NCBI GenBank assembly: GCA_002172485.2 | Contig: NHFP02000003.1 | Location: forward strand, 253,205-317,204 | DNA length: 64,000 nucleotides | Source of the DNA: Crocinitomicaceae bacterium TMED114 | GTDB lineage: Bacteria > Bacteroidota > Bacteroidia > Flavobacteriales_D > Sanyastnellaceae | Direction: 5' to 3' | Shown here: positions 1 to 64,000 of the stretch, piece by piece | Layout of the letters: each line of letters starts with the position of its first letter | Position numbering within the stretch: position 1 is the stretch's first letter | Position numbers and translations under genes: made by a program | Notes under the pieces: model-generated | Told to the model about the DNA's origin: nothing | Seen by the model: the letters and a program-made list of their open reading frames with translations, nothing else | Databases searched by the model: none

Positions 1-876
1 GCAAAGGCGGCGGATCGGCGCGTCGAGGTAGTCGAAGGCGTGGCGCTGGACGCGGTATCCGACTTCGGAGGCGATGCTGGCCACCGGGAAGCTCTCCTCG
101 ACAATGACGAGGCGACCGGTCTTCTTGACGCTTTCTAGGATGGTCTCGATGTCGAGCGGGCGGATGGTGCGCAGGTCGACGATTTCCGCGTCAATGCCGT
201 CCTTGGCGAGCTCGTCGGCGGCCGCGTGGACCGTCTTCAGAATCTTTCCGAAGCTCACGATGGTGCAGTCTGTGCCCTGACGGCGGATGTTGGCCTGACC
301 GATGGGCACGAGGTACTCGCCCTCGGGAATCTCGCCCTTGTCTCCGTACATCTTTTCGGACTCCATGATGAGGACGGGGTCCTCATCGCGGATGGCGCTC
401 TTGAGCAGGCCTTTGGCATCGTAGGGTGTGAACGGCGTCACCACCTTCAATCCAGGCATACTGGCGTAGAGGCTTTCGTAGGCTTGGCTGTGCGTGGCAG
501 CGAGCTGACCAGCCTGGCCATTGGGTCCGCGGAACACGATGGGACAACCGAACTGACCACCGCTCATCTGAAGCATTTTGCTCGCGTGGTTGATGATCTG
601 GTCACTGGCCAAGACGGCGAAGTTCCAGGTCATGAATTCCACAATGGGGCGCAAGCCATTCATGGCAGCACCCACAGCGATGGCGCTGAAGCCGAGCTCG
701 CTGATCGGGGTGTCGATGACCCGGTCCTCCCCGAACTCGTCGAGCATGCCCTTCGACGCCTTGTAGGCGCCATTGTATTCTGCCACTTCCTCACCCAGGA
801 GGAACACCCGGTCATCCCGGCGCATTTCTTCGCTCATGGCCTCGCAGACGGCCTCGCGGAATTGAATCGTACGCAT
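1..876 (-). CDS. pdhB: Pyruvate dehydrogenase E1 component subunit beta (partial, C-terminus outside window)
   Basis: The protein reads from an ATG whose first base is 876 and stays open for 292 codons to the window edge, so only about the last 30-40 residues of a usual ~325-residue E1-beta are missing. It begins MRTIQFREAV and has the transketolase pyrimidine-binding region (EEVAEYNGAYKASKG near residues 29-43, DTPISELG near 54-61, then GLRPIVEFM) and the start of the transketolase C-terminal domain (GTDCTIVSFG, VDLRTIRPLD). E1-beta pairs with E1-alpha in the pyruvate dehydrogenase complex, where thiamine diphosphate-dependent decarboxylation feeds acetyl-CoA. A 2-oxoisovalerate E1-beta is the alternative; the N-terminus fits PdhB better. 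It is divergent from etfB. Confidence 0.93.
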   Translation of the reverse strand, partial: MRTIQFREAVCEAMSEEMRRDDRVFLLGEEVAEYNGAYKASKGMLDEFGEDRVIDTPISELGFSAIAVGAAMNGLRPIVEFMTWNFAVLASDQIINHASKMLQMSGGQFGCPIVFRGPNGQAGQLAATHSQAYESLYASMPGLKVVTPFTPYDAKGLLKSAIRDEDPVLIMESEKMYGDKGEIPEGEYLVPIGQANIRRQGTDCTIVSFGKILKTVHAAADELAKDGIDAEIVDLRTIRPLDIETILESVKKTGRLVIVEESFPVASIASEVGYRVQRHAFDYLDAPIRRLC

Positions 877-1020
877 GCTATTGGCTGGTTTCCGGATTCA
901 GGAGCGCGAAGATAGGGGCTGTAGATGGAGTTGTGAACCAAAGCGGGACGTGATGCCACCCGGCTTTACCTTCGCGTCCTCGAAGCCCGGGGCGCAGTGC
1001 CCCACCTTCAATGAAAAGGC

Positions 1021-1761
1021 ATGGAATTTCTAGTGTGCATCAGCAAAGCCCCCGACACCACAACGCGCATCGCGTTCACCGAGGGCGACACCCGCTTCAA
1101 TGAGGAGGGGGTTCAATTCATCGTCAACCCCTACGACGAATGGTACGCCCTCGTCCGGGCCCTCGAGCTCGTGGAAGCGGGCGGAGGCAAAGTCGTCATC
1201 GCCTCCGTGGGCGGTGCCGACGTTGATCCGATCCTGCGCAAGGCTTTGGCCATCGGCGCGCACGAGGCCGTTCGCATCGACGCCGACCCGCAAGACGCTG
1301 GACAGGTGGCCGCCGAGCTGGCCGCCTACGCCAAAGACAAAGACTTCAACGCCATCCTCTGCGGTAAGGAGACCATTGACCACAACGGCAGTGCCGTGCC
1401 GGCGATGATGGCCGAGCACCTCGACGTGCCGTGCATTGCCCTGTGCACCTCCCTCGATTACGAAGGCGACAAGGCCATCATGACCCGCGAAACCGCCAAC
1501 GGCATCGAGAAGGTGGCCGTGAATGGCCCGTTCGTCCTGAGCGCCGCCAAGGGCATGGCCGAGCAACGCATCCCCAACATGCGCGGCATCATGGCTGCCC
1601 GCACCAAGCCACTCAACGTGGTGCCCGCTTCGGGCGCAGCCGTTGGTACGTCCATTGAACGCTTTGCCCTCCCGGCCGAAAAGGCCGGCGTGAAACTGGT
1701 GGATGCCGAAAACCCCGCTGAACTGGTCCGCCTGCTCCGCGAGGAGGCCAAGGTCATCTAA
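1021..1761 (+). CDS. etfB: Electron transfer flavoprotein subunit beta
   Basis: A 246-residue ETF beta chain. It starts MEFLVCISKAPDTTTRI and has the family's NPYDEWYALVRALEL segment near residues 37-51, the GKETIDHNGSAVPAMMAEHL stretch near 116-135, and a basic segment with RIPNMRGIMAARTKP near 185. With EtfA it forms the soluble FAD/AMP heterodimer that takes electrons from acyl-CoA and other dehydrogenases. etfA follows 18 bases downstream, so the two are surely cotranscribed. The short gap to divergent pdhB (877-1020) holds the promoter; a weak TAnnTTnG-like box lies near 966-973. Confidence 0.96.
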   Translation: MEFLVCISKAPDTTTRIAFTEGDTRFNEEGVQFIVNPYDEWYALVRALELVEAGGGKVVIASVGGADVDPILRKALAIGAHEAVRIDADPQDAGQVAAELAAYAKDKDFNAILCGKETIDHNGSAVPAMMAEHLDVPCIALCTSLDYEGDKAIMTRETANGIEKVAVNGPFVLSAAKGMAEQRIPNMRGIMAARTKPLNVVPASGAAVGTSIERFALPAEKAGVKLVDAENPAELVRLLREEAKVI

Positions 1762-1779
1762 TCCCGAATCCGACGCATC

Positions 1780-2700
1780 ATGAACATCGCATTCATCCAG
1801 ACGAAAGCAGGGCAGGCCAGCAAGGCCAGCCTCGAAGCAGCCGGCTTCGCCGCTGGCATTGGCGACACCGTGGCCGTGGTCTCCGGCGAGCTCAACGGAG
1901 ACGGTGGCCTCGGCGCCGTGGGCGTGACCCGCGTGCTCCAAGGACCGGGCAACCTCGACGACGGACAGATCGCCAAATTGGTCGCCGCTGCCGCAGATAA
2001 GGAGGGGGCCTCCCTCGTGGTCTGCGCCCAGGACCACCTCGGAAAGGCCGTGGCCGGCCGCGTGGCCGTTCGCCTTGGCGCCGGACTGATCGCCGGTGTG
2101 ACCTCTGCGCCCGACGGCGGCAGCTACACCCGCAACGTCTTCAGCGGCAAAGCCACTGCCCGCGTGCAGGGCACGACCGACAAGTTGGTCGTCACCACCA
2201 CCCCGAACGCCATCGGCATGCCGGAAGCCCAAGGAGGCACCGCCGCCGTGGAAGCGTTCGACACCGACCTCGGCGCCTCCAAGGTGGAGGTCCTCGAAGC
2301 CGCCCAGCCCAGCGGCGGCGACCGCGCTCCCCTGCCCGAAGCCGAACTCGTGGTGTCCGCAGGCCGCGGCCTCAAAGGACCCGAAAACTGGGGCATCATT
2401 GAAGACCTCGCCGATTCCATCGGGGCCACCACCGCCTGCTCCCGTCCGGTCTCCGACATCGGGTGGCGCCCGCACCACGAGCACGTGGGGCAGACCGGCA
2501 TTGCCATTCGCCCCAACCTCTACATCGCCGTGGGCATCTCCGGGGCCATCCAGCACCTCGCCGGTGTCAATGGATCCAAGGTGATCGTGGTGGTCAACAA
2601 GGACCCCGAGGCTCCCTTCTTCAAGGCAGCGGACTACGGCATCGTCGGCGACGCCTTCGAGGTGATCCCCAAACTCACGGAAGCCTTCAAGGCGCTCTGA
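1780..2700 (+). CDS. etfA: Electron transfer flavoprotein subunit alpha
   Basis: A 306-residue ETF alpha chain. The N-terminal alpha/beta domain is followed by the highly conserved FAD-binding C-terminal domain, recognisable from [20 protein letters not shown] and then the [12 protein letters not shown] and [19 protein letters not shown] segments (about residues 226-285). It holds the FAD that relays electrons from dehydrogenases to ETF:quinone oxidoreductase. It directly follows etfB, and length and order match the usual etfBA pair. Confidence 0.97.
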
Positions 2701-2740
2701 GAACGCCGAACGAACCCCTACCTTTCCGCCCCGGCCGACC

Positions 2741-3349
2741 ATGAAGAAGTCCCTGCTTGCGGTATCCAACATCAAGGACAGTGGCTCCACTTCAGGGGCT
2801 TACACCCTCGTGCTCGAAGAAGTGCAAGGGAAGCGGAAGCTTGGGATTGTCATTGGCATGAATGAAGCCCAGTCGATCGCCATCAAATTGGAGGGCATGA
2901 CCCCGAGCCGACCGCTCACGCACGACCTCCTTCAAAGCGTCAGCAGCGCTTTCGGCATTGCACTGAAGGAAGTCCTGATTTATGACCTCGTAGAAGGCAT
3001 CTTTTTTGCCCGCCTCTTGTGCGAGAGAGAGGGAAAAGAGGAGGCCATCGACGCCCGGAGTTCGGATGCCGTGGCCTTGGCCGTTCGGTTCGGTTGTCCG
3101 ATTTACTGTGACGAGAAGGTCATGGAGGCCGCTGCCATTCTGCCGGAGGGAGAAGAGGCCCTGACCCCCATGCCGGAGGAAAACGAGGACGATCCATTTG
3201 GCCTGGAAGAAGGCCCGGTCGATCCAGGAGATGGCTTGTCTGACCTGACGGACGAGGAACTGCAAGAAGAATTGGACCTCTCCATCCAGAAAGAAGACTA
3301 CGAGCGCGCCGGTCTCATCCGCGACGTGCTGGAACGCCGCCAATCCTGA
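2741..3349 (+). CDS. Bifunctional nuclease (BFN/DUF151) family protein with C-terminal UVR motif
   Basis: A 202-residue protein. Residues ~10-130 match the bifunctional nuclease (DUF151) fold: LVLEEVQGKRKLGIVIG, then NEAQSIAIKLEG, RPLTHDLL, and the IDARSSDAVALAVR segment typical of the family. After an acidic linker, the last ~35 residues (ELQEELDLSIQKEDYERAGLIRD) form a UvrB/UvrC-type UVR motif, a common fusion in Bacteroidota. The domain is named from plant enzymes with RNase/DNase activity; the bacterial function is not settled. A TACCTTTC box lies at 2719-2726. The stop overlaps the next start by one base (TGATG), which implies translational coupling to the transporter. Confidence 0.9.
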   Translation: MKKSLLAVSNIKDSGSTSGAYTLVLEEVQGKRKLGIVIGMNEAQSIAIKLEGMTPSRPLTHDLLQSVSSAFGIALKEVLIYDLVEGIFFARLLCEREGKEEAIDARSSDAVALAVRFGCPIYCDEKVMEAAAILPEGEEALTPMPEENEDDPFGLEEGPVDPGDGLSDLTDEELQEELDLSIQKEDYERAGLIRDVLERRQS

Positions 3350-4614
3350 TGCAAGCCATTCTCGGCATTCTGGTCCTGACCGGACTCATGTGGCTGATGT
3401 CCACCTCCCGAAAGTCCGTCGCGTGGCGGACCATCCTCGGCGCGTTGGCACTACAATTCGTCATGGCCTTGCTCGTCTTGAAGGTGCCGTTCGTTCACGG
3501 CGCTTTCCGCGGTGTGGCAGAAGTTTTCGTGCAGGTCATCGGCTATACTTGGAATGGCACGGACTTCCTGCTCGGCCGGTTTGCTGACGGTCAAGTGGGC
3601 CCGGACCTCGAGAACTTTGCCTTCCGCATCCTGGCCACCATCGTGTTCTTCAGCGCCTTGAGCGCCCTGTTGCACCACCTGGGCATCCTGTCCGTCTTCA
3701 TCCGGGGCTTCGCTTGGGTCATGCGCCACACCTTGCGCTTGACCGGCCGCGAAAGCCTGTCTGTTGCGGGCAATGTCTTTCTCGGACAAACAGAGAGCCC
3801 CCTGCTCATCCGCCCTTATCTCGACAAGATGTCCCGCTCGGAGCTCATGCTCGTCATGACCGGGGGAATGGCCACCATCGCCGGCTCCGTGTTCGCCGCT
3901 TACGTCGGTATCCTCGGCGGATCCGATCCGGAGGCCCAGGCTTACTTCGCCACCCACCTTCTCACGGCCTCCCTCATTTCTGCTCCTGCCTCGGTGGCCG
4001 CTGCCAAACTGCTGGTACCGGAAACGGAGCCCCAGTTGGCCGGTAATGCCCAGATCGTCAAGTCCAACGCGTCGAATTTCCTCGAAGCCATCACCAACGG
4101 CACCCGCGACGGCCTGTCCCTTGCCGCCAATGTGGGTGTGATGCTCCTCGTGTTCACCGCCTTTGTCTACATGGTCAACGACCTGCTGGGATGGGTCGGC
4201 GGTTGGACGGGAGCCAACGACGCCATCGCCGCCAGCACCGCCTTCGATTCCCTGAGCATGGAATGGATTCTGGGCTACATCGGCGCGCCCATCGCCTGGT
4301 TGGTGGGCGTGGCCTCCGAGGACATCGTCCTGGTGGGCCAATTGCTGGGTGAGAAAACCGTTATCAACGAGTTCTACGCTTACGAAACGCTGGGCAAGCT
4401 GAAAGAGAACATGAGCGACCGCAGCGTGCTCATCGCCACCTACATCCTCTGCGGCTTTGCCAATTTCGCCTCCATCGGCATCCAGGTGGGTGGCATTGGC
4501 GTCCTGGCTCCTTCGCGAAGGGGAGAGCTGGCCAAGCTGGGCTTCCGGGCCTTGCTTGCGGGAACTGTGGCCTGTTTGCTCACGGCCTGCGTGATTTCCA
4601 TCATGCACCCCTGA
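3349..4614 (+). CDS. nupC: Concentrative (Na+-coupled) nucleoside transporter, NupC/CNT family
   Basis: A 421-residue polytopic membrane protein with three CNT regions in order: the N-terminal helices (first ~75 residues), the gate region (FFSALSALLHHLGIL...), and the C-terminal domain containing GQTESPLLIRPYL and ELMLVMTGGMATIAGSVFAAY, both diagnostic of CNT transporters. The end keeps the FANFASIGIQVGGIG segment. It should import nucleosides with a cation gradient. Its start overlaps the stop of the preceding nuclease-domain gene, which may point to a linked role in salvage (inference). Confidence 0.93.
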   Translation: MQAILGILVLTGLMWLMSTSRKSVAWRTILGALALQFVMALLVLKVPFVHGAFRGVAEVFVQVIGYTWNGTDFLLGRFADGQVGPDLENFAFRILATIVFFSALSALLHHLGILSVFIRGFAWVMRHTLRLTGRESLSVAGNVFLGQTESPLLIRPYLDKMSRSELMLVMTGGMATIAGSVFAAYVGILGGSDPEAQAYFATHLLTASLISAPASVAAAKLLVPETEPQLAGNAQIVKSNASNFLEAITNGTRDGLSLAANVGVMLLVFTAFVYMVNDLLGWVGGWTGANDAIAASTAFDSLSMEWILGYIGAPIAWLVGVASEDIVLVGQLLGEKTVINEFYAYETLGKLKENMSDRSVLIATYILCGFANFASIGIQVGGIGVLAPSRRGELAKLGFRALLAGTVACLLTACVISIMHP

Positions 4615-4635
4615 CGGGCCGCCCCGGAGGCCCCG

Positions 4636-4643
4636 TATCTTTG
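4636..4643 (+). promoter_or_regulatory. Promoter -7 box TATCTTTG of purE (leaderless arrangement)
   Basis: Perfect match to the Bacteroidota -7 consensus TAnnTTTG, with only four bases (cccc) between the box and the purE ATG. Transcription would then begin at or next to the start codon. Confidence 0.7.
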
Positions 4644-4647
4644 CCCC

Positions 4648-5154
4648 ATGAAAGTGGGCATCATCATGGGCAGCAAGAGCGATCTGCCCGTCATGCGTCA
4701 AGCAGCTGAAATCCTCACCGAACTCGGCGTCGAGCACGAAATGACCGTCGTGAGCGCACATCGAACACCGGACCGCATGGTGGAGTATGCCAGATCGGCC
4801 CGCGACCGCGGACTCGGCGCCATCGTGGCCGGTGCCGGTGGAGCAGCCCACTTGCCCGGCATGGTGGCCAGCTTGACCAGCCTCCCCGTTGTGGGAGTTC
4901 CCGTCAAAAGCTCCAACAGCATCGACGGATGGGACAGCATTCTGAGCATCCTTCAGATGCCCTCCGGGATTCCCGTCGCGACCGTGGCTCTGGATGGAGG
5001 GCGCAATGCCGGTCTGCTCGCCGCCCGCATTCTGTCCACGGCGGACCGCGACCTGGCCGCCCGCCTCGACACCTACGCGGAAGGATTGCGCGACAAGGTG
5101 ATGGGCACCGTGGGGGATGTGGAGGCTGAAGGCCAATCCATCGCGCGCCGATGA
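4648..5154 (+). CDS. purE: N5-carboxyaminoimidazole ribonucleotide mutase
   Basis: A 168-residue class I PurE. The GSKSDLPVM phosphate-binding loop sits at residues 8-16, the SAHRTPDRMVEYA segment at ~37-49, and the VAGAGGAAHLPGMVAS and GVPV motifs follow. It converts N5-CAIR to CAIR in de novo purine synthesis. The start is fixed by a consensus promoter box four bases upstream. The last codons overlap the next gene by four bases (ATGA). Confidence 0.97.
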   Translation: MKVGIIMGSKSDLPVMRQAAEILTELGVEHEMTVVSAHRTPDRMVEYARSARDRGLGAIVAGAGGAAHLPGMVASLTSLPVVGVPVKSSNSIDGWDSILSILQMPSGIPVATVALDGGRNAGLLAARILSTADRDLAARLDTYAEGLRDKVMGTVGDVEAEGQSIARR

Positions 5155-6068
5155 GCCGCATTCGCTCTACGCAGGCCCACGACCCCAAGGCCCTGACCAT
5201 TCCCCAGCGCTACGGTTTCCTTGTCGGCACCGTCGCTCCCCGCCCCATTGCCCTCGCCAGCACCGTCGATGCAGAAGGTCGCCGCAACCTCGCGCCCTTC
5301 AGCTACTTCAATGTCTTTTCCATCGACCCGCCCGTCTTGGTGGTTGGCCCCACCCTCCGCGGCCGGGATGGAACCGTGAAGGACACGCTGGCCAATGCGC
5401 GGGCCACGAAAGAAATCGTGGTCAGCCTTGTTGACCACGCCATGGTGGAGGGCGCCTCCCTGTCCAGCAGCGATTACCCGGCCGATGTCGATGAGTTCGC
5501 CAAAGCCGGGTTCACCCCGGTCGATTCCGACTCCGTCGCTCCGGCGCGGGTGGGAGAGTCTCCCGTGTCCTTCGAATGCAAAGTGACGCAGATCGTCGAA
5601 CTCGGAAACGGACCGGGCGCCGGCAAGATGCTCGTCTGTGAGGTCGAACGCGTCCACATTGCAGACGATGTGATCGGTGCGGATGGCAAGCCGGACCCCA
5701 GTGCCATCGACCTGGTCGGTCGGTGTGGCGGCAATGCCTATGTCCGCGCTTCCGGCGACGCCTTGTTCGAGATCCCGAAACCCGTACCCGGTGGTTTGGG
5801 TGTAGGAGTGGATGCACTCCCTGAGGAGTGGCGGCACCATCCTGTGCTGTCGGACAACGAACGCGCCCGCCTTGCCGCCATCCACGTCATTCCAGATGAA
5901 ACGGACGTCAACGAGCACAAGCTGATTGAATTGTCCGAGCTGTTCATGGAACACGAGGACGACGCTGCCGCGTTGGAGCAAGCCTTGTATGCCGAGGCCA
6001 AAACGCGCCTTGAACAGGGCGATGTGGATGGGGCGTGGAAGACCTTGCTCGCGTACAACCCCGGTTGA
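5151..6068 (+). CDS. Flavin reductase-like (FMN-binding split-barrel) family protein
   Basis: A 305-residue protein. Residues ~18-200 form a flavin-reductase-like split barrel: RYGFLVGTVAPRPIALASTV, then LAPFSYFNVFSIDPPVLVVG, and NGPGAGKMLVCEVERVHI. This is the larger subfamily often described as flavin reductase or DIM6/NTAB-related. The C-terminal ~90 residues are charged and helical, with no domain I recognise. The specific substrate is unknown; FMN binding is the safe inference. It is coupled to purE by an ATGA overlap. Confidence 0.85.
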   Translation: MSRIRSTQAHDPKALTIPQRYGFLVGTVAPRPIALASTVDAEGRRNLAPFSYFNVFSIDPPVLVVGPTLRGRDGTVKDTLANARATKEIVVSLVDHAMVEGASLSSSDYPADVDEFAKAGFTPVDSDSVAPARVGESPVSFECKVTQIVELGNGPGAGKMLVCEVERVHIADDVIGADGKPDPSAIDLVGRCGGNAYVRASGDALFEIPKPVPGGLGVGVDALPEEWRHHPVLSDNERARLAAIHVIPDETDVNEHKLIELSELFMEHEDDAAALEQALYAEAKTRLEQGDVDGAWKTLLAYNPG

Positions 6069-6093
6069 CGGCCGGACGGGCGATATTCGCTGT

Positions 6094-6480
6094 ATGAGTT
6101 ATGAGATGAAGGGAAAGGTCAAGCGCCTGTTCCCCGTTTGGAAGTCCGAGACGAGCGAATTCTACAAGCGCGAATTCGTGATCACCACTGCAGAGCAGTA
6201 TCCCTCCGATGTCAAGTTTGCCGCCCTGAAGGAGAAGTCGGACCAGTTGAATGGCATTGCCGAAGGTGACCAGGTCAATGTCAAGTTCGACGTCAAGGGC
6301 CGTGAATACAACGACCGCTACTACGTCGATCTGAACGCCTGGCGCATCGAAAAGATGGGAGCAGAAGGTGCCCCTGCTGGCCAAGGTGGTCCTGCTGCAC
6401 CGGCCGCCGCCGAGGTGCCGCCCGCGCCCTCTTTCAACCCGAGCGCACCCGCCGCTTCCGACGACGACCTGCCGTTCTGA
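6094..6480 (+). CDS. DUF3127 domain protein with SSB-like C-terminal tip
   Basis: A 128-residue protein from ATG 6094. Residues ~3-88 match DUF3127, a small OB-like domain widespread in Bacteroidota (EMKGKVKRLFPV, FYKREFVITTAEQYP, NVKFDVKGREYND). Then comes a Gly/Pro/Ala-rich linker and an acidic end SDDDLPF. That layout (OB-like domain, disordered linker, acidic tip ending in Pro-Phe) is the plan of bacterial SSB, whose DDDIPF tip recruits repair and replication proteins. DNA binding is inferred. The start was chosen because the longer frame is not conserved-looking and a box-like GATATTCG lies four bases upstream of this ATG. Confidence 0.85.
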   Translation: MSYEMKGKVKRLFPVWKSETSEFYKREFVITTAEQYPSDVKFAALKEKSDQLNGIAEGDQVNVKFDVKGREYNDRYYVDLNAWRIEKMGAEGAPAGQGGPAAPAAAEVPPAPSFNPSAPAASDDDLPF

Positions 6481-6490
6481 TTCGGCCCGC

Positions 6491-7849
6491 ATGAACGCGG
6501 CCACAGACGATTCACAACGGGACCGGTTCGGCTGGGTCCCTTCTCCGCTCGCCATCGCCCTCGGCCTCACGGCCGTCACGGCGGTGGCGGCGTTGTTTGT
6601 GGGGGCCGATGTCGAGACGGTCGCCATGTCCTGGCGGGACGGGTTGTGGAACCGCCCCCTGCTCGTCTTCGCGTTCCAGGCGGCCTTCATGCTCGTGCTC
6701 GGCCATGCCCTCGCGTTGAGTCCGGCCGTCGACCGCGGCGTGCAGCGGGCCGTCAACCTCGCCGGCACCACCAATGCCCGGGCCGCCGCCGTGGTGGCCG
6801 TGGTGGCCTGCCTGGCGGGTTGGATCAACTGGGGGCTCGGCCTCATCGTCGGGGCCGTGCTGGCCCGGAAGGTCGGCGAACGGGCCACCAAGCGCGGCCT
6901 GCCCCTGCACTACGGCCTCATCGGCGCCGCCGGCTACAGCGGGCTGATGGTGTGGCACGGTGGACTGAGCGGCTCCGCCCCCATCAAGGTCGCCGAAGCC
7001 GGCCACCTCGCGGATCTGGCCGCCATCGCGGGCATCGACCCCGCCCTCTTTCCGGCCACCCTGCCGCTCGGCCTCACCGTCTTCTCCGCCCAGAACCTCC
7101 TGACCACCGCCTGCCTCGTTGCCGCGGTGGCCGGCACGGCGGCCTTTCTCGGCCGCCGCTTGGACCGGCAAACCACGACTGGCCCGGCACTGCCAGAGCC
7201 TGTGGCACCGGCCGCCCGAGAGCGCATTGCACCCTTCATGCGCATCCTGCCCGCCCTCTTCGGCACCCTCCTGCTGGTCCTAGCCGTGCGGTCGGCCGCC
7301 CTCCACCCCGATGCGGCCCGCCTCGGTTTCATCGACCCCGATTGGACCAACCAGACCCTGCTCGGCCTCGCCTTCCTCCTCCACGGCAGCCTGAAGCGGT
7401 TCCTCGCCTCCATCGACGCCGCCATCGGCGGCACCTCAGGCATCCTCATCCAATTCCCGCTCTACTTCGGCATCATGGGCATCATGAGCGGAACCGGCCT
7501 GGTCGAAGCCCTCTCCATGGCCATGGTCCGCCTCTCGACCCCTGCCACGTTCGAGCTGTGGACCCTGCTCTCAGCCGGCATCGTCAACGTCTTCGTGCCC
7601 TCTGGCGGCGGCCAATGGGCCGTCCAGGGACCGCTGCTGCTCCGCGCGGCGCTCGACCTGGACGTCCCCCTCGACCGCACCGTCCTCGCCATGGCCTATG
7701 GCGACGAACTGACCAACATGCTCCAGCCGTTCTGGGCCCTGCCGCTCCTCGGCATCACCGGCCTCGCCGCGAAGGACATCCTGCCGTACACCCTGCGGTT
7801 CATGGCCGCCGGCGCGGCCACCTGCGTCATCCTGACACTTCTCTTCTGA
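6491..7849 (+). CDS. AtoE-type short-chain fatty acid transporter family protein (TIGR00366)
   Basis: A 452-residue membrane protein with about 10-12 hydrophobic helices. The pattern is that of the AtoE/TIGR00366 family: MVWHGGLSGSAPIKVAE near residue 155, TGLVEALSMAMV, IVNVFVPSGGGQWAVQGP near 365-382, and the end AYGDELTNMLQPFWALPLLG. Members are annotated as short-chain fatty acid transporters; substrate specificity is not proven. Start 6491 lies 10 bases after the DUF3127 stop. The gene is unusually GC-rich. Confidence 0.85.
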   Translation: MNAATDDSQRDRFGWVPSPLAIALGLTAVTAVAALFVGADVETVAMSWRDGLWNRPLLVFAFQAAFMLVLGHALALSPAVDRGVQRAVNLAGTTNARAAAVVAVVACLAGWINWGLGLIVGAVLARKVGERATKRGLPLHYGLIGAAGYSGLMVWHGGLSGSAPIKVAEAGHLADLAAIAGIDPALFPATLPLGLTVFSAQNLLTTACLVAAVAGTAAFLGRRLDRQTTTGPALPEPVAPAARERIAPFMRILPALFGTLLLVLAVRSAALHPDAARLGFIDPDWTNQTLLGLAFLLHGSLKRFLASIDAAIGGTSGILIQFPLYFGIMGIMSGTGLVEALSMAMVRLSTPATFELWTLLSAGIVNVFVPSGGGQWAVQGPLLLRAALDLDVPLDRTVLAMAYGDELTNMLQPFWALPLLGITGLAAKDILPYTLRFMAAGAATCVILTLLF

Positions 7850-8133
7850 TCCCGCTCACTGAGGGATGACATCCTGGAGCCTGACGATTGTCAGCGGCTT
7901 CGCCGGCCCATTCCTACACATTGGTGGTGTTTGCCTTTCACCTCCTCATCCGAATCGCCATGAACACTCCTTGCCTCCACTGCCCCGCCCCATGCGGCCT
8001 CAAAAAGACACCAAAAAACCTCATTATCAGTGGGTTAAACCACCTGCGCTCCACGATTATCCTCGCTCGACGAAAAAATTCACGGTCCGGTAGGGATGCG
8101 CCTACCTTAAAGGAGAGCCAAATCCTTAACACC
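7850..8133. other. Intergenic region upstream of the giant secreted protein
   Basis: 284 bases with no convincing gene. It is locally A-rich (8010-8080) compared with its neighbours, which fits a promoter region. A TACCTTAA box lies at 8103-8110, overlapping an AAAGGAGAG sequence that would act as a Shine-Dalgarno-like element 5' of the ATG at 8134; such strong ribosome-binding sites are rare in this window. The in-frame extension toward 7888 lacks a signal peptide and I do not regard it as coding. Confidence 0.5.
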
Positions 8134-11100
8134 ATGATTTCCCGCTACTTGAATGCTCTTCCTGCGGTCATTTCCTTCGCTCTGACCCTGCTGATGGCCA
8201 GCCCGACCCAAGCTCAATTGCATGACGTGCTGGTCGAGCCCAACAACGTCGTGTACTCCTCCACCACGGAGATTCAAGATGGTACAGAGCACATGCTCGT
8301 GGCCTCCACCATCTCCAACGAAGCCACTGACAACAGCCTGCCCCAGGTGCGGATCTCCCGCGTCAAGACCGATGGCACCATCAGCTGGGAAAAGGACTAC
8401 GCGCAGGAGACCGGATGGCGTGCCGCCCACGTGATGGACATCGGGGATGAAACCGGCGTCCTGATCGGCGTCAATCCCAGTCTGGTGAATACCGGCGCTG
8501 CACGGAGCATCGTGATGACCTTTGACCTCAACACCGGTGCGGTGTTGGCCACGGCGGAAATCAAAGAGAATGTGGCGGCCAATGCGTCCGAAAAGGGCCT
8601 CGTCCTGATCCACGGAGTCTACCGCAATGACAAATTGGCCCTGACCGGCTGGCTCGGTGGGACTTCAGGGCTCCAGCTCAACGAGCAGCGTGTGGCGGTG
8701 CTGGTGGAGATTGATGTGCCCGACGCGAGCCAAACGTCCATCACCCCGAACTGGACGCACGCCATCGACTCGTTCAACAACCCCGATGGAGCGGACTACG
8801 ACATGGGGGCGCATGTGCTGGATGTCCCGGGCGTCGGCTACTTCATCTCCGGATCGGCCAATGCGTTCTACGACAACCCCGTGACGAGCGGCTACCACCA
8901 GGCCCCGCTGGCCGCCCTTGTCGAATACGATGGGACCCAGGCCTGGTCCAAAGTGACCCCCTACTGGTATCCCGGCGAAGGAGACAACGAGCCCATCGTG
9001 GCCCAGAATCAGCGACACGCCGTGGCCTCCTGTGCCGCGGTCCTCAGCGCTGCAGGACCCAACAACCCCAACCAGCTCTCTCTTGTCCAAACGGTCAACT
9101 GGGTCCGGAACCGGGGCCTCACTACCCTGCATTACCACATCGATGGCTCAGCGGTGGAGGCCCGTGGACTCCATCTGGACGGCGCCTACACCAACCCCGG
9201 CGCAGAAACGAGCCTCAAGGGGTACTCGATGTACCGGAGAATCAACGCCACGAGCGACACCGAAGTCATCATCGCCGGCTATGTCAATGACCCGGAATAC
9301 CTGGACAGTGACCCGGACACTGAGGAGAAGGACCGGGTTCCCTTCCTGATGGCTGTGGAGCTCACCGGCACGGTGACCTCGGACTACCTCATCGACCACA
9401 CCATCTACGCGGGCAGCCCCAGCACCAACTACGGCGACGACTTTGGAATCCATGCGGCCAACAGCCAACAAGGCCAGCAGCCCATCATCTTCCACCCCGA
9501 AATGATGGACCTGCGCGAGGCCGCCCTCGGCTACGGTCTGATTGGCCACCGCAGGACCCACGATATCCCCACCGTGTTCGACCCGTCGATGATCCACGTC
9601 AACTCGGCCGGAACGGACGTGTTCGGCGGGCTCCCGGGTTGCATTGAATTCACCCACCCGATGACCATCGAGTTTCCAGTCGTGGCGCCCTTCACGCCCT
9701 TCATCGAGGACATCAACCTTACCGGGGCCCCTATCCCCATGGACACGAGCACACCGAGCACCACGCCCACCCCGTGCGATGAATACTCCACCTGCGACGT
9801 CAACCTGACTTACAGCCTCGTGGCGGTCAATTGCTCGACCTACACCATCACGGTGGGCAATGCCGGCTCTACCCCCATGGCCGACCTGGACCTGACGTTT
9901 GACGTCGACGTCGATGGCGTCATCGAGCAGACCGGCGTAGCAGACGGCTCGGATGGCTCCGGCAACCCGTCCTTCACCAGGGCCTACCCCGAAGGCGTCC
10001 TCACCTTCGTCGAAGTCGCCCTGAACTGCCAGGGCCTCGACTACACCCAGATTGTGGCGATCAACCCCGACTGTGGAGGGGACTGCACCCCCAACAATGA
10101 CCTCGCCGCAGCCCTCACCTCCGTCTCTACCGACCTCTGCTCCATCGAATACGGTCTGCTGGGCAATGTGACCCCTGTGACCGATGCCGACATCACGTGG
10201 ACGCTGAGTGGCACGGCCGTGCCCGCCGCAGACGGCCAATGGAGCCCCTCCTTCACTGGATCGGTCGAGGATGTCGCCGCCGCCTATGCGGACGGGATCT
10301 ACACCGTCGAACTGTGTGCCACGGTCATCTGTCCGGATGGAACGACCAACACCCAGTGCCTGACCATCACCTTGACCGTGGAGGCGCCCGACTTCGGGCT
10401 CGACATGTGGCTCTACTGTGGCGAAGGATGCTGGGGCGGCTGGACGGGCACGCGGGCGGCCATCACCTTCGACATGGCCCTGTTTGACCTCGACGAGGCG
10501 GACTACGATGCCGAAGTCTGCTTCAGCGATGGGACCACCCTGCCGATTGACCTCGACATGCCCAGGTCCTACATCAAGTGCTTCTCGGGCTTCACCTTCT
10601 TCAAGAAAGCCTGCCTGAAGATCTATGAAGAGGGAGAGCTGGCGGCGGGTGGCGATCCTTGCTATGAAGTCTGCGACAGTGAGACGTGCCTCACCCTTGA
10701 GCCCATTCCATTCGACCTCGCAGCAGCGCTGATTCCCGACCTTCACTTCAATGCGTCCACGTGCTCCATCGAGGCCGGCGCTTTGCCCGGTTCCGTCACA
10801 TCGCGCACGCAAATCATGGCCTTCGACACCCCCTTCCCTGGAGGCAACGATGCCGTGGCCTTCATTTCGGCCTTCCTGGAAGGAGAGGACTTCGCGGACC
10901 AAGCGGCCTATCAAAACTTCGGCAATGCGCTGGGCAGCTACCAGGCGAGCGATTGTGAATACGTGCTGGACGCTGAATTGACCCATGCGGTCGTGGCTTG
11001 CCCGCCGGATACCAGCGGCCCCTTGTACTGGCAAGCTGCCGCACTTGCGGCAGGCCCCAACGCCATCATGATCGGCGCCCAACCCGAGGTACAACTGGTG

Positions 11101-14100
11101 TCCGCCTTCATCCCGGGTGACATGTACATCCCCGGTGATATGTACATCCCCGGTGACATGTACACGCCGAGCTCGCCCATCGACCCCGATGGACTGGACA
11201 TCGACTTCAACGACCTCATCCCCATCGACCCGACCCTTCCGGGCATCGGGTACAACACCTGGGACTTCACCAATTCCCTTGGGGGCAGTACCAATCTAGG
11301 GGGAGATGACGTTTTGACGACCACGCCGACCTCGGCGGACGACTGCGACATCCTGCAGGACATTCCCGCGGGCAACCACTACGACAACGGTGTACTCGGC
11401 GCCGCCGCCTTTGCCCTGAATGGCAACACCTCCATTCCGATCACGGAGACGGGTCAGGTCTGTCCAGACCACTACAACTACCTGACCGAGGTCACCCTTG
11501 AGGTCTTCAACACCGCGGCGCTCTTTGCACAGGAAGAGGAGGAGTATCCCATGGGCGAATGGACGCCGAACGATGGCGGGGAGGACGAATTCCCCATGAG
11601 TGAGTGGACGCCGTTCACCTTTGAGGGCACCAACCTGCTGACCGACGCCACGCTGCAGCCGTTCGACGCCGGCACGACGGTGGAGGACCTCGTGATCGAC
11701 TACTACGATGGGTACGGAGACGGCTCCGGCTCCTGGACCATCACGGATGTGCAGGGCACCGTTGTCGCCAGTGGAGCCATGCAAGGAAGCGGTACGGATG
11801 GAGGAGCGCCCACATCCAACAGTGGCATCGTGTCGTTGGCGCCTGGAAGCTACACGTTCCACTGGGATGTGGACTGTTTCGGAGCGTATGACAATTCCGG
11901 ACTGCAGCTGAGTTTGAACGGCCTGAATCTGCTGAGCTTCACCCCAGGAACAGTGACGCCTGGCATCATCTCAGTGGACTTCACCGTTCCCGGCATTGTG
12001 ATCGTGCCCCCTTCCGCCTCTGTGGACACCACGTGCGATGCCGTCTTCACCCATGACTTCATGGTGGCGGGTCCGCTGCCCCCGAGCACACCGGGTACCT
12101 ACATCGCTACAGAAGACAACATCCAACTCGGGTTTGAGATGTTCTTTGACGGTTTTGGCACCACCTATGGTGCGGCTTCCGTCACACCTGCTCTGCCCGC
12201 GGTTGGGTCCGGACAGGTGTTGACCACCGGCAACATCTTGGCCGTGTATGACATTTCGGCCTTCCCGAATGTCAACGAGGTCAGCTTTGTCTTCTTTGAC
12301 GGAGCCGGAATCGAGAACCTTCAGGTCAATGGACACGCCCTGCTCACCGGCGAGCTGGAGACCATGCCGACGGCCGTGGCTCCGGGCGTGACCATGTCGG
12401 TCACCACCTCGGCTTACCCCGGCTATCAGACCGGTACGGTGGTGCTGACCGGAAACGTACAGAAGCTCGAGGTTGGCGGACAGCAGTTCTTCGTGGACCA
12501 CATCTGTGTGAAGCACGACGGCACGGTCATCCAAACACCCAATTCGGGTGGATGCACCGCCACATGCGACGTGTTTACAGGGTTTGACCTGCTCACGGCT
12601 GGAGACCGCTATGGCGACCTCGCAGAAGGAGCCACCATCAGCGTGGCGCCGGGGACACAAGCCACCACCAGCGACGGCGTGCCCATCTACCTCGAACCGC
12701 TCCACGACTTTGCTTTGACTTACTACAACTACATGGCGGTCGACGCCCACTACGGCGGCTGGGGTACCGGAATGTCTCTGTGGACCAACAACATCACTGC
12801 ACAGTTCGACATCCAATCCATCGTGGATGTGACCGACACGGTTTGCATCGAATTCCGCGATGAAGGCGGATTCGAGAACCTGTGGATCAACGGGGCTGCA
12901 CCCGCTACCAGCCCGAATGGCTACGGCGGACTGATGGTCTTCAATGGAGCCGTCATCGGCGGCGTGCAGGTGCAGGTCACAGGAGCCAATGTGGGGTATG
13001 CCTTTGAGGGCACCCTCACCCTGATCGGCGACGTGGACAAGCTCTCCATTGGCGGCCAGGAACTCTGGCTGGACAACCTCTGCATCAGCGAGGGTGATGG
13101 AACGGCGGTCCCGGACATCACAACCGTGGACGACACCACCTTCCTCGACGGGGTCGACATCCAGCTCACCAGTCTCGACGCCGACGGATGCCAGTCCCTG
13201 CTGTCCATCGACCTCGGCCTCTGGGAAGACCAGGTCGACTCCCTCGGCATCAGCCTCACCGACGAGGATGGCACCGTCGCGGGCAGCGTCCAGAATCTCG
13301 GTGGAGGACAATTCCTCCTCTCCGGGTCCAGCCTGACCCCGCTGTCGATCAACCTCAGTGTCTTCGTCCTGCAGACCATCCCTGTGCTGGTGATGGAAAT
13401 CCCGGGAATCATCGACATTCCTGACTGTCCGATTGACATTCCCTGTTTCGCCCACGCCGCCTTCGCCGCGATGGACATCGGCAATTGCGTGACCGAATTC
13501 AACTACATCGGAACGGCGGGCAACCTCGACTGGACGTTCGATGGCGTTCCGGTGCCGGCAGGAAACGTCTTTACCCACCCCATCGCGCAACCGGGCCAAC
13601 TCGTCTGCGTGACCGTCACAGACTTCAACGATCCGAACTGCACCGACACCTACTGCCAGTATGTGAGCGCAGACTGTGGTGGAGGAACGGACCAGATTGA
13701 CAGCTGCGACGTGGAGTTCACCCATGAGCTGATGCCCTTCGGCCCCGTCACCATCCCGGGTCCGGGAGTGATCGTGGAGACAGAGGACGGCATCGACCTG
13801 TCCTTCCAAGACATCGTGTACATCGATGGGTCGACCAACTTCGGCACCGCCGACATCATGAATGCCCAACCTGAAGCCGGTGACGGACAGGTGCTGTGGT
13901 TGAACAACATCTCCGCCGTCTACGACCTGACCGGTGTCGGTGCCGTGGAGGAGGTCAAGTTCGAGTTCATCGACTATGGCGGCCTCGAGAACCTGCGCAT
14001 CAACGGCCAGGCGCTCGTGGACGACATTGACAACATGGGTGGAGCTGCCCTCGGTGGCGCCAATGTGTTCGTGGCCTACAACACCTACATCGGCTTCATC

Positions 14101-15120
14101 GCCGGCGAGGTGATCATCACCGGCAACGTCCAGGAGTTGGCGGTGGCCGGACAGGAGTTCTACATCGACAATGTCTGTGTCATCACCGGAGACGAGACGG
14201 CCTGCGCCGACACTGACGCCGACGGCATCTGCGACGAGGACGAAGTGGCCGGATGCACCAACGCCGGTTCGATCAACTACGATCCGAACGCCACGGACGA
14301 CGACGGCTCCTGTGACGATGGCAGCACCACGGCCAACGACACCACGGAGATCATCACGCCCAACGGCATCGTCTGCCCGGTCAACTGCGATTGGCTGGTC
14401 GACTTCGAGTCCGAGCCGCTCGGCGCAACCTGGGGTGCAACCAATGGCGTCCCGCAAGGCAGCTACATGTACACCGACAACGGCATCGACCTCTATGTCG
14501 ACGAGCTGAACAGCGCCTTGTACGGCGTCACCTACGTCCACAACCTGGTGACGGGCTCACCGTGGGCCGCCTTCGGTGCCGGACAGGTGCTGCACACCAA
14601 CAACGCCACGGTCACTTTCGACCTCGAAGCGGTCACGACGGACTCCGTGTGCTTGGACATCCTGGACTTCGGCGGGTTTGAATTTCTCGAGGTCAATGGC
14701 GTGAGCTACAGCTCCTTCAACGGATACGGCGAACTCGCCGCAGCCCCGATGATGATGGGCGGTGTCCTCGTCCAAGTCGTCGGCAACCCCATCATCCAGA
14801 TGACCTCCAGTGGCTTGCAAACGGTCGGCTTCAATGGCCGCCTGGTGCTCCACGGCAACGTGGACAAGCTGGAGATCGGTGGACAGGAATTCTGGGTCGA
14901 CAACCTCTGCATCGGCGAAGGTGCGGCGATCACCCCGGTCGTTCCTGGCTGCACATACGAAGGCGCAGGCAACTACGACGCCGAGGCCAACCTCGACGAC
15001 GGAAGCTGCATCCTGCCCGAGGTGAACTCCTGCCCAACGGACATCAACGGCGATGGCGTGACCTCCGTGCCCGACCTTCTCGAATTGCTCGGCCAGTTCA
15101 GCGAAGTTTGCGACGAGTGA
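8134..15120 (+). CDS. Giant secreted multi-domain protein (2328 aa) with four copies of an unrecognised domain
   Basis: The start at 8134 gives a clear signal peptide (residues 1-27, hydrophobic core ending ASPTQAQ). Residues ~28-530 are a secreted region of beta-rich character with no family I recognise, followed by Cys-containing Ig/PKD-like stretches to ~1290. Four diverged repeats of ~165-180 residues then start near residues 1301, 1478, 1858 and 2085, each ending in a version of GNVxKLxIGGQEFxVDNLCI. Asp-rich, calcium-binding-like inserts with GxCxxxxxxNYxxxAxxDDGSC patterns follow the third and fourth copies. The extreme C-terminus (2300-2328) is a single dockerin-like EF-hand segment (DINGDGVTSVPDLLELLG). 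No T9SS sorting domain is visible. A cell-surface or matrix role is inference. It is monocistronic, closed by a strong terminator. Confidence 0.8.
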   Translation: MISRYLNALPAVISFALTLLMASPTQAQLHDVLVEPNNVVYSSTTEIQDGTEHMLVASTISNEATDNSLPQVRISRVKTDGTISWEKDYAQETGWRAAHVMDIGDETGVLIGVNPSLVNTGAARSIVMTFDLNTGAVLATAEIKENVAANASEKGLVLIHGVYRNDKLALTGWLGGTSGLQLNEQRVAVLVEIDVPDASQTSITPNWTHAIDSFNNPDGADYDMGAHVLDVPGVGYFISGSANAFYDNPVTSGYHQAPLAALVEYDGTQAWSKVTPYWYPGEGDNEPIVAQNQRHAVASCAAVLSAAGPNNPNQLSLVQTVNWVRNRGLTTLHYHIDGSAVEARGLHLDGAYTNPGAETSLKGYSMYRRINATSDTEVIIAGYVNDPEYLDSDPDTEEKDRVPFLMAVELTGTVTSDYLIDHTIYAGSPSTNYGDDFGIHAANSQQGQQPIIFHPEMMDLREAALGYGLIGHRRTHDIPTVFDPSMIHVNSAGTDVFGGLPGCIEFTHPMTIEFPVVAPFTPFIEDINLTGAPIPMDTSTPSTTPTPCDEYSTCDVNLTYSLVAVNCSTYTITVGNAGSTPMADLDLTFDVDVDGVIEQTGVADGSDGSGNPSFTRAYPEGVLTFVEVALNCQGLDYTQIVAINPDCGGDCTPNNDLAAALTSVSTDLCSIEYGLLGNVTPVTDADITWTLSGTAVPAADGQWSPSFTGSVEDVAAAYADGIYTVELCATVICPDGTTNTQCLTITLTVEAPDFGLDMWLYCGEGCWGGWTGTRAAITFDMALFDLDEADYDAEVCFSDGTTLPIDLDMPRSYIKCFSGFTFFKKACLKIYEEGELAAGGDPCYEVCDSETCLTLEPIPFDLAAALIPDLHFNASTCSIEAGALPGSVTSRTQIMAFDTPFPGGNDAVAFISAFLEGEDFADQAAYQNFGNALGSYQASDCEYVLDAELTHAVVACPPDTSGPLYWQAAALAAGPNAIMIGAQPEVQLVSAFIPGDMYIPGDMYIPGDMYTPSSPIDPDGLDIDFNDLIPIDPTLPGIGYNTWDFTNSLGGSTNLGGDDVLTTTPTSADDCDILQDIPAGNHYDNGVLGAAAFALNGNTSIPITETGQVCPDHYNYLTEVTLEVFNTAALFAQEEEEYPMGEWTPNDGGEDEFPMSEWTPFTFEGTNLLTDATLQPFDAGTTVEDLVIDYYDGYGDGSGSWTITDVQGTVVASGAMQGSGTDGGAPTSNSGIVSLAPGSYTFHWDVDCFGAYDNSGLQLSLNGLNLLSFTPGTVTPGIISVDFTVPGIVIVPPSASVDTTCDAVFTHDFMVAGPLPPSTPGTYIATEDNIQLGFEMFFDGFGTTYGAASVTPALPAVGSGQVLTTGNILAVYDISAFPNVNEVSFVFFDGAGIENLQVNGHALLTGELETMPTAVAPGVTMSVTTSAYPGYQTGTVVLTGNVQKLEVGGQQFFVDHICVKHDGTVIQTPNSGGCTATCDVFTGFDLLTAGDRYGDLAEGATISVAPGTQATTSDGVPIYLEPLHDFALTYYNYMAVDAHYGGWGTGMSLWTNNITAQFDIQSIVDVTDTVCIEFRDEGGFENLWINGAAPATSPNGYGGLMVFNGAVIGGVQVQVTGANVGYAFEGTLTLIGDVDKLSIGGQELWLDNLCISEGDGTAVPDITTVDDTTFLDGVDIQLTSLDADGCQSLLSIDLGLWEDQVDSLGISLTDEDGTVAGSVQNLGGGQFLLSGSSLTPLSINLSVFVLQTIPVLVMEIPGIIDIPDCPIDIPCFAHAAFAAMDIGNCVTEFNYIGTAGNLDWTFDGVPVPAGNVFTHPIAQPGQLVCVTVTDFNDPNCTDTYCQYVSADCGGGTDQIDSCDVEFTHELMPFGPVTIPGPGVIVETEDGIDLSFQDIVYIDGSTNFGTADIMNAQPEAGDGQVLWLNNISAVYDLTGVGAVEEVKFEFIDYGGLENLRINGQALVDDIDNMGGAALGGANVFVAYNTYIGFIAGEVIITGNVQELAVAGQEFYIDNVCVITGDETACADTDADGICDEDEVAGCTNAGSINYDPNATDDDGSCDDGSTTANDTTEIITPNGIVCPVNCDWLVDFESEPLGATWGATNGVPQGSYMYTDNGIDLYVDELNSALYGVTYVHNLVTGSPWAAFGAGQVLHTNNATVTFDLEAVTTDSVCLDILDFGGFEFLEVNGVSYSSFNGYGELAAAPMMMGGVLVQVVGNPIIQMTSSGLQTVGFNGRLVLHGNVDKLEIGGQEFWVDNLCIGEGAAITPVVPGCTYEGAGNYDAEANLDDGSCILPEVNSCPTDINGDGVTSVPDLLELLGQFSEVCDE
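11110..11163 (+). repeat. Three tandem 18-bp units encoding IPGDMY
   Basis: Three in-frame near-identical 18-base units give IPGDMY x3 inside the giant secreted protein (residues ~993-1010). The second copy has a synonymous change (GAT for GAC), so the amino-acid repeat is exact. Confidence 0.95.
12034..14925 (+). repeat. Four diverged ~170-residue protein repeats
   Basis: Copies begin at about 12034, 12565, 13705 and 14386. Shared features in order are a starting Cys, a GxGQVLxxxN turn, a FDL/YDL strand, an F.D.GG.ENL.ING core, and a final GxVxLxGNVxKLxIGGQEF then VDNLCI. Copies 1 and 3 resemble each other more (both start C-D-x-x-FTH), as do 2 and 4. The pattern suggests duplication of a two-domain unit. 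Confidence 0.85.
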
Positions 15121-15150
15121 CGTCAACATTGTCAACACATTCCGACACGA

Positions 15151-15178
15151 AAAGGGGAGCTTCGGCTCCCCTTTTTTG
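15151..15178 (+). terminator. Rho-independent terminator of the giant secreted-protein gene
   Basis: Perfect 10-bp stem (AAAGGGGAGC / GCTCCCCTTT) with a TTCG tetraloop, followed by a T run, 30 bases after the stop codon. Confidence 0.95.
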
Positions 15179-15299
15179 TTCTCATCGAAACGGGTGACGA
15201 ATGTCAGTCTCGCTGGGAAAATCGGGGCGGAAACTTGGACCGAGCGTTCAACGAAAACGCCGGAATTCAACTCAGTCGAACCTGCAAAACCCACGCGCC

Positions 15300-15539
15300 A
15301 TGAACAGCCGCAATGACCTGCTCTTCGTGTCCATCCACGGAGCCTTTCTCACCTTCGATCCCCTCTCCTGCACCTCCCGCATGGAAGGGACCAATTCCAC
15401 CCCCAACACCGATGCAGGCGCCGACCGCACAGGTAATGCTGCCGCCGATCGGACAGCGGACAAGACCAGCAACTATAGATGGGGCGGACTGGTCTGGAAC
15501 CGCCGCCGCAAGCGCCCGGTCGTCATTCGACCCACGTGA
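15300..15539 (+). CDS. Hypothetical small protein, own transcription unit
   Basis: A possible 79-residue protein beginning MNSRNDLLFVSIHGAF, with a basic end (NRRRKRPVVIRPT). I do not recognise it. Support is positional: it lies between the terminator at 15151-15178 and another at 15583-15612, so something is probably transcribed from this 400-base interval. It is Thr/Asp/Ala-rich in the middle and has no signal peptide. A non-coding RNA is the main alternative. Confidence 0.35.
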   Translation: MNSRNDLLFVSIHGAFLTFDPLSCTSRMEGTNSTPNTDAGADRTGNAAADRTADKTSNYRWGGLVWNRRRKRPVVIRPT

Positions 15540-15582
15540 CGCACTGAGCGTCCTGACCACCAACCTGTTCCAATCCAATGCG

Positions 15583-15612
15583 AAAGGGGAGGCCATCTCC
15601 GCCTCCCTTTTT
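15583..15612 (+). terminator. Rho-independent terminator
   Basis: AAAGGGGAGGC pairs with GCCTCCCTTT (one bulged G), 7-base loop, then TTTTT. It closes the unit upstream of the M16 peptidase promoter. Confidence 0.85.
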
Positions 15613-15634
15613 CGTGCGCCCCTTGGGTGCGGCT

Positions 15635-15642
15635 TACTTTTG
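15635..15642 (+). promoter_or_regulatory. Promoter -7 box TACTTTTG of the M16 peptidase (near-leaderless)
   Basis: Perfect TAnnTTTG match, six bases before the ATG at 15649. It also decides the start of the gene, whose frame is open further upstream through the preceding terminator. Confidence 0.7.
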
Positions 15643-15648
15643 CGGGTC

Positions 15649-16896
15649 ATGTCGCCCGATCCTTCGACTTTTCACACGTGGACGTTGCCGAATGGGATTC
15701 GATGCGTGCATCTTGAGGATGGGCGCAACGTCGGGCACTGTGGGCTGCTGATTGAGGCGGGGTCGCGGGATGAGCTGGACCGCGAGAATGGGCTCGCGCA
15801 CTTCATTGAGCATTCGCTCTTCAAGGGAACGGGGAAGCGGCGCACCTTTCACATCCTGAACCGGCTCGACAGCGTCGGGGCCGAGCTCAACGCCTATACC
15901 TCCAAGGAGGAGACCTGGATCACGGCGTCTTACCTGTCCGAGCACCTCGGGCGGGCGGTGGAGTTGATTGCCGACATCGCCTTCCATTCGACCTTCCCCG
16001 AGCGGGAAATCGCCAAGGAGCGCGACGTCATCATCGACGAGATCCACGCGTGGCGGGACAACCCCGGCGACGCCATTTTCGACGAGTTCCAGTCCATTCT
16101 TTACCCCAATCATGCGCTGGGCCGCAACATCCTCGGGGACGAGAAATCGGTGGGCGGGTTCAAGCGCAACGACATCCTGCGGTTCATTGACCGCCAGTAC
16201 CGAAACGACCGGTTGGTCTTCAGCTCGGTGGGCCCCATGCCGGCCAAGCAAGTGAAACGGCTCACCGAGAAGCACCTGTCAGCGCGACAGACGCAAGCCT
16301 CGCGGGGGGAGCGGTCCGTGCCGACCGGGTACAGCCCGGTGCGGCGCGAGGGAGACCATGCGGTCCACCAGGTGCACGCCGTGATTGGCAGCCCGGGGTA
16401 CGGGATGGACGACCCGAAGCGGACGGCGCTCATGCTGCTGTCCAACCACCTCGGTGGGCCCGGCATGAATGCCCGGCTGGCGCTCAACATTCGCGAGCGC
16501 CACGGCATCTGCTACAACATCGAAAGCAGCTACTTCCCCTATGCCGACACCGGCGAGTTCACTGTCTACTTCGGGACCGACGTCAAGACGTTTGCTCGCG
16601 CGGAGCGGCTGGTGATGAAGGAGCTGCGCGACGCCCGCGAGAAGCGGCTCGGCGTGGTGACCCTGAAGCAGGCCAAGCAGCAAATCATTGGGCAAATCGC
16701 CCTCGGGGCCGAGAGCGGGTCTGGTTGGATGTCGACCATGGGCAAGAGCATCCTGATGTACGACCGGGTCCGGCCGTTGGAGGAGGCGTTCCACGCCATC
16801 GAGGCGGTGACCGCCGACGACGTCCTGGAGGTGGCCAACGAGGTCCTCGACCCCGATCGCCTCAGCGCCCTCGTGTACTTTCCGCCGCGGGGTTGA
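15649..16896 (+). CDS. M16 family zinc peptidase (pitrilysin/processing-peptidase type)
   Basis: A 415-residue peptidase from ATG 15649. The inverted zinc motif HFIEH (HxxEH) lies at residues 51-55, with the downstream Glu region EREIAKERDVIIDEI near 120-135. The second, inactive-type M16 half contains GGPGMNARLALNIRERHGICYNI. The length is that of short single-chain M16 subunits rather than ~900-residue pitrilysins. There is no signal peptide, so a cytoplasmic role in peptide turnover is likely. Bacteroidota often have a paired M16 subunit gene; none is adjacent here. Confidence 0.93.
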   Translation: MSPDPSTFHTWTLPNGIRCVHLEDGRNVGHCGLLIEAGSRDELDRENGLAHFIEHSLFKGTGKRRTFHILNRLDSVGAELNAYTSKEETWITASYLSEHLGRAVELIADIAFHSTFPEREIAKERDVIIDEIHAWRDNPGDAIFDEFQSILYPNHALGRNILGDEKSVGGFKRNDILRFIDRQYRNDRLVFSSVGPMPAKQVKRLTEKHLSARQTQASRGERSVPTGYSPVRREGDHAVHQVHAVIGSPGYGMDDPKRTALMLLSNHLGGPGMNARLALNIRERHGICYNIESSYFPYADTGEFTVYFGTDVKTFARAERLVMKELRDAREKRLGVVTLKQAKQQIIGQIALGAESGSGWMSTMGKSILMYDRVRPLEEAFHAIEAVTADDVLEVANEVLDPDRLSALVYFPPRG

Positions 16897-16906
16897 GTCC
16901 CGCAGC

Positions 16907-17077
16907 TCAGCCCTTGAAAGGGCGTGGCCTCAGGCGGTTGTCCTGCCACTTGTACAGGTGATACACCCCCAACCGTTAGGCGAAGCGGATGGCCTTCTCC
17001 TTCGGGAATGGGTTCACAGGATACCGCAACAATTCGGGCCATGCCCGCTCGATCAGCATGCGGTGGAATGGGGGGCA
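16907..17077 (-). pseudogene. Remnant of a gene 3' end with an internal stop
   Basis: On the minus strand a 57-codon stretch reads like conserved protein (FHRMLIERAWPELLRYPVNP, then FPKEKAIRFA, an in-frame TAA, then RLGVYHLYKWQDN and RPRPFKG before a TGA). A TAG lies just upstream. Composition and a smooth continuation across the TAA suggest the decayed C-terminus of a larger protein that once followed the membrane gene at 17097. It vaguely recalls the C-terminal end of asparagine-synthetase-like enzymes, but I cannot name it. Confidence 0.5.
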
Positions 17078-17096
17078 CTATTCTAGGCCGCCCGGG

Positions 17097-18011
17097 TCAT
17101 TCCCGCTCTCCTTCCGGTCCCAGTCTCCGGGTGCCCCACATGAGGCCGGCCTGGAGCAACAACAGGACCAGTGCCAAGACCGCAGCCAATACCTCATGCG
17201 CCACGGCACTCCAGCCTTCGAGGGCAAAGCTGAGCCTCAAAATGATGGTGGCGATGACGAACCCTGAATTCCGGAGAATCAAGCCATATTCGCTCAGATA
17301 CCGGAGCGAGGTCACCAACAGGATGACATCCACGAAAATGAGGGCCGTGAAGAAGTCGCTGTAGAAGACGGAGTTGGGGTCGATGGGCTCGAGTCGGTTG
17401 CCGCCAGCATAGCTGACCAAGTCGGTGAGCCAGTGGCCGAACCCCCACAGGGCCATGACCCCCAGCACCAGACACAACAGGGAAGCCAGGTGGCGCTTGA
17501 ACCGCACGAAGCGGGCGAGTTCCTGCTCCTCCATGCGGGCCTTTCTTCGCGGCAAGATGCGGTAGAATCCCACGAGGGCCGCCCCGAGTAAGACCGCCCC
17601 GACAATGTGCGGGAAAAACGGATCGTTCCACGGCATCACCGTGTCCTTGCCTGCCGTTTCCTGCAACACGGACAGGTCGCGGAACACCGATCGGATTTCG
17701 ATGAGCGAGACAATTTCCAACTGCTTGCCCATGGAGCGGGCGAAAGAAGATGGGAGGTGGTACACGAGCAGGTATACCTCCGCCACGAGGATGGCAGAGA
17801 ACGGTGTGTACAAGATGTGCAGGGGGTGGCCGAAGAGGGATTCGGGCATCTGAAAGGGCAACCACCCCAGCTCATGGACGGCATACACTGCCGCGTGAAG
17901 CAGGAAGAGCGTGAGGGAAACGCGGACGAGGCTGTGTTCGACCACCTTGCGTGCGGCAGGGCTCAGGAACAGGTCTGAAAGGCGATCGAGGCGCTGGAGG
18001 ATGGAATTCAA
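17097..18011 (-). CDS. Hypothetical multi-pass membrane protein
   Basis: A 304-residue protein with about seven hydrophobic helices (roughly 31-47, 71-91, 136-155, 172-196, 213-240, 250-263, 270-292), charged loops, and Arg/Lys-rich cytoplasmic segments such as RILPRRKARMEEQELARFVR. I do not recognise a family; the helix spacing is loosely like an ion-transport or FUN14-type protein but that is guesswork. It starts with TTG overlapping the aroE stop (TTGA), so it is the last, translationally coupled gene of the operon. Confidence 0.75.
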   Translation of the reverse strand: MNSILQRLDRLSDLFLSPAARKVVEHSLVRVSLTLFLLHAAVYAVHELGWLPFQMPESLFGHPLHILYTPFSAILVAEVYLLVYHLPSSFARSMGKQLEIVSLIEIRSVFRDLSVLQETAGKDTVMPWNDPFFPHIVGAVLLGAALVGFYRILPRRKARMEEQELARFVRFKRHLASLLCLVLGVMALWGFGHWLTDLVSYAGGNRLEPIDPNSVFYSDFFTALIFVDVILLVTSLRYLSEYGLILRNSGFVIATIILRLSFALEGWSAVAHEVLAAVLALVLLLLQAGLMWGTRRLGPEGERE

Positions 18012-18772
18012 TCTCGGCCGGCTGCACCGGTCCAGATTTCCCAGGCGGCGTCCGCTTGCAATTGCAACATCGAAATGCCATTCAAAGTTCTGGCCCCCAA
18101 CAAAGAAGCCCTTTTGAGAAAGGCCGTCTCTTCAGGGTTGTAAATCAGGTCAATGATCAAGTGGCCCTCGCCCAGGCCGTCCAACGCTCCCTCTGGAAAC
18201 GGGGGCATGTCGCTGGTGTTGGGGTGCATTCCCACCGGCGTACAATTCACGAGAAGGGGCACGGCAGCCACTCCTTCACGCTTCAAGTCTGTGTAGGTCA
18301 CGTCCCCCTTCCCATGAGGTGATCGGCTGACCCGCGTGACCGAAATGCCAATCTGGGTCAACACATGGACTACCGCTGCCGCAGAGCCTCCCGTCCCCAA
18401 AACCAGGGCGCGGTCATGCCGCCCCTCCAAGAAGGGCGCAATGGCGCGGCGGAACCCCACTGCATCGGTGTTGTGGCCGACGCGGCCTTGGGGACCAAAG
18501 GAAATGGTGTTGACTGCGCCAATGGCCTCCGCCTCCGGACTCAGCCCATCCAAAAGGGCCATCACGGATTGCTTGTGTGGCACAGTCACATTCATTCCGG
18601 CCCAATTCCGGCTGTCCCACAGCGCAGGCAGTGCCTGGATGTCGGACAGATCGTGCAAGGTGTAACGGCAATCATCCAAGCCCAGCGCGGCCCATTTACT
18701 CGCGAAATGCTGCGCCGACCAACTGTGTGCCACGGGATGACCAATCAGGCCGAAATGCCGAAGCTCACCCAT
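18008..18772 (-). CDS. aroE: Shikimate dehydrogenase
   Basis: A 254-residue AroE. Substrate-binding residues lie in SWSAQHF (~17-23) and NVTVPHKQSVMALLD (~60-74, with the catalytic Lys), the NTDAVGF Asp at ~98-104, and the NADP-binding GTGGSAAAVV loop near 122-131. It reduces 3-dehydroshikimate to shikimate in aromatic amino acid synthesis. It overlaps the preceding DUF368 gene by 8 bases and the following membrane gene by 4, so it is embedded in an operon. Confidence 0.95.
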   Translation of the reverse strand: MGELRHFGLIGHPVAHSWSAQHFASKWAALGLDDCRYTLHDLSDIQALPALWDSRNWAGMNVTVPHKQSVMALLDGLSPEAEAIGAVNTISFGPQGRVGHNTDAVGFRRAIAPFLEGRHDRALVLGTGGSAAAVVHVLTQIGISVTRVSRSPHGKGDVTYTDLKREGVAAVPLLVNCTPVGMHPNTSDMPPFPEGALDGLGEGHLIIDLIYNPEETAFLKRASLLGARTLNGISMLQLQADAAWEIWTGAAGRD

Positions 18773-19700
18773 TGGCTGCGCGTTGGCCCAGTCTGGACAG
18801 GAGTGTCACCGCGGCCACGCCCATTGCAGCGCACAACACCGCCGCCCACAACCGGGCATCCGGGTGGTCCAACGGGGACACATTCACCTGCAGGTACTCT
18901 GGCCGGCCGTCGGAATGGGTGAACAGCAGGGACACGTTTTCTTTCCACGGCCACAGCTTGCGCAAGGAGCCGATCAGAAACCCACTCAGCAGGGACAGGG
19001 CCCATGACCGGTGCCGGCGGAACACCCATCCCAGCCCCTTGCTGAAACCGAGTAAGCCCACAACGGCACCACTGGCGAAAGCCGCAATCCGAACGACGTC
19101 CAAGCCTTTCAATGCACCGACGACAGCGGAATAGGCCCCGAGCAGAACCAAGATGAAGGAGCCACTGATGCCGGGCAAAATCATCGCACAGATGGCCACA
19201 GCGCCCGACACGAAAAGGAACCACAGCGCGTCACCTTGGACGAGGGGAGGAAGCCCCGTGAGCCACCATGCCATGCCAGCACCCAGAACGAGCATGCCCA
19301 TTGCACCGGGTGACTTTCTGGATGCGGGCTCCATCGACCCGATCATGATGGGCACGCTGGCTGCGACCAAACCAAAAAAGAAGGCCCACAGTAGCACGGG
19401 CTGCGCGGCCAGCAAATGGTGCAACACCCCCGCAAGCAGGAACACTGAGGTCCCAATACCGGCAACGAGGGCAGCCAGAAAACCGAGGTTGTACTGGCGC
19501 CAAGTGGCCACAGGGCCTTCTCGAAACAGACTCCGCAACGTGCCGACCCCGAGGTTTCCAATGGTGGTCAGCAATTCCTCATAGATGCCGGCAATGAAAG
19601 CCACCGTGCCACCACTGACCCCTGGCACAAGGTCCGCAGCGCCCATCGCCATGCCGCGAAGACCGAGGCCCATCCAGGCCTTTGCATCACGGCTTTGCAT
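18765..19700 (-). CDS. popT: DUF368 family undecaprenyl-phosphate translocase
   Basis: A 311-residue polytopic protein from ATG 19700. It carries the duplicated DUF368 signature: GMAMGAADLVPGVSGGTVAFIAGIYEE near residues 14-40 and CAMILPGISGSFILVLLGAYSAV near 180-205. DUF368 proteins (PopT) were shown to return undecaprenyl phosphate across the inner membrane for reuse in peptidoglycan and surface-polymer synthesis. The start follows the rhodanese stop by two bases; longer starts would run through that gene. Confidence 0.9.
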   Translation of the reverse strand: MQSRDAKAWMGLGLRGMAMGAADLVPGVSGGTVAFIAGIYEELLTTIGNLGVGTLRSLFREGPVATWRQYNLGFLAALVAGIGTSVFLLAGVLHHLLAAQPVLLWAFFFGLVAASVPIMIGSMEPASRKSPGAMGMLVLGAGMAWWLTGLPPLVQGDALWFLFVSGAVAICAMILPGISGSFILVLLGAYSAVVGALKGLDVVRIAAFASGAVVGLLGFSKGLGWVFRRHRSWALSLLSGFLIGSLRKLWPWKENVSLLFTHSDGRPEYLQVNVSPLDHPDARLWAAVLCAAMGVAAVTLLSRLGQRAANG

Positions 19701-19702
19701 AG

Positions 19703-20020
19703 TCAAGCCACCTCCATCGACGCGTCCACCTGGTCTGCCCAGGCCTGGGCGCCTCCCGCGAGGTTGTAAAGGTTGTTCATGCCGAACTTCTCCTGCAGCG
19801 CCATGACGACGGCTGCAGAACGGCCGCCAGAACGGCAATGGATGACCACGGGAATGGCCTCCTCGATTTCTCCGTGTCGGGTCAGAATGTCGCCCATGGG
19901 GATGTGCTGGCCGCCGAAATGGCCTATCTCCCGCTCGTGGTCTTCCCGAATGTCAATCAGCTGGTGTTCCTTGCCCTGGTCCCGCCAGGACTTGAGTTCC
20001 ATCACATCCAACTCCTTCAT
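19703..20020 (-). CDS. Rhodanese-like domain protein
   Basis: A single-domain rhodanese of 105 residues from ATG 20020. It shows ELKSWRDQGKEHQLIDIRE at the start and the active-site loop VIHCRSGGRSAAVV with the catalytic Cys near residue 66. Such proteins bind sulfane sulfur as a persulfide; the physiological donor here is unknown. Its ATG overlaps the stop of the ComA-like gene (ATGA). Its place next to a sulfite-using enzyme may be meaningful (inference). Confidence 0.92.
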   Translation of the reverse strand: MKELDVMELKSWRDQGKEHQLIDIREDHEREIGHFGGQHIPMGDILTRHGEIEEAIPVVIHCRSGGRSAAVVMALQEKFGMNNLYNLAGGAQAWADQVDASMEVA

Positions 20021-20823
20021 GACTCCGGGTCGACTTCTTGGGGAACCACGCCCTGCTTGAGCGCTTCCGGAAGAAAGTGGAAGAACGTATCGCCACGCAG
20101 ACCTACGCTCAGGCATTCGAGCGGAATGAGGTCGTTGGGGGCAATGTTGCCGAGGTTGACGTTGCAGCCGAACTGCTTGATGAACCAGACCTGCTGTGGC
20201 TTCTTCGGCGCTTCCCACAGGATGTCCTCCAGTTTGACCTGGCTCAGAATCTTGCGAATCAGCTGAGTGTGGGCGGAGCCATTGGGCCGGTAAATGCCCA
20301 CCGTGCCACTCTCACGCGCTTCCGCAATGACCTTGAACGACCCCGCATCGAGCTCGTCGCGCATCATCTTGATCCATTTGGCGGGCGAGATGAGAATGCC
20401 TTCCTCCTTGGAGCCCACCTCGGAGAGAACTTTGAACTCTTTGGACAGGCGGTGAATGAGCTCACACTTGTAATCGGAGTCGATGACCATCGATCCATCG
20501 CTGATCTCGAGACAGCTGATGCCCATGGCGTCAATGAACTTCAGGTAATCGTCCAACGCATCCCGGACGAGGAAGGCCTCGAAGAGGGTGCCACCGCAAT
20601 ACACGTCCATGCCCGCATCCCGGTACAGCTTGACCTTCTCTTTGAGGTTGGGAGTAAACAAGCTGGTTCCAAAACCGAGCTTCAGGAAGTCCACACGATC
20701 CTCCGCGATGCTGATCAGGTCTTCTGCTTGTCGCAGGCTCAAGCCTTTGTCCATGACCATGGTCAAACCATGGCTGCGCGGGGCGCGGGTGCGCTCCGGC
20801 AAATGGGGAAGGGGAAAGTTCAT
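20017..20823 (-). CDS. Phosphosulfolactate synthase (ComA) family protein
   Basis: A 268-residue TIM-barrel protein from ATG 20823. Family features are DFLKLGFGTSLF near 54-65, DVYCGGTLFEAFL near 83-95, LEISDGSMVI near 115, and a Glu-rich ISPAKWIKMMRDELDAGSF stretch. ComA adds sulfite to phosphoenolpyruvate to make phosphosulfolactate, a step of coenzyme M synthesis in archaea; Bacteroidota have homologues whose product is not established, perhaps sulfolactate or a sulfonate precursor. Coupled by ATGA overlaps to the TPR gene before it and the rhodanese after it. Confidence 0.85.
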   Translation of the reverse strand: MNFPLPHLPERTRAPRSHGLTMVMDKGLSLRQAEDLISIAEDRVDFLKLGFGTSLFTPNLKEKVKLYRDAGMDVYCGGTLFEAFLVRDALDDYLKFIDAMGISCLEISDGSMVIDSDYKCELIHRLSKEFKVLSEVGSKEEGILISPAKWIKMMRDELDAGSFKVIAEARESGTVGIYRPNGSAHTQLIRKILSQVKLEDILWEAPKKPQQVWFIKQFGCNVNLGNIAPNDLIPLECLSVGLRGDTFFHFLPEALKQGVVPQEVDPES

Positions 20824-22238
20824 TGGGCAGTATTGGTGTTCAGCACAAGGTGCGCAAAGGTCGCGTCTTGCTGCACCTCTGGGAAGAGATCGACCACAGT
20901 GGTACACAAATCCGGGGCAGAACGCAAAGCGGTGTCCAGCAAGAGGAAGGCGCTTTGGTGACGGCCTGTGCTGTAGAGGCTAATGAAGGTCCGGGCCGTC
21001 ACGAGGGGGTCGTGCTGGGATGTCTCCGGCACCTCCTGCAACAAAGCGAGGGCGTCTTCGTGGCACTCTGCGGCTTGCAGATTGGCTGCAGCCTCGAGGT
21101 GGACCTCCAGATTCTCAGGCTCCAACCTCAGCGCGTTGGCGTAGATCAAAGCGGCTTCATCGTGCATCCCGATCTTTTTGAGGATATTGCCGAGAAGCAG
21201 GTGGTACTCGATGTTGGTGGGCTCGAGTTCCATGGCGCGCTCGAAGCACTTCAAGCTCGCGGCCCATTCCTGCCGCATTTCCGCCACCACACCGAGGCCC
21301 ACATGGGCATCTGCGAATTCCCCATCGAGCTCCAAGGCGCACTGGTAGTAATCCGTGGCCTCGGTCAGCTTTCCCATCCGCTCCATGCACTCCCCCATGA
21401 GGGTGTAGGTATTGGCTTGGGGAGCATCCATGAGAATGGATTCGCGGTAACACTCCAACGCTTGGGTGTAATCCTCCATCATCGTGAGGGCCGCGGCCTT
21501 CTGGAGCAATGCTGGGCTGAATTCCTCGTCAATGGCCAACGCATAGCCATAGGCGTCCACGGCTTTGGCGTGCTCCCCGATGCGCTGCAACGCATTGCCG
21601 AGGTTGTACCAACCGGGACAACTGTAAGGATGGGCATCCAGAAAGCTCTGGAAAGCCTTCACCGCCTGTTGGTGACGCCCTGTGGTCTCGAAGCAGAAGC
21701 CCAACTCGTGGAGGGCCGTCTCGTTTCCCGGGTCTTCGGTGAGCGCTTCTTCCAGCACGGATACTGCGCGGTCCCAATGACCGATGTTCTCGTATTCGAG
21801 GGCGATGTCGATGAACAAATCGCCTCGAAATGCCCGGTCACCCAATTCCAATGCTTGGCGGTAATGGTGGATGGCCTCCGTGTGTCGCTCTGTCTGCGCG
21901 AACAGCGTGGCCAGAGTCAGGTGGATTTCGTCGTTGGACGGCTCAAAGGCCAGCAGGTTCTGCAACCGCTGAACCGCCCCATCCACTTCACCGGCTCCGG
22001 CCATGAGTTGGGCCTCTCGGAGCTGGAGCGTCAGGCTTTCCGGGTAGACGCTGCCTCCGTAGTGGACCACTTGGCGCGCCTGTTTGTGTCGGCCGTGCTG
22101 GAGGTAATGCTCAATGAGAGCTTCGAGTTCCACCACATCAAAAAAAGTCGACGCATTGGACGCAATCATGGATTCAAAGCGATCCACAATGCCGGCAATC
22201 TCTTGCGCGTCACGGCCGTTCAATTCTTCGTCGTGCAT
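20820..22238 (-). CDS. Tetratricopeptide repeat protein
   Basis: A 472-residue soluble protein made of about twelve TPR units, visible as repeated G/A-Y-A/F-x10-P cycles (for example NEIHLTLATLFAQTERHTEA, then WYNLGNALQRIGEHAKAVDAY). No signal peptide or membrane segment. It is probably a scaffold; the partners are unknown. First gene of the minus-strand operon, with a CATCTTTG box (minus strand) at 22331-22338 and a leader of about 90 bases. The stop overlaps the ComA-like start. Confidence 0.92.
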   Translation of the reverse strand: MHDEELNGRDAQEIAGIVDRFESMIASNASTFFDVVELEALIEHYLQHGRHKQARQVVHYGGSVYPESLTLQLREAQLMAGAGEVDGAVQRLQNLLAFEPSNDEIHLTLATLFAQTERHTEAIHHYRQALELGDRAFRGDLFIDIALEYENIGHWDRAVSVLEEALTEDPGNETALHELGFCFETTGRHQQAVKAFQSFLDAHPYSCPGWYNLGNALQRIGEHAKAVDAYGYALAIDEEFSPALLQKAAALTMMEDYTQALECYRESILMDAPQANTYTLMGECMERMGKLTEATDYYQCALELDGEFADAHVGLGVVAEMRQEWAASLKCFERAMELEPTNIEYHLLLGNILKKIGMHDEAALIYANALRLEPENLEVHLEAAANLQAAECHEDALALLQEVPETSQHDPLVTARTFISLYSTGRHQSAFLLLDTALRSAPDLCTTVVDLFPEVQQDATFAHLVLNTNTAQ

Positions 22239-22405
22239 CAGGTATTCGAAAGCTACTTCGCGTTCTCACCCAACCTCCAGCCCCCTCCGTCGGTTTTTGA
22301 ACAGCGCGAGAGAAAACTTTCGATTTGGAGCAAAGATGCCCTTCAACCCCGGACGGAGGGTGAACATTCCCTTCGATTTCGTAATCGTTGGCGCTGGACC
22401 ACGTG

Positions 22406-22413
22406 TAGCTTAG
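22406..22413 (+). promoter_or_regulatory. Promoter box TAGCTTAG of glmM (leaderless arrangement)
   Basis: TAnnTTnG-type box with exactly four bases to the ATG at 22418, the same spacing as for purE, the MnmD-Nudix gene and the cupin. Confidence 0.5.
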
Positions 22414-22417
22414 AAGC

Positions 22418-23812
22418 ATGACGTTCATCCGCAGCATCTCCGGCTTTCGGGGCACCATCGGTGGGCCTGAAGGCGACAACCTGACGCCGCCCGACATCGT
22501 GCGTTCCACGCAAGGCTATGGACTGTGGGTCCTGCGCGAATTCCAACCGAACCCTGACCAGCCCCGACCAGCCATTGTGGTGGGGCGGGACGCCCGCCCT
22601 TCGGGTGACATGGTGCAGCGGCTGGTGACGGGCACCTTGATGGGACTGGGGATCGATGTGCTCGACCTCGGTCTGTCGACCACACCCACCGTCGAAATGG
22701 CTGTGGTCGGAGAAGGGGCACAAGGCGGCATCATCCTCACTGCGTCGCACAACCCGGTCCAATGGAATGCCCTGAAACTGCTCGATGCACAGGGACATTT
22801 CATCTCCGCCGAAGCCGGAGCCGAGGTCATCCGTTTGTCCGAAGTCCCCACGGAATTTGCCCCAGTGGAGTCCCTCGGAACGGTGGAAGAGCGCGGGGGG
22901 TGGATCGACGCCCACATCCAAGCGATTCTCGACCTCGACCTCGTCGACCGGGAGGCCGTGGCGCAGGCCGGATTCAAAGTCGCCGTCGATGCGGTACACA
23001 GCACGGGTGGCATTGCAGTGCCCGCCCTGCTGCGCGCCCTCGGAGTGGACGACGTGATCGAGCTTTATTGCGAACCACACGGTCGGTTTCCGCACAACCC
23101 CGAACCCCGTCCGGAGCACTTGACCACATTGTCCGGTGCCGTGGTCGAACATGAATGCCACCTCGGCATCACGGTGGACCCGGACGTGGATCGGCTGGCC
23201 TTCGTCTGCGAGGACGGGACCATGTTTGGTGAGGAATTCACCCTCGTGGCGGTGGCAGACCATGTTTTGACCCACACGCCTGGTCCAGTGGTCAGCAACC
23301 TCAGCAGCACCCGCGCCCTGCGGGATGTGGCCGAGCGGCATGGCCAGCAACACACAGCGAGCGCCGTAGGCGAAGTCAATGTGGTGGCCGCGATGAACGA
23401 GGTGGACGCCATCCTGGGCGGAGAAGGCAATGGCGGGGTCATCTACCCCACCCTCCATGCCGGCCGGGACGCCCTGGTGGGCATTGCCCTGTTCTTGACC
23501 CAACTGGCCCATGCCAAGACCACCGTTTCCGCCTTGCGTGCCACCTATCCCGACTACCAGATGGTCAAAGCCAAGATCGACCTCGACCCAGCCTGGGACC
23601 CGGACGCCCTCTTGGACGCGTTCGCCCGCCGTCACGCGGACCTCTCCCCCCTCACCGTGGACGGGGTCAAACTCGACCTTCCCAAAGGGTGGGTGCACCT
23701 CCGCAAGTCCAATACTGAGCCGATTGTCCGGGTCTACGCCGAAGCGAACACCGAACAAGACGCCCTCGCTCTGGTGGAGACCTATCGCAACGACCTGCTC
23801 GCGGGCGCTTGA
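22418..23812 (+). CDS. glmM: Phosphoglucosamine mutase (phosphohexomutase superfamily)
   Basis: A 464-residue alpha-D-phosphohexomutase. The catalytic phosphoserine loop TASHNP lies near residue 108-113, the metal-binding loop DPDVDRLAF near 251-259, the sugar-binding GEGNGGVIYP near 337, and the phosphate-binding RKSNTEPIVRVYAE near 428. It probably makes glucosamine-1-phosphate for UDP-GlcNAc synthesis, as assigned to this Bacteroidota subgroup; phosphomannomutase activity is an alternative. Divergent from the TPR operon. Confidence 0.9.
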   Translation: MTFIRSISGFRGTIGGPEGDNLTPPDIVRSTQGYGLWVLREFQPNPDQPRPAIVVGRDARPSGDMVQRLVTGTLMGLGIDVLDLGLSTTPTVEMAVVGEGAQGGIILTASHNPVQWNALKLLDAQGHFISAEAGAEVIRLSEVPTEFAPVESLGTVEERGGWIDAHIQAILDLDLVDREAVAQAGFKVAVDAVHSTGGIAVPALLRALGVDDVIELYCEPHGRFPHNPEPRPEHLTTLSGAVVEHECHLGITVDPDVDRLAFVCEDGTMFGEEFTLVAVADHVLTHTPGPVVSNLSSTRALRDVAERHGQQHTASAVGEVNVVAAMNEVDAILGGEGNGGVIYPTLHAGRDALVGIALFLTQLAHAKTTVSALRATYPDYQMVKAKIDLDPAWDPDALLDAFARRHADLSPLTVDGVKLDLPKGWVHLRKSNTEPIVRVYAEANTEQDALALVETYRNDLLAGA

Positions 23813-23887
23813 CCACTTTGTAAAGAAGACGGCACAGCAGACCGGCTTCATTATCTTGCAGGGCCAACTCTTGAGCGCCACCACGCT

Positions 23888-25033
23888 ATGAACGTGTACC
23901 TCGACAATGCTGCGACGACCCCGATGCTTCCGGAAGTCGTCGATGCCATGCTCCCCTTCATGCGGGACCACTTTGGCAACCCCTCCTCCACCCACGCCTT
24001 CGGTCGCAAGACGAAGACCTCGATTGAACAGGCGCGTCGCCGCATCGCGACCCACATGGGGGTGGCGCCGAAAACCATCTGCTTCACCAGTGGCGGGACC
24101 GAAGCGGACAACATGGCCCTTCACGCCGCGGTCGAACAGTTGGGGTGCCAGCGCATCCTCACCTGTGCCACCGAGCACAAGGCAGTGCTCGCCACCGCGG
24201 AATTGATGGCCGCCAAGGAGGGCATCTCCATGGACCTTATTCCCCTGCTCGACAACGGCAAGGTCGACTTGAAGGTGCTGGAAGACTGGCTGTCAGACGG
24301 CGTTCCCACCCTCGTCTCCGTGATGCACGGCAACAATGAAGTCGGCGTGCTTCAAGACATCGAGGCCATTGGACAATGCTGCCGCCGGCACGGCGCCCTC
24401 TTCCACACGGACACGGTCCAGACCATGGGCCACTACCGGATGAACCTCGGAGACCTGCCCATCGACTTTGCAGCCTGCAGTGCCCACAAGTTGCACGGCC
24501 CCAAAGGCACAGGATTCCTGTACGTGCGGGATGGCCTGCGCATCGGCGCCCACATCACCGGTGGCAGTCAAGAGCGCGCCATGCGCGGCGGAACGGAAAA
24601 CCTCATCGGCATCATGGGCCTGGCAAAGGCGTTGGACCTGGCATTCCACGACCTCAAAGACCACGAAGTGCACATCCGCGGACTCAAGGCCCAGCTCGTG
24701 TCTGGGATTCAAGCCAGTGTGCCCGGGGTGCGTTTCAATGTGGACTCTGACGAAGAGGACGCGCTCTACACGGTACTCAGCGTGAATTTCCCGGCCCATC
24801 CGAAGAACGGTATGCTCCTCTTCCTCCTCGACCTAGAGGGGGTGGCGTGCTCGGGGGGGTCCGCCTGCTCCAGCGGCAGCGCGCAACCTTCGCACGTCCT
24901 CTCAGGCTTGGGCCTGCACGATCCCGAACGGATGTCCATCCGCTTTTCGTTCAGCCGGTTGACGACGCCTGCTTGCATTGACCACGCCATCGAGGCTGTC
25001 CGTGCCATCCGAAAAGAGGAAGTCCAGGCCTGA
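23888..25033 (+). CDS. Cysteine desulfurase (NifS/IscS type)
   Basis: A 381-residue PLP enzyme. It starts MNVYLDNAATTPMLPEV, has the PLP Lys in SAHKLHGPKGTGF (about residue 201) and the catalytic Cys in GGSACSSGSAQPSHVL (about residue 327) on a short class I loop. It releases sulfane sulfur from cysteine for Fe-S clusters and tRNA thiolation. No IscU or scaffold gene is adjacent. A TATCTTGC box at 23852-23859 gives a 28-base leader. Confidence 0.95.
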   Translation: MNVYLDNAATTPMLPEVVDAMLPFMRDHFGNPSSTHAFGRKTKTSIEQARRRIATHMGVAPKTICFTSGGTEADNMALHAAVEQLGCQRILTCATEHKAVLATAELMAAKEGISMDLIPLLDNGKVDLKVLEDWLSDGVPTLVSVMHGNNEVGVLQDIEAIGQCCRRHGALFHTDTVQTMGHYRMNLGDLPIDFAACSAHKLHGPKGTGFLYVRDGLRIGAHITGGSQERAMRGGTENLIGIMGLAKALDLAFHDLKDHEVHIRGLKAQLVSGIQASVPGVRFNVDSDEEDALYTVLSVNFPAHPKNGMLLFLLDLEGVACSGGSACSSGSAQPSHVLSGLGLHDPERMSIRFSFSRLTTPACIDHAIEAVRAIRKEEVQA

Positions 25034-25046
25034 TTGGGCCATCATC

Positions 25047-25283
25047 ATGGCGTCCAATGACGGTCGTCATTCTTGTCGGCAAGAAGCCGGTGCAGCTTGG
25101 TCTCATCCAATTGCACACATTCCCATCGAGGTCAAAGCTGGCATCGACCTCATCGTGCACATCGAATCCGAACAAACCATCGGTGCATACACACCTTTGG
25201 GCTGCGTGGCCATCTCCACCGCAAGAGAACGCGCAGGCACTGCGGCCATTCTCAATGAAATGGACATCCTCACTGGGGAATGA
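25047..25283 (+). CDS. Uncertain small reading frame, possibly frameshifted
   Basis: In the 270-base gap between the cysteine desulfurase and murQ a frame gives 78 residues ending KAGIDLIVHIESEQTIGAY and ERAGTAAILNEMDILTGE. Its second half has coding-like codon use, whereas the first half looks better in the next frame, from ATG 25057 (MTVVILVGKKPVQLGLIQLH). One joined protein of ~75 residues with a one-base shift near 25120-25130 would fit. I do not recognise either part. Confidence 0.3.
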   Translation: MASNDGRHSCRQEAGAAWSHPIAHIPIEVKAGIDLIVHIESEQTIGAYTPLGCVAISTARERAGTAAILNEMDILTGE

Positions 25284-25303
25284 CCGAACTTTGAGACCCG
25301 CAC

Positions 25304-26125
25304 ATGTCCGAGTTTCCGCTTTCCCCTACCGAACAGCCCGGCGCCTGGAATCAACTCGAGTCCATGGCGCCGGCTGACATTGCGGCGGCCATGGCCCAAT
25401 GCGATGCCGAAGCCCAAGCGGCTGTGGCGGCGCTGGGGCCCCGCATCTCCGAGGCCATGACCTTGGCTGCGGAACGGGTCCGTGAAGGCGGTCGGGTGTT
25501 TTACTTGGGCGCCGGCACCAGTGGACGACTTGGCATTCTCGACGCCAGTGAAATCCCGCCCACCTTCGGCGTGGAGGGCCGCTTCATCGGACTCATTGCC
25601 GGAGGGGACGGGGCCATCCGCCAAGCCGTGGAAGGAGCGGAGGACAGCCACACCGGTGGGATCGCCGATCTCCAGGCCCATGGCGCCGGTGCTGGAGACG
25701 TGGTCGTGGGCATCGCCGCGAGTGGCCGCACGCCGTATGTTCTGGGGGCCATCGAATGGGCACGCAGCCAAGGCATGCTGACGATGGGCATCACGTCCAA
25801 CCCGGACAGTGCACTGGCCAAGCTCGCCGCACACCCCCTGGTGGCCGAAACCGGTCCCGAGTTCGTCACGGGCAGCACCCGCCTCAAGGCGGGCACGGCG
25901 CAGAAGCTGATCCTCAACCAATTCTCGACGGGCATCATGATCCTCTGCGGCCACGTTCGTGGAAGCCGGATGGTGGACATGCAACTCGCCAACGAGAAGC
26001 TTGTGGACCGCGGCACCCGCATGGTGTCCGAGGCACTGGGGATTCCCATGGACCGCGCACGTCAGCTGCTGACCCGATACGGCTCCGTCCGCAAGGCCAT
26101 CGATAATTTTGAGGGACCTGCCTAA
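25304..26125 (+). CDS. murQ: N-acetylmuramic acid 6-phosphate etherase
   Basis: A 273-residue SIS-domain lyase. It has the family's GAGTSGRLGILDASEIPPTFG near residues 67-87, IAGGDGAIRQAVEGAED near 95-111, GIAASGRTPYVLGA near 137, and TRLKAGTAQKLILNQFSTGIM near 192-212. It removes the lactyl ether of MurNAc-6-phosphate in peptidoglycan recycling, giving GlcNAc-6-phosphate. The next gene begins 8 bases downstream. Confidence 0.96.
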   Translation: MSEFPLSPTEQPGAWNQLESMAPADIAAAMAQCDAEAQAAVAALGPRISEAMTLAAERVREGGRVFYLGAGTSGRLGILDASEIPPTFGVEGRFIGLIAGGDGAIRQAVEGAEDSHTGGIADLQAHGAGAGDVVVGIAASGRTPYVLGAIEWARSQGMLTMGITSNPDSALAKLAAHPLVAETGPEFVTGSTRLKAGTAQKLILNQFSTGIMILCGHVRGSRMVDMQLANEKLVDRGTRMVSEALGIPMDRARQLLTRYGSVRKAIDNFEGPA

Positions 26126-26133
26126 GCAGCCCC

Positions 26134-26715
26134 ATGCACGACATCGAACCCTTCTACAACTGGCGCAATTTCTACATCGCCACCGAAGACGAACGGTCCC
26201 CGTTCCACGAGCGCGTGTACAGTGAGACGCACTACACGGAGCGCATCTACAACCATTTCATCCACCCGCAGTGGGACAACATGGGCAGCACCACGCTGTT
26301 CGTCAAAATCCTCTTTGCCGATTACGAGGAACGGTTTGCCATCTTGGAGTTCATCGGAGAATGGAACGACACCCTTTTTAACGATGTCATGACGCTGAAA
26401 CGCAACGTCATTGAGCCGCTGATGGCAGAGGGCATCGAACGGTTCATCCTCATCGGGGAGAATGTCTTGAACTTCCACTCGAGCGACGACTGCTACTACG
26501 AGGAGTGGTTCGACGAGGTGACCGACAGCGACGGTTGGATCGCGCTGCTCAACTTCCGGGAGCACGTGGTGGAAGAACTCTCCTCGGCCGACTTGGACCA
26601 CTACTTCGTCCTGGGAGGAGAGCTGCAGGAAATGGGGTGGCGGACCTTCAGCCCGCCTCAGCTGTACCGGCGCGTTGAGGACTGCGTCCTGCACCGCATC
26701 GGACAGGTGGGCTGA
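26134..26715 (+). CDS. Conserved hypothetical protein
   Basis: A 193-residue soluble, acidic and aromatic-rich protein (starts MHDIEPFYNWRNFYIATEDE; contains LFVKILFADYEERFAILEFIG). No signal peptide, membrane segment or motif I can name, but codon use and a tight position eight bases after murQ show a real gene. It resembles uncharacterised proteins common in Bacteroidota; no function is assigned. Confidence 0.8.
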   Translation: MHDIEPFYNWRNFYIATEDERSPFHERVYSETHYTERIYNHFIHPQWDNMGSTTLFVKILFADYEERFAILEFIGEWNDTLFNDVMTLKRNVIEPLMAEGIERFILIGENVLNFHSSDDCYYEEWFDEVTDSDGWIALLNFREHVVEELSSADLDHYFVLGGELQEMGWRTFSPPQLYRRVEDCVLHRIGQVG

Positions 26716-27450
26716 TCACGCCCCAGCGCGGGACATGGCATACAGCATCTCCCGGGCAATTTGAGCGCACCGCTCGTCGTAGGTATCCCGCTCCTCCGGA
26801 GTGCCATCGCTCACCTTGGGGTCCACGTAGGGCGTGCTGAATCGGGCGCTGGCCCCGTACACGAGCGGACAAGCCTTGTCCGCATGCGAGCACGTCATCA
26901 CCGCCGCGAAGCCCGACGTGGGATTGACACTCGCGTCATCGTAGGTCTTCGAGAAACAGATCATGGGATCCCGGTCGGCAGCGTACCGAACGGAATACTG
27001 GGTGTTCTCGCTGATGGCCGCTGGGTGAATGTCCATGCCAGCGCGCCGCAAAGCCCCCACCGCTCGGTCGTTGAATGCGGTCGCCTCGGTGCCGCCACTG
27101 AAGGTGGTGACCGAGGAATCCAGCCCGAAGTGGTGTGCGGCCACTTGCGCCCAAACTTGGCCAAAGTGACTCCGGCGGCTGTTGTGGGTGCAAATGAAGG
27201 TGAGTTGGGCCTGGCCGGTGTCCGCAGCTGCACGAACGAACGCACCCACGGCCTCGAGTTCCACCTTGCGCTCCTCGGGAATTTGATCGAATTCAGCCAC
27301 CCTTTCCGCGACATATTGGTCGAGGGGTGCCCACGGGTCCGTTGGCGTGTCCGCGGCGGTGTTCATCTCAGCGTTGTTTGAGGTTTCCGCAGGACCACAC
27401 CCCGCGATGAGCGTGACCAAGGTTGCGGTCACGAGCAGATTCAATTTCAT
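26716..27450 (-). CDS. Lipoprotein with low-molecular-weight phosphatase/arsenate reductase-like domain
   Basis: A 244-residue protein. Residues 1-18 are a lipoprotein signal (LLVTATLVTLIAGC, lipid Cys at 18), then a polar linker. From ~80 there is an LMW-PTPase/ArsC-like domain with the P-loop FICTHNSRRSH (Cys-x4-Asn/Ser-Arg-Ser pattern) near 84-94 and additional Cys residues in MTCSHADKACPLVYG near 190. Homologues I know of are cytoplasmic; here the domain would face the periplasm. Substrate (phosphotyrosine, arsenate or other) is not decidable from sequence. Confidence 0.85.
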   Translation of the reverse strand: MKLNLLVTATLVTLIAGCGPAETSNNAEMNTAADTPTDPWAPLDQYVAERVAEFDQIPEERKVELEAVGAFVRAAADTGQAQLTFICTHNSRRSHFGQVWAQVAAHHFGLDSSVTTFSGGTEATAFNDRAVGALRRAGMDIHPAAISENTQYSVRYAADRDPMICFSKTYDDASVNPTSGFAAVMTCSHADKACPLVYGASARFSTPYVDPKVSDGTPEERDTYDERCAQIAREMLYAMSRAGA

Positions 27451-27504
27451 GCTCCGAAATTAATACAATGACCGTGGATTTGAAGGGCAGAAGCGTCTCC
27501 GATT

Positions 27505-27512
27505 TACCTTGC
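27505..27512 (+). promoter_or_regulatory. Promoter box TACCTTGC of the MnmD-Nudix gene (leaderless arrangement)
   Basis: TAnnTTnn box with four bases to the ATG at 27517. Confidence 0.5.
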
Positions 27513-27516
27513 ACCC

Positions 27517-28704
27517 ATGCCGGAAAATGGGGCCGATCAGCGCCTTCCCCAACCGACCTCTGACGGGTCCATGACCCTCCACTCCGCGCGGTTTGGACAA
27601 TGCTACCACAGCCGACATGGGGCCCGCACCGAATCCGACCATGTCTTTCTCGATGCCGGGTACCAGCGGGCAACAGAGGGGCGCGCAAAACGCCCATTGC
27701 GCCTCCTCGAACTCGGATTGGGAACGGGCCTGAACGCGCTCCTCACACTGGACCGCTGGCGGCGCTCCAATGCGGGGTTCAGCCTCGACTACGTGGCCCT
27801 CGAACCTTTTCCGCTCGCCGTTAACGAGCGGGCCGAACTCGCCCTCGACGGCATCGCGGGCGCGCTGGAAGCCGACCACCTTCACGCCCATCCGGATGCC
27901 GAATCCCACCGCGTGGAGTGGGCGGAGCAGGGGCAATTCACCCGCCTCAAGACCACCTGGCAGCATTTCGCGCGGAACCCAGACCACTGGGGCTCGTTTG
28001 ACCTCATCTACTACGATGCCTTTGCGCCGGATAGCCAACCTGAATTATGGGAGCCCGAGCGCTTTCAGGAGGCCTTCAAGCTGCTTCGAGAGGAAGGCAC
28101 CTTGGTGACCTACTGCGCCAAGGGTGCTGTGCGCCGGGCCATGAAATCTGCCGGCTTTCGAGTCGAGCGCCTCCCGGGCCCGCCCGGCAAGCGTGAAATG
28201 TTGCGCGCCACCCGGCCAGCCTGGAACGACTTGGACATCCAGCGGTTCAACGTGCGGGTGTACTTCTTCCTGTTGGACCGACCGATGGTCGGTGGTACGC
28301 TGTCGGCCAAGACCCGCATCCTGCTGAGCGACGAATGCCTGGCCGGCCGGGATTGCACCAAGCTGCCTGGTGGCGGACTGGAATTCGGGGAAGGGCCGAT
28401 GGATTGCGCCCGCCGGGAAGCGAGAGAGGAACTCGGACAGGACATCGACCTGGGACCGCTGGTGCACGTCACCGGCGATTTCGTGCGCTCAGCTTGGCGG
28501 GGAGAGGAACAGGTCCTGTGCCATTACTACTTGGCCACCCTGCCCGACCCCGTTGACTTTCGGGTGGCAGATGAGCCCTTCGATTGCGATGGACAACAGC
28601 GCGAATCCTTCCGCTGGGTTCCCGCGCAGGCGCTAAATCCCGAGGACTTCACCTTCGCTGTAGACCGAGATGCACTCGGCAGCCTGAGGCAGCGGTTCAC
28701 TTGA
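27517..28704 (+). CDS. MnmD-type tRNA methyltransferase fused to a Nudix hydrolase
   Basis: A 395-residue fusion. Residues ~18-245 are the methyltransferase domain of MnmC (stand-alone MnmD): QCYHSRHGARTESDHVF, the SAM loop LLELGLGTGLNALLT near 62-76, and FDLIYYDAFAPDSQPELW near 168. It would methylate the wobble 5-aminomethyl-2-thiouridine. Residues ~255-390 are a Nudix hydrolase with a perfect Nudix box (GGLEFGE, GPMDCAR, REAREELGQ; near 286-308). No linker stop or frame change separates them. MnmD usually stands alone or is fused to an FAD oxidoreductase, so the Nudix partner is unusual. The 3' end overlaps the convergent gene by 8 bases. Confidence 0.9.
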   Translation: MPENGADQRLPQPTSDGSMTLHSARFGQCYHSRHGARTESDHVFLDAGYQRATEGRAKRPLRLLELGLGTGLNALLTLDRWRRSNAGFSLDYVALEPFPLAVNERAELALDGIAGALEADHLHAHPDAESHRVEWAEQGQFTRLKTTWQHFARNPDHWGSFDLIYYDAFAPDSQPELWEPERFQEAFKLLREEGTLVTYCAKGAVRRAMKSAGFRVERLPGPPGKREMLRATRPAWNDLDIQRFNVRVYFFLLDRPMVGGTLSAKTRILLSDECLAGRDCTKLPGGGLEFGEGPMDCARREAREELGQDIDLGPLVHVTGDFVRSAWRGEEQVLCHYYLATLPDPVDFRVADEPFDCDGQQRESFRWVPAQALNPEDFTFAVDRDALGSLRQRFT

Positions 28705-29584
28705 TCTTCAAGGCCCTGGTCACGCCCATCCCAAAGAGGGCGAAATCATAGCGGACAGGGTCCTTCGGATCCAATTTCCGCAGGACATCCGTGACCTCTT
28801 CCACCGCCGGCCAATCGCTGGCTTTGCGCTGGAGCAATCCGAGCTCGCGGGCCACATTTCCCGTGTGCACATCCAGCGGAAGCCGCAATGCAGAACGCGG
28901 AATGTCCGTCCACAACCCCAGATCCACGCCCCGTTGGTCCGAGCGCACCATCCACCGCAGGTACATGCACAGCCGTTTGGCCGCGCTGCCCTTGACGGGG
29001 TCCGCCACATGCTTGGACGTCCTCCCCGCCGGGTGATCTCGAAAAAACCGGGTTTTGAAGGCATTCAATGCATGGCCCGCGTCCGGGACGCCTGGCCGCC
29101 CGGGCGTGTCTGGCGCTGTGCTGAATGCATGACGAAAGGCCCCATGCAGCCCACCATCCGCTTGCAAGGAGCGCAAACACAGGACAAATCGACGGGCATC
29201 TTCACCCTGAAACGTTCGGTGCACGAAATCGTCGAGGCGGGCGAGTTCCGCATCCCCTGCCGATGCCACGAAATCCGCGGGGGCATCGTCCATGCGGTCC
29301 AACAGGGCATGACAGGATTTGAGAATGGACTTCCGGTTGCCCCACGCCAAGGTGGCGGCAAAGAATCCGGCCACAGCCACATCCTGTGGATCGGAATAAC
29401 GGTGCGGGATGCCCAGCGGATCGTCGTCCAGAAAATCCGGCCGCTCAAAGCGCTCGGCCGCCTCATCCAACCACTCGCGCCACTGGGCCAACCGTGCAGC
29501 GGAGGGACGGCGGTGAAATGGAGCGGAACGACCTGGCGAACGAAGTGCGGGCATGGGCGACAATCGGGGGCTAAATTCGCGCAC
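28697..29584 (-). CDS. TIGR02757/DUF2400 family protein
   Basis: A 295-residue protein. Family features are DDPLGIPHRYSDPQDVAVAGFFAATLAWGNRKSI near residues 54-87, AFKTRFFRDHPAGRTSKHVADP near 168-190, and CMYLRWMVRSDQRGVDLGLW near 198. The fold is helical and function unknown. An inner ATG at 29554 (MPALRSPGR) may be the true start. It is divergent from the BatA gene with almost no space between, and overlaps the MnmD-Nudix gene at its 3' end. Confidence 0.88.
   Translation of the reverse strand: MREFSPRLSPMPALRSPGRSAPFHRRPSAARLAQWREWLDEAAERFERPDFLDDDPLGIPHRYSDPQDVAVAGFFAATLAWGNRKSILKSCHALLDRMDDAPADFVASAGDAELARLDDFVHRTFQGEDARRFVLCLRSLQADGGLHGAFRHAFSTAPDTPGRPGVPDAGHALNAFKTRFFRDHPAGRTSKHVADPVKGSAAKRLCMYLRWMVRSDQRGVDLGLWTDIPRSALRLPLDVHTGNVARELGLLQRKASDWPAVEEVTDVLRKLDPKDPVRYDFALFGMGVTRALKIK
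29572..29579 (+). promoter_or_regulatory. Promoter box TAAATTCG of the BatA gene
   Basis: TAnnTTnG box with seven bases to the ATG at 29587; it lies inside the 5' end of the divergent TIGR02757 gene. Confidence 0.5.
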
Positions 29585-29586
29585 TG

Positions 29587-31701
29587 ATGCAGTTTGTCCA
29601 CCCCGAGGTCCTTTGGGCGCTTTCCGCGCTGACCATTCCGGTGCTGGTCCACCTGTTCAGCCTCCGTCGCCACCGAAAGGTCCAATTCTCCCAAACTGCT
29701 TTTCTCCGGGAAGTCAAACAAGAGAGCCGGTCGCGGAGCCGCATCCGGCATTGGCTGGTCCTGTTGATGCGAATGCTGGCCATGGCGTGCATCGTGTTGG
29801 CCTTTGCCCAACCCGTCCTGGACGGCGCTGGAGGTGGCCAAGGAGACCACGCCCGCACACTGGCCTTGTACTTGGACAACAGCCCGTCCATGGAGCTCGA
29901 AGGCGCCAACGGTCCCCTGCTCGAGGCCGCCAAATCCGGCGCCTCTGCCCTGGTGGATGCCGCAGGTCCGACGGACCGATTCCACATCTTCACCTCCGAG
30001 TTCGACCCTGCGGATCGCCGCACATTGTCCAAAGCGGAAGCGCTCGATCGCATTGCGGCCATCCGCGGCGGGCACACAGCCCCTGCCATGGGTGAAGTGC
30101 TGCTTCAAGTGCAGGACCGCCTCGGTGACGAGCCAGGAGAGACGGCCGCCTACCTCTTCACCGACTTGCAATCCTCGAGCCACGCACTGGATGCCAAATT
30201 GGCGGGACAGGCCGACTCCAGTTTGGACGTGCGCTTCGTCACCCAGGCCATTGCGACCAAGGTGAATGTCCGCATCGACTCGGCTTGGTTTGAAGCCCCC
30301 ATGCGGCTGGCAGAGCGCAGCGAAGTGTTGCATGTCCGATTGTCCCACGATGCCGAGCGCCCCGTCGACGATCTGCCGCTCAGCCTGGACATCAATGGAA
30401 ACCGGGTGGCCATCGGATCCTATGGTCTCCGGCCGGGACTGGCCACCGACACGGTGCTGCGCTTTCGACACGAGGCCGCTGGGCACGTGCACGCCACAGT
30501 TCGCACGGTCGACGCTCCCGTCACTTTTGACGATGCGCTGCACCTCGGATATGAAGTGCAGGACCGGGTCTCCATCGCGCTCATTCAAGGGAGGGAATCC
30601 GGACCGGTAGAACAAGTCGCCCTGCAGCGCCTCTTTGCAGATGCCACGCTTCACGATGTGATCGACATGACCGAAGGCAGTTTGGATTACGACCTCCTCG
30701 CTGCTGCTGACTTGTTGGCCCTCCAAGGTGTCAATGACCCCAGCTCAGGATTGGTTCAAGCGTTGCTCGACGGGGTCGACCGCGGGCAAAGTGCCTGGTT
30801 CATTCCTCCGGCAGAGCGCTTGGGTTCGGGTTGGTCCGAACTGCTGACCGGCTTGGGCACCGGCGGCCCCGGAACGTGGATTGCCCTCGAGGAGCCGGCG
30901 CGGCTGGGGCAACTCCACCACGACCACCCCTTGTTCGCAGGGGTCTTCAGCCAAGCGCCCAAGCGGGTCGATTTGCCCTCGGTCCGAGGATGGTATGGCC
31001 GCCAACGCCCTGGCATGCGGGAGCGCCGCATCCTGTCTTTTGCCGATGGCAAGCCCTTCCTCACTGCTGGAACGCATGGTCAAGGCCGCTTCTATTGGAT
31101 GGCCTCACCGTTGGATGTGGCGTGGAACAATGTGGCCCAGCACGCGTTGCTCGTGCCCACCGCCCTGCGCATGGCAGAAACCGCCAGGGCATCGGGCATC
31201 CGCCAGTTCGACGCCGGGCAGGATGAAGACCTGCTGGTGCGCGGCATGCGGGGCGTGGGGTCGGAAGGCTGGACCCTTCAGTCTGCATCGGACAGTGCAT
31301 CGCGCACCTTGCTCAGCGCCCGTGCTGTCCCCGGAGGACATCGCGTCCGGCTCCCCCTCAGCCAACTGGAACCAGGTGCATACACGCTGAGCCTCACCGA
31401 TGCCGCCACGGACGCCGGCCAAACCATCTTGACCCTTGGCGTCAATCCTCCGGCCGCCGAAAGCGACCTGTCCACCCTCGACCCTGACAGCTGGAAACAA
31501 GCCATGGTCACCGCAGGATGGCGACAAACCGAAGTGTTGTCCGCAGACATTCAGGAGCTGGTCTCTGCAGTGGCTGTATTGGAAGAAGGACAACCTGCAT
31601 GGCTCGGCCTCATTGCCTTGTCCTTGCTTTTCTTGCTCCTTGAAATGGTCTTGCTCAAGCGCAAATCCGCTGCGCCACCCCCTGACCTTTCCACACCCTG
31701 A
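29587..31701 (+). CDS. BatA domain-containing membrane protein
   Basis: A 704-residue membrane protein. The N-terminal double-transmembrane BatA domain (TIGR02226) is clear: FVHPEVLWALSALTIPVLVHLFSLRR then a second helix LLMRMLAMACIVLAFAQPVL. Next comes a von Willebrand A-like segment (LALYLDNSPSMELEG, TDLQSS), then a long periplasmic region, and a last helix (~677-695) before a short basic tail. The family is named from Bacteroides aerotolerance, but its biochemical role is unknown. The dihydroorotase-like gene follows after 15 bases, a frequent Bacteroidota order. Confidence 0.92.
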   Translation: MQFVHPEVLWALSALTIPVLVHLFSLRRHRKVQFSQTAFLREVKQESRSRSRIRHWLVLLMRMLAMACIVLAFAQPVLDGAGGGQGDHARTLALYLDNSPSMELEGANGPLLEAAKSGASALVDAAGPTDRFHIFTSEFDPADRRTLSKAEALDRIAAIRGGHTAPAMGEVLLQVQDRLGDEPGETAAYLFTDLQSSSHALDAKLAGQADSSLDVRFVTQAIATKVNVRIDSAWFEAPMRLAERSEVLHVRLSHDAERPVDDLPLSLDINGNRVAIGSYGLRPGLATDTVLRFRHEAAGHVHATVRTVDAPVTFDDALHLGYEVQDRVSIALIQGRESGPVEQVALQRLFADATLHDVIDMTEGSLDYDLLAAADLLALQGVNDPSSGLVQALLDGVDRGQSAWFIPPAERLGSGWSELLTGLGTGGPGTWIALEEPARLGQLHHDHPLFAGVFSQAPKRVDLPSVRGWYGRQRPGMRERRILSFADGKPFLTAGTHGQGRFYWMASPLDVAWNNVAQHALLVPTALRMAETARASGIRQFDAGQDEDLLVRGMRGVGSEGWTLQSASDSASRTLLSARAVPGGHRVRLPLSQLEPGAYTLSLTDAATDAGQTILTLGVNPPAAESDLSTLDPDSWKQAMVTAGWRQTEVLSADIQELVSAVAVLEEGQPAWLGLIALSLLFLLLEMVLLKRKSAAPPPDLSTP

Positions 31702-31716
31702 ACCCCACCCGACCCC

Positions 31717-32967
31717 ATGCCCAAATACCGCGTCGCACAATGGATTCAGCCTGGCCATGACCTTCATGGCCAGCCGGTTGATGTTCACCACCAAGTCGGA
31801 CATCCGCTCGACATCCAAGCTTGTTCTGGAGAATTGAACCCCGATCAAGGCGACCGCGACCTGGGAACGGCGGTGGCATTTCCAGGGTGGATGGACCTGC
31901 AGTGCGACTTCCGCGATCCCGGAACCAACCGCGCCGAGGGCTTGGAGCACGGATTGCGTGTCGCAGCGGCGGGCGGATTCTGTGGTGCAGCACCGGTGGC
32001 GTCTACCCAACCCTGTCGGGATCAGCCAGCCGAAGTACGCATGCTCTCTGCAGTGAGCGCGAACTCGGTCACTGCCGCCCTTCCAGTGGCGGCTGTGAGC
32101 GAAGGCCGTGAAGGCATTCAACTCACGGAGGCCCGCGCCTTGGTGGAGGCCGGCGCGCTCGCCTTCAGCGACGATGCCCCCATTCAACGCCCCGAGCTCC
32201 TTCGCCGGGCACTCGAATACCATCAAGCCTTGGGGACGCGCATCTTCTCCGAGGCCCACGACCCCGGGTTCCAACCAGCAGGCCTCATGCACGAAGGGCC
32301 GACAAGCACACGCTTGGGATTGCCCGGCATCTCCGAAGAAGCGGAAACCTTGCGCATTCGAAGGGACTTGGATTTGCTCCGGTATTCCGGAGGCCGCCTG
32401 CACATTCCCGTGGTCACCAGTGCTGCGGGCATGGAGGCCATTCGCCAGGCCAAGGCGGACGGCTTGGACGTGACGTGTGGGACGACGGTCCACCACCTGC
32501 GTTGGACAGACGCTGACTTGGATGGCTTCAACCGCGCCCTCAAGCTCAAGGTCCCTTTGCGGTCGGAAGCTGACCGCGACGCCTTGCGCGATGCGGCGCT
32601 CGATGGCACGCTGGATGTCGTGGTGTCCGACCACCGTCCGCGCACGCCGGAGGAGCACGATGTGGATTTCATGGTCGTGGCCCCGGGCATCGCCGGCCTT
32701 CATGCAGTTGGCTCCCTGCTCTTCGGGGCGTTGGTCGACCATGGCGCCGGAGAGTCCCAAGCGCTGGAGGCTATGTCAAGTCTGCTGTCCGCTGGTCCTG
32801 CCAAAGTCCTGAACACCCCCCAAGAGGGCGTTTCTTTCTTTTCTGCTGAGGGCCCATTGACGCCCTCGGTGTCCAAGGCGCCCAACACGGTGTACACCTC
32901 TGAAACAACGGGCATCCGCGGAGCCGTCCTCGGCGCGGTCACCCCTCGGGGTGCGCACTGGAACTGA
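31717..32967 (+). CDS. Dihydroorotase-like protein without the metal-binding HxH motif
   Basis: A 416-residue amidohydrolase of the dihydroorotase family (AVAFPGWMDLQCDFRDPGTN near residues 51-70; STRLGLPGISEEAETL; GRLHIPVVTS; VTCGTTVHHL; DVVVSDHRPRTPEEHD near 305-320). The catalytic HxH of true dihydroorotases (usual DxHxH near residue 60) is replaced by Q-C-D, so zinc catalysis is unlikely. Such inactive paralogues (PyrX-like) can act as structural partners of aspartate carbamoyltransferase. A true pyrC should then exist elsewhere in the genome. Confidence 0.88.
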   Translation: MPKYRVAQWIQPGHDLHGQPVDVHHQVGHPLDIQACSGELNPDQGDRDLGTAVAFPGWMDLQCDFRDPGTNRAEGLEHGLRVAAAGGFCGAAPVASTQPCRDQPAEVRMLSAVSANSVTAALPVAAVSEGREGIQLTEARALVEAGALAFSDDAPIQRPELLRRALEYHQALGTRIFSEAHDPGFQPAGLMHEGPTSTRLGLPGISEEAETLRIRRDLDLLRYSGGRLHIPVVTSAAGMEAIRQAKADGLDVTCGTTVHHLRWTDADLDGFNRALKLKVPLRSEADRDALRDAALDGTLDVVVSDHRPRTPEEHDVDFMVVAPGIAGLHAVGSLLFGALVDHGAGESQALEAMSSLLSAGPAKVLNTPQEGVSFFSAEGPLTPSVSKAPNTVYTSETTGIRGAVLGAVTPRGAHWN

Positions 32968-32970
32968 GCC

Positions 32971-33294
32971 TCAAGCCTCGCCTGTCGGCCCTCCGAAGTT
33001 CATCGGGAAGGACGGCTCTGGCTGTCCGGTCATGTCAATGGTCCCGTGCTGAGCCTCGAACTTGCCGACGTTGTCCACCAGCATCTTCATCACGCGCTTG
33101 GCGTGTTGGGGAGACAACACCACACGTGAGCGGACCTTCGCCTTTGGCGTGCCGGGCATCACTTGAATGAAATCGAGGATGAATTCCGTCTGGCTGTGGG
33201 TCACCACGGCGAGGTTGGAGTACACACCGGTCGCGACGTCCTCCGGCAGTTCGATGTTGAGTTTGGGCTTCTTGCCCCCGTTGTCCTGACTCAT
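32971..33294 (-). CDS. DUF3467 domain protein
   Basis: A 107-residue soluble protein from ATG 33294. It matches DUF3467: LNIELPEDVATGVYSNLAVVTHSQTEFILDFI near residues 13-44, and VVLSPQHAKRVMKMLVDNVGKFEAQHG near 59-85. It is common in Bacteroidota and of unknown function. The stop lies three bases from the dihydroorotase-like stop (convergent). Confidence 0.9.
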   Translation of the reverse strand: MSQDNGGKKPKLNIELPEDVATGVYSNLAVVTHSQTEFILDFIQVMPGTPKAKVRSRVVLSPQHAKRVMKMLVDNVGKFEAQHGTIDMTGQPEPSFPMNFGGPTGEA

Positions 33295-33299
33295 GAGGG

Positions 33300-33307
33300 T
33301 AAATTTA
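33300..33307 (-). promoter_or_regulatory. Promoter box TAAATTTA of the DUF3467 gene
   Basis: Minus-strand TAnnTTTn box with five bases to the ATG at 33294; it also lies just after the YjjG stop. Confidence 0.5.
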
Positions 33308-33327
33308 ACCCCCACCCGTCGGCTTCT

Positions 33328-34029
33328 TTAGGGCAGAATGGCCAACAGTTCCTTCAAATGGGCCACAGACGCCACGGCGGGAGAGTCGGTCGGCGTATCA
33401 CCTTCGGGAGCATAATGGATGGCTTTCCAGCCGCATGCGTGCGCTCCAACGACATCCGCCCGGTGATCATCGCCGATCATCCAAGCCTCCTCCACTTTGC
33501 CGTCTACCCCGCGCAATGCGCCCTCAAAGCAGCCCGGCGCCGGCTTGAGATGTCCCAGCTCATCGCTCGTCCACACCGCGTCCACGTACTCGCCGATCCC
33601 TGTGTTCTCCACTTTGATGTGCTGGACCTCCTTGAATCCATTGGTCAAAATGTGCACCTCATGACCTCTGGATTTGAGTGCCGCCAGCACTTCCAATGCC
33701 CCCTCCATCAGGTGCGTCTGGCGCGGTCCGCGCATCACGTATTCCTCCCCCATGAATTCTGCGGTCTTCACACAATCGACCCCAACCCCACTCAACGCCC
33801 GCTGAAAACGGGTCGTTCTGAGCACGGGCTTGGTCATCTGACCTGCGAGGTAGAGGTCCCAACACGCCTTGTTTTCCCGCTGGTACACTTCATTGAACGC
33901 TTCAAAACCCGCCACGCCCTTGGCATCGAGGTGGGTGTCGCGGTACAACTCCTTGAGGGTCTCCAGAGAATTGCGCTCAAAGTCCCACAGGGTGCGATCG
34001 AGATCGAAAAAAAGGAGGGTGCGGGCCAT
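33328..34029 (-). CDS. yjjG: YjjG-family pyrimidine/noncanonical nucleotidase (HAD superfamily)
   Basis: A 233-residue HAD phosphatase. Motif I is FFDLDRTLWDFE (residues 7-18; nucleophile Asp), motif II HILTNGFKEVQ near 131, the Lys region SDELGHLKPAPGCFEGAL near 156, and motif III MIGDDHRADVVGAHACGW near 185. It is 5'-nucleotidase YjjG-like, which removes phosphate from nucleotides including noncanonical pyrimidines. The gene follows the membrane protein at 34033 by three bases. Confidence 0.92.
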   Translation of the reverse strand: MARTLLFFDLDRTLWDFERNSLETLKELYRDTHLDAKGVAGFEAFNEVYQRENKACWDLYLAGQMTKPVLRTTRFQRALSGVGVDCVKTAEFMGEEYVMRGPRQTHLMEGALEVLAALKSRGHEVHILTNGFKEVQHIKVENTGIGEYVDAVWTSDELGHLKPAPGCFEGALRGVDGKVEEAWMIGDDHRADVVGAHACGWKAIHYAPEGDTPTDSPAVASVAHLKELLAILP

Positions 34030-34032
34030 GGG

Positions 34033-34467
34033 TCAAAGGAAAGCCGTGGCAGCCAAGGTGGTCAACAGCGCACTCCACAAGGTGAACACCAAGATGAGGA
34101 CGGGCAGGGTTTCGCCGCGGTGACCGAAATATTTGTAGGCGATCAACGCGGCCACAGGTACGCCCAATACGCCCCCCACGACGGCCACACCCCACAGACC
34201 AAACCGCATCTTCACCCCGAGGATGCGGCGGCGAGCCGGTGTGAAATTGGCCTTGCCCTTCTTCCGGCGACGTTCGCTGAACCATCGGAAGAGCCGCTTC
34301 GACAACGGCCGCATGGCCATCAATCCAATCGCCGCCCCCATGGAAGACCAGGCAAACGCCTGGATGGGCGGCACCCCCGCCGCGACTGCCGTGCCCGGGG
34401 TCACGACAAACTTGACAATGCTGAAGGCCATCCAGCCAACGGCTTCAATCCAAAATGCGGAGTCCAT
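34033..34467 (-). CDS. Hypothetical membrane protein
   Basis: A 144-residue protein from ATG 34467 (MDSAFWIEAVGWMAF) with about four hydrophobic helices (near 8-30, 36-52, 87-110, 120-140) and a highly basic cytoplasmic loop (RPLSKRLFRWFSERRRKKGK). I do not recognise it. It is located between the deacetylase-like and YjjG genes in the same operon. Confidence 0.75.
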   Translation of the reverse strand: MDSAFWIEAVGWMAFSIVKFVVTPGTAVAAGVPPIQAFAWSSMGAAIGLMAMRPLSKRLFRWFSERRRKKGKANFTPARRRILGVKMRFGLWGVAVVGGVLGVPVAALIAYKYFGHRGETLPVLILVFTLWSALLTTLAATAFL

Positions 34468-34517
34468 GCTGGGCGTGAAGTAATGGGGCAACAAAGGAAC
34501 GGGATGTCCAGTGCTCC

Positions 34518-35819
34518 TCAGGCATCGGTCCCCAAGGCCGCATCGAGCACCGCGGGATACACCCCCTCCCACTGGGACCACTGTCCTTCCGGTGCCAAGC
34601 TCTCATTGTGCCACAACAACCGCAGGGTCCCCCCCACGGACCGAACGGCATCCGCCAACTGCCCCACGGCCTCGGGCACCTCGTTTGGAGGGGCATTCAA
34701 ATGCCGCAGAAATGTGGCGTCCATGGCCGCGAAGGGACAAATTTTCAATGTCGTGAGCTTCTCGGCTTCGAGGTCGTACCAAAGACGGCTCCTTGAGAAC
34801 CCACCCCGGAATCCCGTGCACACGGCGTGCCCCTCGGTGTGGTCTTCGGAGACCCCCAATGCCAGGAGCGCCCTGCGTGTGGCCGTCGGCATCAAACGGA
34901 GGTAATGCTGCCGCGCGGCGAGCGGGGGACGGCCCATGATGCGTGTGTATTCCGCCTGTTCGCGCGCCATCGCGGTGGCATCTGCGGCAGCGGCGTAACC
35001 TGGATGCCAGTGCACCTCCTGATCCGGATCCAAATCAAGGCGCTGCATCCGCTCTTCCAGGAGCGGACTGCGCGAAGGCAAACCCTTGTCGTGCGGACCA
35101 AACTTGGCCAACAAGAAGAACCACTTGGCACGCAGCCCGCGCTCGCGGTGCCATTCTTCCGCCATCTGGTAGGTATCGTAGGGGTCTTCTTCCCGGCCCT
35201 GGATCACTCGGAATCGCCGTGCCGCATGGGACCATTGGCCAGTGGCAAGGTCTCGCAACAAGGCGCCACCCGTGCGCCATCCCCCTTTGCCACGAAACGC
35301 ATAGGCACTGTCTACGTCCAAGGTGGGCACCACTTCAAACTGGGCCTTCAGTGCCGCCTCGTGGTCGGGCCAAGCAGCTCCCAACAGTCGCGCTCCGATG
35401 GCAAAGGCCCAATGCTCACAGATGGGATGATCAAGCCATCCCTGCTGGGCCGGAATGCTGTGCGTCGCCATGAAGCGTCCGTACTCGTCTCGGGGAGCAT
35501 CGGGGAGGAACTCTTCCATTCGGCTGGCCATCCAGAAGACGGCGGCGAACAAGTCGGCCTGCTCACCATCTGTCCGAGGCGGCTCTCGCCGCATTTGCCC
35601 CAACTCGGACAACATGCCGTCGGCAGGAAATCCAACCCCACCGAGGGTCGGGTCTGCCCCATAATGGCAGCGCCAACCTGTGGCTTGGACGTAGGCTTCT
35701 TCCGTGTCGGCCCATTGCCACTCCAGACCCAACACGCTGTCCAGCACCCAGGTGAACGCCGCTTCATGGCGGGCCGTCCGGGCGGGCGCATACACGGTCA
35801 CCTTGGCTTGCATGGACAT
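34518..35819 (-). CDS. Polysaccharide deacetylase-like protein with N-terminal DUF7033-type domain
   Basis: A 433-residue protein. The start at 35819 is chosen because its ATG overlaps the wecB stop (TGATG); a TTG six codons upstream is possible. The N-terminal half contains YGRFMATHSIPAQQGWLDHPI. The later half resembles the carbohydrate esterase 4 fold: VVPTLDVDSAYAFRGKG near residue 163-179, and KWFFLLAKFGPHDKG near 233. There is no signal peptide. This Bacteroidota type typically sits with surface-polysaccharide genes, here wecB. Substrate is unknown. Confidence 0.82.
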   Translation of the reverse strand: MSMQAKVTVYAPARTARHEAAFTWVLDSVLGLEWQWADTEEAYVQATGWRCHYGADPTLGGVGFPADGMLSELGQMRREPPRTDGEQADLFAAVFWMASRMEEFLPDAPRDEYGRFMATHSIPAQQGWLDHPICEHWAFAIGARLLGAAWPDHEAALKAQFEVVPTLDVDSAYAFRGKGGWRTGGALLRDLATGQWSHAARRFRVIQGREEDPYDTYQMAEEWHRERGLRAKWFFLLAKFGPHDKGLPSRSPLLEERMQRLDLDPDQEVHWHPGYAAAADATAMAREQAEYTRIMGRPPLAARQHYLRLMPTATRRALLALGVSEDHTEGHAVCTGFRGGFSRSRLWYDLEAEKLTTLKICPFAAMDATFLRHLNAPPNEVPEAVGQLADAVRSVGGTLRLLWHNESLAPEGQWSQWEGVYPAVLDAALGTDA

Positions 35820-36934
35820 CAGGAATGGGGTCTCCAAGTCTCCAAAGCCGCGACCATTCGCTCTGCGGCGCGGCCTGCTCCGAACAGCCCCGCCTCCTCC
35901 ACAGGCATGGCCTGAAAGGGCTTGGACAACGTGCGCACCAAGGCTGCCGGCCCCTCGTCTTCCAAAAGCTGCGCAGGGTCAAACAACACGGACGCTCCCA
36001 AATCAAGCAGTTCCGTCCACTCGGTCGTGTTGCGCAACACGACCGCACCCACGCCTTGATACCACGCCTCTTTCTGAAGCCCTCCGGAATCGGTCAAAAC
36101 CGCAGTGGCGTGATACAAGGCCGCTTGCATGTCGATGTAGCCGAGCGGCCCGGGATTCACCACCTCGTCTGGCAAGGCCAGTCCAAACTTCCTCAGATTG
36201 GCTTCCGTCCGAGGGTGCACTGGCATGTAGACGAATCCGTTCTGTTGATCTGCCCATTGGGCAAGGGCGCTTATCGCGCCCTGCAGACGTTCTGGATCGT
36301 CCACCAAACCCGGCCGATGGAGGGTTGCGGTCAAGACCGGACCCGACCCGGGCCAAGAAGGGGGGCGGCGACGCACCAAGACGGGTTTCACCGCCAGTGC
36401 GACATCCAACATCACATCTCCAGCCTCGACAATGCCAGCAGGCGACATGCCCTCTGCCTGAAGTTGCGCACCCGGCCCTGGCCCGGTCGTGACCCACTGA
36501 TTGGCGAGCTGGTCTGTCAAAATGCGGTTCAACTCCTCAGGCATACTCCGGTCTCCGCTGCGCAACCCCGCTTCCACATGGACCAGCGGCACCCCGGCGT
36601 GGTGGGCTGCCATGGCACCAGCCAACGTAGCATCCGTATCCCCATAGACGAGCACAACGGCTGGACAGAGCCGCTCGATGTGATCCGCAATGCCCGACAT
36701 CATATCTGCCATGCGTGCGGTTCGACTGTCCTGACAAGGATGGAGCCGCAAAGCTGGCGGAGGCACCCCCAATTCCACCAGAAAATCCGAGCCCATGTGG
36801 TCGTCAGCGTGCTGACCCGCGTGGACGAGGCACTCCGTCCATTCCGTGTGCACCAGCGCCCGGGTCAATGCGGCCGATTTGATGAACTGCGGGCGGGCAC
36901 CGACCACCGTCAGAAGAATGGGAGAAGTCGCCAA
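35819..36934 (-). CDS. wecB: UDP-N-acetylglucosamine 2-epimerase (non-hydrolysing)
   Basis: A 371-residue epimerase. Motifs: VVGARPQFIKSAAL (residues ~10-23), HAGQHADDHMG, VYGDTDATLAGAMAAHHAG near 96, VEAGLRSGDRSMPEE near 120, LHRP near 210, and VLTDSGGLQKEAWYQG near 286. It interconverts UDP-GlcNAc and UDP-ManNAc for surface polysaccharides. The start is TTG at 36934, four bases after the radC stop; no ATG is near. It overlaps the deacetylase-like gene by one base. Confidence 0.94.
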   Translation of the reverse strand: MATSPILLTVVGARPQFIKSAALTRALVHTEWTECLVHAGQHADDHMGSDFLVELGVPPPALRLHPCQDSRTARMADMMSGIADHIERLCPAVVLVYGDTDATLAGAMAAHHAGVPLVHVEAGLRSGDRSMPEELNRILTDQLANQWVTTGPGPGAQLQAEGMSPAGIVEAGDVMLDVALAVKPVLVRRRPPSWPGSGPVLTATLHRPGLVDDPERLQGAISALAQWADQQNGFVYMPVHPRTEANLRKFGLALPDEVVNPGPLGYIDMQAALYHATAVLTDSGGLQKEAWYQGVGAVVLRNTTEWTELLDLGASVLFDPAQLLEDEGPAALVRTLSKPFQAMPVEEAGLFGAGRAAERMVAALETWRPHS

Positions 36935-36937
36935 GAC

Positions 36938-37600
36938 TCAGATAAGTTGATGATCCGCAAAGCTAAAGTGCCGCATACCGGCAATGATGACATGGTCCAA
37001 CACCGGCATGTCCAACGCCCTGCCCACCGTCGATATTTCGCGGGTCAACGCCTTGTCCGCCTCACTGGGCCGGGGGTTTCCAGAAGGATGATTGTGAACG
37101 AGTACCACCGCCGCTGCCCTCACCGTCAGCGCCTTGGAGAACAAGACTTTGGGATCGACCACGGTGCCGGATTGTCCTCCAATGGACACCCGCAAGTCTG
37201 CAATAGCCGCATTGGATCGACTCAAGGCCAAGGCCCAAAACTCTTCCTCACTGCGGTCAATCAACCTGGGGCGGAATCTGGCCACGATGTCAGAAGACCG
37301 GGTCATGGGCGCACCCAACGGCGGGTCTTGCTTCATCCGCCGCCTGCCCAACTCCATGGCCGCCGCGATGCGCACCGCCCGAGCGTCACCAATTCCCCGA
37401 CAAACGCGGATTCGTGCCAAACTACAGCGTCCCAAGGCGTGCAAGTCTTGCCCCACGTCCTCCAGCAAGTGCATCGCCGCACTTTCCGCATCGGCACCTG
37501 GCGCCCCACTGCCAATCAGCACAGCCAACAGCTCCGCCGACGTCAAGACATGGATGCCCTCAATGAGCGCTTTTTCCCGGGGTCTCATCCCGGACACCAT
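36938..37600 (-). CDS. radC: RadC family JAB/MPN-domain protein
   Basis: A 220-residue RadC. The N-terminal part is a helix-hairpin-helix segment (ELLAVLIGSGAPG near 23-35, and RIRVCRGIGDARAVRIAAAMELG near 64-86). The C-terminal JAMM-like metallo-domain has HNHPSGNPRPSEAD (HxH-x7-10-D) near 170-183. RadC was named for DNA repair but its activity is unsettled. It heads the wecB operon. Confidence 0.93.
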   Translation of the reverse strand: MVSGMRPREKALIEGIHVLTSAELLAVLIGSGAPGADAESAAMHLLEDVGQDLHALGRCSLARIRVCRGIGDARAVRIAAAMELGRRRMKQDPPLGAPMTRSSDIVARFRPRLIDRSEEEFWALALSRSNAAIADLRVSIGGQSGTVVDPKVLFSKALTVRAAAVVLVHNHPSGNPRPSEADKALTREISTVGRALDMPVLDHVIIAGMRHFSFADHQLI

Positions 37601-37626
37601 GCGCTCAGCAAATCACCCTTAAAGAC

Positions 37627-37653
37627 AAAAAAAGGGGTGCCGCAGCACCCCTT
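37627..37653 (-). terminator. Rho-independent terminator of rpsT
   Basis: On the minus strand AAGGGGTGC pairs with GCACCCCTT around a four-base loop, followed by seven T residues. It lies 38 bases after the rpsT stop. Confidence 0.93.
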
Positions 37654-37690
37654 CGAGATTCGTTTTTGGACCGCCATGCGGCCAAGGTCA

Positions 37691-37948
37691 TCAACCTTTG
37701 ACAGATGCCAAATGGCGCTCGAGTCCGCTTTTGAGGTTGCTCGCTTTGTTTTTGTGGATGACGTTCTTCTTGGCCAACCGGTCGATCATCGAGGCCACCT
37801 TCGGCAGGTCCTCGGTGAGCTGCTTCTCATCGTTGGAGGCGCGGAATTTGCGCAATGCGTTCCGCATCGTTTTGTGGTAGTAACGGTTGCTGAGACGCTT
37901 GGTCTCGTTGGAACGGATCCGCTTGAGGGCTGATTTGTGGTTCGCCAT
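37691..37948 (-). CDS. rpsT: 30S ribosomal protein S20
   Basis: An 85-residue basic protein with the S20 pattern: [21 protein letters not shown], then [29 protein letters not shown]. It binds 16S rRNA in the small subunit. Monocistronic, with a consensus promoter box 20 bases upstream of the ATG and a terminator downstream; unlike its neighbours it has a real leader. Confidence 0.98.
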
Positions 37949-37968
37949 ACTGACTCGTTAGAGGGGGG

Positions 37969-37976
37969 CAAATATA
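37969..37976 (-). promoter_or_regulatory. Promoter -7 box TATATTTG of rpsT
   Basis: Perfect minus-strand TAnnTTTG match, 20 bases before the rpsT ATG. Confidence 0.7.
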
Positions 37977-38001
37977 GTCAAGGCTTTTATGCCTTCGACG
38001 T

Positions 38002-38448
38002 TCAATACCAAATCAAGTGCACACGGATGGTGGTTGACCCATCTGTGAGGTCCACTTCAGCCCGTTCTGCGTCCACGTGATCCTCAACCTTGAAGGGCAA
38101 ACCGAGGGCAATGAAATCCTGGGTTGTGAATTCATCTTCATCGAAAACGGTGAATTCATAGTCCGTTTGAAAATCGGCCAGCTCAATGTTGACCGCCACG
38201 AAATCCAGCGTCACGGGCACGGCGGCTTCCTGAGCCACGCCGGTCGTGTAGAGAACGGCCTGCGTTGCTGCATTTCGCAATTCAACAAACAAATCAGGCA
38301 AACCCTCGTCCAGCGTGTCGTCGAAGTAATCTGGGTCGACCGACAGCACCTCAACACGGTCCAAAACACATCGTGACACGGGCTCGGGCTCGTTGCAGGA
38401 GGTCCAAATCAGAGCCGGCAGAAGAAACAAAAAGGAACGCTTCATCAT
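38002..38448 (-). CDS. Hypothetical lipoprotein
   Basis: A 148-residue protein from ATG 38448 (MMKRSFLFLLPALIWTSC), a lipoprotein signal with lipid Cys at 18. The rest is acidic and beta-rich (VLSVDPDYFDDTLDEGLPDL; TDYEFTVFDEDEF), like small C2-like envelope domains. I cannot name a family. The start is fixed by a promoter box four bases upstream. Confidence 0.75.
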   Translation of the reverse strand: MMKRSFLFLLPALIWTSCNEPEPVSRCVLDRVEVLSVDPDYFDDTLDEGLPDLFVELRNAATQAVLYTTGVAQEAAVPVTLDFVAVNIELADFQTDYEFTVFDEDEFTTQDFIALGLPFKVEDHVDAERAEVDLTDGSTTIRVHLIWY

Positions 38449-38452
38449 GTCC

Positions 38453-38460
38453 ACAAGATA
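38453..38460 (-). promoter_or_regulatory. Promoter box TATCTTGT of the lipoprotein gene (leaderless arrangement)
   Basis: Minus-strand TAnnTTnn box with four bases to ATG 38448. Confidence 0.5.
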
Positions 38461-38494
38461 CGCCGTTCCCGATCTCAAAAGGCCGCAAAAGAGA

Positions 38495-38516
38495 GAAGGG
38501 CGCCTTCGCGCCCTTC
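38495..38516 (-). terminator. Hairpin terminator between two minus-strand genes
   Basis: GAAGGGCGC pairs with GCGCCCTTC around a four-base loop. On the minus strand it is followed by TCTCTTTTG, so it most likely ends the transcript of the gene at 38624-39067. Confidence 0.65.
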
Positions 38517-38584
38517 CTTCCTAACAATCTACTTGCCAATCGCCATTACTAGCGATAGCTGTGGCAAAGATATGCTCCGGACAT

Positions 38585-38611
38585 AATGTGTGAAAACGTG
38601 TTTCACACATT
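38585..38611. repeat. Inverted repeat with 11-bp arms
   Basis: AATGTGTGAAA and TTTCACACATT flank a five-base centre. On the plus strand a T run follows, like a terminator, but no plus-strand gene precedes it. It lies just beyond the stop of the minus-strand gene at 38624. Confidence 0.8.
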
Positions 38612-38623
38612 TTTTTGTCCGTC

Positions 38624-39067
38624 TTACTTCTTGAAAATCAGTCGAGTAATGTACAGTCCATTGCCGTCGTCCTTGCCGGAGTCGGCCTCGACACCGCTCA
38701 CGACGAACTCGAGGCTCCAACCTTGAGACACGAGGTTGTTGATCTTGTCGGTGATGAGGGCATCGTTGGATGCGATGTTCTGGAAATTGATGCCAGCTGC
38801 GCTGAAGAAGTTGACGAGCTTGGTCTCCCGGAAGTTGTCGACTTTGAGGTCACCTCGCTTCACGTTGCCCTGACCGCTCTTCTTGCCATCCACGCGGTCT
38901 GTGGTTGCGGCTTCACTGTCTGCATCAGAAGTGGTCTCGATGATGCGGGAACGGCCAACGCCACCTGGCACGATGCTCTCGACCACGGTGACAACTTTGT
39001 ACTCTTGGGCGGCGGCGTCAAAGCAAGCAGCCAGGGCGAGGGCCCCGAGAAGGAAAAACTTCTTCAT
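38624..39067 (-). CDS. Hypothetical exported protein, DUF4177-like
   Basis: A 147-residue protein with a signal peptide (MKKFFLLGALALAACFDAAAQ; the Cys at 15 could instead make it a lipoprotein). The mature part has EYKVVTVVESIVP and, at the end, ITDKINNLVSQGWSLEFVVSGV, an arrangement like DUF4177-type small proteins that sense nothing known. Function is not assigned. Confidence 0.75.
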   Translation of the reverse strand: MKKFFLLGALALAACFDAAAQEYKVVTVVESIVPGGVGRSRIIETTSDADSEAATTDRVDGKKSGQGNVKRGDLKVDNFRETKLVNFFSAAGINFQNIASNDALITDKINNLVSQGWSLEFVVSGVEADSGKDDGNGLYITRLIFKK

Positions 39068-39139
39068 GTTTCGGATGGGTGTAAATGGTTATCGCCCCTA
39101 AGATGGGACCGAATTTTCATGCAACCATTCTGATTCCGG

Positions 39140-39760
39140 TCAGATGGATCGGAGCATGGCCAAGGCCTCCTGCTCAAATTCTTTTCCCCGGTTGCGGGCG
39201 TACCACAACTGCACCTGGGCAGCGTATTCCGCATGCGCTGGTTTCGGTTTCGGTTGGGCGCGGTATTCCTCCACCATGGTCCGCGCCGTCGTCGGTCTGG
39301 GGCCCCATGTCGCCAACCCCTCCCCCTCGGCGTTGGCCACAATCCACATGGGAATGGACCTGCCACTTCGGGTCAGGAAATCGTCGATGATGGGATGCTC
39401 CCCATCGCGCAGCACCCACTCCACATGGACTCCAGACACTTCGGCCAGTCGGGCAATCAAGGGAGCGGATTGGGCGGCATCGCCGCACCAGCTCTCCGTG
39501 ATGACCACCCAACGCTGGTCCTTGCATGTGCCCGACTCCAAGAACGCCTGCATGTCGTCCCCCATGCGGTAGGTCTTGCCCACCCGTTTCATCCGGACGG
39601 CATTCAACGCCGTGTACTGGGCCAATCTCTCTGAAGCCTCAGGACCGCTGTGCGTCCCGGCCTCTACCCAATGGACCATGGCTTCCGTGTAAGCCTCTGT
39701 GGTCATGGCGCCGGGCCGGCCTTTGGCCCACCACTGGTTCCAAACCATTCGTTCGGTCAT
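39140..39760 (-). CDS. Thioredoxin-like family protein with a single active-site Cys
   Basis: A 206-residue protein from ATG 39760. The thioredoxin-like region holds WVVITESWCGDAAQSAPLI near 104-122, and SGRSIPMWIVANAEG near 151-165 with the cis-Pro. The usual CxxC is C-G-D-A, so a classical dithiol reaction is not possible. This is a common Bacteroidota subfamily of unknown substrate. The start overlaps the stop of the FAD oxidoreductase (ATGA). The open frame upstream is a shadow of that gene. Confidence 0.88.
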   Translation of the reverse strand: MTERMVWNQWWAKGRPGAMTTEAYTEAMVHWVEAGTHSGPEASERLAQYTALNAVRMKRVGKTYRMGDDMQAFLESGTCKDQRWVVITESWCGDAAQSAPLIARLAEVSGVHVEWVLRDGEHPIIDDFLTRSGRSIPMWIVANAEGEGLATWGPRPTTARTMVEEYRAQPKPKPAHAEYAAQVQLWYARNRGKEFEQEALAMLRSI

Positions 39761-40983
39761 GGGGTGGTGGACCTCTTCGATTGGATCAAGGCTTCGGCCG
39801 CCACCCTTCCCGAGCGCAAGGCTGCGTCCAGTGAAGGTGCTGCCGTGGCGTCTCCTGCGATGTACAGCCCCTCTGAGATTTTCGGCTGGGCCATGGCAGG
39901 GCGCACTTCCCGCATGGCCGGGAGGGCTTCTGGGATGTGGGCCTTCCAAAGCACCTCCCCGACCGCCAAGCCAGCTGCGCGCAAATCGGACTGCATGGCG
40001 AGGACCGCTCCGTCGACATTCTGGCCATATTCGAGAACGGCGGTCGCATTCAACTTGCCCTGGCCTTCTGCCCCCTGAACGTCTTCCATGAAATGGAAAT
40101 TGGTCACGGAATGGGCTTCCGGGAGCAATCCGATGATGGGCTTGCCGAACGACCGTTCCGACGTGGCAAAAACGACATTGAGGCATCCGTGCCATCGAAC
40201 GGGTGGCCGGCCATCGAGCAAGGACGGCACCGTGCAGATGATCTGGGGCGCCACCCAATCCGCACCGTGTTCCGTCAGGATGTGCCCCGACTCGAAAGAC
40301 ACCACCCGCTGTTGGAGCCGCACTTCGGTTCGCTCGAGCTTCCCTTGAAGTTGGTGCACCAGCGCCTCGACCCCGCCCGCAGGCCGGACCACATCCCCGC
40401 TGGCGAACATGCGGAGGGTGTAGAGGAACTGAGCGGGAGGCGGCGTGAGGGCCTTGTCCAGGAAAATGCCAGAAAAAAAGGATTGGAGGAAATCGCGGAT
40501 GAAGCCCTCTGAAAACCCGCGCGCCTTCAGGTCGTCCAAGGCCGTTCCAGACGTCGCGCGCGACTGGACATCCTCTGCCGAACCGCGCATCACCTCGAGG
40601 ACGAGCCGCAACATCCGGAACCGATCGGCCCAAGTCCCGATTCCGCTCGTCAGGGTGGCGGGCAAGGTCCCCGGTCGGCGGCGTGGATCCGCCAAGGTGC
40701 GCCACCGGCCGCCCTTGTGAATCCGGGCCCCGGGAACAAAACGCACCGGCTCAAGGGCGCTCATGTCCACCCAACGCTTCAACTCGGGATAGGCCGTCAA
40801 CAGTACCTGAAAGCCAACATCGACGCGTGTCCCATCGGCCATTTGCTCCGTCCGGAGTCGCCCACCGAGGCGGTCCGATGCCTCCAGCAACAGCGGCGAC
40901 ATCCCAGCCGCCTGCAAGGTGAGGCAAGCTGCAAGGCCTGCCGCCCCTCCCCCGATGACCACGGGCCTGTCAATGTGCTCCAT
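39757..40983 (-). CDS. FAD-dependent amine oxidase/phytoene-desaturase-like oxidoreductase
   Basis: A 408-residue flavoenzyme. The Rossmann dinucleotide motif VIGGGAAGLAACLTLQAAG lies at residues 9-27, followed by LLEASDRLGGRLRTE (the GGRxxT motif) near 31-45. The C-terminal FAD segment is SEGLYIAGDATAAPSLDAALRSGRVAA near 373-399. The family includes protoporphyrinogen oxidases and carotenoid desaturases; the substrate cannot be told. It overlaps the pseudouridine synthase by 14 bases and the thioredoxin-like gene by four. Confidence 0.9.
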   Translation of the reverse strand: MEHIDRPVVIGGGAAGLAACLTLQAAGMSPLLLEASDRLGGRLRTEQMADGTRVDVGFQVLLTAYPELKRWVDMSALEPVRFVPGARIHKGGRWRTLADPRRRPGTLPATLTSGIGTWADRFRMLRLVLEVMRGSAEDVQSRATSGTALDDLKARGFSEGFIRDFLQSFFSGIFLDKALTPPPAQFLYTLRMFASGDVVRPAGGVEALVHQLQGKLERTEVRLQQRVVSFESGHILTEHGADWVAPQIICTVPSLLDGRPPVRWHGCLNVVFATSERSFGKPIIGLLPEAHSVTNFHFMEDVQGAEGQGKLNATAVLEYGQNVDGAVLAMQSDLRAAGLAVGEVLWKAHIPEALPAMREVRPAMAQPKISEGLYIAGDATAAPSLDAALRSGRVAAEALIQSKRSTTP

Positions 40984-41719
40984 CGTGGGTTTTCGTCGAA
41001 TCGTCTACGAGACGCTGCAGCTCCGTCAATTCCTTGGCGGTGAAATCTCGCCACTCCCCGCGGGGAAGGTCGAGGTGCATGTGCATGATGCGCACCCGCT
41101 TCAGGCGGGTCACATTATAACCAAGGTGTTCGCACATCCGGCGGATTTGGCGATTCAAGCCTTGGGTCAGAACAATGCGAAACTGCTTCGGGCCGGTCTG
41201 CTCGACTTCGCAACGCCGGGTCACGGTCCCGAGGATGGGGATGCCGCCAGCCATGTCCTCGATGAAACTGCCGCGGATCGGTTTGTCGACCGTCACGTGG
41301 TATTCCTTTTCGTGGCGGTTCCGGGCGCGCAGGACCTTGTTGACGATGTCGCCATCGGAAGTCAGGAAAATGAGGCCTTCGCTGGGCTTGTCCAGCCGGC
41401 CAACAGGGAAGATGCGGCGCTCGTGCCCAATCGCATCGACGATGTTGTCCTTTTCCCGTTTCTGGTCCGTCGTACAGACGATGCCGACGGGCTTGTGGTA
41501 CACGATGTAGACGTGGTCCTCCTGTTTGGTCGGCTGCCCCACGGGCTGGCCATCCACCGCGACCTCGTCGCCTGGCATCACCTTGGTTCCCAACTCAGGC
41601 ACCACGCCATTGAGGGTGATCCTGCCCTGCTCAAGGAGTTTATCAGCTGCCCGCCGGGAGCAGTGTCCTGCCTCACTGAGGTATTTGTTGATGCGAATGC
41701 CTGCGGGTGACCGGTCCAT
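40970..41719 (-). CDS. rluF: 23S rRNA pseudouridine synthase, RluF type
   Basis: A 249-residue enzyme from ATG 41719. An S4 RNA-binding domain (GIRINKYLSEAGHCSRRAADKLLEQG, residues ~6-31) precedes the RsuA-family catalytic domain with the Asp in FPVGRLDKPSEGLIFLTSDG near 111-130, and NRQIRRMCEHLGYNVTRLKR near 200-219. The YNVTRLKRVRIMHMHL end favours RluF (or RluB-like). The start is fixed by a CACCTTTG box four bases upstream. Confidence 0.92.
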   Translation of the reverse strand: MDRSPAGIRINKYLSEAGHCSRRAADKLLEQGRITLNGVVPELGTKVMPGDEVAVDGQPVGQPTKQEDHVYIVYHKPVGIVCTTDQKREKDNIVDAIGHERRIFPVGRLDKPSEGLIFLTSDGDIVNKVLRARNRHEKEYHVTVDKPIRGSFIEDMAGGIPILGTVTRRCEVEQTGPKQFRIVLTQGLNRQIRRMCEHLGYNVTRLKRVRIMHMHLDLPRGEWRDFTAKELTELQRLVDDSTKTHDGAH

Positions 41720-41723
41720 GACA

Positions 41724-41731
41724 CAAAGGTG
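41724..41731 (-). promoter_or_regulatory. Promoter box CACCTTTG of rluF (leaderless arrangement)
   Basis: Minus-strand near-consensus TAnnTTTG box, exactly four bases from ATG 41719. Confidence 0.5.
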
Positions 41732-41782
41732 GTACGAAAGGGTGCATCTTTGGCCGACGCGATCCCCAAAACACCCCACGAC

Positions 41783-42961
41783 ATGACCCGCTGTCTCTCC
41801 ATTCTCTTCTGCCTGACCATGTTGACCTCCGTCGCCTTTGGACAACGGATGAAATCAGAGAAAGAGCGGTTCACCTACACCCAACTCCCCTCCGAGCCGC
41901 TGCCGGATGGCATCGCCACCTTCCGCGTCCACCTCGAGCAAACCGCCAAGGAATCCTATGGCATCGAGTTCCGCGGTTGGCAGTCCGAGGTGAAGGCCGA
42001 ATGGAAGGCCTTTCAGCAGCAATGGCAACAAATCGTCGACGAAGTGGACAGTGCTGCGCCCGAATCTTTCGCCCAATGGCAATCCAGCCGCACGGACACC
42101 TTGGTCCTTCCCGCTGCACCCCAGCCCAGCGAGTACTTCTTTGACCCGGCAGAGGTCCAATATGCACTGCAGCTCACGGGATTTGACGTGGGCGATGATG
42201 GACTTGACGTGGACGTGGTCGTCGACCCGCTCAACATCACCGAGGAGGTGGTGGCCACCAAAAAGGAGAAGGTCAAGCGCGGTGAAGAGACCGTGGAAGT
42301 CACCAAATTCTACCTCAAGCTGACCTACGTGCAGCCTGTGCACATCACGGTCTCGGCGCGCGGCGTCACACTGAAGAGCACCGATGCCAATGCGCGTCCC
42401 CGGACGTGGTCGTCCAAGACCTTTGACCGCGACCAACAGGTGCGCGACTGGTGGGCGGTCCAGAAGCCGACCATCCTGGCCCAGCAGACCAAGATGCCCG
42501 TCCTCCATGCGGTGAGCTCCCTCCAAGCCGACCTGGAGGACAAGCACTGCACCCTCGAAAAGAGCCGGGAATGCGAATGGCATTTCCCCAAGACGACCGG
42601 CAAAGTGAACTACGCCGACCTGCGTGGTGCCGCATTTGATGCCAAGTTCGGCGCCAGTAAACTCGGTTCGGACCGGACAGCTGGTGAGGAGAGCCTGCGC
42701 AAGGCCACGGTCGTGTGGGCCGCAGCCTTGTCCGAAGCCGACTTCGAGGACAAGAAGGCCCGCATTGACCGCAAGGTCGCCGGCTTTCTCTATCTGAACC
42801 TCATCGAAGCGGCCATCCTCATGGACAACCTGTCGCAGGCGGAGGGCTACTTGCTCGAAATGAACAAGGTGGACGCCAAGAATGGGGCCATCAAGGATGG
42901 CGAGCGTTGGATCGAATTCGGACGTGACTTGGAACGGCGCAAAGCCGCCAACGGCCTCTGA
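41783..42961 (+). CDS. Hypothetical secreted protein
   Basis: A 392-residue protein from ATG 41783 with a signal peptide (MTRCLSILFCLTMLTSVAFG). The mature part is charged, with no membrane segment and no domain I know; two Cys are found near CTLEKSRECEWHF. The last third is helical (FLYLNLIEAAILMDNLSQAE), perhaps TPR-like. A CATCTTTG box at 41745-41752 gives a 30-base leader. The stop is four bases from the convergent CotH gene. Confidence 0.78.
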   Translation: MTRCLSILFCLTMLTSVAFGQRMKSEKERFTYTQLPSEPLPDGIATFRVHLEQTAKESYGIEFRGWQSEVKAEWKAFQQQWQQIVDEVDSAAPESFAQWQSSRTDTLVLPAAPQPSEYFFDPAEVQYALQLTGFDVGDDGLDVDVVVDPLNITEEVVATKKEKVKRGEETVEVTKFYLKLTYVQPVHITVSARGVTLKSTDANARPRTWSSKTFDRDQQVRDWWAVQKPTILAQQTKMPVLHAVSSLQADLEDKHCTLEKSRECEWHFPKTTGKVNYADLRGAAFDAKFGASKLGSDRTAGEESLRKATVVWAAALSEADFEDKKARIDRKVAGFLYLNLIEAAILMDNLSQAEGYLLEMNKVDAKNGAIKDGERWIEFGRDLERRKAANGL

Positions 42962-42965
42962 ACAA

Positions 42966-45257
42966 TCAGTCCTGCTTCAGGATGCGCTGGCGGGTGCCAT
43001 CGTCCAACTGCAGCACATACACGCCGCCGGGCTGACCCACGAGCGACAACCCACGGCTGGCGGGAAAGCACAGCACCTCGCGGCCTGCCGCATCCAAGAG
43101 TCGGCCGGAGACCCGGTCACCTGTCCACCGAATCCAGTCCGCCGTAGGGTTCGGCGCGATTTGACGCTGCCCGGGCGACGGTACATCGTCCCCGCCCAAG
43201 ATGATCGCATAGTTGTTGGTGGCGTCCGCTGTGGGGGTGGCAAACCACACCCAATAGTCCGCTCCATCCGGAACCCGACCCAACGATGCGTCCTGCTCGG
43301 ACGCGCCAAAGGCGAAGAAGTCCAGGATGACCCAGAACCCTCCGGCTTCGTTCCATTCCAACAGGGCAATCTCCTCACCTGAGGCAGACAGGGTGAACGG
43401 CGCGTGAAACGGACCTTGCTCGGGGTCGTTGTCGAGCCAGTAGAACGCCCAATCCCCGGCGGCGAGCGAGCCTTCCGGCAATGCGTATTTGTTGGGATTA
43501 TTGAGGTTGTCCGTCAGGTACTTTCCACCGAGGCCCACCGGCGCGGAACCGGCATTGAAGAGCTCCACCCAATCGTCGAATTCGCCGAAAGCATCGGAGA
43601 CATTGTTGGCGTTGGAACTCATCAACTCATTGATGACCAATTCAGATGGCGACATTCCGACCGTCACGAGCTCGGGCGTGCAGGGAATCCACCGCTCCAA
43701 TCCCCCGGAGCTTGTGACTTGAACGTGGTACGTCACGGTGGTCCAATTCCACTGAACGGGCACCTTCACGCCCCATGTTCCATCCCCGGGCTGCCGGTCG
43801 CCGTGCTCCCCATCGTCGAACATGTCGAAGGGCACTGCTCCACTGCCGGGATCCACCCAACAGACCACCTCCACTTCGTCAGCGCCGGCGTCCACAATCG
43901 TGCGAACGCGAAGCGAATCCAAGACCGGCGCATTGTCCTCCACTTCGTGAACGACGAGAACCGGAACCTCCTGTTCCAACTGCCATTCCAGAGCGGCCAA
44001 GCGGGTGTCGAGCCAAGGCAGGATGCCGAATTCCACATGCCCACCGGATGCTTGACCCAACGACTGCTGGAAATTCTCGTAAGTGAACCCGAAAGACAGC
44101 GGGTAGTACCCATCGCTTTGGATGGCGGGATCGAGCAAGGCATGCCGGGGGGCCAGGTAGGCCTCCACGCTGTCCGGGTGCGCCCACTCGGTCATCATCC
44201 TGCGGAGGTAATGCGTGTACCAGTCCCGGTATTCAGGCACCGCCATCAGCCGATCGTAGAGCGGCCGGTACTCCGTCGACCACGTGTAAGGATCGCGGGT
44301 CTCCCATTCCTGGTCGAGCCAATCGATGCCCCACGTGTTGTCGAGGTCGTAGGGGATGTACTCGAACAGGCCCGTCTGCGGATTGTGATAGAGGTAGAAA
44401 TTGTTCTTGTTGCCAGCGTAGCCATCCCAGTTGCCACTGACCACATCCAAGGCTTGGACCTTGAGGAAATCGGCCACATTGAATACCTCCTCCAGCGCGC
44501 ACTGAAAATCGGCGTCCGGCGTGTTGTTGAGCACGTCGATGAACTCGGCGATGTCGGTGTAGTCGTCGGCGACCTTGTTGGTCTTGAGCTCATAGGCGCG
44601 GCGCCCATTCACCTCGAACTTGTAGTCATCCGGTGTCTGGCTCATGTACTCCAGTGAGGCGGGCCAGAGGCACTTGTAGAAGTTGCCGGCATCCTTGTCG
44701 TAGTACTCCTCCACGAATTCCTCATCGAAGTGCTCGGTGTTGAGGTAGGCCCCCAGGTATTCGCCGTTGAGCTCCACTTTCACGTGGCTCGTTCGGGAGC
44801 CTGCCAGGCCCATTCTGCGCAAGATGTTCCAACTCAAACCCGCGCGGAGCAAAGACGGGTCATTCTGGTTGGCGTTGACGTTCAGTTTCTCAAGGTCCAC
44901 GTACTTCTGGCCGGGGACAAAGGCATTGAAATCCACCTTGAAGCTCTTCTTGGGAGAAAACAACGAGGTGTTGCCCCGGAGCCGCACCCCCACGTTGGGA
45001 ATGATGGTGTCCACGGTCGAGCTCTGGTAATGCACAGTCGCCGGGAACGGGTTGGTCGCGGCGTAGTCCACATCGCCAAAGAGCATCGCATCGACACTGT
45101 CTGGGTCCATCGTGATGGACAGGGTGGCCAATTCGTCCTGCACGTAGGCCGGCCCGAACGGCGGAATGTCAGTCTGGGCCCAAGTCGGGCCTGCGAAAAA
45201 GACGGCCAAGGCGCCCCATAGGGTTGCTCTACCCAAGATCTCGTTCAGGTTCTCCAC
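42966..45257 (-). CDS. Secreted CotH-kinase/lamin-tail-domain protein, T9SS cargo
   Basis: A 763-residue protein with a GTG start at 45257. Signal peptide 1-27 (ending TWAQ). Residues ~35-400 form a CotH-type kinase domain: PNVGVRLRGNTSL, KVELNGEYLGAYLNTEHFD, GNKNNFYLYHNP and YDLDNTWGIDW, which hold the family's ATP/metal-binding Asp and Asn. A lamin-tail domain follows (LVINELMSSNANNVSDAFGE, near 538-660), then a T9SS type A sorting domain (IAPNPTADWIRW near 697; end RQRILKQD). Known CotH kinases phosphorylate secreted coat proteins. Target here is unknown. It follows the repeat protein at 45285 by 27 bases. Confidence 0.9.
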   Translation of the reverse strand: MENLNEILGRATLWGALAVFFAGPTWAQTDIPPFGPAYVQDELATLSITMDPDSVDAMLFGDVDYAATNPFPATVHYQSSTVDTIIPNVGVRLRGNTSLFSPKKSFKVDFNAFVPGQKYVDLEKLNVNANQNDPSLLRAGLSWNILRRMGLAGSRTSHVKVELNGEYLGAYLNTEHFDEEFVEEYYDKDAGNFYKCLWPASLEYMSQTPDDYKFEVNGRRAYELKTNKVADDYTDIAEFIDVLNNTPDADFQCALEEVFNVADFLKVQALDVVSGNWDGYAGNKNNFYLYHNPQTGLFEYIPYDLDNTWGIDWLDQEWETRDPYTWSTEYRPLYDRLMAVPEYRDWYTHYLRRMMTEWAHPDSVEAYLAPRHALLDPAIQSDGYYPLSFGFTYENFQQSLGQASGGHVEFGILPWLDTRLAALEWQLEQEVPVLVVHEVEDNAPVLDSLRVRTIVDAGADEVEVVCWVDPGSGAVPFDMFDDGEHGDRQPGDGTWGVKVPVQWNWTTVTYHVQVTSSGGLERWIPCTPELVTVGMSPSELVINELMSSNANNVSDAFGEFDDWVELFNAGSAPVGLGGKYLTDNLNNPNKYALPEGSLAAGDWAFYWLDNDPEQGPFHAPFTLSASGEEIALLEWNEAGGFWVILDFFAFGASEQDASLGRVPDGADYWVWFATPTADATNNYAIILGGDDVPSPGQRQIAPNPTADWIRWTGDRVSGRLLDAAGREVLCFPASRGLSLVGQPGGVYVLQLDDGTRQRILKQD

Positions 45258-45284
45258 GGCGTGAAAATACGCCCTGCCCGACCG

Positions 45285-47051
45285 TCATTCCCGAAGCAAA
45301 GGCCGCACCGACCGCCGGTCTCCCCACAGGGCCTCCAGCGCATACCAACCTGGGGCGATCCCATCGAGCGAGAGCTGCTCGCCAGGGGCCACGGAGGGCC
45401 ACTCCGCAATGAGGCGGCCATCCATGTGATGGAGACGCAGTGCAATGCCGGCCCCAGTGGGCAGTCCTTCCACCCGAATCCAACCACTGGCGGGATTGGG
45501 CACGGGCGTCCAGGTCAGCCAGGCTTGTTCCTCCACGGAAATGACGGGGGACACCGTGACCTCCAGCTCCAGCGAATCACCATCGCACACGGGGTTGGTC
45601 TCCACCACCTGCACGGCGTGGACGCCCTCGGTCGTCCAATAGACGGTCACGATGGGTGTGCCCTGGCCGCTGACAATGCTGCCACCGCTCACCGCCCACG
45701 TACAGGTATTGGCGGGGTCTGACGGTGAAGCGGTGTACAATGGGCTGTCCCCTACCGTCACCGACACGTTGCCCGTGATGGTTTCCGCGAACAGAAAGGC
45801 GCAGCTCGCATCGTCTTCGGTGGCAGCCTCGTCGTAGTTGCACGCGGCGGGGTCGGTGCACCCAAGGACTTCAGCTTCGTCGCACACCCCATCCCCATCG
45901 GCATCCTGCAGACAGTCCCCTGCGCAATCGACGTAATCCACGCCGTAGAGGTCCAGCGGGTACTCACAGGATGCATCGGCTTCCGTGGCGGCGGGGTTGT
46001 AATTGCACGCCAAGTCGTCCACGCACCCCGGCACTTCCGCTTCATCGCAGACGCCGTCGCCATCCATGTCGTTCAGACAATCCCCGCTGCAATCCACGTG
46101 ATCCAAGCCGTGGAGGTCCAGCGGGTACTCACAGGACGCGTCAGCTTCCGTGGCGGCGGGGTTGTAATTGCAGGCCAAGTCGTCCAAGCACCCCGGCACT
46201 TCCGCTTCATCGCAAACGCCGTCGCCATCCATGTCGTTCAGACAATCCCCGTTGCAATCCACGTGATCCACGCCGTAGAGGTCCAACGGGTACTCACATC
46301 CGCCATTGTCGAAAGCCGCATCAGGGTCGAAGTTGCAGGCGACTTCATCGGTGCAACCCGGAATGACAGCGCCAGTGAAGGGCAGTGAATCGGGGTTGAA
46401 AAATGTGCTGAGGTCGCCTCCGGCCTCCGAGACGGAAATGCCCAAGTCGTCGTCATACACGGTGCAGGTCACCTCATCGAACAGGAAGAATTCCACCTCA
46501 TCTCCGGAGAGCACATACAGGGACATGCTGACCCAGCTGCCCCCCTCGAATTCAAAGGCCTCATCCACCCCCACCGTCACGCCATCCACGACGGCGAGCA
46601 CGGTCATGCCGACCACAGGCGCTCCATCGAGGGTGACCTCCGCGATGTAGGAGGACGGCAAGATGGGCAACACTTCCGGGAGCAGGTCCGGACCGATGCA
46701 CTCGTCCGTGTCGTCGCATACCCCGTCCTCGTCGACATCGGCCGCACAAGTGCCTCCGCACTCTCCGAGGGCATCGAGCTGGTTGCCTTCACAATCGCCC
46801 CAGCCGTAATCCGCGGGCGTCCAACACGACCCGTCGTCCACCACCGCTTCGGGGTCAAAATTGCAGGCCATCTCATCGGTGCACCCTGTTGTTTCTGCGC
46901 TGATCTCACCGACCATCACATCGTCAAGCAAAACAGCGCCGATGCCACCGCCAAAGCAGATCGGACACAAATTCACCCCACCGAGATTCCCGGGATGGTC
47001 GAGCGGCCCTGTGGCAATCAGAAAGCAGAGGGACAGAAGAGCAAGGCGCAT
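45285..47051 (-). CDS. Secreted Cys/Asp-rich tandem-repeat protein, T9SS cargo
   Basis: A 588-residue protein with a signal peptide (MRLALLSLCFLIATG). It carries calcium-binding-like Cys repeats (GCTDEMACNFDPEAVVDDGSC type), three tandem 55-residue units with DMDGDGVCDEAEVPGC, a beta domain near 135-225, a PKD-like stretch (~430-510), and a T9SS sorting domain (VPNPASGWIRVEG near 518). The GC-xD-x-ACNY-x-P/E-A pattern matches repeats commonly seen in Bacteroidota adhesin-like proteins. Surface function is inferred. Confidence 0.88.
   Translation of the reverse strand: MRLALLSLCFLIATGPLDHPGNLGGVNLCPICFGGGIGAVLLDDVMVGEISAETTGCTDEMACNFDPEAVVDDGSCWTPADYGWGDCEGNQLDALGECGGTCAADVDEDGVCDDTDECIGPDLLPEVLPILPSSYIAEVTLDGAPVVGMTVLAVVDGVTVGVDEAFEFEGGSWVSMSLYVLSGDEVEFFLFDEVTCTVYDDDLGISVSEAGGDLSTFFNPDSLPFTGAVIPGCTDEVACNFDPDAAFDNGGCEYPLDLYGVDHVDCNGDCLNDMDGDGVCDEAEVPGCLDDLACNYNPAATEADASCEYPLDLHGLDHVDCSGDCLNDMDGDGVCDEAEVPGCVDDLACNYNPAATEADASCEYPLDLYGVDYVDCAGDCLQDADGDGVCDEAEVLGCTDPAACNYDEAATEDDASCAFLFAETITGNVSVTVGDSPLYTASPSDPANTCTWAVSGGSIVSGQGTPIVTVYWTTEGVHAVQVVETNPVCDGDSLELEVTVSPVISVEEQAWLTWTPVPNPASGWIRVEGLPTGAGIALRLHHMDGRLIAEWPSVAPGEQLSLDGIAPGWYALEALWGDRRSVRPLLRE
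45858..46352 (-). repeat. Three tandem 165-bp units
   Basis: Units 45858-46022, 46023-46187 and 46188-46352 are highly similar over their whole length, with the middle and upstream copies nearly identical. A diverged copy boundary is visible at 46353. Each encodes 55 residues with six Cys and a DMDGDGVCDE loop. Confidence 0.93.
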
Positions 47052-47345
47052 GGCAGTGGGTCGAAGGCCAAGCTACGCAGTCGCTACTTTGAAAACATGC
47101 TGCGCTGCGGTTCAATGATGTGGCCCGCCACCTTGGCTTTCCTCTTCTTGTTGGGTTGTGAAAAGGAGATCATGTAGCCTGAACCCAACATCACCACGGT
47201 CGCTCTCCCTGACTTGCAGGATCCACTGACCCGCCCATCTGAACCCGGAAGCTCAGGGGCGCTCTCCGCCTGTCACCACGACGACTTCCGCCCCGTCCTC
47301 GCGCTTCGTGACGTGGGCACCAAAACGGCAAACCCGTCGTATTTT
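47052..47345 (+). other. Intergenic region with a 26-codon lipoprotein-like reading frame
   Basis: No clear gene. From ATG 47097 a 26-residue frame (ending ATLAFLFLLGCEKEIM) looks like a lipoprotein signal with its Cys, then stops at TAG 47175-47177. The same frame stays open beyond it into the patatin gene. It may be a tiny lipoprotein, or the remnant of one. The region also holds the promoters of the divergent repeat-protein and patatin genes. Confidence 0.35.
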
Positions 47346-48263
47346 ATGAGGCGCCCCATGAATCGGTCTTTGCCCCTGTCCACCACATTCGATACCCTGC
47401 TCCTCGAGGGAGGCAGTTTGCGGTGCGCCTTCACGGCGGGGGTCCTGGACGCCCTCGCAGCAGTGAACGATCGAGGTTTCAAGCGGGTTTACGCAGTGTC
47501 CGCCGGGGCCATGGCGGTCACCAGCTTCCTGTCCGGGCAACGCAAGCACTTCATCGATGTGGCCACTTCGGTCATCGCCAACGGTCAATTCATTCGGTTT
47601 TCCTCGGCCCTCTCCGAGGAGGGGATCATGAATTTGGCGCACCTGTTCGACCATGTCCGCCACCACCACCCGCTGGACCTCGATGCGGCCCGGGACTTCG
47701 CCGCCAACAAGGAGGTCCGGTTCGTCACCACGGATGCGGAAACCGGCGCGGCCTGCTTCATGGACCCCACCCAAGGCGACTGGTTGCGCATCCTTTGGGC
47801 TTCGGCCACCTTGCCGATGGTGACCCGCGGGCGAATCAAAGTTGCCGGCCGCTGGATGTTCGACGGCGGCATGTCGGACGCCCTCCCGTTGGATGCGGCG
47901 TTGGATGCCGGCGCGCAAAGCCTGCTCGTTGTTCGAACACGGCCGACCGGGATGCACATCCAGCAGAGTTGGATGGACTACTTTGCTTCGGTCTGGCACC
48001 GCGAAAATCCTGCGATTGCCGCCTTGTATGAACATGGTCACGATCACTACAATGCCACGGTGGACCGGCTGGCCACCGGTGGTGAATCTGGACGGCGCTA
48101 CCTCGAGATCGCACCGGATGCACCGCTGAAATCCGACGGGTATCGGATTCAGGCGGACAGCCTGTGGGCCGATTACCACCATGGACTCAGCAAAGCGCTC
48201 GACTTGGTGGCCGCCCACTCGGAATTCTCCAAATCGGACAACAAGCACAATCCAACCCCCTGA
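47346..48263 (+). CDS. Patatin-like phospholipase
   Basis: A 305-residue protein from ATG 47346 (a second ATG at 47358 is equally possible). It shows the patatin oxyanion loop LLEGGSLRCAFTAGVLDAL, the nucleophile elbow YAVSAGAMAV (Ser near residue 55; A replaces the first G of GxSxG), and a DGGMSDALPLDAAL motif near 174-187 with the catalytic Asp. It is the YjjU-like subgroup. No signal peptide, so likely cytoplasmic and lipid-active. A TATTTTAT box lies at 47340-47347. Confidence 0.88.
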   Translation: MRRPMNRSLPLSTTFDTLLLEGGSLRCAFTAGVLDALAAVNDRGFKRVYAVSAGAMAVTSFLSGQRKHFIDVATSVIANGQFIRFSSALSEEGIMNLAHLFDHVRHHHPLDLDAARDFAANKEVRFVTTDAETGAACFMDPTQGDWLRILWASATLPMVTRGRIKVAGRWMFDGGMSDALPLDAALDAGAQSLLVVRTRPTGMHIQQSWMDYFASVWHRENPAIAALYEHGHDHYNATVDRLATGGESGRRYLEIAPDAPLKSDGYRIQADSLWADYHHGLSKALDLVAAHSEFSKSDNKHNPTP

Positions 48264-48367
48264 TTTCCCCGCCTTCAGGGTGTGTTGTGAAATCGTGAAG
48301 CCCAAGCCTACCGGTGGGCGCAACTGTTTGTATCGCACTACATTCGCGTTCGATTCACAACCCAGCC

Positions 48368-49252
48368 ATGCGCAAGCTTTTCTTCCTGGCGATCGTCGCC
48401 CTGTCCACCCAGATGCTCACTGCCCAATGCAACGAGCTGTTCATCTCCGAATACATCGAGGGATGGTCCAACAACAAAGCCCTTGAAATCTACAATCCGA
48501 CGGGCAACGCCATTGACATGACGGACTACCGCCTGGAGCGTTATGCCAACGGTGCCACGGCGGCACAGGACAATCAAAAGACCGACCTGACCGGCACCAT
48601 CGAGCCCGGTGGCGTCCTCGTCTACGTCATTGACAAGCAAGACCCCGATGGAGTGGACTTCGAGGCTCCGGTCTGGGACGAACTCGCTGAACAAGCTGAC
48701 ATCTGGCTGAACCCCGACTATCAGGAGAACAACACCATGTACTTCAACGGCAACGACGCCATGGTGCTCCGCAAAATCTCCACCAATTCACCGGTCGACA
48801 TCTTCGGTGTGATTGGGGAAGATCCCGGTTCCGCAGGCTGGGATGAGATCACGCAAAACCACACCCTCGTGCGCCGCCCGGAAGTGACGGGTGGGGACAC
48901 GCAAGCCGTGGACGAATTCGACGTGCTCGCCGTGTGGGATTCTCTGGAGGTCAACACCTTCGACCAATTGGGCTTCCACGTGTGCGACTGCGTGACGTCC
49001 GTCGAGGAGACGCGCACCAGCCAAGTGAAGGCCTTCCCAAACCCCTTCCACGACCGCTTGGACCTACTCGCTGCCCAGCCCATCGCGGGTGTCGTGGTGC
49101 GCACCCTCGCCGGTGCTGAGGTCCTGCGTCCTGTCACCAACGGCCGCCGACAGTTGCGTCTGGACCTGGCCGACCTGCCAACCGGGGCTTACCTCGTGGA
49201 GGTTCGCCTGACCGACGGCAGTGTCACGCGCCACCAGGCTGTCAAGCACTGA
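48368..49252 (+). CDS. Secreted lamin-tail-domain protein, T9SS cargo
   Basis: A 294-residue protein from ATG 48368, signal peptide 1-19 (MRKLFFLAIVALSTQMLTAQ). Residues ~20-190 form a lamin-tail domain of the kind found at the N-terminus of ExeM-like nucleases: CNELFISEYIEGWSNNKALEI, NPTGNAIDMTDYRLERYANG, TGTIEPGGVLVYVI, and ITQNHTLVRRPEV. A T9SS sorting domain ends the protein (FPNPFHDRLDLLA near 224; end VTRHQAVKH). No catalytic domain is present. The TonB-dependent receptor follows after 13 bases, so they are cotranscribed. TACATTCG at 48339-48346 is the likely promoter box. Confidence 0.9.
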   Translation: MRKLFFLAIVALSTQMLTAQCNELFISEYIEGWSNNKALEIYNPTGNAIDMTDYRLERYANGATAAQDNQKTDLTGTIEPGGVLVYVIDKQDPDGVDFEAPVWDELAEQADIWLNPDYQENNTMYFNGNDAMVLRKISTNSPVDIFGVIGEDPGSAGWDEITQNHTLVRRPEVTGGDTQAVDEFDVLAVWDSLEVNTFDQLGFHVCDCVTSVEETRTSQVKAFPNPFHDRLDLLAAQPIAGVVVRTLAGAEVLRPVTNGRRQLRLDLADLPTGAYLVEVRLTDGSVTRHQAVKH

Positions 49253-49265
49253 TTCTGCGCTTCCA

Positions 49266-52200
49266 ATGAAGTCGATTCTCGCTTTGTTCCTGGCCCTCGG
49301 GCTGGGCACCTTGACCCTGCATGCCCAGAATTGCACCGTCAGCGGAATGGTCAGAGACGGGCTCTCCGGCGACCCCTTGGTTGGGGCATATGTCCAAGCC
49401 GGCGGCCTGATGACCGCCACCGACATCGATGGACGCTACACCCTTTCCGTACCGACGGGCAAGCGGGAATTGACCTTCAGCTACATCGGATACGCCGCCC
49501 GGACAGTGGACGTCGACTTGACCGGGGCCTCGCGCACCCTCGATGTCAAGCTCGAGTCCCTCATCCTCGAGGAGGCCATCGTGGCCGCCGACATCGCCAT
49601 CGACCGCAAGACGCCGGTGGCCTTCACCAACGTCCTGCCCGCCCAGATTCAGGAAGAGCTGGCCGGCCGGGATTTGCCTCTGGTGCTCAACACGACGCCT
49701 GGCGTCTACGCCACCCAGCAGGGTGGTGGTGATGGCGATGCGCGGGTGACGATCCGTGGATTCGACCAGACCAACCTCGCCGTCATGGTCGATGGTGTCC
49801 CCATGAACGACATGGAGAACGGCTGGGTCTACTGGAGCAACTGGGCCGGTTTGGACCTCGTGGTGCGGACCACCCAAGTCCAGCGTGGACTCGGTGCCAG
49901 CAAGCTGGCCATCCCTTCCGTGGGCGGCACGATCAACATCCTGACCGGTGGGGACGAATCCGGCAATGGCAGCCTCACCCTGCTGAGTGAAGTCGGCAAC
50001 TACGGGTACCACCGAAACAGCTTGTCCGGTGTCTTCGGCTCGCAAGAGAAAGGCTTCCTCCACTTTGTCGGCTCCTACCGGACCAACCAAGGATTTGCCG
50101 CCGGCCTCGAATCGGAGACTTACTCCTACTACCTCAAGGGCCGCAAGACCTTCGGCAACCACAACTTGAGTTTCACCACGTTCGGTGCACCACAGCGCCA
50201 TGGCCAGCGGTCCTATCAGATGCAGGTGCATGAATTCGATGCCGACCTCGCTCGCGAGCTGACCGACGACGAGGGCCGGGTGGAACTAGAAGGCATCCTC
50301 GCCGACGCCGATGAAGACGACCTGGTTTCCCGCGGTCGGGACTTCAATGAGTTCATCGTCAACTACCAGGAGGTTGACTACGACTACAACGAGGAAACGG
50401 GCATGGTGGACACCACCTACGGCCGCACGCGCCGCTACAATGCCCGTCAGAACTATTACTTCAAGCCCATCTTCACCGTCCGCGATGTATGGGCCCTGAG
50501 CGACAAGAGCTCACTGACGACCACAGCCTATGCCAGTTTCGGAACAGGTGGAGGAGAAGCGCTCGCCAGCACCCCAGGCACGCGACTCAGCGACGGCACC
50601 CTCGACCTGCAGCCAACTTGGGACAGCCACCAGCTCTTCGAATTCGGCCCCAACGGCCTCAATGTGGATGCCAACGGAGAGCGCAAGGGCTCCAACTTCA
50701 TTCGGACCGCCCACAATGACCACCGCTGGTACGGTGCCCTGTCCAACTTCAACACCGCCCTCAACGACGACCTCAGCCTGAGTGCCGGGGTCGATGTCCG
50801 CCACTACACGGGCAGCCATTACCGGACCATCGGGGACCTGTTCGGCGCGGATTACTACGATGCGCCGGATGACCGCCGCGATCAGAATGCCGACTTTGAT
50901 GCGCCGCTGCGCGAAGGCGACAAGTATTTCTACCACGACGACGGCCAGGTCGCATGGGGCGGCACCTACGCCCAACTGGAGTGGGACAAGACGAACTACA
51001 GCGCGTTTGTCAACCTCTCCGGAGCGCAGAGCTGGTACCGCGGCATCGACTACTTCCGCCCGAAGGTGGTCACCCTGGAAGGCACCACGTACGAGGTCCG
51101 CTCTACCGACGAATGGCGCGTGCTGGGCGACAACGATTGGTCCATCGGTGAACTCGCGGACGGCACCCTCTTGACGGCAGACCATCCCGGACTGGAGACG
51201 TACACCACGGATTGGGAGCGCCTCAACAGCTTCACGGTGAAGGCCGGCGGCAACTACAACTTCAACGAGTGGACCAGCGCCTACACCAACCTCGGTTACT
51301 TGAGCCGGGCGCCCCTCTTCAACTCCGTTTTTGACCTCAACAACGACGTGATTGAGGGATACGAGAACCAGTACGTGAAGGCCGTGGAACTCGGAGTGAA
51401 GTATGCCCAAGGCCGCTTTGCCTCCAACCTCAATGCCTATCGCACAGGGTGGGAGAACAAGGCCATCAACCGGTTCTACAGCGTGTCCGGACTGTGGCAG
51501 GATCCAAACCTGAGCGTGTACTCGGACACCACGACGACCGCAGGCCGGGAAAACCTTCTGCTTTTGGCCCAGGATGACCGGGCGTTGGAAGACGTTGACT
51601 GGGGCACAGAGGCCGCCACACTGGTGGAGCAGGCCGACCGCAACCTCGGCTACAACCTGCTCAACGCGGACGCTGTCCACAGCGGGGTCGAGTGGGACTT
51701 TGCCTATGACGTCACCAACAAGCTCGATGTCCAAGGCGTCCTTTCCTGGGGCAATTGGCGGTGGACCAGCAACGAGCGGGTGGACCTCATCAACAGCTCG
51801 GACAACGGGTTCATCACGCGCACGGACAATGGCACCGTGGCCGACACCCTCGTCAACCTCAACGGGGTCAAAGTCGGGGACGCCGCCCAGCGGCAGATCA
51901 GTGCAGCCGTGAGCTACCGCCCCAAGCGCGGAACCTACTTCTCCCTGCGGAGTACGTGGTTCTGGCAGCATTACTCCGACTTCTCCCCCGGAGACGTCAT
52001 CACCGAGGGCGAGCCCCGCGATGTATGGGTGACGCCGGGCTACAACCTCATCCACTTCAATGCGGGCACCGTCTTCGATGTGAGCGACAATGCCCTGCTT
52101 CGGTTGCGCCTGAGCGTGACCAATCTGCTCGACGAACTGTACATCGCCGACGCACGGAACAATTCGCAGTACGCCCCCAACCCTTACGGACCTGATGGCG

Positions 52201-52286
52201 GCAGCGGCCGCGCCGAGGTCTTCGTCGGTCCGCCGCGCATGATCCGCGTGAGCGCCACCCTCGAACTCAAGGGACTCCAAAACTGA
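49266..52286 (+). CDS. TonB-dependent outer-membrane receptor with carboxypeptidase-regulatory-like N-domain
   Basis: A 1006-residue receptor from ATG 49266. Signal peptide 1-20; a CarboxypepD_reg-like Ig domain near 22-105 (TVSGMVRDGLSGDPLVGAYV, ...DGRYTLSVPTGKRELTFSYIGY); a plug near 115-235 (GGGDGDARVTIRGFDQTNLA; SVGGTINILTGG); then a beta-barrel to the C-terminus. No SusD partner is adjacent, so it is not a canonical Sus system. Its substrate is inferred from its neighbours (a lamin-tail protein before and an OB/phospholipase-D protein two bases after). Confidence 0.93.
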   Translation: MKSILALFLALGLGTLTLHAQNCTVSGMVRDGLSGDPLVGAYVQAGGLMTATDIDGRYTLSVPTGKRELTFSYIGYAARTVDVDLTGASRTLDVKLESLILEEAIVAADIAIDRKTPVAFTNVLPAQIQEELAGRDLPLVLNTTPGVYATQQGGGDGDARVTIRGFDQTNLAVMVDGVPMNDMENGWVYWSNWAGLDLVVRTTQVQRGLGASKLAIPSVGGTINILTGGDESGNGSLTLLSEVGNYGYHRNSLSGVFGSQEKGFLHFVGSYRTNQGFAAGLESETYSYYLKGRKTFGNHNLSFTTFGAPQRHGQRSYQMQVHEFDADLARELTDDEGRVELEGILADADEDDLVSRGRDFNEFIVNYQEVDYDYNEETGMVDTTYGRTRRYNARQNYYFKPIFTVRDVWALSDKSSLTTTAYASFGTGGGEALASTPGTRLSDGTLDLQPTWDSHQLFEFGPNGLNVDANGERKGSNFIRTAHNDHRWYGALSNFNTALNDDLSLSAGVDVRHYTGSHYRTIGDLFGADYYDAPDDRRDQNADFDAPLREGDKYFYHDDGQVAWGGTYAQLEWDKTNYSAFVNLSGAQSWYRGIDYFRPKVVTLEGTTYEVRSTDEWRVLGDNDWSIGELADGTLLTADHPGLETYTTDWERLNSFTVKAGGNYNFNEWTSAYTNLGYLSRAPLFNSVFDLNNDVIEGYENQYVKAVELGVKYAQGRFASNLNAYRTGWENKAINRFYSVSGLWQDPNLSVYSDTTTTAGRENLLLLAQDDRALEDVDWGTEAATLVEQADRNLGYNLLNADAVHSGVEWDFAYDVTNKLDVQGVLSWGNWRWTSNERVDLINSSDNGFITRTDNGTVADTLVNLNGVKVGDAAQRQISAAVSYRPKRGTYFSLRSTWFWQHYSDFSPGDVITEGEPRDVWVTPGYNLIHFNAGTVFDVSDNALLRLRLSVTNLLDELYIADARNNSQYAPNPYGPDGGSGRAEVFVGPPRMIRVSATLELKGLQN

Positions 52287-52288
52287 CC

Positions 52289-54475
52289 ATGACCCGTTTT
52301 CTCCTCTCGGCTTCGGCCCTCTTTTGCGCCTTCTCTCTCTCCGCGCAGGACAACATCCTCGACGTCCGCAACAACTACAACATCGGTGATGTGGTGACCG
52401 TAACCGGCGTGGTCACCAGCGACGACAACCTTGGTTCCGTGCGCTACATCCAGGACGCCACGGCCGGCATCGCCCTCTACCCAGGCGGTGACTGGTCGGA
52501 TTGGGACGCCGAACCGGCCATCGGGGACTCCCTGACTGTGACCGGCGAAATCACCGAGTACAACGGTTTGCTCGAAATCGGTCCGAACCTGAGCGCTGTG
52601 GTCTTTGAGGGCACCGGTACCCTGCCAGAGCCGCTGGTCATCGGCGGCGCCGACATGGATGAGTCGCTGGAAGGCCAATTGGTCCGTGTCAATGGCGTAA
52701 CCTTTCCGTTGGCCGGCCAGGAAATCACGGGCAACAACACCTACGATTTCACCGCCGATGGCCAGACGGGCGTCATTTACGTCCGTACCAGCAACAGCCT
52801 CGTCGGCGAGACCCTCACTGGCTGTGCCGTCGACCTGCTCGGCATCGTCTCCCAGTTTTCCTTTAACGGGACGGGGGGATACCAGCTGCTCCCGCGGGGT
52901 CCGGTCGACCTGATTCCCGCTGCGGGCATTTGCTACACCTCCCCGGTGGTGCAATCCGACATGACCACGAGCAGCTTCACCTTGAGCTGGACGACGGACC
53001 TGGCCTCAGAAGGCATGGTCGAATACGGCCTGACCGAAGCGCTCGGCACCGTGGCCATGGGCGACGCAGGCACGACAGACCACAGTGTGGCCCTCACGGG
53101 CCTCGAAGCCGGTCAGATCTACTACGCCCGGGCCATCTCGACCCTGCCCGATGGGGAAAGTGCCACCTCCCCCATCCGTCCTTACGCCACGGTCTCCGGT
53201 TCGTCGGGGGACATCCACGTCTACTTCAACGGCTCGGTGGATGCCTCCGCCGCCACGGAAGAAGTCGCCCAATCGCTTGGCGCCGACCTCAACGACACAG
53301 TGGCCGCCTGGATCCTGTCCGCACAGCACACCCTCGATGTGGCCGCCTACAACCTCAACGACCAAACGTTGATCGGCGCGTTCAACGACGCCGCGGCCAA
53401 TGGTGTGGAGATCCGCTGGATCTACGAGGGGCAGAACGCCAACACCGGCCTTGGGGCCCTCGAAGGTTCCATTCCCACCCACCCCCGCACCGACGGACAG
53501 GGCAGCGGCATGCACAACAAGTTCATCATCGGCGACGCGGACTACACCGAATCGGCCTTCGTGCTCACGGGATCGACGAACCTTACCACAGGCAACTTGG
53601 TGCAGGACTTGAACAACGTCATCGTCTTCGAGGACCAGAGCCTCGCCCGCGCCTACACCATCGAGTTCCATGAAATGTGGGGATCGGATGGTCCGACGCC
53701 CGACGAGAGCAACGCCAAGTTCGGACCGGACAAGACCTGGAACACCCCGGTGGACTTCCTGATAGGTGGAAGCCCGGTGGAGCTGTACTTTTCCCCGTCC
53801 GACGGCACGACCAACGCCATCCGTCAGGAGATCGAGTCAGCAGACAGCGAATTTGAATTCGCCCTTCTCGCCCTGACTCGGGATGACTTGGGCGAGGCCA
53901 TCGCCGAACTGGGCGCCAGTTTCTTCGTGAATCCCATCGGGGCCATCGAACAGGTCAACACGACTGGAAGCGAATATGACAACCTGCAGTCCGCAGGCGT
54001 TCAGGTCTACGCCCACAATGTCAGCCCCGACCTGCACCACAAATACGCCATCGTCGACCACGCCAGCCCGGCCTTCGACCCTGTGGTCATCACCGGCTCG
54101 CACAACTGGTCTTCCTCCGCGGAAAACGTGAACGACGAAAACACAGTGCTTGTGCACGACGCCCGCATCGCCAACCTGTACCACCAAGAGTTCCGGGGCA
54201 TGCTCATCGACCTCGGTGTGATTTCCTCCGTGAAGGACGAGGTCCGCGGGGCCCGCGTGTTGCTCTACCCGAACCCTGTCGAAGGCACCTTAAATGTGCA
54301 GTGGTTGGAGGGCGAGCCGAACGGTCCCCTGGTGCTGCGCGACATGGCCGGCCGCGCCGTGTTGAGTGCCCACATGACGTCGGGAACAGCCCGAGTGTCC
54401 ACGGCCCACCTGGCGCCTGGAGTCTACACCGTCAGTTTCGGGGACGGCACCACCTCCCGCGTGGTCCTCCGCTGA
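52289..54475 (+). CDS. Secreted OB-fold / fibronectin III / phospholipase-D-type protein, T9SS cargo
   Basis: A 728-residue protein, signal peptide 1-20. Residues ~22-210 hold a YhcR/ExeM-type OB fold (GDVVTVTGVVTSDDNLGSV, IQDATAGIALYPG, GDSLTVTGEITEYNGLLEI). A fibronectin-III-like segment (~215-305) follows, then a phospholipase-D domain with two HKD motifs: HNKFIIGD near residue 409 and HHKYAIVD near 583 (HxKxxxxD complete in both). A T9SS sorting domain ends it (YPNPVEGTLNVQW near 660). Both catalytic halves look intact, so it should hydrolyse phosphodiesters, probably extracellular nucleic acid (phospholipid is the alternative). Confidence 0.92.
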   Translation: MTRFLLSASALFCAFSLSAQDNILDVRNNYNIGDVVTVTGVVTSDDNLGSVRYIQDATAGIALYPGGDWSDWDAEPAIGDSLTVTGEITEYNGLLEIGPNLSAVVFEGTGTLPEPLVIGGADMDESLEGQLVRVNGVTFPLAGQEITGNNTYDFTADGQTGVIYVRTSNSLVGETLTGCAVDLLGIVSQFSFNGTGGYQLLPRGPVDLIPAAGICYTSPVVQSDMTTSSFTLSWTTDLASEGMVEYGLTEALGTVAMGDAGTTDHSVALTGLEAGQIYYARAISTLPDGESATSPIRPYATVSGSSGDIHVYFNGSVDASAATEEVAQSLGADLNDTVAAWILSAQHTLDVAAYNLNDQTLIGAFNDAAANGVEIRWIYEGQNANTGLGALEGSIPTHPRTDGQGSGMHNKFIIGDADYTESAFVLTGSTNLTTGNLVQDLNNVIVFEDQSLARAYTIEFHEMWGSDGPTPDESNAKFGPDKTWNTPVDFLIGGSPVELYFSPSDGTTNAIRQEIESADSEFEFALLALTRDDLGEAIAELGASFFVNPIGAIEQVNTTGSEYDNLQSAGVQVYAHNVSPDLHHKYAIVDHASPAFDPVVITGSHNWSSSAENVNDENTVLVHDARIANLYHQEFRGMLIDLGVISSVKDEVRGARVLLYPNPVEGTLNVQWLEGEPNGPLVLRDMAGRAVLSAHMTSGTARVSTAHLAPGVYTVSFGDGTTSRVVLR

Positions 54476-54494
54476 TCGATTCTCGTCTCCATTG

Positions 54495-54529
54495 AAAAGC
54501 CCGGATGCAACCCTGCACCCGGGCTTTTT
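54495..54529 (+). terminator. Rho-independent terminator of the receptor/PLD cluster
   Basis: AAAAGCCCGG pairs with CCGGGCTTTT over a loop with an inner TGCA pair, followed by TTTTTG. It ends the lamin-tail/receptor/PLD transcript. Confidence 0.92.
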
Positions 54530-54647
54530 GTTTGAACTCATTTCCCCTTCAAAACGCGCGAAATGGTGGCTCATACCTCATTTCAATCCTTTCGAACATT
54601 CTATATCTGAGTCTGTTACCTGTTCTGAATCACCCTAATTCCAACTC

Positions 54648-56177
54648 ATGCTCAAGCATACCCTTCTGATGCCCTTGCTTTTCCTCGGGCTCATTTTTAA
54701 CGCACAGACGACCGTCGTCGATGTGGTGGTCAACAGCGAAGACCACACCACCCTCGAAGCTGCTGTTGTGGCCGCTGACCTGGCTGGCACCCTGAGCGGC
54801 GATGGCCCGTTCACCGTGTTCGCCCCGACCGATGCTGCATTCGACGCCCTGCCCGCCGGAACGGTGGACGCCCTGCTCATGGACCCGGCTGGTGACCTGA
54901 CCGACATCTTGCTCTACCACGTCCTCGGTGCCGAGGTGATGAGCGGCGATCTCGCGCCCACCCAAACCGTGGCCACGCTCAACGGCGATTCCATCACCGT
55001 CACCGTCGACATGGACATGGTCTCCATCAACGGTGTCGCTATGGTCATTGCCGCCGATGTCGCTGCAGACAATGGCGTGGTGCACGTCATCGACGCCGTG
55101 CTGCTTCCGCCGGCCGATCCGACTGTGGCCGACATCATCACGGACAGCCAGGACCACACCGTCCTTGCCGCTTTGTTGGACAGCACCGGCCTCGACGAGA
55201 CCCTCGCTGGTGAGGGCCCGTTCACGGTTTTTGCTCCGACTGATGCTGCCTTTGACCTCATCGACCCGCTCGAGCTCATCGACATCCTGCAGGACAACGA
55301 CCTTCTGACGTCCATCCTGACCTACCACGTGGCCGGCAGTGCCGTTATGAGCGGTGACCTGTCCGACGGCCAGATCATCACCACCGTCAATGGTGCGGAC
55401 GTGACCATCTCCATCATGGACGGAACCGTCATGGTCAATGAGGCCACTGTCATCATTGCCGACCATGAAGGTTCCAACGGCGTGGTGCACGTCATCGACG
55501 TGGTGCTCTTCCCGCCGGCTCCCAACCCGGCTACCGTGGTGGACATCATTGTCGACAGCCCGGACCACAACCTGCTCGAGCTCGCCGTTGGGGCAGCCGG
55601 CCTCGTAGACGCCCTCTCTGGTGAAGGCCCCTTCACTGTCTTCGCTCCAACCGATGCCGCCTTCACCGCCCTTGTGGCTTCTCTCGACATCACGGCGGAC
55701 GAGCTGCTCGCCCTCGAGAGCCTGAGCGACATCCTGAAGTACCACGTGGTGGGTGCGGCAGCCCTCAGCACAGACTTGAGCGATGGTCAATTGCTCACGA
55801 CCCTTGAGGGAAGCGATGTAGAAATCAGCATCGACATGGGCGTGATGGTCAACGACGCCAATGTTGTGGAGGCCGACCTCGTGGCCGACAACGGTGTCGT
55901 GCACGTCATCGACATGGTTCTCAGCCTCCCGAGCGGTGTAGATCAGGTGGCCCTCGCCGACCTGTTCAACGTGTTCCCGAACCCGACCACGGACGTCCTC
56001 CGCTGGAACGGTGTGGCCGTGGACCGCATCCGCGTCATCGACACGCAAGGCCGCGTTCGCCTCGAAACCACCAACGCCGTGGGCAGCCTCGACCTGTCCA
56101 GCCTCGAGAACGGGGTCTTCATGGTGGTCATCGAAGCTGAGGGCCAACGTGCCGTGAAGTCCGTGCTCAAGCGCTGA
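54648..56177 (+). CDS. Secreted triple fasciclin (FAS1) domain protein, T9SS cargo
   Basis: A 509-residue protein, signal peptide 1-19. Three FAS1 domains, about 21-152, 154-288 and 292-425, each with a TVFAPTDAAF H1 motif and a DNGVVHVIDxVL-type H2 motif. The C-terminus is a T9SS sorting domain (FPNPTTDVLRWNG near 442, end KSVLKR). FAS1 proteins are surface adhesion modules. Monocistronic, with its own terminators before and after. Confidence 0.95.
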   Translation: MLKHTLLMPLLFLGLIFNAQTTVVDVVVNSEDHTTLEAAVVAADLAGTLSGDGPFTVFAPTDAAFDALPAGTVDALLMDPAGDLTDILLYHVLGAEVMSGDLAPTQTVATLNGDSITVTVDMDMVSINGVAMVIAADVAADNGVVHVIDAVLLPPADPTVADIITDSQDHTVLAALLDSTGLDETLAGEGPFTVFAPTDAAFDLIDPLELIDILQDNDLLTSILTYHVAGSAVMSGDLSDGQIITTVNGADVTISIMDGTVMVNEATVIIADHEGSNGVVHVIDVVLFPPAPNPATVVDIIVDSPDHNLLELAVGAAGLVDALSGEGPFTVFAPTDAAFTALVASLDITADELLALESLSDILKYHVVGAAALSTDLSDGQLLTTLEGSDVEISIDMGVMVNDANVVEADLVADNGVVHVIDMVLSLPSGVDQVALADLFNVFPNPTTDVLRWNGVAVDRIRVIDTQGRVRLETTNAVGSLDLSSLENGVFMVVIEAEGQRAVKSVLKR

Positions 56178-56202
56178 CCTCCGTTTTTCTCAATGCAATC
56201 GG

Positions 56203-56228
56203 CAAGGCCGTCCTCAGGGGCGGCCTTG
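56203..56228 (+). terminator. Hairpin terminator after the fasciclin gene
   Basis: CAAGGCCG pairs with CGGCCTTG around a ten-base loop; the T run is weak (TTGCTTCTC). Confidence 0.6.
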
Positions 56229-56265
56229 TTGCTTCTCAATATTTCGGGTTCCCGAGTGGCGGAGT

Positions 56266-57054
56266 TTACTTCACGAGGAACCAAGCATTCAGCAGGTTTT
56301 CTCGATTGTATTGCATGGTCGATCCGGTGTCCTGGTCGATGACGTCCAATCCGGCGGCCATGCAAATGGCTTGTCCAGCTGCCGTGTCCCATTCCATCGT
56401 GGGGGCAAAGCGGGGATAGCAATCCGCCAGTCCCTCGGCCACCATGCACAGCTTGAGGGAAGAGCCCCGAGACATCGTGGCCACTTCGCCGTGGGCCGTC
56501 CGGAGCTCCTCGATGAAGGCCTCCGTCTCGGGGGACAAGTGCGATCGGCTGGCGACCACAGTGTACGGGCGATCTCCCGTGGGCAGGGGCAATTCCAGAG
56601 CATGCTCGATGGCACTCTCAGGGATACGGTCAGCGCCCATGTCCACCTCCACTTTGAAGCCCCCCCGATCCGACGAGAAATACAGTGCTCCAGTCACCGG
56701 AACGAGAATCACACCAATGAGGGGCAATCCGTCGCGGACCAGGGCGATGTTGACCGTGAATTCTCCATTGCGCTTGATGAATTCCTTGGTCCCATCGATG
56801 GGGTCCACCACCCACAGCTCGGACCATGATGCGCGCTCGCTGAACGGCATGTCCCGCCCCTCCTCGGACAGCACGGGAATGCCCGTGTCTTGAAGGTGGC
56901 GCTCAATGATGTCGTGGGAAGCGAGGTCCGCCCGGGTCAAGGGAGAATCGTCGCCTTTGACGGTCACGTCGAAGTCGCCGCTGTGGTAGATGTCCAGAAT
57001 CGCGCGCCCGGCTTCATGGGCAGCGCGGATGGCCGTGTGGAGCAAGGCTTGCAT
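56266..57054 (-). CDS. cysQ: 3'(2'),5'-bisphosphate nucleotidase CysQ
   Basis: A 262-residue inositol-monophosphatase-family enzyme from ATG 57054. Metal-binding motifs are GDDSPLTRADLASHDII near 35-51, PVLSEEGRD near 60-68, WVVDPIDGTKEFIKRNGEFTVNIAL near 81-105, and EWDTAAGQAICMAAG near 216-230. It hydrolyses PAP to AMP and recycles it from sulfate assimilation. A TAGCTTCG box five bases upstream of the ATG fixes the start. Confidence 0.95.
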   Translation of the reverse strand: MQALLHTAIRAAHEAGRAILDIYHSGDFDVTVKGDDSPLTRADLASHDIIERHLQDTGIPVLSEEGRDMPFSERASWSELWVVDPIDGTKEFIKRNGEFTVNIALVRDGLPLIGVILVPVTGALYFSSDRGGFKVEVDMGADRIPESAIEHALELPLPTGDRPYTVVASRSHLSPETEAFIEELRTAHGEVATMSRGSSLKLCMVAEGLADCYPRFAPTMEWDTAAGQAICMAAGLDVIDQDTGSTMQYNRENLLNAWFLVK

Positions 57055-57059
57055 GCCTG

Positions 57060-57067
57060 CGAAGCTA
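57060..57067 (-). promoter_or_regulatory. Promoter box TAGCTTCG of cysQ (leaderless arrangement)
   Basis: Minus-strand TAnnTTnG box, five bases from ATG 57054. Confidence 0.5.
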
Positions 57068-57143
57068 GGCCTCCCAAGTCCGCCCATCCATTCGATAACC
57101 TCAAGGTCATCTGTGCTTTGCACTGTACAGCGATTATCGCGCC

Positions 57144-58409
57144 GTGCTCCCATCAAAGAACAGCGGCCAAAGACGGCTCACCCAAGGAGTCAAAGCCTTC
57201 GGTGGTTTCATATTGTGCCTGTCCGTAATGAGCATGGTGCACATGGCGGTCTACAGTCCGGCCTACACCTTCCCCGAGACCGACCCTTTTTCCGGAACGG
57301 TTTGGTACAACCCCTACCAAAAGCTGGATGGATCGGATTGGCAATTGGGCAACTTTCAGGTCCAATCCGAAGTCTGGGGGGGCATCACCAACGGCCGAAA
57401 CAACACGCCCCAGCGCATATTCGATGTCTACTCCGAATTGGGATACGACATCATCACCATTTCGGACTACATGTCCATCAACCGGTTCACCACACCGGAC
57501 CGACCGCTGATCCGCGTGTATGAGCACGGCTATGGCGCCTTCAAGACGCACCAAGTCTGTCTGGGCTCCGAATCGGTGGTCGCCTTGGACTATCCGTTGC
57601 TTCAGTCCCGCCACAACAAACAGCACATCCTCCGCAGACTGTCCAATGCCTCTGGAGCGGTGGCCATTGCCCATCCCAGTTTGCGCAAGGCGTATTCACT
57701 GGAGGACATGGCCCTGTTGACGGACTATCAATTGGTCGAGGCAAGCTCCAAATTTCGAATGAGCATGCCCCACTGGGATGCGGCCCTCTCAGCCGGCAAG
57801 CCTGTTTTCATCCTCTCCAATGACGACGCCCACGACTTGGACAAACCCTGGGAATACGGACGCAACGCGACCATGGTTCACACGACGTCGCTTCAGGAAG
57901 AGGACGTCATTCATGCCCTGGTCACGGGAAAGGCGTACGCTTTTCTTCCCGGAACCGGAGAAAATGCGACCCATCAGGAGAAGGTGGCGCACCTGTCCGA
58001 GCGTTCAGAATTGCGCAGTTGCAAAATTCATGGCGATTCCCTGTGGATTGAGGCCAGCCTGCCCATTCTCGAGGCGCGCTTCATTGGACAAAACGGCGAC
58101 ACCCTGATGACACAAGCGTGGCAACAGGGCGCCCGGCGCGCAGGTTTTGCCCTGAAACCTGAGCACACTTATGTTCGGGCAGAGATGGAACTCACCAATG
58201 GCGACGTGTACATGTTGAACCCCGTCTTCAGAACGGAACATGGCGTGCCCCCTGTTCCTGCTGTGGCTGCGGTCAACCTGCCACTGACCCGGACGATTCG
58301 AATCGGTTTTGGTCTGTGCCTGCTCTTTGCTGTGCTTCTCTTCGGGAGGAAGCGCCGAATTCGCCTGGGCCTTGGCCGCAGCAAAACAGTCCTTCGCGCC
58401 AGCGCATGA
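57144..58409 (+). CDS. Membrane-anchored PHP-fold protein with a degenerate active site
   Basis: A 421-residue protein with a GTG start at 57144. An N-terminal helix (~19-38) and a C-terminal helix (~385-402), followed by a basic tail, anchor a PHP-fold ectodomain. Recognisable segments are GNFQVQSEVWGG near 69-80, YDIITISDYMSIN near 102-114, AIAHPSLRKAYSLED near 173, and VFILSNDDAHD near 218-228. In active PHP enzymes the first segment carries HxH and the second TDH; here they are QxQ and SDY, so two or more metal ligands are lost. It is coupled by ATGA to the GT39 gene. Confidence 0.8.
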   Translation: MLPSKNSGQRRLTQGVKAFGGFILCLSVMSMVHMAVYSPAYTFPETDPFSGTVWYNPYQKLDGSDWQLGNFQVQSEVWGGITNGRNNTPQRIFDVYSELGYDIITISDYMSINRFTTPDRPLIRVYEHGYGAFKTHQVCLGSESVVALDYPLLQSRHNKQHILRRLSNASGAVAIAHPSLRKAYSLEDMALLTDYQLVEASSKFRMSMPHWDAALSAGKPVFILSNDDAHDLDKPWEYGRNATMVHTTSLQEEDVIHALVTGKAYAFLPGTGENATHQEKVAHLSERSELRSCKIHGDSLWIEASLPILEARFIGQNGDTLMTQAWQQGARRAGFALKPEHTYVRAEMELTNGDVYMLNPVFRTEHGVPPVPAVAAVNLPLTRTIRIGFGLCLLFAVLLFGRKRRIRLGLGRSKTVLRASA

Positions 58410-59908
58410 GCAGGACTGCCCTCCGATGGCTGCTGCTTGGCTTGATCGCCCGTTTGGCCCTGGCTTTGGGTCTCGACCTCGGAAACGACGAGGTGTACTA
58501 CCGGCTCTACGCCCTGTATCCTAATTGGAGTCATTTCGACCACCCTGCCATGCTGGGTTGGCTGACGGCGCTGATGACCGGCTTCTCGAGCGCACCGTCC
58601 GACTTGGCACTGAGGGGACTTCCGCTCCTCTGCGGGACGCTCGGCGCTTGGCTCACCTACGAAATTGGGGAATCCCTTGGGGGCGAAAAAGCCGGTGGAA
58701 TTGCGGTCGCCCTGCACACAGCCAGCCTCTACAGCAGTGTCATCACGGGGACATTTCTGATGCCAGACGCGCCCCAATCTGTGTTTTGGCTGGCCACCTT
58801 GAATCTGGCTGTCCAGCAATTGCCCAAGGGCACTCCCCATTGGGGTGCATGGACGACCATGGGCTTGCTCATTGCCGGGGCCCTGCTGTCCAAATACCAC
58901 AGTGCCTTTCTGGTGGTGGGCATTTGGGGGTTCTGTGCAGCCCACGCCAGAAGGCATTTCAAAACGGTCGGCTTCTGGTGGATGAATACAGTGGGGGCCT
59001 TGGGGCTGTTGCCCACCTTGTGGTGGAATCAATCCAATGATTGGATCTCCTTTGCCTTTCACGGTGAACGGGTTCAGCCCACGCACGGTCTCCGTTTTGA
59101 CTTCGCAGCCCAGGAAATCGCAGGCGAAATCGCCTACCAAAATCCTGTGGTGTGGTGGATGGTTTGGGCCGCCATCATCGCTGCATGTCGCGGGCGCTGG
59201 CGGAGACAGCCAGAAGCCAGCTTGCTGCTCTTCACCGCCATCCCCCTTCTCGCGGTATTCATCGGGTTTTCTTTGTTTCGAAGAACGCTGCCCCACTGGA
59301 CAGGCCCTGCTTACCTCACCCTGCTTCCCTTGGCTGGCACCTTGGCCTCCAGTTGGGGAAAACAAGGGCGACGACTTGTGCGGGCGGCCATTGGCCTGTT
59401 TGCTGCCATCGTTGTCGTTGGGTTGGCCCACATTCGAACTGGATGTATCACCCCGTCCGCAGGCTTGGACAACGCTGCAGAGGACGTGACCCTGGACCTG
59501 TTTGGATGGGAGCAAGCCGGATCCCTCTGGATGGAATTCATGACAGCGGAAGGCCTGGACCCCGACCGTACCGCATTGATTTCACCGGGTTGGTTTCCCG
59601 CTGCCCACTTGGACCACTACCTCTCTGCACCTTCTGGGTGTAGGACATACGCGTTGGGCAGCCTGGCAGCGGTCCACAAATTCGCTTGGGTACACGGAGA
59701 ATGGGGCACGCCCAGCGATTCAGACCGATACTTCCTGGTGACGGACAGCCGCAATTTCCCGCGCGCCGACGCTTGGCGCGAGGATCATTTTCCGGAGATC
59801 CCGTGGCGGACTGCTGGAACCATTGACCGTGGAGGAAAGCCGGTCAAAGCGTTGTTTGTCATCGAGGTTCCTTCCTGTCCCAAGACCGACATCACATCGG
59901 TACACTAG
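58406..59908 (+). CDS. GT39/ArnT-PMT-type membrane glycosyltransferase
   Basis: A 500-residue polytopic protein from ATG 58406. It has the family pattern: acidic first loop GLDLGNDEVYYRLYALYPN near 20-38 (Asp-Glu catalytic), WSHFDHPAMLGWL, LLCGTLGAWLTYEIGE near 73-88, ALLSKYHSAFLVVG near 158, ~10 helices, and a C-terminal periplasmic domain. It should use an undecaprenyl-phosphate sugar to glycosylate a lipid or protein. Its stop overlaps the convergent glycosyltransferase by four bases. Confidence 0.88.
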   Translation: MSRTALRWLLLGLIARLALALGLDLGNDEVYYRLYALYPNWSHFDHPAMLGWLTALMTGFSSAPSDLALRGLPLLCGTLGAWLTYEIGESLGGEKAGGIAVALHTASLYSSVITGTFLMPDAPQSVFWLATLNLAVQQLPKGTPHWGAWTTMGLLIAGALLSKYHSAFLVVGIWGFCAAHARRHFKTVGFWWMNTVGALGLLPTLWWNQSNDWISFAFHGERVQPTHGLRFDFAAQEIAGEIAYQNPVVWWMVWAAIIAACRGRWRRQPEASLLLFTAIPLLAVFIGFSLFRRTLPHWTGPAYLTLLPLAGTLASSWGKQGRRLVRAAIGLFAAIVVVGLAHIRTGCITPSAGLDNAAEDVTLDLFGWEQAGSLWMEFMTAEGLDPDRTALISPGWFPAAHLDHYLSAPSGCRTYALGSLAAVHKFAWVHGEWGTPSDSDRYFLVTDSRNFPRADAWREDHFPEIPWRTAGTIDRGGKPVKALFVIEVPSCPKTDITSVH

Positions 59909-61050
59909 CCCTTGGCCATACGGGTATACAGACTGCACAGGACATTGGATTCCGCCTGCCAACTCAGGGATTGCGCCGCGCGGGTCAACCCCGGCCCGAA
60001 CTGGGCTCCATTTTCCTGTCTCATGTTGCGTAAGGCCTTGCGCCACCCTTCTGCCGTGTCGGCCTCTACCACTTTGCCGACATGGAATTCCTCGATCAAT
60101 GCCCGACAATCCGGCAAGTCATTGGCCAACACCGGCACCCCGGCGAGGAGGTACTCAAAGAGCTTGTTGGGCAGGCAGTAGAGGTAACTGAGGCAGGTGG
60201 GCTTGACCGATACCAGGCCCACGTCTGCGCTCCGGGTGTGCTCCAGGACGTCCTCGTACGCCACGGCGGGGTGGACATGCACGTGGGGCAGCGCCTCCGC
60301 AGTGGCATCCACGAGGGACTGGAGCGGACCGTACCCCATGAGGACCAAGTGAATGCCTGTGCCTTCCAGACCCCGCATCGCGTCGAGTGCGGTCTCCAAG
60401 CCCCGGTTGTGGGTGAATGCGCCTTGATAGAGGGCGATGAAGTCGTTCTCCGAGATGCCGAACCGGCTGCGGAAATGATCGGGAGCCTGGCCGTCCTGAG
60501 TCGGCTGGGGCTCCGGAATGTTGCGCACCAAATGGACTTCGGGAATGCCGTGTGCGGCATAGCGCTCCCGGTAGGCCTCCGCAATGGAGGGGCTGACGGT
60601 GATTACGGCAGTGGCCTTGCGGATCATCCGACGCTCCAGCCAGGCCACCATTTTGCGCTCAGCAGCGGGCTTGGCGTTGCGCTCCGCCTCGAACTCATGG
60701 CAGTCGTAAACCAGCTTGAGCCGAGGGTTCAGCCTCTGGGCGCACCAGCCGAGGACGAAGGCTTCGATGTCGTTGCAATGCCAAGCATCCACCTTGCGCC
60801 ACCGCCAGACCACCCGCAGGGCGAGCTCAGCCATTTTCAGGACGCCGAACACCGTGCCCCGGGGCAAGGCTGCCGTTCGAATGCGGGTGCGGACGACGCG
60901 CCAACCGTCACGCTGCTCCTCCAACTCCAAGTCCGCCTTGTGCAGGGCCACCACCGTCACATCGTGCCCGTCGGCTGCCAAGCTCTGGGAAACCTTCAAC
61001 ACGCGGTTGTCCCGCGTAAAGTCGTTGAGGACCACATTGGCGATTCTCAT
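59905..61050 (-). CDS. Glycosyltransferase family 4 (GT-B fold)
   Basis: A 381-residue enzyme from ATG 61050. Donor-site features are FIALYQGAFTHNRGLETALDAM near 218-239, VSVKPTCLSYLYCLPNKLFEYLLAGVPVLANDLPDC near 294-328 (the ExxxxG[vi]P region), and KVVYDCHEFE-like LVYDCHEFEAERNAKPA near 112-128. The start is fixed by its overlap with the flippase stop (ATGA). It is probably a sugar-chain assembly enzyme paired with that flippase. Confidence 0.9.
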   Translation of the reverse strand: MRIANVVLNDFTRDNRVLKVSQSLAADGHDVTVVALHKADLELEEQRDGWRVVRTRIRTAALPRGTVFGVLKMAELALRVVWRWRKVDAWHCNDIEAFVLGWCAQRLNPRLKLVYDCHEFEAERNAKPAAERKMVAWLERRMIRKATAVITVSPSIAEAYRERYAAHGIPEVHLVRNIPEPQPTQDGQAPDHFRSRFGISENDFIALYQGAFTHNRGLETALDAMRGLEGTGIHLVLMGYGPLQSLVDATAEALPHVHVHPAVAYEDVLEHTRSADVGLVSVKPTCLSYLYCLPNKLFEYLLAGVPVLANDLPDCRALIEEFHVGKVVEADTAEGWRKALRNMRQENGAQFGPGLTRAAQSLSWQAESNVLCSLYTRMAKG

Positions 61051-62291
61051 TTCCCGTGGCGCATGACGGCGGTGACGAGCACCGCGAGGTTCAACAGATA
61101 ATAGCCGCATTTGGCCCAGACAATGCCGATGAGGGCGCCCCATTCTCCCCCGCCAAACCACTCCGGCCGAACGGTCCCGAGGTACCACCCCACCGCCACG
61201 GCCAGGAGGTGGAGCCCATCGAGCCACGTGATCCAGCGCAGTTTGCGCACCCGGTGGAACAGCGCGCCCAAACCGGCCGTCATGAAATTCAGGACAAACC
61301 ACGGCGTCAGGATGCGCACCACGTCCATGGCGCCGCGCCAAGCCTCTCCAAAAAGCCACGCCGTCGTATGGTCGGGCGCCGAGAACACGGCAGCGCCCAC
61401 CAGCAATGAAACTGTACCGAAAGCCGCCAAGGCTTGCAAGAAGAGCCGACGGAGGGGTGCCCCATCCTCCACCTCGGTCGACCCTTGAAACAGCACGGGC
61501 GCCGCTGAGGTCGCCAACAGCGACAAGGGCTGCATCACCATGCGCCGCGCAAGGCCCATCATGCCGAGCAGAATGGGGCCCAACGTCGCTCCGATCAGCA
61601 GCACATGGAGCCATTGGGCCAAGCGGTTCATCGCACTGCCGGCCAGCACCCAGGTGGGGTAATCCCGGTATGCAGCCAGCACGCCGTCGTCCTTTACCTG
61701 GTGCCAGGCTCTCGTCTCGTGAATGAGCCCATTGAGGCCACGCCGCATCACGCCCCAGCGAACTGCGATGCCCGTGGCTGTGCCCCAAACCAGACCGGTG
61801 GTGGACATGGGACCGGCCAAGGCCAACTTCACCCCTTCCGAAGCCAGTGGACCCGCCGCTTGTGCGGTGGCCACACGGCCGGCCGATGTCGCGCGGTGAT
61901 GCCAATACTCCAGCAGGCGCGTGTGGGCAGCCAGGGCACAAAAGAGCGGCAGACCGCACGCAATGGACCACCAATGCTCCAGTTCATATTGCTCGGACAC
62001 CCAGGAAGCGGTGGCGATGGTCAACCCGAGGACGACCAGGACCAACGCGCCCACGGCACGCTGGCCAGCGGCAAACAGGACGCGCGCCTCAGAATCAACC
62101 TTCGGCAGCATGAGCGCCTGCTCATATTTCCCAGTCCCCAGCACCGCAGCCAGGCCGGTGGCCAGAGCGAACATCTCGAGATGGGCAAACGCTTCGGGCG
62201 TGTACAGGCGGGTCAGCGCGAACGCCGCGGCAATCGTGACCAATTGGCCCGAAAGCGAGCCCCCGAGAAGGGTCGCCATTCGCCTCAACAT
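61047..62291 (-). CDS. Wzx-type polysaccharide flippase (MATE/MOP superfamily)
   Basis: A 414-residue protein with about twelve hydrophobic helices and the start pattern of oligosaccharide flippases (GGSLSGQLVTIAAAFALTRLYTPEAFAHLEMFALA, residues 9-42). It would move a lipid-linked oligosaccharide to the periplasm. It is the first gene of the pair with the glycosyltransferase at 59905. The upstream gap to the divergent cupin is short. Confidence 0.87.
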   Translation of the reverse strand: MLRRMATLLGGSLSGQLVTIAAAFALTRLYTPEAFAHLEMFALATGLAAVLGTGKYEQALMLPKVDSEARVLFAAGQRAVGALVLVVLGLTIATASWVSEQYELEHWWSIACGLPLFCALAAHTRLLEYWHHRATSAGRVATAQAAGPLASEGVKLALAGPMSTTGLVWGTATGIAVRWGVMRRGLNGLIHETRAWHQVKDDGVLAAYRDYPTWVLAGSAMNRLAQWLHVLLIGATLGPILLGMMGLARRMVMQPLSLLATSAAPVLFQGSTEVEDGAPLRRLFLQALAAFGTVSLLVGAAVFSAPDHTTAWLFGEAWRGAMDVVRILTPWFVLNFMTAGLGALFHRVRKLRWITWLDGLHLLAVAVGWYLGTVRPEWFGGGEWGALIGIVWAKCGYYLLNLAVLVTAVMRHGK

Positions 62292-62361
62292 GGGCCGTTC
62301 GATTTGCCTGCACGCTGCACAGCCTCGAAGGTACTGCGCCTCGACCGCGGCGATGCAGTCC

Positions 62362-62369
62362 TACCTTCC
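62362..62369 (+). promoter_or_regulatory. Promoter box TACCTTCC of the cupin gene (leaderless arrangement)
   Basis: TAnnTTnn box with four bases to ATG 62374; it decides the start within a longer open frame. Confidence 0.5.
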
Positions 62370-62373
62370 CGCC

Positions 62374-62733
62374 ATGCACGCCATCTCCATCCAAGACAAG
62401 TTCGGCCTGTTTGACGAGCAGTGGAGCCCCAAAATCATCGCCCAGCTCAACGGTCAAGATGTCAAGCTCGCCAAGATTCAAGGGGAATTCCTCTGGCATG
62501 CCCACGATGAGCAGGACGAGCTGTTCCACGTCATACGAGGGCGAATGACCATGGAATTCCGCGACCGCAAAGTGGAAGTGGGGCCTGGTGAAATCATCGT
62601 CGTACCGAAAGGTGTCGAGCACCGGCCCGTGACGAAAGAAGAAGTGTGGATCCTGCTGTTCGAACCGCAGGACACCCACCATACAGGCGGCATCTCATCC
62701 GAACGAACCGTGGAGCGGCAAGGCCACATCTGA
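62374..62733 (+). CDS. Cupin domain protein
   Basis: A 119-residue single-domain cupin from ATG 62374. Cupin motif 1 is FLWHAHDEQDELFHVIRGRM near 37-56 and motif 2 is GPGEIIVVPKGVEHRP near 66-81. The usual HxH plus Glu of motif 1 and the His of motif 2 are present, so metal binding is likely. Substrate is unknown. Confidence 0.93.
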   Translation: MHAISIQDKFGLFDEQWSPKIIAQLNGQDVKLAKIQGEFLWHAHDEQDELFHVIRGRMTMEFRDRKVEVGPGEIIVVPKGVEHRPVTKEEVWILLFEPQDTHHTGGISSERTVERQGHI

Positions 62734-62743
62734 GCCCGTCATA

Positions 62744-62917
62744 ATGGACACGTTGAAAGCCTTCGGGCTGGCCGGCTTCCTCTTCTTCCTCATCAAGGGA
62801 TTGATGTGGGTCGTCCTGTTCGCCCTCGTGGCGAAGGGCGTGGTATCCAAGGACCAGGTGAATCGGTTCAAAGACCTACTGAAGTTCCGGCGGCACAGCG
62901 GCGGCGACAACGACTGA
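62744..62917 (+). CDS. Small single-pass membrane protein
   Basis: A 57-residue protein (MDTLKAFGLAGFLFFLIKGL..., then a basic tail VSKDQVNRFKDLLKFRRHSG) with one hydrophobic helix near 7-32. It starts ten bases after the cupin stop, so it is probably cotranscribed. It resembles tiny membrane proteins common in Bacteroidota; no function known. Confidence 0.7.
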   Translation: MDTLKAFGLAGFLFFLIKGLMWVVLFALVAKGVVSKDQVNRFKDLLKFRRHSGGDND

Positions 62918-62925
62918 ACGCGGGG

Positions 62926-63213
62926 TCAGTTGCGCTTGCGGCGCGGCACCACGCGAATGCTGCCCCCGTCCGGCAGCGTCATGGCCGTGGCGCCACCATC
63001 GAAGTGGGACAGCACCGCTTCGCCGTTCAGCGTCGGGCGCACATCCAGGATGCACTGCACATCGTCACACGTCACCTCCGGGAGCCCTTGCGCATCGAGT
63101 ACGAGGTAGCTCCGTCCTTCCAAGCGTTGCTTCAAACATTGCTCGTGAGAGGTCGGTGGAGTGTAGACGGCGTCACGGGTCTGACGCAATTCGTTGAGGG
63201 AGCGGGTCTTCAT
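62926..63213 (-). CDS. Conserved hypothetical protein
   Basis: A 95-residue basic-tailed protein from ATG 63213 (MKTRSLNELRQTRDAVYTPP), with two Cys and a C-terminal GSIRVVPRRKRN. The TTG...TAACTTGG-like sequence upstream is its likely promoter. Not recognised; similar small proteins occur in Flavobacteriia. Confidence 0.7.
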   Translation of the reverse strand: MKTRSLNELRQTRDAVYTPPTSHEQCLKQRLEGRSYLVLDAQGLPEVTCDDVQCILDVRPTLNGEAVLSHFDGGATAMTLPDGGSIRVVPRRKRN

Positions 63214-63351
63214 ATGTGATGCGTTTGGCTCGCCCAAGTTAATTCCCAATCCTCACGTTTTGAATCAGTTACGAGTGTACAATGGACACGGTTTTGACGC
63301 AACCCACTCATTTTCAATTCCCGCGACGGGCCTCGAACCGCTGATTCAATT

Positions 63352-63894
63352 TCAGCGTCCCTTGGGACCGAGCAGCCCCAATACCGCAAACGGAATGGTG
63401 CCGTCTGTAAGGTGCGCCCAGATGTCGGGCTTCTTGTACCAGATGAAGTTGCTGTAGGGGTAAAACATGAAGCCCGCCCAGCCAACGAATACCGCGAGCA
63501 TCAGGCGACGGGCCAAGGTGGGGTCGGCCAGGTTCTTCATCATCCAGAACAGGAGAAACGCGGTCAGCAGGTTCATCACGAGGCTCCGGAGGAGGTTGCC
63601 TGTCATGTCGTTGGTCCAGGCCGCCTGGTAATTCAATTGCGCCCAAGGTTGGCCCTCCATCCGCTCGAGATAAGCTTCCTGCAACGCTGGGTCGGTGCGC
63701 TCCGCATCGGAGGGTGCCCCGAGGGCATACATACCGGGTTCAAGCTCGATGGAGTCGAGGAATTCGAGGATCTGCTGGTCCTTTTCCGTGTAGGTCTGGG
63801 CCTCACCGTGGAGGTTGATGGCGGCAAAGGAGAGGAACTGCCAGACGAAGAGGACGAGGCCTCCGACCAGCGTGTAGACGATGGGGTTCTTCAT
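63352..63894 (-). CDS. Hypothetical membrane protein
   Basis: A 180-residue protein from ATG 63894 (MKNPIVYTLVGGLVLFVWQFLS) with four hydrophobic segments: 5-28, 113-131, 140-158 and a shorter one near 165-177. Between the first and second is a ~80-residue polar domain (TEKDQQILEFLDSIELEPGM). The family is unknown, but the layout (anchor, acidic ectodomain, three helices) is seen in other Bacteroidota proteins. Confidence 0.75.
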   Translation of the reverse strand: MKNPIVYTLVGGLVLFVWQFLSFAAINLHGEAQTYTEKDQQILEFLDSIELEPGMYALGAPSDAERTDPALQEAYLERMEGQPWAQLNYQAAWTNDMTGNLLRSLVMNLLTAFLLFWMMKNLADPTLARRLMLAVFVGWAGFMFYPYSNFIWYKKPDIWAHLTDGTIPFAVLGLLGPKGR

Positions 63895-63933
63895 GGGTCC
63901 AATAAGGTGTGGACCCAAATTAGGAGAATCCCC

Positions 63934-64000
63934 TCAGGACTCCGACATCCCCAACTTCTCCATGAGCCGGACAATGCGCTTTGCAATCGTCTCCTCGGAC
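63934..64000 (-). CDS. C-terminal end of an unidentified gene (cut by window)
   Basis: Only the last 21 residues are inside the window (ending KRIVRLMEKLGMSES). Too short to identify; its stop precedes the membrane protein gene by ~40 bases in the same direction. Confidence 0.45.
   Translation of the reverse strand, partial: SEETIAKRIVRLMEKLGMSES

Follow-up and report, generated by a model that had tools for sequence, protein, structure and literature searches.

We analysed a window of 64,000 nucleotides, the whole stretch of DNA considered here, taken from contig NHFP02000003.1 of Crocinitomicaceae bacterium TMED114; the genome that contains it is 1.73 Mb in size and 67.6 percent complete. 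Three genes, which we call A, B and C, follow one another on the plus strand with spacings of 13 bases (A to B) and 2 bases (B to C), and their coordinates agree exactly with the first-pass annotation, which had pointed out these three adjacent genes. The features of the window used below are the following.

3349..4614: gene for a CNT-family nucleoside transporter
48339..48346, plus strand: possible Bacteroidota -7 promoter element before gene A, TACATTCG, suggested by an alignment of upstream regions
48368..49252, plus strand: gene A, 294 amino acids; signal peptide, lamin-tail domain (LTD) and T9SS type A sorting domain (ORF, PF00932, PF18962, TIGR04183, NF033680)
49266..52286, plus strand: gene B, 1006 amino acids; TonB-dependent receptor (TBDR) with N-terminal CarboxypepD_reg (PF13620, PF13715, PF07715, AlphaFold β-barrel, PDB folds)
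52289..54475, plus strand: gene C, 728 amino acids; signal peptide, OB/DUF5689, FN3-like and double PLD (HKD) nuclease-like domains and T9SS sorting domain (Pfam, NCBIfam, alignment, AlphaFold)
53513..53581, plus strand: first HKD motif region of C (H409, K411, D416, G428, S429, N431), from the alignment of homologues
54035..54106, plus strand: second HKD motif region of C (H583, K585, D590, G603, S604, N606), from the alignment of homologues

A patatin-like gene lies just 5′ of the cluster. In several members of the genus a gene of 410-415 amino acids, which has no Pfam match and is missing here, lies 3′ of C.

The domain content of A and B is as the first-pass annotation had described it, a lamin-tail protein with a T9SS sorting domain and a TonB-dependent receptor. 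In A, Pfam recognized the LTD (PF00932, 1.1e-13) and Por_Secre_tail (PF18962), and a sequence search of the PDB returned no match. T9SS type A sorting domains scored at or above the cut-off (Por_Secre_tail / TIGR04183) in both A and C. SprA, a component of the T9SS, was found in eight of the nine genomes searched, the exception being the window's own genome, an incomplete MAG. B matched CarboxypepD_reg (PF13620, PF13715) and Plug (PF07715, 6.4e-12), and its AlphaFold model (pLDDT 76.6) is a β-barrel whose best PDB matches are all TonB-dependent transporters (Z 30-36); with a plug domain and a C-terminal β-barrel, B belongs to this class of transporters by Pfam, the model and the fold search. 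The likeness of the model to BtuB, FecA and FhuA is nearly tied, and the structure thus says nothing about the ligand. The equivalog models for vitamin B12 and siderophore receptors did not reach their curated scores with B (36 bits of 836 for BtuB and 32 of 925 for MxcH), and neither a SusC family match nor a SusD match was found in A, B or C with Pfam and NCBIfam. All three proteins are strongly acidic (pI 4.40 for A, 4.65 for B and 4.15 for C), as are most of their homologues; such a charge does not point to nucleic acid being bound electrostatically.

C had been read as a T9SS-sorted protein with OB-fold, fibronectin and phospholipase-D domains and two intact HKD motifs, and the profiles and alignments bear this out. 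Pfam found DUF5689 (2.6e-8; OB-like), PLDc_2 twice (1.3e-32), Por_Secre_tail and, weakly, the FN3-like N-terminal domain of purple acid phosphatases; DUF5689 (PF18942) covers residues 29-207 with 34.4 bits against a gathering cut-off of 28.6. Both HKD motifs and the GSxN that follows each are invariant among 25 aligned homologues of C, and 57 of the 61 PLD proteins from the related loci described below have HKD motifs with GSxN. The two HxK(x4)D motifs, which are predicted to form a single active site, place C in the PLD superfamily. The best NCBIfam enzyme match was the nuclease NucT (1.6e-9), and the closest folds to the AlphaFold model of C (mean pLDDT 86.2) were PLD3 and PLD4 (Z 31.9-33.2, with 303-326 residues aligned), followed by 7e0m (31.8), vaccinia F13 (about 30) and phospholipases D (about 23-28), so that PLD3 and PLD4 scored above most classical phospholipases D. 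Two papers describe the lysosomal proteins PLD3 and PLD4 as 5′-exonucleases acting on single-stranded nucleic acid (PMC7857491, PMC8497607). C resembles PLD3 and PLD4 in being a double-HKD chain, but is only about 16-17 percent identical to them and, unlike these proteins and NucT/Nuc, is a predicted bacterial surface protein with OB, FN3-like and T9SS domains. C is probably a nuclease of the PLD3/NucT kind, for its nearest families and its fold point there, although a shared fold is no proof of activity.

The first-pass annotation had described the locus as a candidate split version of the extracellular nuclease ExeM. A does carry an ExeM-type lamin-tail domain, which can be aligned with the N-terminus of ExeM (NF033680, 3.3e-19, a score far under the full-length cut-off of the model), and the locus, like ExeM/NucH (NF033680, NF033681), is predicted to be secreted and combines lamin-tail and OB-like domains in one system. 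However, Pfam and NCBIfam found an EEP catalytic domain in none of the three proteins, the OB region of C is DUF5689 and matches ExeM/NucH only marginally (0.012), the domains are distributed over two chains, and export would be by the T9SS. No intermediate form was found. The comparison with a split ExeM, thus, is only an analogy, supported for the LTD and not for the OB region.

We searched with B through 60 relatives, 296 class-level genomes and named genome contigs; loci were picked by the receptor alone, and profiles derived from the first loci served to annotate their flanks. Among named contigs, the records nearest to B were Flavobacteriales MAGs. A profile score above 900 was reached by 145 distinct receptors, 122 of which had full flanks. 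Beside these 122, an LTD gene was present in 116 cases, a nuclease gene in 112 and both in 109, a joint flanking that is far beyond chance. Most of these loci read LTD-TBDR-PLD (55) or LTD-TBDR-Endonuclease I (50); one had Endonuclease I and EEP, one Endonuclease I and PLD, and two had an LTD, with the PLD gene lying upstream, while the incomplete ones had LTD only (7), PLD without LTD (3) or neither (3). The median spacings in this cassette are 39 and 19 bases, and its records span Flavobacteriales, Bacteroidales, Saprospiraceae, Chitinophagales and Crocinitomicaceae. The three-gene order, which it had been proposed to look for in other Bacteroidota, is therefore widespread, and its confinement to one genome is ruled out. 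Twenty other TBDR loci, from the window's genome and a complete relative, had no LTD, PLD, Endonuclease I or EEP neighbour (cross-matches of T9SS tails were disregarded). In the open-access literature we found neither a published description of an LTD-TBDR-nuclease cassette nor a paper joining lamin tail domain, nuclease and TonB.

Since eDNA can be attacked by secreted nucleases, the nuclease might serve biofilm remodelling or defence by clearing eDNA, with the adjoining receptor importing unrelated iron or vitamin, as its BtuB-, FecA- or FhuA-like fold would permit. We consider this improbable, because LTD and nuclease stand beside the receptor in about 90 percent of loci from many families, and because the relatives of the receptor in other families adjoin EEP nucleases and DUF5689.

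The scanned third genes that are not of PLD type encode Endonuclease I proteins (PF04231), and roughly every second cassette has Endonuclease I instead of PLD. At two loci (L040, L058) the OB/DUF5689 domain fronts Endonuclease I rather than PLD, at two others (L084, L089) the order is reversed, and at one (L071) a fusion of LTD and Endonuclease I adjoins the receptor. On a tree of 225 receptors, with 121 leaves scored, the third gene must have switched between PLD and Endonuclease I at least 11 times, as compared with a mean of 40 for shuffled labels; the nuclease type is thus inherited yet repeatedly replaced. PLD and Endonuclease I have no common fold and both include nucleases, so nucleic acid would be their simplest common substrate. 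We infer from this alternation, the strongest evidence on the point, that the cassette acts on nucleic acid. Phospholipases also occur among PLD domains, and C could instead be a phospholipase D that uses phospholipids or membrane debris, B importing the head group of the lipid or a ligand of another kind; the matches of the predicted fold to phospholipases D and to 7e0m and the upstream patatin-like gene would fit. However, a nuclease family stands in for PLD in roughly half of the loci, for which reason we rejected phospholipid use as the main role, and the nearest enzyme matches of C are NucT and PLD3. We regard phospholipid use as very improbable.

The receptor has relatives at loci of another kind. 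In the duck bacterium Riemerella anatipestifer, RA0C_RS04920 (DUF5689) and RA0C_RS04915 (a TBDR-like outer membrane protein with CarboxypepD_reg) are each essential for natural transformation (PMC8459023). Mutation of tonBA or tonBB lowers transformation, both TonB proteins being needed for its full frequency, and removal of phosphate makes transformation drop, not rise (PMC8383284). Among our genomes, the family of G309 has DUF5689 in 24 of 26. In each of the 20 loci read, a TBDR gene immediately precedes DUF5689; 18 of these loci have, on the other side, an EEP nuclease in divergent orientation. Judging from the genes of G309, we take this family to be Weeksellaceae. Such a receptor is also present at 19 of 20 further DUF5689 loci from other families, with an EEP gene alongside in 17. 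From domains and adjacency, not from the sequences of the two proteins, we infer that the DUF5689-type locus is equivalent to RA0C_RS04915/RA0C_RS04920. Both it and the cassette have a TonB-type receptor followed directly by an exported DUF5689 protein, and a nuclease gene (EEP) adjoins most of the Riemerella-type loci; what sets the cassette apart from them is an additional LTD gene and the placement of its DUF5689/OB domain, a weak match, on a nuclease with a T9SS sorting domain.

In receptor trees, the cassette receptors, the DUF5689-coupled receptors and intermediate ones fell on one side of a branch (support 0.958), opposite 35 control TBDRs taken from three genomes. Clustering of B with siderophore or vitamin receptors had been named as an outcome that would speak against nucleic acid; by sequence B stands apart from these 35 other TBDRs. 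Within the wider clade, the receptors of the cassette form one monophyletic group and the DUF5689-coupled receptors another, related but separate, and B does not fall inside the Riemerella-type one. Four relatives adjacent to Asd (L052, L053, L055, L057) have no nuclease neighbour, so the role of the cassette cannot be assigned to every member of the wider clade.

The two kinds of loci exclude each other. Of 295 genomes of the class sample, 71 have the cassette. A strong DUF5689 gene, scoring above about 80 bits, is present in 74. The overlap is zero, against 17.8 expected if the two were independent (genome kinship ignored). They alternate within families (11 cassettes versus 3 DUF5689 loci in f39, 5 versus 2 in f9 and 4 versus 1 in f15; likewise inside f1, f3 and f10). 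As an internal control, intermediate receptors share a genome with strong DUF5689 in 8 of 17 cases. The zero co-occurrence suggests that the cassette and the DUF5689-type locus do the same job.

Genes that could act on the products are found at several of these loci. A split 5′-nucleotidase (PF02872 and PF00149) lies behind the cassette of Brumimicrobium oceani (L127), and the DUF5689-receptor loci L265 and L271 have a matching pair beside them. More distant receptors stand beside Endonuclease I (L181, L198) or beside Endonuclease I and a one-piece 5′-nucleotidase (L189). ComEC was present in all five genomes searched (that of the window and four relatives). In ten of the 11 genomes searched for a secretin, including those of the genus, G044 and two of the G309 family, none was found; only G027 had one. 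In Flavobacterium johnsoniae, exoproteins that combine LTD with Endonuclease I rise when phosphate is depleted (PMC8115612). Like the cassette nucleases, EndA1 and EndA2 (Fjoh_4721, Fjoh_4723) are exported Bacteroidota nucleases, with FN3, LTD and Endonuclease I domains, and the LTD-Endonuclease I fusion of L071 resembles them; however, they are described as orphan genes without a receptor, and of Endonuclease I rather than PLD type (PMC8115612). In marine sediment, Bacteroidota have been named among the main recyclers of DNA (PMC8289736).

We propose, with a probability of about three in four, that the cassette serves the use of extracellular nucleic acid by a surface nuclease and TonB-dependent import. 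The T9SS would carry A, with its LTD, and C, with its OB/DUF5689 and PLD domains, to the cell surface, where C, a predicted double-HKD enzyme, would cleave DNA and/or RNA. The LTD and OB domains may hold the polymer or its fragments near B, and B, powered by TonB, would import oligonucleotides or longer strands into the periplasm, to be acted upon by periplasmic nucleotidases and nucleoside transporters, or by ComEC. This outer-membrane step could be shared, serving feeding, transformation or both. The degradation and import of nucleic acid that the first-pass annotation proposed are strongly backed by comparison (the conserved order, the exchange with Endonuclease I, the link to 5′-nucleotidase and the kinship of the receptors), but its preference for phosphorus scavenging over uptake for transformation is not established.

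The proposal has two narrower versions. In the first, which we place slightly below even odds, the cassette scavenges phosphorus or nucleotides only: C produces short products, B imports nucleotides and short oligonucleotides, and the 5′-nucleotidase and CNT nucleoside transporter complete breakdown and uptake, so that no long DNA crosses. Import of intact genes would sit oddly with a secreted nuclease, the 5′-nucleotidase pair is linked to L127, L265 and L271, the window contains the CNT gene, and the F. johnsoniae proteins respond to phosphate depletion (PMC8115612); against this, transformation depends on the related receptor locus of the DUF5689 type (PMC8459023). The exclusion of the two loci in 295 genomes, as expected of interchangeable parts, also argues against scavenging alone.

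In the second version, B corresponds to RA0C_RS04915 and acts as a port that lets DNA through the outer membrane for natural transformation, feeding being secondary; C would nick or resect DNA at the surface, for which a likeness may be drawn to EndA of Gram-positives. We know of no cassette-bearing strain that is competent and of no direct demonstration of DNA passage through a TBDR, and Endonuclease I or PLD combined with LTD and OB domains resembles bulk degradation. We thus hold the DNA port to be rather unlikely, even with the kinship to DUF5689-coupled receptors, the mutual exclusion of the loci, the presence of ComEC and absence of secretin in the genus genomes searched, and the Riemerella genetics (PMC8459023, PMC8383284) in its favour.

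As an operon, the cassette is comparable to SusCD-type/Pus loci, where a surface binder, a TonB-dependent transporter and a secreted depolymerase are likewise encoded together; unlike them, it has no SusD, its receptor lacks a SusC family match, and LTD and T9SS cargo take the place of surface lipoproteins. The cassette would extend the surface-digest-and-import design of Bacteroidota to nucleic acid in a new form, and may also act as a DNA port. Going further, B may, tentatively and with odds somewhat against it, be a member of a TonB-powered importer family that is spread over the phylum and moves nucleic-acid strands across the outer membrane. This family would exist in two exchangeable forms, the nuclease cassette and the DUF5689/EEP locus, and would account for the outer-membrane step when Bacteroidota without a type IV pilus secretin take up DNA. 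A conserved receptor with exchangeable nucleases would join, in one gene, the questions of feeding on DNA and of how DNA passes the outer membrane in such bacteria. If true, nucleic acid would join the ligands of TonB-dependent transporters.

Expression of the window's cassette may start from the -7-like element before A, which differs by one mismatch from the consensus TAnnTTTG; in an alignment of eight upstream regions from the genus, the relatives have TACATTTG or TAACTTTG at this site.

In the DUF5689-coupled receptor loci (L224-L243 and L264-L283), which are related to but separate from those of the cassette, the order EEP nuclease, TonB-dependent receptor and DUF5689 is conserved across Bacteroidota; in several cases a T9SS-tailed protein comes after it, and sometimes a PLD (L274) or Endonuclease I (L275) gene adjoins it. 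In another related receptor group (L052, L053, L055, L057, L195 and L196), the frequent neighbour is aspartate-semialdehyde dehydrogenase (asd), not a nuclease.

Within the window, the following genes lie around the cassette or at a distance from it.

Genes flanking the cassette and distant genes (strand where noted)
3349-4614, nucleoside transporter of the CNT family (Nucleos_tra2), at a distance of about 44 kb
7888-15120, open frame of 2410 aa that matches no Pfam family
42966-45257, minus strand, CotH kinase and LTD protein
47355-48263, patatin-like phospholipase with DUF6363, directly 5′ of gene A (the LTD cargo)
54648-56177, three-fasciclin-domain protein with a T9SS tail, directly 3′ of gene C (the PLD cargo)
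57144-58409, weak CehA/McbA metallohydrolase match (NF038032, below cut-off)

The C-terminal end of the patatin-like gene is similar in genus relatives, and this sequence similarity suggests that the gene is conserved in the genus. The CotH kinase protein, encoded near the cassette, is the neighbourhood's second LTD protein, besides gene A. In several genus members (L024:3157-4404; L026, L027, L062 and L065), a gene of 410-415 aa abuts or overlaps the end of C; the single copy scanned had no Pfam match. This gene is absent from the window, where the fasciclin gene comes after C.

A search of the window's own genome (67.6 percent complete) with TIGR04189 (SprA) gave no match. The CNT-family transporter would be consistent with nucleosides being taken up from the periplasm.

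L137 (CP034120.1) also carries the full Bacteroidota cassette, T9SS tails included, and L167 is alike. The former record is named Glaciecola amylolytica, a gammaproteobacterial name; the record name looks wrong.
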